Shown piece after piece: positions 1-34,584 of a DNA stretch of 34,584 nt; within the stretch, counting starts at the first letter, position 1; each line of letters starts with the position of its first letter. Under the pieces are notes generated by a model. The model saw only the letters and a program-made list of their open reading frames with translations, made no database searches and was not told where the DNA came from. The stretch is taken from positions 1 through 34,584 of the forward strand of contig JAFZVW010000058.1 of NCBI GenBank assembly GCA_017617635.1, written 5' to 3'. This DNA is from Bacteroidaceae bacterium. Its GTDB lineage: Bacteria > Bacteroidota > Bacteroidia > Bacteroidales > Bacteroidaceae. The position numbers and the translations under genes were made by a program.

Positions 1-227
1 ACGGTCAGCAGAAGTTTATTGCAGCAGAGACAAAGGGCAAGAGCCAGAAGGAGAGCTACGAGCTGACAAACCAGCAGTTCCAGAATGGCCTGAAGAATGT
101 TGTTGACGTGTTGCAGAGCCGAAGTCTGGTGCTGCAGGCTGCCCAGGACAAGCTGCAGAGCAAGTATACGACGCTGATGAATATGCAGCTGCTGAAGTTC
201 TACATGGGCGAGAAACTGGATCTCTGA
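1..227 (+). CDS. TolC-family outer-membrane efflux protein, C-terminal fragment
   Basis: Only the last 74 residues lie in the window; the reading frame starts at base 3 and ends in TGA. The fragment is rich in Gln, Ala and Ser with a heptad-like helical pattern (residues such as NQQFQNGLKNVVDVLQSRS), typical of the last alpha-helical barrel segment of TolC/OprM-type proteins, and it ends with the short YMGEKLDL tail seen in Bacteroidota homologues. TolC proteins form the outer-membrane exit duct of tripartite pumps. The next genes encode a periplasmic adaptor and a MacB-type ATPase and permease, which supports the call. The 71-base gap to the adaptor gene is AT-rich and holds no obvious terminator, so co-transcription is likely. 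The start and signal peptide are outside the window. Confidence 0.85.
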   Translation, partial: GQQKFIAAETKGKSQKESYELTNQQFQNGLKNVVDVLQSRSLVLQAAQDKLQSKYTTLMNMQLLKFYMGEKLDL

Positions 228-298
228 AAGGTTAAAAGCTAAAAGTCAAAAGAGAAAAATCTTTAAATATAAAATCATAAAATCATAAAATAAATGAG

Positions 299-1459
299 AT
301 GAAAAAGACCTTGTTTTTAGTGGCTGTTGCTGCAATGGCGCTAAGCGGTTGTAAGAAGGAATCGCAGTTTGTCTGCGAGGAGGATGAAGCGGTGAAGCAG
401 GATATAGTGACGAGCATCACCGCAACGGGTACTATCGAACCTGTTACGAGTGTTGACGTCGGTACTCAGGTGAGTGGTATAGTAAGCAAACTGTATGTCG
501 ACTACAACAGCGAGGTGAAGGCCGGACAGGTTATTGCCGAGTTGGATCGTACAAACCTGATGAGTGAACTGGAATCGGCACAGGCTACCCTGCGCAGCGC
601 AGAGAGCGACCTGGCATACCAGAAGCTGAACTTCCAGCGTTTCAGTACATTGTACAAGCAGGGCTTGATCAGTACCAATGACTATGATAAGGCTAAATTG
701 TCATACGACCAGGCAGTACAGACGGTAAACCAGCGTCGCGAGAATGTGAAGAAGGCTCAGACAAATCTCGGCTATGCCACTATCACAAGCCCTATAAACG
801 GTGTGGTATTGAGCAAGGAGGTTGAAGAGGGTCAGACGGTTGCTGCAAGCTTCAACACCCCTACCCTGTTCAAGATTGCCCAGGACCTGACGCAGATGCG
901 TGTGATTGCCGACGTGGACGAGGCTGATATAGGCGAGGTGCGCGAGGGTCAGCGTGTTACGTTTACCGTTGATGCTTTCCCCGATGATATATTCAACGGT
1001 ACTGTCTCGCAGGTTCGCCAGCAGGCAACGACTACGAGCAATGTTGTAACCTATCAGGTGGTGATAACAGCACCTAACGATGACCTGAAGCTGAAACCGG
1101 GCCTTACGGCAAATGCGACCATCTATACAATGGAACTGAAGGATGTCGTTACCGTTCCTGCAAAGGCTTTGCGCTTCAACCCCAATCCCGAGATGCTGAA
1201 CGAGGGTGAGGAGATAAAGGACAATACCGATTCAAAGACCAAGGTTTGGGTCAAGGATGGAAACGTGTATAAGGCCGTTGCCGTTACACCGGGCACAAGC
1301 AATGGTATGCTGACGGAAATCAAGAGCGGCCTGAAGCCCGGTACGAAGATTGTTGTTTCGTGTCAGTCAAACGAAGAACCGGCAGTGGAGGCTCAGAACA
1401 ACAATCCTTTCATGCCTAAGCGCAAGGACAAGAACAAGGACAAAAAGGAAGAGAAGTAA
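299..1459 (+). CDS. MacA-like efflux periplasmic adaptor (HlyD/RND adaptor family), lipoprotein
   Basis: 386 residues. The N-terminus has a lipoprotein signal with lipobox LSGC (Cys18), so the protein is probably anchored by lipid in the inner membrane and reaches into the periplasm. Next comes a biotinyl-lipoyl-like half (about residues 45-80, with VGTQVSGIV and AGQVIAELD), an alpha-helical hairpin rich in Ala, Gln and Ser (about 80-155), the second lipoyl half (TITSPINGVVL, about 158-172), a beta-barrel domain, and a membrane-proximal domain to about residue 360. A strongly basic, Lys-rich tail closes it. Adaptors of this type link a MacB-type ATPase to TolC. The gene sits between tolC-like and macB-like genes, and its stop overlaps the ATPase start as TAATG, so the two are probably translationally coupled. 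The transported substrate cannot be inferred. Confidence 0.93.
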   Translation: MKKTLFLVAVAAMALSGCKKESQFVCEEDEAVKQDIVTSITATGTIEPVTSVDVGTQVSGIVSKLYVDYNSEVKAGQVIAELDRTNLMSELESAQATLRSAESDLAYQKLNFQRFSTLYKQGLISTNDYDKAKLSYDQAVQTVNQRRENVKKAQTNLGYATITSPINGVVLSKEVEEGQTVAASFNTPTLFKIAQDLTQMRVIADVDEADIGEVREGQRVTFTVDAFPDDIFNGTVSQVRQQATTTSNVVTYQVVITAPNDDLKLKPGLTANATIYTMELKDVVTVPAKALRFNPNPEMLNEGEEIKDNTDSKTKVWVKDGNVYKAVAVTPGTSNGMLTEIKSGLKPGTKIVVSCQSNEEPAVEAQNNNPFMPKRKDKNKDKKEEK

Positions 1460-2244
1460 TGTCTGAATTCAAACAGAATACAAATGTTGACGCTCAGGGA
1501 CGCAAGTGTGTCATTGAGCTGCAGAACGTGAAGCGTGACTTTATCGTCGGAAGCGAGACGGTACATGCCTTGAGGGGTGTCTCGTTCAAAATATACGAGG
1601 GGGAGTTCGTGACGATAATGGGTACCTCGGGTTCGGGCAAGTCGACATTGCTTAACCAGCTGGGATGTCTGGACACTCCGACCAGCGGCGAGTATTATCT
1701 GGACGGCATACCCGTCAAGAACATGAAGCGTTCGCAGCGTGCAAGACTGCGTAACCGCAAGATAGGCTTTGTGTTCCAGAACTATAACCTGCTTGCAAAG
1801 ACAACGGCTGTGGAGAATGTCGAGCTGCCGTTGATGTACAACAACAACTACAATGCCAAGGAACGTCGCCGTGCGGCGATAGAGGCACTTGAGGCTGTAG
1901 GCCTGGGTGACAGGCTGATGCACAAGAGCAACCAGATGTCGGGCGGTCAGATGCAGCGTGTGGCAATTGCGCGTGCATTGGTGAACAACCCTGCAGTACT
2001 GCTGGCGGACGAGGCAACGGGTAACCTGGATACGCGTACCAGTTTCGAAATGCTGGTACTGTTCCAGAAACTGCATGCCGAGGGGCGTACGATAATCTTT
2101 GTTACGCACAACCCTGAAATTGCGCAGTATAGCAGCCGCAATATCATGCTGCGAGACGGTAAGATACGTGAGGATGTATTGAATGAGAATATTCTGAGTG
2201 CGGCCGAGGCATTGGCTGCCCTTCCTAAACCACAGGACGAATAA
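1459..2244 (+). CDS. ABC transporter ATP-binding protein, MacB/LolD type
   Basis: 261 residues with all nucleotide-binding motifs intact: Walker A GTSGSGKST (residues 55-63), Q-loop Gln107, signature MSGGQMQR (160-167), Walker B VLLADEATGNLD (180-191; Ala replaces the usual Pro of DEPTGNLD) and H-loop His217 in VTHN. This is the MacB/LolD subfamily, which drives mechanotransmission through FtsX-like permeases instead of moving substrate across the inner membrane. In many bacteria MacB is one fused chain; here the ATPase and permease are separate genes, as is common in Bacteroidota. It overlaps both neighbours by one base (TAATG at each junction). A roughly 20-residue N-terminal extension precedes the ABC fold. 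Confidence 0.95.
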   Translation: MSEFKQNTNVDAQGRKCVIELQNVKRDFIVGSETVHALRGVSFKIYEGEFVTIMGTSGSGKSTLLNQLGCLDTPTSGEYYLDGIPVKNMKRSQRARLRNRKIGFVFQNYNLLAKTTAVENVELPLMYNNNYNAKERRRAAIEALEAVGLGDRLMHKSNQMSGGQMQRVAIARALVNNPAVLLADEATGNLDTRTSFEMLVLFQKLHAEGRTIIFVTHNPEIAQYSSRNIMLRDGKIREDVLNENILSAAEALAALPKPQDE

Positions 2245-3464
2245 TGAGTTTTACTAATCTGTTGAGAGTTGCCATTACGGCAATCATGAGCAATAAGAGC
2301 CGTACGTTGCTGAGCACGCTGGGTATTATCATCGGTGTTGCTGCAGTTATCATAATGATGGCTATCGGTCAGGGGTCGAAGGAAAGCGTGCGCAGCGAGT
2401 TGAGCAAGATGGGTTCGAACTTGCTTACAATCCGTCCGGGAAGTGATATGCGCGGCGGTGTGCGACAGGATCCGAGTGCGATGCAGACACTGAAGATGGA
2501 TGATTACCTGAGTATTCAGGAAAAGGCTCACCTGATAACTCACGTGAGTCCTGAGGTAACTGCTTCGGGACAGGTTATCTACGGTTCTAAGAATACTACC
2601 TCGAGCATGTATGGCGAGAGTCCTGAATACATGGATATCAAGCTTTGGCAGATCGAAGACGGCGAGTGTTTCAATGACGAGGATGTAAAGAAAAGCGCGA
2701 AGGTCTGCATCGTGGGCAAGACGGTGGTCGAGGAGCTGTTCGGAGACAAGAACTATGACTGCGTGGGCAAGACGATTCGTTTCAAGAGTATTCCGTTCCG
2801 TATCGTGGGTGTATTGAAGGCTAAGGGCTACAACTCGTGGGGTATGGATCAGGACAATGTGATGATTGCACCGTACACGACGGTCATGAAGCGTCTGGCT
2901 GCCCAGACATTCTTCTCGAGCATTCAGATGAGTGCCGTAAGCGAGGAGCGTAGTGACGATGCCATCGAGGAGGTTACGGCAATACTGCGTGAGAACCATA
3001 AGATAAAGGATGGTCAGGAGGATGACTTCAGTGTGCGTTCGCAGCAGGAGATAATGGAGACGATGTCTTCGACAATGGACACGATTACGCTGATACTGGT
3101 TGTTGCCGCAGCATTCTCGCTGCTAGTCGCCGGTATAGGTATTATGAATATAATGCTGGTGAGCGTAACAGAGCGTACACGTGAGATAGGTTTGCGTATG
3201 AGTGTAGGTGCCCGCGGGCGCGACATCAGCCGTCAGTTCCTGATTGAGAGTATAATGATAAGCCTGACGGGTGGTATAATAGGTGTAGGACTCGGCTATC
3301 TGGTTAGTTGGATTGCCTCGGTGGTTGGCCTGCCTTGCAGCGTACCGCTGTGGGCCGTTATCCTCAGTTTCTGTGTCTGTGCATGCATAGGTCTGCTGTT
3401 CGGCTACGTGCCTGCTCGCAAGGCTGCGTTGATGGATCCAATCGAGGCTATAAGATATGAGTAA
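2244..3464 (+). CDS. ABC transporter permease, MacB/FtsX type
   Basis: 406 residues. One membrane helix near the N-terminus (about 17-42, with LGIIIGVAAVIIMMAIG), a large periplasmic MacB-like core domain (about 45-270), then three membrane helices (about 278-305, 328-352 and 362-385). The segment before the last two helices carries the conserved ERTREIGLRMSVGARG, and the C-terminus ends PARKAALMDPIEAIRYE, both hallmarks of MacB-type FtsX permeases. It starts on the last base of the ATPase stop and very likely forms the membrane dimer of a MacAB-TolC-like complex with the three upstream genes. Such systems export macrolides, peptides, siderophores or toxins; nothing here identifies the cargo. 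Confidence 0.95.
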   Translation: MSFTNLLRVAITAIMSNKSRTLLSTLGIIIGVAAVIIMMAIGQGSKESVRSELSKMGSNLLTIRPGSDMRGGVRQDPSAMQTLKMDDYLSIQEKAHLITHVSPEVTASGQVIYGSKNTTSSMYGESPEYMDIKLWQIEDGECFNDEDVKKSAKVCIVGKTVVEELFGDKNYDCVGKTIRFKSIPFRIVGVLKAKGYNSWGMDQDNVMIAPYTTVMKRLAAQTFFSSIQMSAVSEERSDDAIEEVTAILRENHKIKDGQEDDFSVRSQQEIMETMSSTMDTITLILVVAAAFSLLVAGIGIMNIMLVSVTERTREIGLRMSVGARGRDISRQFLIESIMISLTGGIIGVGLGYLVSWIASVVGLPCSVPLWAVILSFCVCACIGLLFGYVPARKAALMDPIEAIRYE

Positions 3465-3480
3465 ATATAAATAAATAAAT

Positions 3481-4155
3481 ATGACGATGAAAAATCTTAT
3501 TCTGATTCTGCTGCTTGCAATTCCATTGTGTGTCTGTGCAAAAAAGAAGCGTGACGATACTCCGTATCTGAAAGGTGCTGTACCTATGGAAAACGGTGTT
3601 GTTGTGTTTCGTAAGAACTTCCGCATTGCCGACATGAATGACAACATGATTCGTGAAAACATGCGATATTACGTCCAGGACGTGTTGGTGGCAAATGGAC
3701 TGGAGGGTCCTGTGACGCGTATGCTGACGGATGCCGATAACGAAAACGCAATATGTGCACGTGTTGAGGAGTGGATGGTATTTGAGAAGAAATTCCTGTA
3801 TCTGGACAAGACGCGTTTCCGCTATCAGGTGAACGTAACGGTTGATAACCACAATGTGAACATGTGGATTACCCAGATTTCGTATTACTATCGTGAGAAC
3901 TGGGACGAGTTGCAGCCGACAGGTGAAGGCGGTGAGATTTTACGCGCCGAAGAATGGATTGACGATGCCCACTGTCTGAACAAGAAAGGTCAGTTGGCAT
4001 GGGGTTCGGCCCGTTTCCGCCGCAAGACAGTCGACCGTGTAAAGGCTATCTTCGAGAATGCCATGGACATGTTCGAGCAGAAGGTTCAGGAGCAGAAGGA
4101 CAAGGAGACCAAGAAGGAGGAAGTTGTCAAGAAGCGTAAGTTTGTTGAGGAGTAA
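3481..4155 (+). CDS. DUF4468-family secreted protein
   Basis: 224 residues with a Sec signal peptide (hydrophobic LILILLLAIPLCVCA, cleavage near residue 20). Residues about 30-190 match what I remember of the Bacteroidota DUF4468 family (a TBP-like fold): an opening GAVP..NGVVVFRKNF, a central EEWMVFEKKFLYLDKTRFRYQ, and a late segment with AEEWID..CLNKKGQL followed by FRRKTVDRV. Function is unknown for the family; proteins are exported and usually found singly. The last 35 residues are a charged Lys/Glu tail that is probably disordered or coiled. Two in-frame ATGs (codons 1 and 3) are possible starts. It lies 16 bases after the permease, so it is probably in the same operon, but a role in efflux is not shown. 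Confidence 0.8.
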   Translation: MTMKNLILILLLAIPLCVCAKKKRDDTPYLKGAVPMENGVVVFRKNFRIADMNDNMIRENMRYYVQDVLVANGLEGPVTRMLTDADNENAICARVEEWMVFEKKFLYLDKTRFRYQVNVTVDNHNVNMWITQISYYYRENWDELQPTGEGGEILRAEEWIDDAHCLNKKGQLAWGSARFRRKTVDRVKAIFENAMDMFEQKVQEQKDKETKKEEVVKKRKFVEE

Positions 4156-4173
4156 CGGGAACTGAAGGTCGGT

Positions 4174-5460
4174 ATGATGGACTTGATTGATTTTCTGAAT
4201 GCTTCTCCGGTAAGCTATCTGGCTGTTAAGACAATAGCCGGCATATTGGATAAAGTGGGATTCCGCCGTGTGGATGCCCGTGGGAAAATGCCTGCGCTGA
4301 AAACTGGTGACAAGGTGTATTTTACCAAGAACGATTCCAGTATCTATGCAATGCATATAGGGCAATTGCCCTTGCAGGAGGGTGTTCACATGATATGTGC
4401 ACACTGTGACTCCCCTACTTTCCGCATTAAGCCTAATGCTGAAATCCATTGCGAGGGCGGTATTGTTAAGCTGAACACCGAACTGTACGGCGGAGCTCTG
4501 ATGCAGACGTGGTTTGACCGCCCTCTGAGCCTGGCAGGACGTGTGATTATTGCAAGTGCCGACCCTATGCAGCCGGAAACACGACTATTGTATATAAGGC
4601 GTCCTTTGCTGCAGATACCTAATCTGGCAATTCACTTCAACCGTGAGGCTAACGACGGAGTAAAGCTGTCGAAGCAGAAGGATATGCTGCCTATTCTGGG
4701 AATCATTACAGACGAGATGGAGAAGGACAATGTCCTGCTGAATCTGGTAGCAGAGGAACTGAAGGTGAATATCGGTGATATTCTGGACTTTGACTTGTAT
4801 CTGTATGACACAACGCCTGCATGTACATTTGGCTTAAATCAGGAGTTTGTCTCGGCCGGACGTCTGGATGACCTGAGTATGGTGCATGCAGGGCTATCGG
4901 CTCTTGTTGATACTGCCGGTACGACTCCGCAACATACCCGTGTCCTGGCGATTTTCGACAACGAGGAAACGGGGTCAATGACGAAGCAGGGTGCCGGTAG
5001 TCCTTTCCTGCTTTACGTCCTGCAGCGTATCATGGTTGCAAACGGGTTTGCCGGCGAGGAGGTATTCCGTGCCATAGAAAACAGTTTCATGATAAGTGCT
5101 GACAATGCACATGCTTACCATCCGAACTATACCGAGAAGTATGATCCTACCACTCATCCTAAACTGGGCGGAGGTCCTGTAATCAAGTTCAATGCTTCGC
5201 AGAAATATGCTACCGATGCAAGGGGTGCTGCCGTATTCCAGGGAATTTGCGAAATGGCGGGAGTTCCGTGTCAGCGTTTCGTGAACCACAGCGATGTTGC
5301 AGGCGGAAGCACTTTGGGTAATATACTGGCAAGTTCGATACCTGTGAACGGCGTAGATATGGGTAATCCTATCCTGGGTATGCACAGCATCCGCGAGACT
5401 GGTTCGGTCAAGGATCAGGAATATTGTATCAGGGCATTCAGCAAGTTCTTCGAATTATAA
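4174..5460 (+). CDS. apeB: M18-family aspartyl aminopeptidase
   Basis: 428 residues, the usual length for bacterial M18 peptidases. The two-zinc site of the family is visible: His77 in AHCDSP, Asp232 in GRLDD, the Glu pair at 264-265 in DNEETGS, Asp310 in SADNAH and His404 in MHSIRE. The family segments KFNASQKYAT (338-347) and GGSTLGNI (377-384) are also present. These dodecameric, tetrahedral enzymes remove N-terminal acidic or other residues from peptides; no signal peptide is seen, so it is cytoplasmic. The start has a second in-frame ATG at codon 2. It follows the DUF4468 gene by 18 bases and precedes the yitT-like gene by 34, consistent with one transcript. Confidence 0.95.
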   Translation: MMDLIDFLNASPVSYLAVKTIAGILDKVGFRRVDARGKMPALKTGDKVYFTKNDSSIYAMHIGQLPLQEGVHMICAHCDSPTFRIKPNAEIHCEGGIVKLNTELYGGALMQTWFDRPLSLAGRVIIASADPMQPETRLLYIRRPLLQIPNLAIHFNREANDGVKLSKQKDMLPILGIITDEMEKDNVLLNLVAEELKVNIGDILDFDLYLYDTTPACTFGLNQEFVSAGRLDDLSMVHAGLSALVDTAGTTPQHTRVLAIFDNEETGSMTKQGAGSPFLLYVLQRIMVANGFAGEEVFRAIENSFMISADNAHAYHPNYTEKYDPTTHPKLGGGPVIKFNASQKYATDARGAAVFQGICEMAGVPCQRFVNHSDVAGGSTLGNILASSIPVNGVDMGNPILGMHSIRETGSVKDQEYCIRAFSKFFEL

Positions 5461-5494
5461 ACAGTATCCTAAACAAAACCAGCAGCTCGTCAAT

Positions 5495-6718
5495 ATGAAG
5501 AATAAATATACTGCCGTCTTTTTTGATTACCTGACCATTACGATGGGTGTATGCCTGTATGCAATAACACTGGCTTTCTGTGTATTGCCTTACAAATTGA
5601 CATCAGGCGGCGTGGCAGGTATCGGTACTCTGGTGTTCTATGCAACAGGCTTTGAGGTACAGAATACGTATATTATTATTAATGTCGCCCTGCTTGGTGC
5701 AGCGATTATTGAACTGGGATGGCGTTTCTGCATAAAGACAATTTATGCCACATTCTCGCTGACGTTTGCTATTTGGGCAGCACAACGTATATATGAGATG
5801 GTAGACAAGCCAATGCTGTTTGGTGACGAACTGTTTATGGCATGTATTATTTCGGCTATTGGTACCGGCAGTGGATTGGCCCTGTGTTTCCTGGCAGGCG
5901 GTAGTACTGGCGGAACGGATATCATTGCTGCAATAGTGAACAAATACCGCAACATGTCAATCGGCAGGGTTATCATGATTGTTGATATTGCCATTATCTC
6001 GAGCTGTTACTTTGTATTCCACGACATCCAGCGAGTTGTGTTCGGTTATGTGCTGCTTGTCCTTGCTACAGGTACTATTGACTATTGGCTGGGACGTAAC
6101 AACCAGTCAGTTGAATTCAAGATTTTCTCACGTAATCCCAACCAGATTGCCGAGACCTTGGTACGCAACGGCATGGGTGTGACTATACTGAACGGCGAGG
6201 GTTTTTACACTCGTAGCGAGCGACGTGTGATTATCAGCGTCGTAAACCGCAGGGAGCGCCTGCTTGTCTTCCGTATGATAAAGAGCATCGATCCGTTTGC
6301 TTTTGTCACAATGGGAAATGTATCTGGTGTATGGGGCGAGGGATTTGACATAATGAAGGTCAAGGAAAGCAAGACAAACGCCCACATTATGGTTATGCTA
6401 ACTGATGACAGGCAGGAAATGGAGAATGCAAACATCCAATTGGGACCTGGATTCCAGTTGCGCTCCGTCAGGGAAATAGGATGTGATATCGACCATCCTA
6501 TAAACAAGGATATCCTGAGCCCTGATTATGTAGTTAGAACGCGTTTCGTGAAATACTACTACGGATATGACTGTATTGCCGTAGATCCAAATGCTGACCC
6601 GCAGGCGGGCATTCTGCCTATAATACTGGTTACCGGCAAGGCTGCAACAGATCATTCTACCGTCCAGCGCTTTGCTACGTTTGAGGAACTAAGGAAGTTT
6701 TTAACGAAAAACAAATAA
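5495..6718 (+). CDS. YitT-family membrane protein with DUF2179 domain and long C-terminal extension
   Basis: 407 residues. The N-terminal half has five to six membrane helices and the family's glycine-rich loops (TSGGVAGIGTL about 36-46 and GGSTGGTDI about 135-143). A cytoplasmic DUF2179 domain follows (about 208-285, with NGEGFYTRSERRVI). YitT proteins are usually near 280-300 residues; this one carries about 120 extra residues after DUF2179, ending in a soluble alpha/beta-looking stretch (ILPIILVTGK and RFATFEELRKFL). The molecular function of YitT is not settled. It is the last gene of the first + strand cluster and is followed at once by a strong hairpin terminator. Confidence 0.88.
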   Translation: MKNKYTAVFFDYLTITMGVCLYAITLAFCVLPYKLTSGGVAGIGTLVFYATGFEVQNTYIIINVALLGAAIIELGWRFCIKTIYATFSLTFAIWAAQRIYEMVDKPMLFGDELFMACIISAIGTGSGLALCFLAGGSTGGTDIIAAIVNKYRNMSIGRVIMIVDIAIISSCYFVFHDIQRVVFGYVLLVLATGTIDYWLGRNNQSVEFKIFSRNPNQIAETLVRNGMGVTILNGEGFYTRSERRVIISVVNRRERLLVFRMIKSIDPFAFVTMGNVSGVWGEGFDIMKVKESKTNAHIMVMLTDDRQEMENANIQLGPGFQLRSVREIGCDIDHPINKDILSPDYVVRTRFVKYYYGYDCIAVDPNADPQAGILPIILVTGKAATDHSTVQRFATFEELRKFLTKNK

Positions 6719-6723
6719 TGAAA

Positions 6724-6760
6724 CTTCCCCACATAGTTTAATTCTATGCGGGGAAGAGTT
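6724..6760. terminator. Hairpin terminator between convergent genes
   Basis: A 13-base arm (6724-6736) pairs with 6744-6756 with one A-C mismatch, leaving a 7-base loop. The right arm is followed by AGTTTTATT, a T-rich tract suited to stopping + strand transcription from the yitT-like gene. The stem would also form on the - strand transcript of the convergent small secreted protein, though the T-run is shorter on that side. Confidence 0.85.
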
Positions 6761-6766
6761 TTATTG

Positions 6767-7150
6767 TCAAGATTCTTTAATCTGTTTGCTGATGGAACCT
6801 TTCCAGTGTCCAACCTTTGACTTTCTGCTGACCAGAAGGTCAATCCTGTTGTTCCATCTTTTTGACATGGTATCTGCTACCGTCCATTCTCCGTTGTAGG
6901 GATGTCCTTCAGCAATGTAGACGTATACAACATCACCGTATTTGTAATGCTTGAGCAAATCACGGCTTACTGCTATGTAGCGCATTTCGCCGCTGTTAAG
7001 CTTCTTGATGTCGATTTTACGTCCGCTTGCCGTTATCAGGGGATTGCCGCTACATTGGCTTGCAACTGGGTTGTAACATGTAATTGTTACGTCGCCTGCT
7101 GATGCGAGAGTTGTAATGAGAAGCATCAGTACTAAAATCGTTTTTCTCAT
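6767..7150 (-). CDS. Small secreted 3D/RlpA-like double-psi beta-barrel protein
   Basis: 127 residues with a Sec signal peptide (LVLMLLITTLASAG, cleavage about residue 18). The mature part has the pattern of the 3D (Asp-Asp-Asp) / RlpA-like barrel: a TCYNP start followed by NPLITASG, then YIAVSRDLL, then a Gly-Asp turn (YGDVVYVY), and ADTMSKRWNNRIDLLV near the end, in which the acidic residues of the 3D fold sit. Proteins with this fold in other bacteria include lytic transglycosylases (MltA, YuiC) and RlpA, which bind or cut peptidoglycan; enzymatic activity here is an inference. The gene is monocistronic, with a promoter at 7218-7225 and a shared terminator at its 3' end. Confidence 0.75.
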   Translation of the reverse strand: MRKTILVLMLLITTLASAGDVTITCYNPVASQCSGNPLITASGRKIDIKKLNSGEMRYIAVSRDLLKHYKYGDVVYVYIAEGHPYNGEWTVADTMSKRWNNRIDLLVSRKSKVGHWKGSISKQIKES

Positions 7151-7217
7151 AATTGTTATTTGTTTGCCGGCAGTGTGGTTTTCTGCCTTACAACAGGGCC
7201 TCTGCCCTATTGTGTTG

Positions 7218-7225
7218 CAAAGGTA
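7218..7225 (-). promoter_or_regulatory. Bacteroidota -7 promoter element for the 3D/RlpA-like gene
   Basis: On the - strand this reads TACCTTTG followed by C, an exact TAnnTTTG match and identical to the elements before both tRNA genes in this window. It lies about 68 bases upstream of the ATG at 7150. No clear TTTG at the usual -33 spacing was found. The 251-base gap between this gene and the + strand hydrolase is otherwise AT-rich with no gene. Confidence 0.7.
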
Positions 7226-7401
7226 TGTGTATTAATTGGAAACTAAGGTAAAATCAAGCTGTTAAATGCTTTTTCAATATATTTTCTTGATATATGTCAA
7301 TTGCAAATATGTGTTATACAACATGTTTTTAAAGTATTTATATATTGAACTTTTAGTATATCTTTACTTCGGAATTTGATTGAATTATACGAAATCAAGA
7401 G

Positions 7402-8295
7402 ATGAACAGAGTATTAAAATATGTCTTTTGGACAATGGCTGTTATGCTGCTTGTGATGTGTGGAATAAGTGCCTATTTTATAAATTATGCACTGTCCAAC
7501 AGTGACAGATGCCATAATCATGACTCGGAGTGGGATTCAATAGCTGTCATGTATCCTCAGTTGCAGCGTGGATGGCTGATAAACGGTGACGGTGACAGCA
7601 TCCGCATTTATATAATAGCTTCACAAAAACATACGGCAAGGACTGCCGTCCTGGCGCATGGCTATAAGGACAATGCCCTGGGAATGATGGATATTTGCAC
7701 AATGTATCTGGATTCGCTTGGTTATAACGTAATGCTTTATGACCAGTATGCGCATGGTAAATCATCAGGATCGATGATACAGATGGGATGGAAGGATCGA
7801 AAGAACCTGATTATGTGTGCACGCAAGGCAGAAGAACTGTTTGGTGATTCAATCGTGCTACATGGTATAAGTATGGGTGGGGCTACAGTGATGATGGCAG
7901 GTGGTGACATGGAACTTCCCCATAGTGTGCGTGCAATTGTAGACGACTGTGGATATACGAGCGTGTGGGATGAGTATGAAGGAGAATTGAAGAAGCAGTT
8001 TTCCTTGCCGCCGTTTCCTGTATTGCATTTTACGAACCTTGTGAATAAACTTTGTCTGGGGTGGAGTTTCACTGAGGCAAGTGCATTTGATGCAGTATCG
8101 CGCACAAAGGTTCCAATGTTGTTTATTCATGGTGACGACGACACTTATGTACCAACCGAAATGGCCTGTAAACTGTACAAGGCACATGGTGGACGGAAGT
8201 CCTTGTGGCTTTCTTCTGGCAGCAGGCATGCAAGAAGCTATGAAGACCACCCTGTAGAGTATACGCAGAAGGTTCGTGAATTCCTTAACCAGTAA
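7402..8295 (+). CDS. Membrane-anchored alpha/beta hydrolase
   Basis: 297 residues. An N-terminal membrane helix (about 5-28) anchors a hydrolase domain of the serine type. The oxyanion region LAHGYKDN lies at 84-91; the nucleophile elbow is GISMGG with Ser157; the acid is Asp246 or Asp247 in HGDDDTYVP; the base is His276 in GSRHARS. The order and spacing match the BEM46/YqkD-like family of alpha/beta hydrolases (peptidase S9/DUF1749-like annotations are common). The substrate is unknown; esterase or acyl hydrolase activity at the membrane is a reasonable guess. It stands alone, with its own 3' hairpin. A sequence one base off the TAnnTTTG consensus occurs at 7359-7366 but has no properly spaced partner. 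Confidence 0.9.
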   Translation: MNRVLKYVFWTMAVMLLVMCGISAYFINYALSNSDRCHNHDSEWDSIAVMYPQLQRGWLINGDGDSIRIYIIASQKHTARTAVLAHGYKDNALGMMDICTMYLDSLGYNVMLYDQYAHGKSSGSMIQMGWKDRKNLIMCARKAEELFGDSIVLHGISMGGATVMMAGGDMELPHSVRAIVDDCGYTSVWDEYEGELKKQFSLPPFPVLHFTNLVNKLCLGWSFTEASAFDAVSRTKVPMLFIHGDDDTYVPTEMACKLYKAHGGRKSLWLSSGSRHARSYEDHPVEYTQKVREFLNQ

Positions 8296-8303
8296 TAAAG
8301 ATA

Positions 8304-8340
8304 CAACCCCTGGCTCCAATGTTGAAACCAGGGGTTGATT
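8304..8340. terminator. Bidirectional hairpin between convergent genes
   Basis: A perfect 10-base stem, 8304-8313 with 8328-8337, encloses a 14-base loop, nine bases past the hydrolase stop and 25 bases before the end of the convergent epimerase gene. The T-run on either side is weak (GATTATATG on the + side), so termination efficiency is uncertain. Confidence 0.65.
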
Positions 8341-8362
8341 ATATGCTGTTAGGATACTGTGA

Positions 8363-8767
8363 CTATTCCTCGCAGAGTTCTGTAAGAATACCACAAGTGC
8401 TCTTTGGATGTAGGAAGGCAATCTTCAAGCTGTCAGCACCGCATCGTGGTGCCTTGTCTATAAGGCGAATGCCATTTCCCTCGCACTGTACCAATGCATT
8501 AGCCACTCCGTCTTCAACCTTGAATGCAACATGGTGTACACCACGTCCTCCATTATCCAGGAATTTCTGTATAGTGCTGTCGGGACTTGTCGGCTCGAGA
8601 AGTTCAATCTTTACCTCACCCACCTTCAGAAAGGCTGTTTTTACTTTCTGATCCTCTACTACTTCTTCCTTATAGAACTCCAGACCTAACACGTCTGTGT
8701 AGTAAGGAAGCACATCTGCAATGCTCTGAACGGCAATGCCAAGATGTTCAATACGTGAAATTTTCAT
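8363..8767 (-). CDS. mce: Methylmalonyl-CoA epimerase
   Basis: 134 residues, the normal size of this vicinal-oxygen-chelate enzyme. It interconverts (R)- and (S)-methylmalonyl-CoA in the succinate-propionate pathway used by Bacteroidales. Metal ligands and motifs visible: His8 in EHLGIAV, the KIELLEP strand carrying the catalytic Glu, His in GVHHVAF, and the C-terminal LTEL Glu. It contains the family's LHPKST segment near the end. It starts only 6 bases after panD, so it appears to be the third gene of a panC-panD-mce operon; in many relatives mce sits beside the propionyl-CoA carboxylase genes instead. Confidence 0.95.
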   Translation of the reverse strand: MKISRIEHLGIAVQSIADVLPYYTDVLGLEFYKEEVVEDQKVKTAFLKVGEVKIELLEPTSPDSTIQKFLDNGGRGVHHVAFKVEDGVANALVQCEGNGIRLIDKAPRCGADSLKIAFLHPKSTCGILTELCEE

Positions 8768-8773
8768 AATATG

Positions 8774-9121
8774 TTATTTTTTTACTTGATTGTTTTCGGG
8801 AAATACTACGGATGGACGGAAATGTCTGGCTTCCTCGATATCCATTTGGGCGTATGCCATTATTATAACGGTATCGCCAACCTGTACCTTGCGTGCTGCA
8901 GCTCCGTTCAGGCAGATACAACGACTGCCGCGTTCGCCTTTGATGATGTATGTGTCAAAGCGTTCTCCGTTGTTGTTGTTTACAATGTAAACACGTTCTC
9001 CGGCAATGAGATTTGCAGCATCCATCAGGTCTTCGTCTATGGTAATGCTGCCTATGTAGTTGAGATTTGCCTCTGTAACCTGCACGTTGTGCAGTTTGCT
9101 TTTCAGTACTTCGACTGTCAT
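8774..9121 (-). CDS. panD: Aspartate 1-decarboxylase (pyruvoyl enzyme precursor)
   Basis: 115 residues from the ATG at 9121. That start is chosen over a longer frame reaching 9181 because it places the self-cleavage site exactly at Gly24-Ser25 (YIGSITID), as in characterised PanD, and gives an ATGA overlap with the panC stop. PanD makes beta-alanine from aspartate for pantothenate and CoA synthesis; Ser25 becomes the pyruvoyl cofactor after cleavage. Other conserved features are Lys9 near the N-terminus, NNNNGERF (Arg in the substrate pocket) and the LNGAAAR segment with the IMAY strand that follows. The C-terminus (FPENNQVKK) is typical in length. Confidence 0.96.
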
Positions 9122-9960
9122 TTGTATCTGATATGATCGATTAAACGTATTGGTGTCTTGCCGCAGTATACGGTTATACATCCTACAATATCGTCCGAGT
9201 CCTCCCAGTCGTTTAGTTCCGACAACGTTTTGCCGTCCACAATGCTGTAGTATTCGACCTCAAGCCCGTCTATTGCATTTATCTGACTGACCACCCACTG
9301 TTCTGTTTCCTGGAGCGACAGCCCTTGTGTCTTGCTTTCCCTGAGAATGCGAAAGATATTGGCAGCAGTAACCTTTTCCTCAGTGGAGAGAAGTGTATTG
9401 CGACTGCTCATAGCAAGTCCACTCTCCTCACGGATAACGGGGCATGGCACGATTTCCAGTTTGAATCCAAGGTCCTGAACCATACGGCGGATTACGGCTA
9501 TCTGCTGGAAATCCTTTTCTCCAAAGTATGCTTTGTCTGGATTAGTCATTTGGAAAAGTTTGCTGACTATCTGACATACACCGTTGAAGTGTCCCGGACG
9601 CCTTGCTCCTTCCATAACCGAGTCTGTCGGAGGATAACTGAATGTGCGTGTATCGGGTTCTGGGTAGATTTCTGCAACGCTGGGTGCAAAAGCTATCTGT
9701 GCACCACATTGCTCAAGTATCTGGCAGTCATTGTCCAAGGTACGCGGGTAGCGTTCCAGGTCCTTGGCGTCGTTAAATTGCGTGGGATTAAGGAAAATAC
9801 TGACAACGGTAACGTCGTTCTCTTTTACACTGCGTCTGACAAGTGATGCGTGACCGTCATGAAGGGCTCCCATTGTTGGTACAAGCCCTATTGTCTTGCC
9901 TGTGTTTCTTGCCTGTGAAAGCTCTTCCTGAATTTGGAATATTGTGTTAATTATCTGCAT
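9118..9960 (-). CDS. panC: Pantothenate synthetase (pantoate-beta-alanine ligase)
   Basis: 280 residues, the usual length. It joins pantoate and beta-alanine using ATP through a pantoyl adenylate. The HIGH-like nucleotide motif is visible as [10 protein letters not shown] (about 28-37), followed by [10 protein letters not shown], the pantoate-binding [12 protein letters not shown], the YFGEKDFQQ segment and the KMSKS-like MSSRN with the flanking Arg. Its TGA overlaps the panD ATG (ATGA), so beta-alanine production and consumption are coupled in one transcript. It is divergent from the glycogen-synthase-like gene across 194 bases. Confidence 0.97.
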
Positions 9961-9973
9961 TGTAATTAGTCAT

Positions 9974-9989
9974 CGGATATGAATGTCCG
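9974..9989 (-). promoter_or_regulatory. Short inverted repeat just upstream of panC
   Basis: CGGA at 9974-9977 pairs with TCCG at 9986-9989, with a further G-U and A-T pair inside. The element begins 13 bases before the panC ATG, so in the panC transcript it would be a small hairpin next to the start codon; as DNA it could be an operator. Function is not established. Confidence 0.3.
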
Positions 9990-10006
9990 AACACTTTAAT
10001 TTCATG

Positions 10007-10014
10007 CAAAGTAA
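10007..10014 (-). promoter_or_regulatory. Possible -7 element for panC-panD-mce
   Basis: The - strand reads TTACTTTG followed by C, one base off TAnnTTTG, about 47 bases upstream of the panC ATG. No TTTG at the right distance was found, so this is tentative. Confidence 0.3.
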
Positions 10015-10120
10015 CACATTTATAATCAAACAAGGAAACATTTTGGTGCAAAAACACACTTTTAAGCAAAAAATCTGTTAAACAAACACTGACGCTAACG
10101 ATAATGTCGTAAAATTTTAG

Positions 10121-10128
10121 TAATTTTG
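10121..10128 (+). promoter_or_regulatory. Bacteroidota -7 promoter element for the glycogen-synthase-like gene
   Basis: TAATTTTG is an exact TAnnTTTG match, 26 bases before the ATG at 10155. No TTTG was found at the -33 position. Confidence 0.6.
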
Positions 10129-10154
10129 TAACGGAGAAGTGCTATATACACTAA

Positions 10155-11015
10155 ATGGAAAAGGCTAAAAAAATACTCTACATCGCTCAGGAACTTGAGC
10201 CGTATGTAGCCGAGAGCGATCTCTCAACTACGTTCCGTAATCTGATTCCCGCAGTACAGGAAACCGGTCGCGAAGCGCGTACGTTCACTCCGAAATGGGG
10301 TTTGATAAATGAACGTCGCAACATGCTGCACGAGGTTATCCGCCTGTCTGGTGCAAACCTGATTATAGACGGATCGGATCATCAGCTGATTATCAAGGTT
10401 GCAAGTATTCCCGCTGCCCGTATGCAGGTATATTTCATTGACAATGATGATTTCATGCGCGGTAAGCTAATTCTGCGTGACAAGGATGGCAAATTCTATC
10501 GTGACAACGTTGAACGCAGTATGTTTTTCTGCCGTGGGACGATTGAGACGATGAAGAAACTGCGCTGGGTTCCGGAGATTGTCCATTGTACAGGTTGGAT
10601 GTCTGCTTTGGCTCCCTACCTGTTGAAAATGGCATATTATGACGAACCTTGTTTCCGTGAGAGCCGCATTATTTTTACGCCAAGCATAAACGAAAACCTG
10701 GAACAGCCCATGCCTCGTAACCTGAAGGGCATAATCGCATATCGTGAAGCATGCCTTGAGGCTCTTGCACCATTGGGAAAGCTGGAAACGCTGGATGATG
10801 TGAACCGCATAGGAATGTTTATGGCTGACGGTATTGTCCTTACTGCCGAAAACGAGCATTTCCAGCGTATGGCCAAGGAAATGGCCAAGCCTGTCGTCAT
10901 CATTGACAAGGAGGATTTGGCACGGAATACGGTTGACTTGTATGACAGGCTTTGGGATGAGGCAGTGCAGAAGCGCCCCAAGAAAGAAGAGGAAGATGAC
11001 GGTTTCCTGTTCTAA
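10155..11015 (+). CDS. Half-length glycogen/starch synthase-like protein (GT5 N-terminal domain only)
   Basis: 286 residues, against about 480 in GlgA. It matches only the N-terminal Rossmann domain of GT5 synthases: an opening ILYIAQELEP in place of the usual VCSE(M/V)FP strand, a central PEIVHCTGWMSALAPYLL resembling the PDVVHAHDW segment, and then SINEN and EALAPLGKLETLDDVN. The ADP-glucose-binding KTGGL loop is replaced by AESDL at about residues 19-23, and the whole C-terminal nucleotide-sugar domain is missing. A strongly acidic Glu/Asp patch precedes the C-terminal GFLF. Catalysis therefore looks unlikely; a regulatory or binding role is inferred. Half-length proteins of this sort are, to my knowledge, widespread in Bacteroidales and annotated as glycogen synthase. 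It lies 12 bases before the DUF4270 gene. Confidence 0.82.
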   Translation: MEKAKKILYIAQELEPYVAESDLSTTFRNLIPAVQETGREARTFTPKWGLINERRNMLHEVIRLSGANLIIDGSDHQLIIKVASIPAARMQVYFIDNDDFMRGKLILRDKDGKFYRDNVERSMFFCRGTIETMKKLRWVPEIVHCTGWMSALAPYLLKMAYYDEPCFRESRIIFTPSINENLEQPMPRNLKGIIAYREACLEALAPLGKLETLDDVNRIGMFMADGIVLTAENEHFQRMAKEMAKPVVIIDKEDLARNTVDLYDRLWDEAVQKRPKKEEEDDGFLF

Positions 11016-11027
11016 GAACGAAAACGA

Positions 11028-12812
11028 ATGAGAAAATTTTTGATGAAAAGATATTTCCACATTGTAACTGCCCTGCTCCTGTATCTGATGACAGCATGTA
11101 CCGAGGATACCGGCAGTATGGGATTTTATCCGCCTAACGAAAATATAGAGACAAGCACTGCAACAATCTGGGGTATTAAAACCTCCAGCCTTGCAATGGA
11201 CAGTGTTATTGCCAAAAGCAGCAAATCGTATTTTGGAAGTATTTTCGATCCAGAGACTCATGGTCTTATAACTGCTGATTTCGCTACGCAGTTTGGAATC
11301 GTCGAGGGGCTCGAGTATTTTCCTGAGAAGGATTCAATAACATCACGTGACGAGTATGACAATCCCGTCTGTGACAGTGTGTTGCTTCAGCTTAACTTCG
11401 ACGACTATATCGGTGATGCAAGCAATCCGCTGAAGGTTGCAGTTTATCCGGTTGACAAGGAGAAACCATTGAGCGAGGACAGTATATATTATGCGGACAC
11501 TGACTTGACTAAGTATATTGACCCTGCATATAGGGACAATCCACTGACAACACATGTCCTGACGGCGTGGGACCGCGCACATGGCAGCAATCCTGACAGT
11601 CAGAGTGACACATACAGCAGTTTGCGTATTCCTATTCCGAACGAACAGGGTAATAAAATCATGAATGCCTACTGGCAATATGTCGAGGAAAATGAAGGTT
11701 TGGCTCCTCATGAGCACGTGAACAAAAATTTTGACGACTCGTATCATTTTATTCACAATGTTTTCCCTGGATATATTGTCAAGGTATCAAATGGCAACGG
11801 CTGTCTGGTATCTTTGTTTGTCGACAAGTTGTTCCTCTGCTTTAACATGAAAATGCGGGACGAGGATGAGGAGTGTGTGAAAGAAATTGCAACAAATACT
11901 GTATTCGCCGGTACGAACGAGGTTATTCAGACCTGTCGCTACAACCATTCGAATATTGCGGAGCTTGTTGCAATGGAAGATACAACTTGGTTGAAGACTC
12001 CTGCCGGTATATGTACAGAGGTTGAATTCCCTATCGACACAGTGTATTTCGGTGAACATGAGAACGATAGCGTAAACAACGCACGTTTCGTTATACAACG
12101 CTACAACCGACAGAAACAACAGTCAACCGTAACCCTGCCTGTTACGCAGAAGATCCTGTTGGTACGCAAGGATAACCTCTATAAATTCTTCAAGGAAAAC
12201 TGCGTCCCTGACAATTCTATGAGCTATGTTGCCACATATGATCAGACATATAACTGTTATTCGTTCTCTAATATAAGTCAGCTTTTCAGCACATGTCGCA
12301 GTGAACGTGACCGGGCCATTAACCGTTGGCATATGGGACAGGTACTGCAGAAGAGGAACGAGATCCCCGACAATGTTACAATCGAGGAGCTGGAGGCCCG
12401 TGTGGACGAATGGCTGGAGAACAATGAAAACAGTCAGGAATTCCTGAACGAGATAAACAGGTGGCGTGCTTCATGGCTGGGCGATTTATATCCTTTGGAG
12501 TCTATACCGATGACAGCAGAGATGGCTGGTACAAGCAGCCTGAGTGAGACAGAAGTTGAAACTGATTACTGTAAGTCCGGTGACTTGAGTATTCACTACA
12601 TGTGGAAGAAATGGAACCTGTTGGAACGCAATGCAAACTGGAACAGGTTCTGCCTTGTTCCTGTGGAGACAAATACGGATACCAGTACAGGAAGGATAAC
12701 AAGCCTGAATCATGACTTGAGTGTTTCCAGCGCCCGTCTGGTTCGCGGAACAGGCAAGAAGGACAATCCTATCCAGATGCAGATATATTATTCGCGTACG
12801 GCAGTTGACTGA
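11028..12812 (+). CDS. DUF4270-family lipoprotein
   Basis: 594 residues. The signal peptide ends in a lipobox (LMTAC), so the mature protein is a lipoprotein, probably of the outer membrane; the acidic residues after the Cys (TEDTG) would fit surface export in Bacteroidota. The early region (STATIWGIKTSSLAMDSVIAKSSKSYFGSIFDPETH) and the later LQLNFDDYIGD fit DUF4270, a family of unknown function restricted mainly to Bacteroidota. An ATG at codon 6 (11043) is an equally good start and gives a more standard signal peptide. Its position directly after the glycogen-synthase-like gene suggests co-transcription. Confidence 0.82.
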   Translation: MRKFLMKRYFHIVTALLLYLMTACTEDTGSMGFYPPNENIETSTATIWGIKTSSLAMDSVIAKSSKSYFGSIFDPETHGLITADFATQFGIVEGLEYFPEKDSITSRDEYDNPVCDSVLLQLNFDDYIGDASNPLKVAVYPVDKEKPLSEDSIYYADTDLTKYIDPAYRDNPLTTHVLTAWDRAHGSNPDSQSDTYSSLRIPIPNEQGNKIMNAYWQYVEENEGLAPHEHVNKNFDDSYHFIHNVFPGYIVKVSNGNGCLVSLFVDKLFLCFNMKMRDEDEECVKEIATNTVFAGTNEVIQTCRYNHSNIAELVAMEDTTWLKTPAGICTEVEFPIDTVYFGEHENDSVNNARFVIQRYNRQKQQSTVTLPVTQKILLVRKDNLYKFFKENCVPDNSMSYVATYDQTYNCYSFSNISQLFSTCRSERDRAINRWHMGQVLQKRNEIPDNVTIEELEARVDEWLENNENSQEFLNEINRWRASWLGDLYPLESIPMTAEMAGTSSLSETEVETDYCKSGDLSIHYMWKKWNLLERNANWNRFCLVPVETNTDTSTGRITSLNHDLSVSSARLVRGTGKKDNPIQMQIYYSRTAVD

Positions 12813-12861
12813 ATTGGCATACCTTATATATAAAGTCTAATTAAGTATTCTATTCACGACG

Positions 12862-13665
12862 ATGATGAAGTTTATTTCTTTGGGCAGCGGAAGCAGCGGT
12901 AACTGCTACTGTCTGGCTACGGAGAATACCTGTATCCTGATTGATGCAGGTATAAGCTTCAAGCATCTGAAGCGAATGCTGAAGGATAAGAATATCCGTC
13001 CGGATGATATCGATGCAGTTTTCATTACCCATGACCACGCCGACCATATCAAGGCTGTAGGTGATTTGGCAAATATTTGTAATATTCCAATATATGCGAC
13101 CGAGGCTGTTCACATCGGTATTAACCGCAACTATTGCGTTACTTCAAAATTGACTGCAACTCATCAACGAATAATACAGAAGATGAATACGGTCAATGTC
13201 GGCGATATTTGCATTACGCCCTTTGACGTGCCTCACGACAGCAGTGACTGCGTAGGTTACCGTATTGAGAGTGGGGATACGGTTTTTTGTATAATTACTG
13301 ATGTCGGCCATGTTACAGAGATTATCCGTCAGCAAGTAGGTGATGCTAATTATATTGTACTTGAGGCCAATTATGACGAGGATATGCTTATGATGGGTCC
13401 CTACCCTGCCTATCTTAAAGGACGTATTAAAGGTGAGAAGGGTCATCTGTCCAATAAGGACAGTGCAAGACTTGTGGCTGAATATGCATCACCTGCATTG
13501 AAACAGATTTGGCTGTGTCACTTGTCCGAGGAGAACAATCATCCGGAATTGGCACGTAAGACATACGAAAGTGTATTGCGCGAATATGGTATAATTGTCG
13601 GCCTTGATTTTGCGGTTGATGTGCTTAAACGCAAGGTACCAAGTGATATTATAGAGATTCTTTAG
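12862..13665 (+). CDS. MBL-fold metallohydrolase (YycJ/WalJ-like)
   Basis: 267 residues, no signal peptide. It opens with KFISLGSGSSGNCY, the hallmark of the YycJ/WalJ group, followed by the metal-binding THDHADH (His57, His59, Asp61, His62), then VPHDSSDCVGYRI and a further metal His in TDVGHVTE (about residue 153), and LCHLSEENNHPE near the C-terminus. WalJ-type enzymes are nucleases linked to cell-wall stress signalling in Firmicutes; in Bacteroidota the role is unknown. A second ATG at codon 2 gives the same protein one residue shorter. It follows the DUF4270 gene by 49 bases. Confidence 0.9.
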   Translation: MMKFISLGSGSSGNCYCLATENTCILIDAGISFKHLKRMLKDKNIRPDDIDAVFITHDHADHIKAVGDLANICNIPIYATEAVHIGINRNYCVTSKLTATHQRIIQKMNTVNVGDICITPFDVPHDSSDCVGYRIESGDTVFCIITDVGHVTEIIRQQVGDANYIVLEANYDEDMLMMGPYPAYLKGRIKGEKGHLSNKDSARLVAEYASPALKQIWLCHLSEENNHPELARKTYESVLREYGIIVGLDFAVDVLKRKVPSDIIEIL

Positions 13666-13714
13666 CAAACAAATGTTAAATTACAAGACATAAATGAACT
13701 TTTTAGCATAAACA

Positions 13715-13746
13715 TTTGGCAGATACAGAAAAAGCCATTACCTTTG
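13715..13746 (+). promoter_or_regulatory. Bacteroidota housekeeping promoter for tRNA-Lys
   Basis: A -33 element TTTG (13715-13718) and a -7 element TACCTTTG (13739-13746) are separated by exactly 20 bases. The same two elements with the same spacing occur before the tRNA-Ser gene. Confidence 0.88.
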
Positions 13747-13768
13747 CACTCGCAAAATAAGAGACCAT

Positions 13769-13841
13769 GCGTCCTTAGCTCAGTTGGTAGAGCAATTGAC
13801 TCTTAATCAATGGGTCCAGGGTTCGAGCCCCTGAGGGCGTA
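13769..13841 (+). tRNA. tRNA-Lys (anticodon CTT)
   Basis: A 73-base cloverleaf: acceptor arm GCGTCCT paired with AGGGCGT (two G-U pairs), D arm GCTC..GAGC, anticodon stem ATTGA/TCAAT around loop CTCTTAA (anticodon CTT), T arm CAGGG/CCCTG around TTCGAGC, discriminator A. CCA is not encoded. It is followed after one base by a terminator. Confidence 0.96.
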
Positions 13842-13842
13842 C

Positions 13843-13887
13843 AAAAGGGAATGACTTAGAAATAAGTTGTTCCCTTTTCTTTTACTT
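13843..13887 (+). terminator. Intrinsic terminator after tRNA-Lys
   Basis: A 16-base stem (13843-13858 with 13863-13878) pairs fully when two G-U pairs are allowed, closes on a GAAA tetraloop, and runs into CTTTTACTTT. It lies one base past the tRNA and 25 bases before aspS. Confidence 0.9.
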
Positions 13888-13912
13888 TAAAACAAAAACA
13901 AAAAATATAGAT

Positions 13913-15709
13913 ATGTATAGGAATAAAACTTGTGGTGAGCTTCGTCTTTCCAACGTAGGCGAAAAAGTTACACTTGCCGGGTGGGTACAGAGTGTACACA
14001 ACCTGGGAGCTCTTACTTTTGTGGATTTGCGTGACCGTTATGGTATCACTCAGCTTGCATTCAACGAGGATGCTGCCGAGGAACTGAAGCAGACGGCCCA
14101 GAAGCTGGGGCGCGAATATGTTGTTCAGGCTACAGGTTTGGTTGCCGAACGATATTCAAAGAACAAAAACCTGCCAACTGGCGAAATCGAGATTATTGTC
14201 GAAACTCTCAATATCGTGAACGAATCTCTGACTCCTCCGTTTACTATTGAGGAGAACAGCGACGGTGGTGACGATCTTCGTATGAAATACCGTTATCTGG
14301 ATTTGCGCCGTCCTGTTGTACGCAAGAACTTGGAACTGCGTCACAAGTTTGCCTTTGAGGTACGTCGCTATCTTGATTCTCAGGGTTTTCTGGAGATAGA
14401 GACTCCCATTCTGGTTAATTCTACCCCCGAGGGAGCACGTGATTTTGTTGTTCCCAGCCGTATGAATCCCGGTCAGTTCTATGCCTTGCCCCAGTCACCT
14501 CAAACATTGAAGCAACTGTGTATGGTGGCAGGTTTGGATCGTTATTTCCAGATATGCAAGTGTTTCCGTGACGAAGACCTTCGTGCTGACCGTCAGCCCG
14601 AATTCACCCAAATCGACTGCGAGATGTCATTTGTTGAACAGGAGGATATCCTGCAGATGTTCGAGGGTATGAGCCGTCATCTGTTTAAGACTTTGAAGGG
14701 AATTGATATCCCCGAACTGCCTCGCATGACATGGGCGGATGCAATGAAGTTCTATGGTTCAGACAAACCTGACACCCGATTCGGAATGAAGATTACAGAA
14801 CTGAAGAACACCCAAAAGGACAATGCCAGTCAGGAATTGGTCGAAAGTATATTTCCCGAGTGCTTCCAGGTGTTTGACAATGCTGCATATATAGGAGCAA
14901 TCTGTTGTGAAGGCCAGGCTGTCTATACACGTAAGCAGATTGACCAACTGACCGATTTTGTCAAGCGTCCGCAGATTGGTGCAAAAGGACTGGTATATGC
15001 TCGAGTGGAGGAAGATGGCAATGTCAAGTCAAGCGTTGACAAGTTCTATCAGCAGGATATCCTGCAGGTTCTGAAGGAAAAGATGGGTGCCAAGGCCGGT
15101 GACCTGATTCTCATACTGAGTGGTGATGATGCCATGAAGGTTCGTAAGCAGTTGTGTGAATTGCGTCTTGAGATGGGTTCCCGTATGGGCCTGCGTCCGA
15201 AAGACAAATTCAGCTGCCTGTGGATTGTTGACTTCCCGATGTATGAGTGGAGCGACGAGGAACAGCGCCTGATGGCTATGCATCATCCGTTCACTTCACC
15301 AAAGCCGGAGGATATTCCACTTTTGGATTCTGACCCAGCCAGCGTTCGAGCCAATGCATACGATATGGTGGTAAACGGCGTTGAAGTTGGTGGCGGTTCT
15401 ATTCGTATTCATGATGCTAAATTACAGCAGAAGATATTCGAGATTCTTGGCTTTACACCCGAGCAGGCTCAGCAGAAGTTTGGTTTCCTGATGAATGCCT
15501 TCAAGTATGGTGCACCTCCTCATGGAGGCCTTGCTTATGGTTTGGACCGTTTTGTAAGCCTTTTTGCCGAGCTGGACAGCATCCGTGATGTAATTGCATT
15601 TCCGAAGAACAACAGTGGCAGGGATGTAATGTTGGATGCACCCGGCGTTATTGACCAGGTTCAGCTGGATGAATTACAAATTGCCTTAAACCTAAAGACT
15701 GATGAGTGA
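13913..15709 (+). CDS. aspS: Aspartate-tRNA ligase, bacterial type
   Basis: 598 residues, the standard bacterial length with the GAD insertion. The N-terminal OB-fold anticodon-binding domain (about 1-110) begins with the conserved TCGELRL; class II motif 2 is [18 protein letters not shown] (about 217-234); the GAD domain occupies the middle third; motif 3 is [10 protein letters not shown] (about 539-548). It charges tRNA-Asp in the cytoplasm. No TAnnTTTG element is visible between the tRNA-Lys terminator and the ATG, so the transcript may arise by read-through or from a promoter I cannot recognise. Its last 8 bases overlap the next gene. Confidence 0.98.
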
Positions 15710-15905
15710 GCAGGAGTGCAAAAAGAAAAGCTGTGACTGGAGACCACGTGTACAACGTATTCTGAATACGGTGTTTATGGTACTTGCAGCTGCCGGTGTT
15801 GTCCAGTATTTCCTAAACGAAGGCGACCATAGTAAGGCACTTGCAATCATAGCTGTTGCTTTGTGTCTGAAGATAATTGAGTTTATGATTCGTTTTCTCG
15901 GATAA
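15702..15905 (+). CDS. Small two-helix membrane protein
   Basis: 67 residues. A basic, Cys-containing N-terminus ([19 protein letters not shown]) is followed by two hydrophobic segments (about 21-41 and 46-65) joined by a short polar loop NEGDHSK. The start overlaps the aspS stop by 8 bases in another frame, and the porin begins 3 bases after its stop, so it is translated from the middle of a tight operon. I do not recognise a named family. Confidence 0.75.
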
Positions 15906-15908
15906 GGC

Positions 15909-18071
15909 GTGAAAAGGCTATCTTTCTTTCTCGTATTACTGTTGGCATGTACTTTTGTTCATGCCCAGGACCGTGCAAAGAACAGCAGGATCTGGGGACG
16001 TGATACGACAAAGACTGAAGTGAAGATTCCTATTGGACAATTCCAATGGAAAATAGATGAACGCCTGGGAACTGTCATTCCTGTCGTTAATCGCGACACG
16101 GCCGTCCACAATTTCCAAAACTGGAAGCTGAACGACGGAATGAATGGAGAATACTCGGACCTTGGTAATGTCGGCTCAGCGCGTCTTTCGCGTATATTCA
16201 TGAACCGTAGGGAAGAGAGGGATATGATGTTCCTTTCTCCCTATGACTATTTCAGGGGTGGAGTAAGAGAATTCTATTTCACAAACACTCTGTCGCCAAT
16301 AACGAATCTTGCCTATCACAGTATGGGCAACAAGATTACAGGCGAAGCGCGTGTACGTGCATATTTTGCCTCAAATATCAACAAGGTATCAGGCATAGGT
16401 TTCAAGCTTGACTACCTGTATGGCCGCGGATTATACTCTCAGCAACAGGTCAGTGAGTTCGGAGGTACCGTTTACGGTTACTATCGCGGTGACAAATACA
16501 ATATGCATGCATATGTGAATGCCAATCACATGAAATGTGCCGAGAACGGAGGTATTACGGATGACAGGTATGTTGTTACTCCTGATATTTTCCAGCGCAG
16601 TTTTGACGATCGCGACGTGCCGGTCAGTCTCAATGACACATACAACCGAAACGACGATCAGACATATTATCTCTCACAACGATACAATCTGGGGTATTAC
16701 AAGGAGAAGTTTGTTCCAGACAGCCTTAAGCCCAAACCTCCAAGCGGCGGCGATTTGCTTTTGGAACTCCCCGACAGTGTGCGTGAAATGCTGATGAAGG
16801 ACTCTGTTGCCAGGAAACATGCTATTGATTCGCTGCTTGTGGATTGGGAATCCAAATTAGTAAAGCCCAAGGACTACATTCCTGTTGCAAGCATTATCCA
16901 TACTTTGGATGTCCGTCATCTTGATCATACATTCTATGACAAGGGATATAACAAGGATTATTGGACACATTATTATCCCTACGGAACAGGAAGTATCGAG
17001 GATCATGCTACTGCACTCACAGTACGTAATACATTGGGATTCGCAATGTGCGAAGGTTTCCGTAAATGGGTAAAGATGGGTATAACCTTCTTTGCAACAC
17101 ACCAGTATCGCAGATATGGCCTGCCTACGTTGATTGACGGAGTGTCGTCTATGGGCAATATAAGCGAACACGATGTTCTGATTGGCGGGGAAATAAGCAA
17201 ACGTAATGGCAAATTATTGCACTATGACGTTAATGGAGAGTTCTGCATTGTCGGAGAAAACGTCGGTGATATTGATATCGATGCACGTGGTGATTTGAAT
17301 ATAGGCTTCTCGCCAAAGGACAGCCTTAACCTGGATCTCGGCTTCAAGTTCCAGAATCAGAATCCAAGTTACTTCTGGCGTCACTATCGCAACACATATA
17401 CCAAGTGGGATGATGATGATTTGTCCAGACAGGTAACACTGCGTCTGAATGCTGAGTTGAAATACTCCCGTACCAAGACACGTCTCAGGTTCGGATTTGC
17501 CAATATCACCAACTATACTTACCTGCAGATGGTAAACACACCAAAGGCAGGCGTAAGCCCAGGCAGTACAACACCATCCGATTTTACACACGATGCCTGC
17601 GTCTTACAGACACCGTCCAGTGTCCAGGTACTCAGTGCATCATTATTGCAGGACCTTTCATGGAAGATTATACACTGGGACAACGAGATTACTTATCAGC
17701 ACAGTACGAATAAGCAGGCACTTCCTTTACCTGCAATAAACATATACTCTAATTTCTATTTGCTTTTCCGTATAGCCAGAGTCCTGCGTTGCCAGATAGG
17801 AACGGACCTTCGATTCTTCACAAATTATATTGCGCCTGACTATCATCCTGCTTCAGGTTTGTTCGCTGTACAGGACCCTGACAATGCACAGATTAAGTTC
17901 GGCTCATATCCAATTCTGAATGCCTATGCCAATTTCCACCTGAAACATTGCCGCATTTACGTAAATGTTGCACATGTTACCTGTGGCAGCGGCAATCGTT
18001 TCCTGGTACCGCATTACCCGATGAACGGGTTGAATATAAACTTCGGTCTCTCCTGGAACTTCTTTAATTAA
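15909..18071 (+). CDS. Putative outer-membrane porin (Porin_10-like beta-barrel)
   Basis: 720 residues with a GTG start 3 bases after the preceding stop. Signal peptide: LSFFLVLLLACTFVHA, cleavage near residue 19 before QDR. The body alternates aromatic and polar residues as in beta-barrels, with conserved-looking stretches for the Bacteroidota putative-porin family: SPYDYFRGGVREFYFTNTLSP, TNLAYHSMGNK and the C-terminal NGLNINFGLSWNFFN, whose final aromatic residue fits BAM recognition. It presumably sits in the outer membrane as a general or specific channel. It is co-transcribed with aspS and the small membrane protein by position; any functional link is unknown. Confidence 0.85.
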   Translation: MKRLSFFLVLLLACTFVHAQDRAKNSRIWGRDTTKTEVKIPIGQFQWKIDERLGTVIPVVNRDTAVHNFQNWKLNDGMNGEYSDLGNVGSARLSRIFMNRREERDMMFLSPYDYFRGGVREFYFTNTLSPITNLAYHSMGNKITGEARVRAYFASNINKVSGIGFKLDYLYGRGLYSQQQVSEFGGTVYGYYRGDKYNMHAYVNANHMKCAENGGITDDRYVVTPDIFQRSFDDRDVPVSLNDTYNRNDDQTYYLSQRYNLGYYKEKFVPDSLKPKPPSGGDLLLELPDSVREMLMKDSVARKHAIDSLLVDWESKLVKPKDYIPVASIIHTLDVRHLDHTFYDKGYNKDYWTHYYPYGTGSIEDHATALTVRNTLGFAMCEGFRKWVKMGITFFATHQYRRYGLPTLIDGVSSMGNISEHDVLIGGEISKRNGKLLHYDVNGEFCIVGENVGDIDIDARGDLNIGFSPKDSLNLDLGFKFQNQNPSYFWRHYRNTYTKWDDDDLSRQVTLRLNAELKYSRTKTRLRFGFANITNYTYLQMVNTPKAGVSPGSTTPSDFTHDACVLQTPSSVQVLSASLLQDLSWKIIHWDNEITYQHSTNKQALPLPAINIYSNFYLLFRIARVLRCQIGTDLRFFTNYIAPDYHPASGLFAVQDPDNAQIKFGSYPILNAYANFHLKHCRIYVNVAHVTCGSGNRFLVPHYPMNGLNINFGLSWNFFN

Positions 18072-18084
18072 GAACTATGACATT

Positions 18085-19065
18085 ATGAAGCAGATATCGT
18101 GGGGTATAATCGGATGTGGCGAGGTTACTGAAAAGAAATCAGGTCCTGCCTTCTCGCTTGTTGACGGCAGCACAGTGGTTGCCGTAATGTCCCGCCGTGC
18201 AGAAAAAGCACGTTCGTATGCTGAACGTCACAATGTACCCAAATGGTATACTGATGCACAGACACTTATTTCAGACCCCAATGTCAATGCAGTATACATT
18301 GCAACTCCGCCCTCAAGCCACGTAACGTACGCCATTATGGCCCTGAAGGCAGGAAAGCCTGTGTATGTCGAGAAACCACTGGCAGCCTCGTATATGGACT
18401 GTCAGCGTGTCATACGCATTTCACGCGAGACAGGTGTTCCCTGTTTTGTTGCATATTACCGCAGATACCTTCCATATTTCCAGAAGGTCAAGGAACTGGT
18501 TGTAAACGGCAGCATAGGACGTGTCATCAATGTCCAGATAAGATTTTCCTGTCCTCCACGTGATTTGGATTACAACAGCACCTCCCTACCATGGCGTGTT
18601 CAGCGTGACATAGCCGGTGGCGGATATTTCTACGACCTTGCACCCCACCAGATAGATCTGCTTCAGGAGATTTTCGGGCCCATAGTTCACGTTGCCGGCT
18701 ATCACGCCAACCGTGGAGGACTCTACAGCAGCGAAGATACAGTTTCAGCGGCATTCAGTTTCCAGGACGGTCTGCCAGGTAGTGGTTCCTGGTGCTTTGT
18801 CGGTCACGACAGTGCCCGTACGGACCGTATTGAAATAATTGGAGAGAAAGGCCAGATATGCTTCTCAGTATTTACATACGAGCCCATTGCACTTACGACT
18901 AGTCAGGGACGTCAGGAAATACGTGTACCCAATCCGCCTCATGTCCAGTTGCCGCTGATAGAGGAGGTTGTAAGGCATCTTCAGGGACGAAGCATCTGCA
19001 ATGCAGATTGCGTTTCTGCCACATCGCCAAACTGGGTTATGGACAGAATTCTCGGAAAGCTTTGA
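18085..19065 (+). CDS. Gfo/Idh/MocA-family NAD(P)-dependent oxidoreductase
   Basis: 326 residues. An N-terminal Rossmann fold starts with WGIIGCGEVTEKKSGPAF (glycine-rich dinucleotide loop), followed by the family hallmark EKPLAAS (catalytic Lys, about residues 95-101) and YYRRYLPYF. The C-terminal alpha/beta domain carries GGGYFYDLAPHQIDLL, in which Asp and His lie in the active site. The family oxidises or reduces sugars and related polyols; the exact substrate cannot be read from sequence. It follows the porin by 13 bases and precedes the phosphomutase, but that gene has its own promoter. Confidence 0.92.
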   Translation: MKQISWGIIGCGEVTEKKSGPAFSLVDGSTVVAVMSRRAEKARSYAERHNVPKWYTDAQTLISDPNVNAVYIATPPSSHVTYAIMALKAGKPVYVEKPLAASYMDCQRVIRISRETGVPCFVAYYRRYLPYFQKVKELVVNGSIGRVINVQIRFSCPPRDLDYNSTSLPWRVQRDIAGGGYFYDLAPHQIDLLQEIFGPIVHVAGYHANRGGLYSSEDTVSAAFSFQDGLPGSGSWCFVGHDSARTDRIEIIGEKGQICFSVFTYEPIALTTSQGRQEIRVPNPPHVQLPLIEEVVRHLQGRSICNADCVSATSPNWVMDRILGKL

Positions 19066-19079
19066 TTTTTTTCCGGCAT

Positions 19080-19114
19080 TTTGCATCTTATTTCCACCCA
19101 TTTATTTATCTTTG
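19080..19114 (+). promoter_or_regulatory. Promoter for the phosphohexomutase gene
   Basis: A -7 element TATCTTTG (19107-19114, exact TAnnTTTG) lies 39 bases before the ATG. A TTTG at 19080-19083 is 23 bases upstream of it, slightly longer than the 20-base spacing of the tRNA promoters. Confidence 0.72.
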
Positions 19115-19153
19115 TGGTGAAAACTATAGTAAAAACACTAAACTAATACAAAC

Positions 19154-20896
19154 ATGGACAACGAACTAATCCGGAAATGCACAGCTACTGCACAGCAGTG
19201 GATTGACTCACCATTGTACGATGCCGAGACAAAGGCTGAGATACAGGCAATGCTTGATGCCGATGACAAAACGGCCCTCATTGACGCTTTCTACCAGAGC
19301 CTCGAATTTGGCACAGGCGGTTTGCGTGGCATCATGGGTGCCGGTACAAACCGTATGAACAAGTATATCGTCGGCGCTGCCACACAGGGTTTTGCCAACT
19401 ATATCAACAAAGCTTTCCCCGAGGGCGGAAAGAGTGTTGTCGTAGGTCACGACTGCCGTAATAACGGTCGTATGTTTGCCGAAACTGTTGCAAACATTTT
19501 CTCAGCCAACGGTATCAAGGTTTATCTGTTTGAGAGCCTACGTCCCACACCCGAGGTCAGCTTCGCCATCCGTCATCTTGGCGCTGTAGCAGGTGTTAAC
19601 GTAACCGCCTCGCACAATCCCAAGGAATACAACGGCTATAAGGCATATTGGAGCGACGGTGCACAGGTTATAGCTCCACACGACACCGGCATCATCGACG
19701 AAGTGAACAAAGTTGCTATCGAGGATGTTAAGTTCCAGGGTAATCCCGACCTGATTAAAATCATCGGTGGCGAAATCGATTATGACTATATGCAGGCCGT
19801 TCTTGAGGCTCGCGTAGATGCAGAAGTTATCAAGCGTCAGGAGAACCTGAACATCGTTTACAGCCCAATGCACGGTGCAGGACGTGTTATTACACCGCTT
19901 TGTCTGCGCAGTTGGGGATTCAAGAACATCAACGTGGTACCCGAGCAGATGGTTATCGACGGCAACTTCTCCACAGTTGTCAGCCCTAACCCCGAGAATG
20001 CTGAGGCAATGACACTGGGCATGAAATGGGGCACCAAGCTCAATGCCGACCTCGTTATTGCCAGCGACCCCGATGCCGACCGTCTTGCAATTGTATGCCG
20101 CGACCCCAAGGGCGAATGGATTATCATCAACGGCAATCAGACATGCATGATGTTCTGCTATTACATCATCAAGAACAAGATTGCGTTAGGTCAGCTCAAG
20201 CCAAGTGATTTCCTCGTCAAGACCATTGTTACAACCGAGGTGATTGCAGAAATCGCCAGGAAGAACAACGTCGAACTGCGTGACTGTTACACTGGTTTCA
20301 AGTGGATTGCACGCGAAATTGCCATCAGCGAGGGCAAGCAGAAATACATCGGTGGCGGAGAGGAAAGCTTTGGCTTCCTGCCATACGACAAGGTTCGCGA
20401 CAAGGATGCTCCGGCAGCAATCTGCCTTATTTGCGAGATAGCCGCATGGGCCAAGGATCAGGGCAAGACCCTGTATGACCTGTTGATGGACATATACATC
20501 GAGTACGGCTTCAGTTACGAGCACACAATCAATGTTGTCAAGCCAGGCAAGTCTGGTGCTGATGAAATCAAGCAGATGATGGTTGACTTCCGTGGAAGCA
20601 AGGCTCCAAAGGAAATCGCAGGCAGTAAGGTAGTTGTCACCAAGGACTATCAGGCATTGACAGTAACTGACAGCAATGGCAACGTGAAACCACTTGACAT
20701 GCCCGCAAAGAGCAACGTACTGCAGTGGTTCTGCGAGGACGGTACAAAGATCAGCGTCCGCCCGTCAGGAACAGAACCCAAGATTAAGTTCTACTGCGAA
20801 TGCAAGGGTCAGATCGCTTGCGCCAAGTGCTATCCAGAAGAGATTGCAAAGGCACAGGCAAAGGTTGAAGAAATCAAGAAAAGCCTCGGTCTTTAG
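19154..20896 (+). CDS. Phospho-sugar mutase (phosphoglucomutase/phosphomannomutase, PgcA-like)
   Basis: 580 residues, the length of the long alpha-phosphohexomutase group. Active-site motifs in order: EFGTGGLRG (51-59), the phosphoserine loop TASHNPKEYNG with Ser153, the Mg-binding DPDADR (305-310), the sugar-binding GGEESFGF (401-408), and the phosphate-binding RPSGTEPKIKFY near the C-terminus. It interconverts hexose 1- and 6-phosphates, feeding glycogen, nucleotide sugars and cell-envelope synthesis. The C-terminus has an unusual Cys-containing stretch (CECKGQIACAKC). It has a promoter of its own and ends at the terminator shared with the convergent MurU-like gene. Confidence 0.95.
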   Translation: MDNELIRKCTATAQQWIDSPLYDAETKAEIQAMLDADDKTALIDAFYQSLEFGTGGLRGIMGAGTNRMNKYIVGAATQGFANYINKAFPEGGKSVVVGHDCRNNGRMFAETVANIFSANGIKVYLFESLRPTPEVSFAIRHLGAVAGVNVTASHNPKEYNGYKAYWSDGAQVIAPHDTGIIDEVNKVAIEDVKFQGNPDLIKIIGGEIDYDYMQAVLEARVDAEVIKRQENLNIVYSPMHGAGRVITPLCLRSWGFKNINVVPEQMVIDGNFSTVVSPNPENAEAMTLGMKWGTKLNADLVIASDPDADRLAIVCRDPKGEWIIINGNQTCMMFCYYIIKNKIALGQLKPSDFLVKTIVTTEVIAEIARKNNVELRDCYTGFKWIAREIAISEGKQKYIGGGEESFGFLPYDKVRDKDAPAAICLICEIAAWAKDQGKTLYDLLMDIYIEYGFSYEHTINVVKPGKSGADEIKQMMVDFRGSKAPKEIAGSKVVVTKDYQALTVTDSNGNVKPLDMPAKSNVLQWFCEDGTKISVRPSGTEPKIKFYCECKGQIACAKCYPEEIAKAQAKVEEIKKSLGL

Positions 20897-20920
20897 TATC
20901 TAAGAGACATAAAGCCGTAT

Positions 20921-20960
20921 AATCCCTAACCTCACAAATGTGGAGTTAGGGATTATTTAT
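20921..20960. terminator. Bidirectional terminator between convergent genes
   Basis: A 10-base stem (20921-20930 with 20945-20954) with partial pairing inside the loop. ATTTAT follows on the + side. The TAA stop of the convergent gene (20946-20948 on the + strand) lies inside the right arm. It probably ends both the phosphomutase transcript and the long - strand operon. Confidence 0.82.
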
Positions 20961-21779
20961 AAATTCCTCCGCCTTGTCCAAAGTATCAATTTTGCCAACA
21001 TCCATCAGACGCAAGTCAGGTTGTATGTAACCATAAATCGGGCACCTGTTGCATATTGACAGATAGAAATCGATAATACCGAATTTCTCCGGCCATTTAT
21101 CCATAAGCCCAAGCAATCCTGTACTCATCTCGTGTATACCCGAGAAGGCGTACAAGAAGTAAGGACCTGAGCCGAACGGACGGAAGAAAGGTGAAATAAT
21201 CCTGTTGGCACTGTCTACAGGTGCCGTATATGTCGGATCAAAAGCCTCGCGGACAGCAGGGAAAGGAGTCCTAACTTCACCCGTCTTGACATTTGTCCAG
21301 CCGACCAGACGCATATTCTCATCGAAAATCAGATAACGCTCGGTTTCACGCTCACTTACGACAAGTTTAGCCCCATTGGGTTCAATTTTTCCATCACCTG
21401 AATCTCTCAGCAGTTTCAAGTCAATATTGCTTAGGATATCCACATTGTGGATCAGGAAATATCCCTCGGGATTATTATCTTTCAGCAATTTGGCAGCATG
21501 GGCAATTCCGCCCCCTGTCTCCAACAGCTGTGCACGTTCGTCCGAACAGGTTATACTTATATCCGTATGCTCCTTCCGGTAATCCAAAAGCCAGTTCTCA
21601 AGCATATCGGCAAAGTGATATATGTTTACTACAAAATCATCATACCCTGCCGCTGCAAGTTTTTCGATTACATGCTGAATCAAGGGTTTCCCTGCAACAG
21701 GAACCAAAGCCTTGGGCATACTGTCTGTCAGTGGCTTAAGTCTTGTACCAAGCCCCGCGGCAAATATCATAGCCTTCAT
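20946..21779 (-). CDS. MurU-like sugar-phosphate nucleotidyltransferase
   Basis: 277 residues. The N-terminus has the nucleotidyltransferase signature AAGLGTRLKPLTDSMPKAL (7-25) with the catalytic Arg and Lys, then KPLIQHVIEKL, the ETGGGI base-binding loop (87-92) and a metal-binding Asp114 in HNVD. The short length with no acyltransferase domain resembles MurU (N-acetylmuramate-1-phosphate uridylyltransferase), and the adjacent gene encodes an AmgK-like anomeric sugar kinase, the partner of MurU in Pseudomonas cell-wall recycling. Glucose-1-phosphate or mannose-1-phosphate transferase remains possible. It is the last gene of the nine-gene - strand cluster, 12 bases after the kinase, and its stop is buried in the terminator stem. 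Confidence 0.85.
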   Translation of the reverse strand: MKAMIFAAGLGTRLKPLTDSMPKALVPVAGKPLIQHVIEKLAAAGYDDFVVNIYHFADMLENWLLDYRKEHTDISITCSDERAQLLETGGGIAHAAKLLKDNNPEGYFLIHNVDILSNIDLKLLRDSGDGKIEPNGAKLVVSERETERYLIFDENMRLVGWTNVKTGEVRTPFPAVREAFDPTYTAPVDSANRIISPFFRPFGSGPYFLYAFSGIHEMSTGLLGLMDKWPEKFGIIDFYLSICNRCPIYGYIQPDLRLMDVGKIDTLDKAEEFINNP

Positions 21780-21791
21780 ATAGCGTGGATT

Positions 21792-23249
21792 TTATTCTAA
21801 TATCTGGTTAATATTCTGTTCACAGTGCGTGACTATTACCTTTATTCCGTATTTGTCATGCAAATGTTCGGCAAGATGCTGGGCACTGTATACACTTCGA
21901 TGCTGACCACCCGTACACCCGAAGCAGAACATCAGATCTGTAAAGCCGCGTTTCATGTAACGCTCGACATGTGCATCAGCCAACTTGTAGACGCTCTCCA
22001 GGAAAGTGACTATTTCACCGTCATCCTCCAGAAATTTGATAACAGCCGGATCCAATCCGTTTATACCCTTGTACGGTTCATAACGGCCCGGGTTATGCGT
22101 AGAGCGGCAGTCAAATACGTAACCGCCACCATTGCCGCTGGCATCCTCGGGAATACCCTTCTTGTACGAGAAACTGAACACACGCACAACCAATGGACCC
22201 TGTCCGTCATATTTGGAAACACTTGCAGTAAGTGCTTTGGGTCTATCCTTGCTTCTGGCAACCATCTCACCCAGCACCTGCCTCAGGTAGGGATATGGAC
22301 ATGCGTCAGGATTCCTAAGCAGAATATCCAGATTGTCTATTGCCGGTGCAATACTGTCCAGGAAATGTTTCTTCCGTTCAAAAAATCCGCGGAAACCGTA
22401 CGCACCCAAAACCTGCAACAGACGGAACAGAACCCAATGCGGAAGACTTTTGCGGAAAGCCTCCTCGTCTATATCTGCATACTTTTTCAGGGAATCCATA
22501 TATACACCCGTCAACTCCCCACGCAGTTCGTCCGAATACAATGCACTTGCCTGCCACAGGAACGAAACCAGGTCATAGTGTACAGGACCAAGCCTGCCAC
22601 CCTGAAAATCTATGAACGCAGGCATATCCTCAGCGTCCAGCATTACATTGCGTGCCTGAAAATCCCTATACATAAAACCGCGAAGAGTTTCCCCCGACAG
22701 GTCGTCAGCCATTTGACAGAAACACTCTTCCAGTTTCACCTCATGAAATTCAACTCCCGTGGCTTTCAGAAAACAATACTTGAAATAATTCAGGTCAAAC
22801 ATCACGTTAGTCCTGTCCATTTCACGCTGAGGATAGCATTTGTCAAAATCCAGCCCTACCATACCGTTCATCTGTATGTCCGGTAAGCGGCATATTGTAC
22901 GCCTTAGCAGTTCAATGTCCGCAGCACTGTATTTTCCACCTGCCTTACGCCCGCATTCCAAAGCCTGGAACAGTGACCTGTTTCCCAAATCAGTTTGCAG
23001 ATACCTGAGTCCGTCTTCACTCACTGCCAGTACCCTTGGCATAGGCAAACCGCGTTCTTCAAAATGATGTGCCAGGTAGCAGAATGTCCTGTTCTCATCC
23101 AGGTTATTGCCTACTGCACCGATCAGCGTACTACCGTCCTGAGCCGTTATTCTGAAATACTGGCGATTACTGCCGCCACCAGGTATCTGCACAATATCAG
23201 CAGCATCCTCATTCGAGTATTCCCTGTATAATTTCCTAAGCAGTTCCAT
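21792..23249 (-). CDS. AmgK-like sugar kinase fused to a RapZ C-terminal domain
   Basis: 485 residues in two parts. Residues 1-330 form an aminoglycoside-phosphotransferase-like kinase: nucleotide loop GGGSNRQYFRI (24-34), catalytic loop MYRDFQARNVML with Asp196 and Asn201, and metal Asp214 in FIDFQGG; this resembles AmgK, which phosphorylates MurNAc and GlcNAc at C1. Residues about 350-485 match the C-terminal half of RapZ/YvcJ: VFDCRSTHNPGR (378-389), GINGLDPAV (395-403) and FGCTGGQHRSVYSAQHLAEHL (443-463). RapZ's own P-loop kinase half is absent. In E. coli the RapZ C-terminal domain binds glucosamine-6-phosphate; the GCTGGxHRS loop is kept here, but the NPH histidine that I recall as a ligand is Gly387. 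It sits 14 bases after an ABC permease gene and 12 before murU-like. Confidence 0.88.
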   Translation of the reverse strand: MELLRKLYREYSNEDAADIVQIPGGGSNRQYFRITAQDGSTLIGAVGNNLDENRTFCYLAHHFEERGLPMPRVLAVSEDGLRYLQTDLGNRSLFQALECGRKAGGKYSAADIELLRRTICRLPDIQMNGMVGLDFDKCYPQREMDRTNVMFDLNYFKYCFLKATGVEFHEVKLEECFCQMADDLSGETLRGFMYRDFQARNVMLDAEDMPAFIDFQGGRLGPVHYDLVSFLWQASALYSDELRGELTGVYMDSLKKYADIDEEAFRKSLPHWVLFRLLQVLGAYGFRGFFERKKHFLDSIAPAIDNLDILLRNPDACPYPYLRQVLGEMVARSKDRPKALTASVSKYDGQGPLVVRVFSFSYKKGIPEDASGNGGGYVFDCRSTHNPGRYEPYKGINGLDPAVIKFLEDDGEIVTFLESVYKLADAHVERYMKRGFTDLMFCFGCTGGQHRSVYSAQHLAEHLHDKYGIKVIVTHCEQNINQILE

Positions 23250-23263
23250 TTAGCACAATCTTG

Positions 23264-24457
23264 TTAATGCTGTATATTATTAATCTTGTTACGTACGGCA
23301 AATATGTTCATCAACGATACAATGCCGAACAACACACCTCCCAATATCAGTGTAGGCAGAACCTTTCCCTCCTGCATATCCGGGAACATAGCCCATAGCA
23401 TACGCATATACCATCCACGCAAAGCAAACAGAATACCCAAGGCTATCAGCAAAACTGCGATATTCATGAATACCGTCAGCAGCTGATATGGCAGCGATAC
23501 ACGCGCTGTCGTATATCCAAGCAGCAACAGGTTCTGCAATTTGACTGTATTCTTCTGAACCAGCAGATATATGCTCAGCATCAGGATATAGAAACTCAGT
23601 ATTGAAATCAACAATCCTACACTCATAATCACGGCACTTACAATCTTCAGGAAATAAGTCATGCGCGATGCATCCAGCTTATCCTCCTCGATTTCATACC
23701 CGTGCTGTTTCATATACGTAGTTATGGCACTGTCCGTAGGATTGGCTACAGACATAATCACTCTTGTCGGGCATGTATCTGCATCAGGAGCAAAACGCCC
23801 GTTGCTCCAATGCATAAACTCCATCGGAACCAGGATTGTATTCAGCCGTGAGCTGAAACCGATTACCCTACCCTTCATGCGCTGCTCCAAGCCATGACCA
23901 CGCAAGACCACAGTCATTCCGATTTGGGAAACCACACCCTCGTTCATCTTCGGCAGCGAATGGCTCTGAGCAAACCCGAAGTTATATATTGCCAGATAAG
24001 TGCGAGGCAGGATAATAGGCACCTCCTCCTGGCCCTCACTCCATTTCCATTCGCTCCTGTCCGTGTCGACAAACTCATCCGGAACAGCCTCGAAAAACAT
24101 TTCGGTACCGAACTGCTCCACATTATCAATACCTATGTAGCAGGCAACCTTGTACTGACTTGCGACAAATCCCGCAACACTGTTTACAAAGGAACATTTT
24201 CCCAAATCCTCAATCTCTCCGGATGTAAACGAACTTGTCTCTCCGCCTGTCAATCCTCCCATCGTACTGATACGCTTGGAAGCTATCAGATAGTCATCAT
24301 GAATAAAACTGTCCTTGGATGTAAATACAGGTCCCAGGTCCTGATAGAACTGCATTGCAAGCAGCACTATCAGCATACCCATCAAGTTTGCGACAAAGAA
24401 TCCTGCAAGCTGCAATACACTTATATGCTGGCGCAAAAGTTTCCAAATCAACCCCAT
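23264..24457 (-). CDS. ABC transporter permease, FtsX-like
   Basis: 397 residues. One membrane helix at about 17-38 (LAGFFVANLMGMLIVLLAMQF), a large extracytoplasmic region (about 45-265), and three helices near the C-terminus (about 272-300, 318-345 and 362-385). This is the FtsX/MacB/LolC plan, though the conserved cytoplasmic REIGLRxSVGA segment of MacB is reduced to KLQNLLLLGYTTARVS. It follows the ABC ATPase by 3 bases, so the two form a transporter-like complex. Substrate unknown; with neighbouring sugar-recycling and envelope genes, an envelope role such as lipoprotein or peptidoglycan-enzyme control is possible but not shown. Confidence 0.85.
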   Translation of the reverse strand: MGLIWKLLRQHISVLQLAGFFVANLMGMLIVLLAMQFYQDLGPVFTSKDSFIHDDYLIASKRISTMGGLTGGETSSFTSGEIEDLGKCSFVNSVAGFVASQYKVACYIGIDNVEQFGTEMFFEAVPDEFVDTDRSEWKWSEGQEEVPIILPRTYLAIYNFGFAQSHSLPKMNEGVVSQIGMTVVLRGHGLEQRMKGRVIGFSSRLNTILVPMEFMHWSNGRFAPDADTCPTRVIMSVANPTDSAITTYMKQHGYEIEEDKLDASRMTYFLKIVSAVIMSVGLLISILSFYILMLSIYLLVQKNTVKLQNLLLLGYTTARVSLPYQLLTVFMNIAVLLIALGILFALRGWYMRMLWAMFPDMQEGKVLPTLILGGVLFGIVSLMNIFAVRNKINNIQH

Positions 24458-24460
24458 ACC

Positions 24461-25108
24461 CTACAACTTGATAATATAGTCATACTTCAGGTTACTCATG
24501 TGCTTTCCTATGCTCGTAACAATCATACCCGCACCCTGTTTCACAGCCTCCTCATGCATAATATCAGCCATAATGCACGAATTATCTTCATCCAGATGCG
24601 ATATAGGCTCATCAGCGACGATAAAGTCAAAAGGCTGAACCAAAGCCCTTATCATAGCAACCCTCTGCTGCTGACCGTAGCTCATCAGCCCCAGGCGACA
24701 ATCCGTTTTGTCTTCTATGCCAAGACGCTCAAACCACCCCCTTATCTCTGCATCCTGCTTATGTCCCGTCAGCTGGTTCTTTATTGCTATATTCTCCCAT
24801 GCCGTCAGTTCAGGAAACAAACGCAATTCCTGGAACAGGAGCGAAATGCTCCGCTTTCTTATCTCCGCCCACCTTGCGTCACCGTAAGACCTGATATCCT
24901 CGCCGTCAAACAGTATACGGCCGCTATAGTCATTCCTGTATCCAATAATATAGCTGCACATCGTACTCTTGCCGGTGCCGCTTGCAGCCTCCACCAAATA
25001 AGTCCTGCCTTTGTCAAAGGCAATGTCATGCCTCCACACATCGCTTGTCAGACACTTGTTGCCGGCAAATACGGCAGGCACGACATTCTCAAGGGTTATT
25101 CTATCCAT
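24461..25108 (-). CDS. ABC transporter ATP-binding protein with degenerate motifs
   Basis: 215 residues from the ATG at 25108, chosen because it begins MDRITLENV at the start of the ABC fold; a longer frame reaching 25156 would add 16 residues and run deeper into the previous gene. Motifs: Walker A is AASGTGKST (41-49, first Gly replaced by Ala), Q-loop Gln93, signature MSYGQQQR (142-149, LSGGQ altered to SYGQQ), Walker B FIVADE (162-167) followed by the D-loop SHLDE. The H-loop histidine is absent: the strand reads IVTSIG with Ser199 in its place. ATP binding is likely; hydrolysis may be slow. It pairs with the FtsX-like permease immediately downstream. Confidence 0.88.
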   Translation of the reverse strand: MDRITLENVVPAVFAGNKCLTSDVWRHDIAFDKGRTYLVEAASGTGKSTMCSYIIGYRNDYSGRILFDGEDIRSYGDARWAEIRKRSISLLFQELRLFPELTAWENIAIKNQLTGHKQDAEIRGWFERLGIEDKTDCRLGLMSYGQQQRVAMIRALVQPFDFIVADEPISHLDEDNSCIMADIMHEEAVKQGAGMIVTSIGKHMSNLKYDYIIKL

Positions 25109-26433
25109 TTGCCAATTATATCGTTCAAATCCGAGTTCAGGTTCCACTCCAGCCAAGCCCCTTCGTCATCTATGCGGAAACACATACTGCCTATTTCGCA
25201 CAGGGAACTGTAAACCCTGTTCGAATAACCCAATGCAGCCAGCAGAGGAGCAGCTACGTTCCACATCGATTCCGTATCAACCCTCAGATACAATTTACTG
25301 CCACGGATTTCGCTATAAACACTTTGCAGGGTCGTGTTGGGATTGAACCCCGTTGTATTCGGAATCAGCTTTGCAGAATTTGTCACATACAGGGTATTTG
25401 CATCAGCCATACCGATATGCGCAGCTATAACATCCCTGTTCCATTCACGTTCGTTCTCCATGAATTTCCCGTCCGTTACATGCGCAAGCAGCAGATACGA
25501 GAACCTGTGCAGGCTCAACTCCGGAATACTCACACACACATCACCGTCGGTGGCATTCAGCATCATGTCAGCATCCACGTTCATATTAAGCCCCATCAAA
25601 GCCGCTCTTGACAGCTCGTTCTTGCGCAGGAAACAAAGCAGGTCTTCACCCTTCACCCCCATGCCGAACCATATAACAGGCTTCGAACCCGTTATGCTCA
25701 GCATACTTGCATCCATCGGTTTCATGCAGTCAAGCAGTTCCTCCAGATGCCTGTTTACCAATGACGATCCTGTCACTACACGCGAATGAAGGCAAACCTG
25801 CTTATCCTTCACCTTTCCTTCCAGGGCAATCTCAACCTTGGACATATCGAATCCCTCTGGCAAACCCGGAACAATCACATTACGGATTCGCCCTGGCAAA
25901 GCCTCCATAGTCAGACGCACGGCCAGAGGTACATTGCTTCCGTCAATACTGTCAAGCAAGGCACAGCCCTCAGATTCCTTGTCCATCAATGATATCATCT
26001 CGTCCTGCAGAACCTCGTCCTTCAACGAAGCCATAGGACCCATCATCAATACACGCTTCGAATCATGACAGGCAACAAAGCTACCAATCATACCAAAGGT
26101 CAAGCCCCGTCGCGTACGTCTGTCACTGAGACAATCATCCAGGTCATCATCATCCGACACCAATGCAGCAAAACCCACGTTGCCCGACTTTGTAATAAAA
26201 CCGTATACCTTGCTTGCAAAGTCAATACCCGTACGGTTATCAATATTCTTCAGCTTACTCTCGTCAATGTCAGCCTCACCTATCAACCTGCGCACATCCA
26301 GTACTGCAACACCCGTGGCATCGTCAGGAACCATCGACCTTGCGTCACCGTCACGGAAAAACACACAATACAAGATCACATTCGCCATCAGGACAGCCAC
26401 CACTGCCAGCACGATAACAACTCTTCTATTCAT
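25096..26433 (-). CDS. Membrane-anchored protein of unknown function (DUF4836/DUF3352-like)
   Basis: 445 residues. An N-terminal membrane helix (VVIVLAVVAVLMANVILYCVFF, about 5-26) acts as an uncleaved anchor; the rest is probably periplasmic. The start of the soluble part (MVPDDATGVAVLDVRRLI) resembles proteins that open with a dispensable-looking 'P.da.avv.iD...l' strand in DUF4836 and DUF3352, but the match is by eye and weak. The rest alternates short beta-strands and helices with no catalytic motif I recognise; several Cys are scattered through it. It overlaps the ABC ATPase start by 13 bases, suggesting that anchor protein, ATPase and permease act together. It follows rsmE by 35 bases. 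Confidence 0.7.
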   Translation of the reverse strand: MNRRVVIVLAVVAVLMANVILYCVFFRDGDARSMVPDDATGVAVLDVRRLIGEADIDESKLKNIDNRTGIDFASKVYGFITKSGNVGFAALVSDDDDLDDCLSDRRTRRGLTFGMIGSFVACHDSKRVLMMGPMASLKDEVLQDEMISLMDKESEGCALLDSIDGSNVPLAVRLTMEALPGRIRNVIVPGLPEGFDMSKVEIALEGKVKDKQVCLHSRVVTGSSLVNRHLEELLDCMKPMDASMLSITGSKPVIWFGMGVKGEDLLCFLRKNELSRAALMGLNMNVDADMMLNATDGDVCVSIPELSLHRFSYLLLAHVTDGKFMENEREWNRDVIAAHIGMADANTLYVTNSAKLIPNTTGFNPNTTLQSVYSEIRGSKLYLRVDTESMWNVAAPLLAALGYSNRVYSSLCEIGSMCFRIDDEGAWLEWNLNSDLNDIIGKWIE

Positions 26434-26468
26434 TGCCAGATAAAAACAAATTCATAAACATTCTACTC

Positions 26469-27203
26469 CTACACCTGGTTTCTCATCTGCATCATGTGAA
26501 CTGCCGCCAGGGCTGCCGTCTCAGTACGCAAGCGGCTACGCCCCAGAGATACCGAAACATATCCGTTTTCCTCCGCCAGACGCACTTCGTCGATAGAAAA
26601 GTCACCCTCAGGACCGATCAGCACCGTCGCATCCTCGCCCGCCTTCAATACATCAAACAGGAAAGGTTTCACATCCGGCATCCCGCATTTGACATCCTCC
26701 ATATCGTAGCAATGGCAAATGAACTTCTGACCTGGCCGCTCTGCCGTCACAAACGACTTGAAGCCCTGCATCCCGTTCACGACAGGCTTCCATGCCTTAC
26801 GGCTCTGCTTCATTGCCGCTACGACAATCTTTTCGATACGTTCCGTCTTTACGACACGACGTTCCGAGAACTTGCAGTCAAGGAATGTCAGTTCATCAAA
26901 GCCCACTTCCGTAGCCTTCTCTGCCAGCCACTCAATACGCTCGTTCAGTTTGGTAGGCGCCAAAGCTAGATGGATATGACCCTTCCATGCCGGCTCCTGA
27001 CGTTCTTCCTCCAACACACGGTAAGCACAGTGATGATTAGACACAGCCGTAATCTCTGCACGACAGAATGTCCCCATGCCGTCCATCAGCCACAGTTCGT
27101 CACCCTCCTTCATCCGGAGCACACGAACGGCATGCGACGTTTCCTCCTTAGGCAGTTCTCCCAGGGAAATGTCCGGCTGATAGAAATAGCGTTCCTCCTT
27201 CAT
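26469..27203 (-). CDS. rsmE: 16S rRNA (uracil-1498-N3)-methyltransferase
   Basis: 244 residues, a SPOUT-class enzyme. N-terminal PUA-like region: RYFYQPDI..LPKEETSHAVRVLRMKEGDEL (about 5-38). SPOUT knot segments: KLNERIEWLAEKATEVGFDEL (about 93-113), the RSRKAWKPV region, and the SAM-binding LIGPEGDFSIDEV (about 195-207) with VSLGRSRLRTETAAL near the end. All are diagnostic of RsmE, which methylates U1498 of 16S rRNA on the assembled small subunit. It overlaps the upstream nucleoside permease gene end by an ATGA junction, so the two are co-transcribed. Confidence 0.96.
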   Translation of the reverse strand: MKEERYFYQPDISLGELPKEETSHAVRVLRMKEGDELWLMDGMGTFCRAEITAVSNHHCAYRVLEEERQEPAWKGHIHLALAPTKLNERIEWLAEKATEVGFDELTFLDCKFSERRVVKTERIEKIVVAAMKQSRKAWKPVVNGMQGFKSFVTAERPGQKFICHCYDMEDVKCGMPDVKPFLFDVLKAGEDATVLIGPEGDFSIDEVRLAEENGYVSVSLGRSRLRTETAALAAVHMMQMRNQV

Positions 27204-28630
27204 TTAGCCCTATTCTCACGGAAGATGATCGTAAACAGGACGAATACCACAAGAGCATATGCCGAGAATATAAACCAGCAGGTCCTCCACATGGGCAGGT
27301 TGGTTGCAGCGTCAGCCCCGAAGTCTACGAAATGATTTACAATAGCTTGAGCCGACAGGGTTCCTATTGTAGCACCCAAGCCGTTCGTCATCATCATGAA
27401 CAGGCCCTGGGCCGAACTGCGAATGTCAACATCCGTATTCTGGTCGACATACAAGGCACCGCTCACATTGAAGAAATCAAATGCCACTCCGTAAACCAGA
27501 CAGCTGATGATAAACATCCACACACCTGGGCCTGTATCGCCAAGACCGAAGAATCCGAAACGCAGTACCCATGCAAACATGGCAATCATCATGACCTTCT
27601 TGATACCGAATTTCTTCAGGAAATACGGAATCAGCAGAATACAGCAAGTCTCGCTTATCTGGGAGATGGAAATCAGGATGTTCGCATGTGTTGCACCGAA
27701 TGTGTGTGCAAATTCCCTTATGCCCTTGAACGACGTAATAAACGGATTGGCGTATCCGTTCGTAATCTGCAGGCTCACACCCAGCAGCATGCTGAATATG
27801 AAGAATATCGCCATACGATAGTCTTTGAACAGTTTGAATGAATCAAGTCCAAGAGCCTGCACAAGCGAATTGCCTCCCACGCTCTTCTCTGCATCACCCT
27901 TAACAGGACATGCAGGCAGCGTCAAACTGTATGCGGCAAGAACAAGACTCAGGATGCCGCTCCACATAAACTGACCGGAGTTAACCTGCAATCCCCTTAC
28001 AAGCAAACCATACAGGAACTGGTTTTTGCCTGCCAAACCGGCAAAGAAATTATGCAGGGCAATTTCAATCGAAGCAGGATCAAATAACTGGAAGTCAACT
28101 CCCATGTTATGTAGCCAGTTAAGACTGAATATAGATACGAACAAAGACAACAGGCCTGCAAAGCCGGCATCCACAATCCACATGCTTATAATAAAACCGA
28201 TTGTTCCGAATATACGGATTGGAGGGAAAGCCTTCACCGTATCCAGTTTTTCCTGTGTCAGTGCATTAAAGGCAACAGAGTTACTCAATGCCAGCGTAGG
28301 CATATAGAATGCAACGCTCAATGTGTACAGCATAAACAGCGGAGCCACGTCAAAACCGCGCTGCATGCCATACCATCCGGCAGCAATCATGAATGCACCC
28401 GCTATCAGATGACACAGGCTCAACAGTTTCTGTGCCTGCATCCACCTGTCAGCAACAATACCCATCAAAGCAGGCATGAATATGCTCACGATACCCTGAA
28501 TGCTGTAAAACCAGCCGATAATGCTGCCGTGACCGGCAAAGCCCAAAAAATTACCCATTGATGTCAGGTAAGCTCCCCAGACGGCGAACTCCAGGAAGTT
28601 CATCAATGTCAGACGAAATTTGATATTCAT
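27200..28630 (-). CDS. NupG-family nucleoside:H+ symporter (MFS)
   Basis: 476 residues with about twelve hydrophobic helices. The start KFRLTLMNFLEFAVWGAYLTSMG matches the NHS family represented by NupG and XapB of E. coli, as do GWFYSIQGIVSIFMPALMGIVADRW and the long TM region NVSGALYVDQNTD near the C-terminus. It is slightly longer than NupG (418 residues), mainly from an enlarged central loop (about 175-250). It brings nucleosides into the cytoplasm with protons. The gene lies 19 bases after the methyltransferase gene and overlaps rsmE by 4 bases. Confidence 0.92.
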   Translation of the reverse strand: MNIKFRLTLMNFLEFAVWGAYLTSMGNFLGFAGHGSIIGWFYSIQGIVSIFMPALMGIVADRWMQAQKLLSLCHLIAGAFMIAAGWYGMQRGFDVAPLFMLYTLSVAFYMPTLALSNSVAFNALTQEKLDTVKAFPPIRIFGTIGFIISMWIVDAGFAGLLSLFVSIFSLNWLHNMGVDFQLFDPASIEIALHNFFAGLAGKNQFLYGLLVRGLQVNSGQFMWSGILSLVLAAYSLTLPACPVKGDAEKSVGGNSLVQALGLDSFKLFKDYRMAIFFIFSMLLGVSLQITNGYANPFITSFKGIREFAHTFGATHANILISISQISETCCILLIPYFLKKFGIKKVMMIAMFAWVLRFGFFGLGDTGPGVWMFIISCLVYGVAFDFFNVSGALYVDQNTDVDIRSSAQGLFMMMTNGLGATIGTLSAQAIVNHFVDFGADAATNLPMWRTCWFIFSAYALVVFVLFTIIFRENRAK

Positions 28631-28649
28631 ATTATTTTAGATTTAAGTT

Positions 28650-29873
28650 CTATTCAACATACAGCACAAGACCCTTCAGGTACTCGCCCTCGGGATGATA
28701 GATATTTATCGGATGATCTGCCGGCTGGTGCAGCTGGTGCAGGATACGTACATTGCGCCTTGCCTGAGCTGCAGCCGTGAAAATAGCCGTACGGAACTGG
28801 TCCTTGTTTACTGCCTGTGAGCACGAGAAAGTAAACAATATGCTTCCCGCAGGCATCTTCTCCAATGCACGGGCGTTCAGCCTCGTATATCCCCGCAACG
28901 CCTGTTTCAGTGCATCACGATGCTTGGCAAATGCCGGCGGATCCAGGATTACCAGGTCATACCTGCCATCCATTTCCTCAATAAAGCGGAAGGCATCCTC
29001 GGCAAAAGCCTTATGTCTCGTGTCCCCCGGAAAATTCAGCTCGATATTGGCACGCACCAGGTCTACAGCCTTTGCGCTGCTGTCAACACTATGCACCAGT
29101 TCTGCACCGCCACGCATCGCATATACGCTGAAACCGCCCGTATAGCAAAACATATTCAGCACCCTGCGACCCTTAGCGTAAGACTCCAACAAAGCACGGT
29201 TATCACGCTGATCTACAAAGAATCCCGTCTTCTGACCCTTCAGCCAGTCAATATGGAATTCAAGTCCGTTCTCCACAGCTACATTGTTGTCCGTACTGCC
29301 GTATATGAAGCCGTTCTCCTGGCCAAGCTCTGCCTTGTAAGGCAATGTCGTCTCGCTTTTGTAGTATATTGCCTTCAGTTCATCGCCCATGACCTCCTTC
29401 AGTGCCTCGGCAACCAGCATACGGTCCTCGTGCATGCCCACACTGTGAGCCTGCATCACAGCCGTACTGCCGTACATGTCTATGATCAGCCCCGGCAGAA
29501 AGTCACCCTCGCCATGTACCAGGCGGTACATATCATTACGGCATTCCCTGCTATACCCGGCACCGGTTCTTACAACACCTGTCTTTTTCCTTACGTCCAT
29601 GGCGACAGCCAGACGTCGGGCATAGACCCCCCTGTCAATCACCTCGTCATCAAAACTCAGCACACGCAGGGCAATACTCCCTATCTGCCAGTGTCCCACA
29701 GCCACAAAACGGCCCTCGTCATCCAGGACACGCAACTTGTCACCTTCCCTGGCATCACCCTCTATATGATGTACGGCACCCGAGAAAACCCACGGATGCC
29801 TGCGTCCAAGACTCTCAGCCTTGCCCTTCTTCAGGTACAGGTTCCGGTATAATTTCACACACATATCCTTCAT
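28650..29873 (-). CDS. RlmI-like class I rRNA methyltransferase with PUA domain
   Basis: 407 residues. N-terminal PUA domain (about 8-85) opening with LYLKKGKAESLGRRHPWVFSGAV, a central EEHGF-like domain, and a Rossmann methyltransferase with motif I LNMFCYTGGFSVYAM (about 240-254), the catalytic region VILDPPAFAKH (about 309-319) and FTFSCSQAVN. This is the RlmI/RlmK-like group that makes 5-methylcytosine in 23S rRNA. The start is uncertain: ATG at 29873 or 29864, or GTG at 29858. All overlap the end of the exonuclease gene by 44-59 bases, and the overlapping residues include conserved PUA sequence, so the overlap is real. Confidence 0.92.
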   Translation of the reverse strand: MKDMCVKLYRNLYLKKGKAESLGRRHPWVFSGAVHHIEGDAREGDKLRVLDDEGRFVAVGHWQIGSIALRVLSFDDEVIDRGVYARRLAVAMDVRKKTGVVRTGAGYSRECRNDMYRLVHGEGDFLPGLIIDMYGSTAVMQAHSVGMHEDRMLVAEALKEVMGDELKAIYYKSETTLPYKAELGQENGFIYGSTDNNVAVENGLEFHIDWLKGQKTGFFVDQRDNRALLESYAKGRRVLNMFCYTGGFSVYAMRGGAELVHSVDSSAKAVDLVRANIELNFPGDTRHKAFAEDAFRFIEEMDGRYDLVILDPPAFAKHRDALKQALRGYTRLNARALEKMPAGSILFTFSCSQAVNKDQFRTAIFTAAAQARRNVRILHQLHQPADHPINIYHPEGEYLKGLVLYVE

Positions 29874-30456
29874 TCTTGATTCTGTTCAGTTCATTGTATA
29901 TCCTGATGCAAGCCCACGCATCCGTTGCAGCATATCTCTTCTGCTTCTCGTTCAGCACATCAGCCTCCCAGTTGCTCAGCTGCTGCGACTTGCTTATCCT
30001 GCAGCCGAACAGGTTCGCATACAATTTGGCAAGCGACATATCCGTAATGCCGAATTCCCTGACCATCTGCTGCAGCTCCACATAACAGCACGGCGCTATG
30101 CTCCTACGCCTGCCCAGCTGCCTGAAATCATCCTGAAGCGACAGCCCTATCTTCAGCACATCGCTGCTCTGCAGCAAGTCTACCAGGCAGTCAGGCAAAC
30201 CAATATGGTTCAGGCGGAACAGAAAACACGTGTCCAGCGTCGACACCTGCATCAATGCCACAGGATTCATCTTGCGACCCTTTTTGAACACAGGCCTTGT
30301 CTCGGTGTCAACACCCACAATCCTCTGGTGCATCAGGAACTCTGCCGCCTTCCTGGCCTCCAGTTCCGAATCTATCGTGATTATGCGCCCGTCAAACTGC
30401 ACCGGTTCCAATCCCGGAATCAGTTTTTTGTCAAAGCGCGATACAATCTTATTCAT
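29815..30456 (-). CDS. DEDD-family 3'-5' exonuclease (RNase D-like)
   Basis: 213 residues from the ATG at 30456; a TTG nine bases upstream would extend it by three residues, but the ATG fits the promoter spacing. Motifs of the DnaQ/RNase D fold: Exo I VGVDTETRP (Asp and Glu), Exo II KIGLSLQDDFRQL with its Asp, and Exo III YAATDAWACIRIY with Tyr and Asp. It lacks HRDC domains, so it resembles the short RNase D-like or WRN-exonuclease-like proteins common in Bacteroidota. It is the first gene of the nine-gene - strand cluster and shares a short divergent promoter region with ftsK. Confidence 0.9.
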   Translation of the reverse strand: MNKIVSRFDKKLIPGLEPVQFDGRIITIDSELEARKAAEFLMHQRIVGVDTETRPVFKKGRKMNPVALMQVSTLDTCFLFRLNHIGLPDCLVDLLQSSDVLKIGLSLQDDFRQLGRRRSIAPCCYVELQQMVREFGITDMSLAKLYANLFGCRISKSQQLSNWEADVLNEKQKRYAATDAWACIRIYNELNRIKNEGYVCEIIPEPVPEEGQG

Positions 30457-30462
30457 TGGGTA

Positions 30463-30497
30463 CAAATTTACAAAAAAAATGATAAAATCAGTTCAAA
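30463..30497 (-). promoter_or_regulatory. Promoter of the nine-gene - strand cluster
   Basis: The - strand has TAAATTTG (30463-30470, exact TAnnTTTG) only six bases before the exonuclease ATG, and TTTG (30494-30497) 23 bases upstream of it. The predicted transcript would have almost no leader. Confidence 0.7.
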
Positions 30498-30513
30498 TAC
30501 CGATTTTTTCCAT

Positions 30514-30521
30514 TATTTTTG
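30514..30521 (+). promoter_or_regulatory. -7 promoter element for ftsK
   Basis: TATTTTTG followed by C, an exact TAnnTTTG match, 25 bases before the ftsK ATG. It lies inside the same roughly 90-base region as the divergent exonuclease promoter. No -33 TTTG at the right spacing was found. Confidence 0.65.
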
Positions 30522-30546
30522 CACATGAAAAAACATCACGATATAC

Positions 30547-33030
30547 ATGGCAAAGACCAATCAGGATAAAAATTCACGCAAAAAAGGCAAGGGTAGCTCC
30601 AACGGCTCAGCAATACAAGGCATGCGCACCCTGTGGAACGAGATGAACGCAGAACCCAGCGACAACACCGGTCAGGGAATGTCCAAGGGCGAACTCATCC
30701 GTTTTGCCTTCGGTGCAATACTCTTTCTCGTCAGTTGCTTCATACTTCTCAGCATAGCATCACACCTTGTTACGGCAGGTGCAGATGACGGTTTTCCCAA
30801 GTATCCCGGAGCTCGTGCAGCCAATTGGATGGGCGAATGGGGCCTTGGCACAGCACGTTTCTTCATCGACCGCTGCTGGGGCGTTCCGTCTTTCCTGATA
30901 CCGCTTTTCCTCCTGGCCACCTCCCTGCGCATAATGCAGATATACAAGGTACGCCTGTGGAAATGGTTCCTCAACTGCGCCATTATCATGATATGGCTTT
31001 CGGCATTCGGATACTACATACAGGACCTGCTTCCCGACACCACACGCATCAGCCTTCACGGCAACATAGGCGAGGCAGAAGTCGAGCTCCTCAAGGACAA
31101 GGTAGGCTCTGTAGGTGCATTCTTTGCACTTATAGTCGCTGCAATCGTCTACATGATATACCTCTCGAGCGAGACAATCATCTGGGTACGACGTCTATTC
31201 CACCTGCGCATCAAGCAGAACACCCGGCAGGGCGATATACTCGACGGCGAGGACATCGACCCCAATGACCTGTTCGAGAACGCTGCCAATCAGCCTTATA
31301 CAGGCCTGACTCCCGACGAGACGGCCACCACCATCGAATTCCATGACCTCGACAAGCTCGAAGCAGAAAAACTTGCCTCAAGTCCGGATTCAATGGAAAT
31401 GGAAGTTCAGTTCAACGACCCGGAGAGCAAGCCTGAACAGGAAGGCAAATATCCCGATATGGAAATACACAAGGGTCAGGAGGAAGCCGAAGCCGACCTC
31501 GATGACCTGCGCACCCTTGAGCCATACGATCCCAAGCTGGATTTGGAAAACTACCAATACCCCACCATCGACCTGCTCAAGCATTACGACATCGACACCT
31601 CTATTGATATGGAGGAACAGCAGCAGAACAAGAACCAGATTATCAGGGTTCTCAGCGACTTCGGAGTCAAGATCAGCAGCATCAAGGCAACCGTAGGTCC
31701 CGCCATTACCCTGTACGAGATTACACCTGCCCCAGGCGTCCGCATCTCCAAGATACGCAACCTCGAGGACGACATAGCCCTGAGCCTGCGTGCATTGGGC
31801 ATACGTATCATAGCACCTATTCCCGGCAAGGGAACAATAGGTATCGAGGTCCCCAATGCCAAGCCGCAGATTGTATCCATGGAAAGCATCATCAACTCGC
31901 GCAAGTTCCAGGAGACACAGTTCGAGCTTCCCATGGCACTCGGCAAGACCATCACCAACGAGATATACATGGCAGACCTTGCCAAGATGCCACACCTTCT
32001 TGTCGCAGGTGCCACCGGCCAGGGTAAGTCCGTAGGTCTCAATGCCATCATCACCTCGCTTCTATACAAGAAACACCCTGCCGAGCTCAAGATAGTCATG
32101 GTCGACCCCAAGAAGGTAGAGTTCAGCGTCTACAGCCCCATCGTCAACCACTTCCTTGCACAGGTCGAGGGTAACGAGGACGACGAGCCCATCATCACAG
32201 ATGTACAGAAGGTCGTACAGACGCTCAAGAGCCTCTGCATCGAGATGGACACACGCTATGACCTGCTCAAGAAAGCCGGTTCGCGCAACATCAAGGAGTA
32301 CAATCAGAAATTCAAGTCACGCCAGCTCAATCCCAAGAACGGACACCGCTTCATGCCATACATCGTCGTCATCATCGACGAGTTCGGTGACCTTATCATG
32401 ACAGCCGGCAAGGAAGTCGAGCTGCCTATCTGCCGCATTGCACAGCTGGCACGAGCTGTAGGCATACACATGATTATCGCCACACAGCGTCCGACCACCA
32501 ACATCATCACAGGTACCATCAAGGCCAACTTCCCCGCACGCATTGCCTTCAAGTGTACCGCCATGATTGACTCGCGCACTATACTCGACCGCCCGGGTGC
32601 CCAGCAGCTTGTCGGCAAGGGCGATATGCTCATCCTTGCAGGAAACGAGCCCGTCCGCATACAGTGCGCATTCGTCGATACCCCCGAGGTCGAGGCTATT
32701 ACACATTACATAGCATGCCAGCAGAGCTACAATCATCCCGCAGTACTGCCCCCTGTACCTGTTGACAGCGACGACTCCGATACAACCGATGTCGATATGG
32801 ACAAGCTCGATCCTATGTTCGAGGAAGTTGCACGACTCGTCGTACAGACACAGCAAGGCTCCACATCCATGATACAGCGCAAGTTCTCAATCGGTTACAA
32901 CCGTGCAGGACGTCTGATGGATCAGCTCGAGGCAGCAGGCATCGTAGGTCCTGCACACGGCAGCAAGCCACGCGAGGTAATCGTACGCGGAGACATGGAA
33001 CTCGACACCCTGCTGATGAATATGAAATAA
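30547..33030 (+). CDS. ftsK: DNA translocase FtsK/SpoIIIE family
   Basis: 827 residues. A basic N-terminal tail is followed by four or five membrane helices (about 55-215), an acidic linker rich in Asp, Glu and Pro (about 225-345), then the motor: alpha domain (about 350-470), RecA-like beta domain with Walker A GATGQGKSVG (about 487-496) and Walker B VVIIDEFGDL (about 604-613), and the winged-helix gamma domain at the C-terminus (about 760-825, SIGYNRAGRLMDQLEAAGIVG). FtsK anchors at the division septum and pumps chromosomes towards dif. The linker is short compared with E. coli FtsK, as usual in Bacteroidota. Unlike the + strand genes of the first 15 kb, this + strand gene is C-rich. It is followed after 10 bases by the LolA-like gene. 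Confidence 0.97.
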   Translation: MAKTNQDKNSRKKGKGSSNGSAIQGMRTLWNEMNAEPSDNTGQGMSKGELIRFAFGAILFLVSCFILLSIASHLVTAGADDGFPKYPGARAANWMGEWGLGTARFFIDRCWGVPSFLIPLFLLATSLRIMQIYKVRLWKWFLNCAIIMIWLSAFGYYIQDLLPDTTRISLHGNIGEAEVELLKDKVGSVGAFFALIVAAIVYMIYLSSETIIWVRRLFHLRIKQNTRQGDILDGEDIDPNDLFENAANQPYTGLTPDETATTIEFHDLDKLEAEKLASSPDSMEMEVQFNDPESKPEQEGKYPDMEIHKGQEEAEADLDDLRTLEPYDPKLDLENYQYPTIDLLKHYDIDTSIDMEEQQQNKNQIIRVLSDFGVKISSIKATVGPAITLYEITPAPGVRISKIRNLEDDIALSLRALGIRIIAPIPGKGTIGIEVPNAKPQIVSMESIINSRKFQETQFELPMALGKTITNEIYMADLAKMPHLLVAGATGQGKSVGLNAIITSLLYKKHPAELKIVMVDPKKVEFSVYSPIVNHFLAQVEGNEDDEPIITDVQKVVQTLKSLCIEMDTRYDLLKKAGSRNIKEYNQKFKSRQLNPKNGHRFMPYIVVIIDEFGDLIMTAGKEVELPICRIAQLARAVGIHMIIATQRPTTNIITGTIKANFPARIAFKCTAMIDSRTILDRPGAQQLVGKGDMLILAGNEPVRIQCAFVDTPEVEAITHYIACQQSYNHPAVLPPVPVDSDDSDTTDVDMDKLDPMFEEVARLVVQTQQGSTSMIQRKFSIGYNRAGRLMDQLEAAGIVGPAHGSKPREVIVRGDMELDTLLMNMK

Positions 33031-33040
33031 CGACAACCGT

Positions 33041-33679
33041 ATGAAAAGGACACTGTTTACCATACTGTTCACCGCCATAGCATATATTGCATGCCTTGCA
33101 CAAGGCAAGCCCGCCCCCATGGAGCTCCTCGACAAGACATGCGCCATACTCAGCCAGAGCGGAGGCGTTACCGGACAGTTCACCGCAACCACTTTCCAGG
33201 GTACCTCACCCCAGAACACCACCAGCGGTTCGATGAGCATCATGGGACAGAAATACGTCCTCAAGACGCCCGACATGTCCACATGGTACAACGGCAGGAA
33301 GCAATGGACAATGATAGCAGGTACCGACGAAGTCAACGTAACCGTCCCCACTGCTGCCGAGCTCTCACAGTCAAGCCCCGCCGCATACCTTGCACTATAC
33401 AAGCAGGGATACAAGCTCAGTATCCAGGGCACTACCCTGCGCAACCGCAAGGCATGGGAAGTTACCATGAAGGCACGCAAGAAAGACCGTCAGCCCAGTC
33501 AGGTAGTCGTAACAATCGACGCACAGACAAACCACCCCATGTGCATCCGCGTAAAATACCGCAACGACTGGTCACGCATAGCAATACACAACCTGCGTAC
33601 CAACAGCAAACTCAGCGCCGGCGATTTCGAATTCCCCGCAAGCCAGTATCCCGGAGTCGAGATAATAAATATGAACTGA
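33041..33679 (+). CDS. LolA-like periplasmic lipoprotein-carrier family protein
   Basis: 212 residues with a Sec signal peptide (LFTILFTAIAYIACLAQG, cleavage about residue 21). The mature protein has the LolA-type half-barrel pattern: GGVTGQFTATTF, a SGSMSIMGQKYVLKTPDMSTWYNGRKQWTM segment in which the xWYxGxxxW strand is typical, and DAQTNHPMCIRVKYRNDW late on. LolA carries lipoproteins from the LolCDE complex to the outer membrane. A LolA-like gene directly after ftsK is a conserved arrangement in Bacteroidota as far as I recall. True LolA activity is likely but unproved, because the phylum uses several divergent paralogues. Confidence 0.85.
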   Translation: MKRTLFTILFTAIAYIACLAQGKPAPMELLDKTCAILSQSGGVTGQFTATTFQGTSPQNTTSGSMSIMGQKYVLKTPDMSTWYNGRKQWTMIAGTDEVNVTVPTAAELSQSSPAAYLALYKQGYKLSIQGTTLRNRKAWEVTMKARKKDRQPSQVVVTIDAQTNHPMCIRVKYRNDWSRIAIHNLRTNSKLSAGDFEFPASQYPGVEIINMN

Positions 33680-33700
33680 TAATACAACACACACGTATAT

Positions 33701-34132
33701 ATGAAAAAGATACTGTTCCTCCTAACGGCAATGCTAATGGTCAGCCTCGGCAGCTATGCACAGGCAGACAAGATCATCGGCGTCTACAAGACCGTCCGCA
33801 ACGGCGTTAACTCCAAGGTGCGCGTTACCAAGAAAGGCAATACCTATCAGGCACAAGTCATCTGGGTGGACAACCTCCACAACCCCGACGGCACAATCAA
33901 GCGCGACGACAAGAACCCCGATGTCAGCAAGCGCAACACACCTGCCGACAAGATTGTCATTATCGAATCAGTAACATACACCGACGAAAAGTGGGAAAAA
34001 GGCCGTATCTACGACCCAACCAAGGGCAAGACATACAAGGTCGTACTCGACTTCAAGTCACCCACCACACTCCGCGTCCGCGGCTACATAGGCCCATTCA
34101 GCGAAAGCATGTACTGGACCAAGATAGAATAG
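33701..34132 (+). CDS. DUF2147-family secreted protein
   Basis: 143 residues with a signal peptide (LFLLTAMLMVSLGSYAQA, cleavage about residue 21). The mature part fits DUF2147: IIGVYKT near the start, DDKNPDVSKRN..ADKIVI in the middle, KWEKGRIYDPTKGKTYKV, and the ending RVRGYIGPFSESMYWTKIE. Members are small calycin-like beta-barrel proteins of unknown function, found in the envelope of many Gram-negative bacteria. It follows the LolA-like gene by 21 bases and is the last protein gene before the RNA genes. Confidence 0.88.
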   Translation: MKKILFLLTAMLMVSLGSYAQADKIIGVYKTVRNGVNSKVRVTKKGNTYQAQVIWVDNLHNPDGTIKRDDKNPDVSKRNTPADKIVIIESVTYTDEKWEKGRIYDPTKGKTYKVVLDFKSPTTLRVRGYIGPFSESMYWTKIE

Positions 34133-34144
34133 ATCTTTGATTTT

Positions 34145-34337
34145 ATAGACATAGGCCGTACCGGTTAGATTGGGATTCTCATCAATTAATTATCTGAAAC
34201 GAGCCAAGTTACAACTGCCAATGGCGGGCCACATTCCCTCGGGAATCTGTACTGCAGACGGTGGATTACAAAGGCAGCTGACAGCTCAAATCCTATTTAG
34301 CAAGGAGTTTCATCACATCATCGGTACGGCTTTTTTA
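34145..34337 (+). ncRNA. Structured non-coding RNA candidate (possibly 6S-like)
   Basis: The 306 bases between the DUF2147 gene and tRNA-Ser contain no convincing protein gene but a clear long-range fold. Bases 34153-34165 pair with 34320-34332 (13 pairs, two G-U), and the right arm runs straight into TTTTTT, so the closing helix doubles as a terminator. Inside, 34195-34200 pairs with 34307-34312 (6 pairs), 34201-34204 with 34284-34287, 34208-34211 with 34279-34282, 34215-34219 with 34273-34277, and 34229-34232 with 34261-34264, the last enclosing a hairpin at 34233-34246. The result is a rod with an uneven bubble (about 29 bases on the left, 7 on the right) near the base. Length about 190 bases and this shape suggest 6S RNA (Bacteroidales-1-like), but I cannot confirm the family. 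A near-consensus -7 (GATCTTTG) lies at 34132-34139. Confidence 0.65.
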
Positions 34338-34366
34338 TGCCAATTCGAAAAAAAGTGGAGCCTAAA

Positions 34367-34398
34367 TTTGGAACTTTCTGTGAAAAGCCTTACCTTTG
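34367..34398 (+). promoter_or_regulatory. Bacteroidota housekeeping promoter for tRNA-Ser
   Basis: TTTG (34367-34370), exactly 20 bases, then TACCTTTG (34391-34398) followed by CA. Both elements, the spacing and the two bases after them are the same as before tRNA-Lys. The transcript would start about 30 bases before the tRNA. Confidence 0.88.
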
Positions 34399-34438
34399 CA
34401 CCGCTTTTGACACATAAAGCCGCTACAACCTAGCGTTC

Positions 34439-34523
34439 GGAGAGATGGCAGAGTGGTCGAATGCACCGGTCTTGAAAACCGGCGTACTTAACGGTACCGG
34501 GGGTTCGAATCCCTCTCTCTCCG
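34439..34523 (+). tRNA. tRNA-Ser (anticodon TGA)
   Basis: An 85-base class II tRNA. Acceptor GGAGAGA pairs perfectly with TCTCTCC, anticodon stem CCGGT/ACCGG encloses loop CTTGAAA (anticodon TGA), a long variable arm (about 34483-34498) is present, the T loop is TTCGAAT, and the discriminator is G as expected for serine. CCA is not encoded. Confidence 0.97.
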
Positions 34524-34536
34524 CAAACAAAAGAAC

Positions 34537-34568
34537 AAGAGATACCAAATTGGTATCTCTTATTTTTT
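34537..34568 (+). terminator. Intrinsic terminator after tRNA-Ser
   Basis: A perfect 11-base stem (34537-34547 with 34551-34561) with a three-base loop is followed by ATTTTTTT, 13 bases past the tRNA. Confidence 0.92.
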
Positions 34569-34584
34569 TGTTAATACCAATCAA

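Follow-up and report, generated by a model that had tools for sequence, protein, structure and literature searches.

We identified, in a 34,584-nucleotide contig of a Bacteroidaceae bacterium (the window), a gene that joins an APH/AmgK-type kinase to a RapZ_C domain directly before a MurU-like gene. We favor the possibility, at a probability of roughly 0.6, that its product is a MurNAc kinase whose RapZ_C domain likely binds a phosphosugar and adjusts flux in cis rather than acting on RNA; the MurNAc substrate, the phosphosugar ligand and the control in cis are all points that we infer. In this model the fusion would be the Bacteroidota form of AmgK-type sugar kinase. Residues 1-340 would place a phosphate onto the anomeric carbon of salvaged MurNAc, and possibly of GlcNAc too, and the adjoining MurU-like enzyme would turn the kinase product into UDP-MurNAc. 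Residues 345-485 would constitute RapZ_C, with the Cys-Thr-Gly-Gly-x-His-Arg phosphate pocket retained and the His190, basic tail and N-terminal domain of RapZ lost; this domain would most likely bind a phosphorylated (amino-)sugar and, inside the polypeptide or complex to which it belongs, tune the flux through kinase and MurU. The features of the fusion are as follows.

21792-23249, minus strand: kinase-RapZ_C fusion gene, 485 aa, ATG start, uninterrupted open reading frame
22518..23198, minus strand: APH/AmgK-type kinase domain, residues 18-244 (PF01636, E 8.9e-15)
22647..22670, minus strand: catalytic loop YRDFQARN, residues 194-201, with Asp196 and Asn201
22608..22610, minus strand: Asp214 (IDFQGG)
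21822..22193, minus strand: RapZ_C domain, residues 353-476 (PF22740, E 2.4e-30)
22122..22139, minus strand: Gly-rich loop SGNGGG, residues 371-376
22086..22088, minus strand: Gly388, aligned with His190 of E. coli RapZ
21894..21917, minus strand: phosphate loop CTGGQHRS (CxxGxxRS), residues 445-452

The initial annotation had described an APH/AmgK-type kinase joined to RapZ_C in one 485-residue protein, and the profile search of the two halves that it proposed, run with Pfam, bears this out: APH PF01636 scores 55.5 bits (cut-off 23.2) and RapZ_C PF22740 scores 105.6 bits (cut-off 27), while the RapZ N-terminal P-loop domain PF03668 is absent from the protein's Pfam matches. The best NCBIfam names for the protein are RapZ and AmgK, both below their equivalog cut-offs; AmgK NF045759 matches with E 1.5e-13 and 50.6 bits against a cut-off of 550 bits. 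At 179.8 bits, a protein from Aeromonas that resembles AmgK (331 aa, known only from the translated match) falls short of this cut-off as well. Since the fusion is matched at E <= 1e-20 in 39/41 genomes of a relatives set that includes the window's own, it is not a chance product. Phocaeicola vulgatus has an orthologue (L126).

Asp196, Asn201 and Asp214 lie where the initial annotation had placed them in the kinase half (about residues 1-340), and all three are invariant in 154/154 aligned kinases; the position of Asp214 is presumably that of the metal-binding Asp. Seven residues of the catalytic region are invariant across the same 154 kinases and are common to 5/5 compared kinases without RapZ_C. 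Kinases of this last kind, with no RapZ_C in the genome or locus, were found in two genomes (G026 and G049) and in family f33, and RapZ_C is therefore not required for the kinase chemistry. In f33 the kinase gene is followed by a MurU-like gene in 59/63 cases. By analogy with T. forsythia (PMC13041923), the kinase half may act as a 1-kinase on MurNAc/GlcNAc.

Three genes flank the fusion.

20946..21779, minus strand: MurU-like nucleotidyltransferase, 277 aa, 12 nt downstream of the fusion (PF00483, E 1.7e-17)
23264..24457, minus strand: neighbouring protein of 397 aa, no Pfam match
24461..25156, minus strand: ABC ATPase whose closest NCBIfam model, FtsE, scores below cut-off

Among NCBIfam families, MurU fits the 277-aa protein best (NF045761, E 6.5e-33, 114.5 bits; the cut-off of 250 is not reached), which confirms the earlier call of a MurU-like gene 12 nt downstream. 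The 397-aa protein may be a permease, judging from its position beside the ABC ATPase; it has a tblastn match in 19/22 same-genus loci, in three of those beyond the far side of the pair, and the ATPase is likewise a neighbour at the level of the genus. Three Rfam matches were obtained over the window, none of them close to the fusion or its neighbours. A promoter scan of positions 18000-31000 returned 17 candidates against 18.7 in shuffled sequence, and a terminator scan 15 against 11.3.

It could be argued that the substrate of the pair is not MurNAc but some other sugar, such as a hexose or heptose, since the AmgK and MurU models score well below cut-off and a mannose-1-phosphate guanylyltransferase is the solved structure that the window transferase matches best. 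We regard this as improbable. MurU is the best NCBIfam family both for the window protein and for its counterpart at a second locus (L093), and the two best solved matches of the Tannerella forsythia orthologue are 4y7t, the MurU of Pseudomonas putida, in first place, and a second entry that bears the name MurU. T. forsythia is a MurNAc auxotroph and needs a MurNAc route. Its strain ATCC 43037 carries the fusion, with a MurU-like gene that overlaps the fusion's end, and of its four APH matches, three of which were above cut-off and scanned, only the fusion among those three matches AmgK models. MurA and GlmS were not found in this genome, in line with a report that the species lacks both (PMC5790795). 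In another study, E. coli expressing T. forsythia AmgK and MurU serves as the positive control for MurNAc-probe labelling (PMC13041923). By elimination, the published T. forsythia AmgK gene is probably the kinase-RapZ_C fusion.

An evenly drawn sample of 296 Bacteroidota genomes provided the survey of the fusion beside murU that the initial annotation had suggested. RapZ_C is present in 36/296 genomes, and a kinase-half match and a MurU-like match occur in 36/36 of these; the MurU-like search was broad, with 142/296 genomes matched at E 1e-12, and one genome (G271) has a strong MurU-like match without a kinase match. Of the 36, 27 have kinase and RapZ_C as a single gene without interruption, seven as neighbouring genes (one split by a stop) and two as unlinked genes. 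Close linkage to a MurU-like gene was upheld, with such a gene <= 1.5 kb away in 28/36 RapZ_C genomes; in the relatives set, 10/30 loci showed no MurU-like gene within the 0.9-1.5 kb of flank searched. Six loci of the window's genus carry kinase, RapZ_C and MurU in one stop-free frame of ~750 aa, and this triple-fusion state requires at least three changes on a quick tree. The neighbours of stand-alone RapZ_C genes show no consistent pattern: one is an MFS transporter (L102) and another a secreted protein resembling an endonuclease (L099). When viral contigs were searched with patterns derived from the kinase half, 68 pattern matches came up, none of them a relative. A literature search that covered sources other than subscription journals found nothing linking RapZ to AmgK or to Bacteroid- terms.

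With regard to the RapZ_C half, GCTGGQHRS occupies residues 444-452 of the fusion protein. The Cys, His, Arg and Ser of CxxGxxRS are invariant in 154/154 Bacteroidota loci and are also present in 12/12 domains from outside, two of which had been located by that motif; the pocket Thr, Gly, His and Arg are unchanged in all 154 loci as well. The replacement of the RapZ histidine by Gly, which the initial annotation had noticed, stands, but its numbering does not: the NPG motif spans residues 386-388 and the residue is Gly388, not Gly387. Gly occupies this position in 153/154 aligned Bacteroidota loci, and His, Tyr or Phe does so in 12/12 domains of other phyla; in E. coli, changing His190 to Ala abolishes RapZ function (PMC9841335). 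Furthermore, E. coli pocket residue Asn236 is Arg in 151/154 loci, Arg238 is Phe in 149/154, and the Gly-rich loop SGNGGG is found in none of four RapZ proteins compared. As the pocket is otherwise intact, a phosphosugar remains the likely ligand, as judged from sequence.

A more specific scenario, in which RapZ_C is a GlcN6P sensor like its E. coli counterpart and so tunes salvage to amino-sugar supply, appears unlikely to us. The isolated E. coli domain binds GlcN6P with a KD of 10 nM (PMC7073468) and the conserved pocket residues fit such a role, but the substitutions and extra loop described above make this a different pocket, and genomes in which no GlmS was found still carry the fusion (T. 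forsythia, the 99% complete G270 and 13 genomes, all incomplete, from the window's genus), with the caveat that salvage can also yield GlcN6P. The initial annotation had proposed amino-sugar activation and sensing in one protein; the AmgK-type kinase and MurU-like pair survives from that proposal, and the E. coli-type GlcN6P sensor, given the loss of His190, the tails without strong positive charge and the genomes in which no GlmS was found, finds only partial support.

That the protein is a genuine RNase adapter, with RapZ_C binding a small RNA and controlling amino-sugar genes in trans, is hardly credible. Homology to RapZ (PF22740) and retention of Lys170 in 128/154 loci would agree with it, but the search for PF03668, the N-terminal domain of RapZ, gave 0/296 genomes at E 1e-5 and was positive in 6/14 controls, Arg238 is replaced as noted and Arg211 is often an acidic residue. 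The net charge of the tail also argues against RNA binding (median 0 over 147 tails, >= +5 in 1/147, +7 in E. coli), but is not a strict mark because the tail of an Azospirillum RapZ is only +2. Given the 0/296 count, the name 'RNase adapter RapZ' is misleading. Relatives in Parabacteroides distasonis and Bacteroides finegoldii bear exactly this name, in keeping with the earlier warning that it hides the kinase.

RapZ_C might instead serve only to keep kinase and MurU in contact, by dimerisation or docking, a reading we find rather doubtful. Triple fusions exist, and Asp182 (E. coli number), on which self-interaction of the E. coli domain depends (PMC7073468), is invariant in 154/154 loci; a pure scaffold, however, would need neither an invariant phosphate pocket nor to be the better conserved half, and RapZ_C is closer to the window's copy than the kinase half is in 151/151 loci.

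These last two features, together with the place of the domain in a salvage pathway, also speak for the quite unlikely reading that RapZ_C is an enzyme, in which Cys445 would process a sugar phosphate in the manner of Cys-dependent phosphatases, such as by the MupP conversion of MurNAc-6P to MurNAc, and the product would pass to the kinase. CxxGxxRS corresponds to the Cx5R(S/T) signature of CX5R cysteine phosphatases and, in our reading of the sequence, follows a hydrophobic run and precedes a helical-looking stretch. Phosphatase homology was sought by profile and rejected, with no such family among the Pfam or solved-structure matches. One source of MurNAc-6P is AnmK, which shows no enrichment alongside RapZ_C (24/36 genomes with the domain against 181/260 without, p 0.70, in the 296 genomes) and was not found when searched for in the window genome. 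In published work, (i) T. forsythia is reported to lack AnmK (PMC7670621); (ii) a fold comparison found phosphofructokinase (PMC5737377); and, in favor of an enzyme, (iii) C247A and C247S both abolish E. coli RapZ function, the authors suggesting a catalytic -SH, and (iv) a probably chemically transformed GlcN6P product is reported in the pocket (PMC9841335). Taken further, and with little confidence, RapZ_C may at heart be a Cys-dependent sugar-phosphate enzyme: the Bacteroidota polypeptide would strip the phosphate of MurNAc-6P or a like compound, re-phosphorylate C1 and, in triple fusions, uridylylate, and in E. coli this chemistry would have become a sensor. The triple fusion would then be a complete phosphosugar-to-UDP-MurNAc salvage enzyme, and the unexplained Cys247 thiol requirement and the transformed ligand would be traces of enzyme chemistry in E. 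coli RapZ.

If our favored model of a MurNAc kinase controlled in cis is correct, MurNAc salvage would have a defined gene and architecture in many Bacteroidota, T. forsythia included, and Bacteroidota proteins named 'RNase adapter RapZ' would be sugar kinases. RapZ_C would be separated from its RNA role in a natural domain transplant whose pocket function could be read by kinase rate, which would bear on why E. coli RapZ requires the Cys247 thiol.

There are points of likeness to known systems. With AmgK, the anomeric MurNAc/GlcNAc kinase of the Pseudomonas type, the fusion shares the APH-type kinase, the catalytic Asp/Asn/Asp set and a gene directly before a MurU-like gene; it differs in falling far below the equivalog cut-off, in its C-terminal RapZ_C and in its loop, YRDFQxRN in the Bacteroidota fusion versus HRDFH in three compared AmgK-like kinases. 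The transferase resembles MurU (MurNAc-1-phosphate uridylyltransferase) in its best NCBIfam family and its pairing with a kinase gene, but is longer (277 aa versus 226 model positions), lies below the equivalog cut-off and is fused to the kinase in six relatives. CX5R cysteine phosphatases share with RapZ_C the CxxGxxRS signature, but not a profile match or the published fold assignment. RapZ of E. coli and YvcJ of B. subtilis have PF22740, the GCTGGxHRS pocket and D182, R184, N188 and P189 (E. coli numbers) in common with the fusion, which, unlike them, has no N-terminal P-loop domain, Gly for His190, no strongly basic tail and an attached sugar kinase. The union of a kinase, the phosphosugar-binding half of RapZ and the next enzyme of the pathway suggests a new control, or a chemical extension, of cell-wall recycling.

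The two genes of interest lie where the initial annotation had placed them, and the profile check that it proposed for the two halves of the longer product identified an APH kinase domain followed by a RapZ C-terminal domain (RapZ_C, PF22740):

20946-21779, minus strand: MurU-like gene, 277 aa, open frame
21792-23249, minus strand: kinase-RapZ_C fusion gene, 485 aa, open frame
Fusion residues 18-244: APH kinase domain (Pfam, E 8.9e-15)
Fusion residues 353-476: RapZ_C domain (Pfam, E 2.4e-30)

The fusion scores below cut-off against the NCBIfam models for both RapZ (89.7 bits, cut-off 244) and AmgK (50.6 bits, cut-off 550), as does the 277-aa neighbor against its top NCBIfam family, MurU (114.5 bits, cut-off 250). 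Among solved structures, the N-terminal half is related to 3csv, an APH protein, and the C-terminal half to E. coli RapZ. Directly upstream of the fusion (23264-25156) are an ABC ATPase and a 397-aa protein that has no Pfam or solved-structure match; the latter stays close to the fusion in 19 of 22 loci from the window's genus. Elsewhere in the window, a Bacteroidales-1 RNA (34154-34337; RF01693, 135 bits), suggested to be 6S RNA, lies ahead of a tRNA-Ser gene.

In a single even draw of 296 Bacteroidota genomes (at least 90% completeness and at most 5% contamination, save the window genome at 85% completeness), RapZ_C was present in 36; none had the RapZ N-terminal domain, for which the same search was positive in 6 of 14 control genomes. 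The kinase half matched at E 1e-5 in 100 of the 296, namely the 36 RapZ_C genomes, 63 genomes of family f33 and one other (G049). A MurU-like match accompanied RapZ_C in 36/36 genomes (weakest 2.8e-22), in a search broad enough that 142 of the 296 match at E 1e-12 and one genome (G271) has a strong match (8.4e-27) with no kinase match. Kinase and RapZ_C are fused in 27 of the 36 genomes, interrupted by a stop in one, unlinked in two and encoded by adjacent genes in six, all of family f20 and all in the order kinase, RapZ_C, MurU-like. The survey of the murU neighborhood that had been suggested placed a MurU-like gene within 1.5 kb in 28/36 RapZ_C genomes; in f33, where the kinase lacks RapZ_C, it is directly 3' in 59 of 63. 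Among the best 80 of at least 587 relatives retrieved from genome_contigs with the P. distasonis fusion, 78 have a MurU-like gene at most 1.5 kb downstream. The 'plasmids' database gave 48 matching records, four of them with a query coverage of 80% or more; these four are all Bacteroidales and two are annotated there, as 'RNase adapter RapZ'. Viral contigs, searched with patterns taken from the kinase half, yielded no relative.

Closer to the window, the fusion was matched in 39 of the 41 genomes of the relatives set (window included), three of these matches being a kinase only (G026), a partial match (G033) and a gene with an internal stop (G028). In G026 (L104, 3955-5711) the kinase has no RapZ_C and is followed by a gene for a monofunctional peptidoglycan transglycosylase. 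Of 30 loci from this set, again including the window, 20 have a MurU-like gene no more than 1.5 kb away in the same orientation, and in six (L005, L006, L016, L017, L019 and L023) kinase, RapZ_C and MurU-like parts share one open frame with no stop and almost no linker between them. On a quick tree this triple-fusion state requires at least three changes, and L005 is the sister row of the window (98). A phylum-level kinase tree built from 64 selected rows, with f33 and an Aeromonas kinase as the root, has split kinases and two kinases lacking RapZ_C (L103 and L104) nested inside the fused ones; splitting of kinase from RapZ_C may therefore be secondary, a point that long branches leave unsure.

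The kinase and MurU roles assigned to the two proteins are likely (about 0.85). Asp196, Arg200, Asn201, Asp214, Gln216, Tyr225 and Asp226 are invariant in 154/154 kinases whose locus or genome carries RapZ_C and are kept in 5/5 compared kinases without RapZ_C. Where the f33 and Aeromonas kinases have the catalytic-loop His, the RapZ_C-associated kinases have Tyr (138), Phe (10) or Ile (6). The best link from fusion to function is Tannerella forsythia ATCC 43037, a MurNAc auxotroph. A model search of its genome found neither MurA nor a full GlmS, in agreement with the introduction of PMC5790795, which describes T. forsythia as lacking glmS, glmU, murA and murB. There are four APH matches, three above cut-off, and when these three proteins were scanned, AmgK models matched the fusion only. 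For a second APH-family protein of this organism (L194, 1213-2298; 362 aa), no NCBIfam model gave a match at E 0.001. PMC7670621 attributes the anabolic route to AmgK and MurU, and in PMC13041923 the positive control for MurNAc-probe labeling is E. coli that expresses AmgK and MurU of T. forsythia; by elimination, the AmgK named there would be the fusion protein. In G220 (L099 and L100), a 99% complete genome from another family, kinase, RapZ_C and MurU-like genes are on different contigs; no MurA was found by TIGR01072, and this is perhaps a second organism dependent on MurNAc salvage.

GlmS is present in 285/296 genomes of the draw and in 34/36 RapZ_C genomes; it was not found in G270, which is 99% complete, or in the window genome, at 85%. 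Within the window's genus it was found in 11 of 25 genomes, and 13 of the 14 without it still match the fusion. Since these assemblies are 61-92% complete, single absences are weak evidence; the gaps exceed what the completeness values seem to explain.

We favor the reading that RapZ_C is a phosphosugar-binding domain that would control the kinase/MurU step in cis, which is the best supported. The initial annotation had proposed a sensor of amino-sugar phosphate; a phosphosugar ligand is still likely, and it need not be GlcN6P. E. coli RapZ_C alone binds GlcN6P (KD 10 nM; PMC7073468) in a pocket consisting of H190, T248, G249, H252 and R253 (PMC9841335). Our alignment has 156 Bacteroidota rows from 154 loci (L060/L099 and L063/L102 are each one locus). 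By E. coli numbering, Asp182, Cys247, Thr248, Gly249, Gly250, His252, Arg253 and Ser254 are invariant in the 154 loci, and Arg184, Asn188 and Pro189 in 156/156 rows. The His190 position is Gly in 153 loci and His in one (L112); the replacement had been noted correctly for the window, where the residue is Gly388, not Gly387. The 12 domains examined from other phyla have His (9), Tyr (2) or Phe (1) here, and all keep the Cys, His, Arg and Ser of the pocket loop; the motif itself served to locate two of them. Asn236 is replaced by Arg in 151 of the 154 loci, Arg238 by Phe in 149 and Lys251 by Gln in 139, the last not being specific because three RapZ proteins from outside have Gln too; Bacteroidota RapZ_C also has an extra Gly-rich loop, SGNGGG. 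Identity to the window is higher for RapZ_C than for the kinase in 151/151 loci (medians 65% and 51%).

It is less likely that RapZ_C is itself a Cys-dependent sugar-phosphate enzyme. No phosphatase family is among its Pfam or solved-structure matches, and AnmK is not enriched with RapZ_C (24/36 genomes versus 181/260 others, p 0.70), which argues against dependence on MurNAc-6P produced by AnmK. Nevertheless, this possibility has the strongest claim to a test, since the CxxGxxRS loop does not vary in any aligned copy and the E. coli thiol data are unexplained. In PMC9841335, H190A, G249W, R253A, C247A and C247S each abolish RapZ function, and a catalytic thiol is suggested, with the pocket ligand probably being transformed. 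The RapZ_C fold resembles part of phosphofructokinase (PMC5737377). Two actinomycete plasmids encode small stand-alone RapZ_C proteins (L208, 2486-2869, 127 aa; L209, 2438-2980, 180 aa) that carry the annotation 'RNase adapter RapZ', with a NUDIX gene adjoining in L209 and two genes on in L208; there are also 26 Streptomyces records with a match to E. coli RapZ_C, one of which was examined.

In the open-access library searched, no paper joins RapZ with AmgK or with Bacteroid- terms; AmgK and MurU in a Bacteroid- context are already in the open-access literature. With regard to known RapZ proteins, B. subtilis YvcJ binds UDP-GlcNAc, and PMC7525490 reports no evidence of RNA binding, so RNA binding is not a fixed property of the family. 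The C-terminal tail of E. coli RapZ has a net charge of 7, as against a median of 0 (range -4 to 7) in 147 Bacteroidota proteins, triple fusions excluded. In an Azospirillum RapZ the tail carries a net charge of just 2, which shows that not every RapZ has a basic tail.
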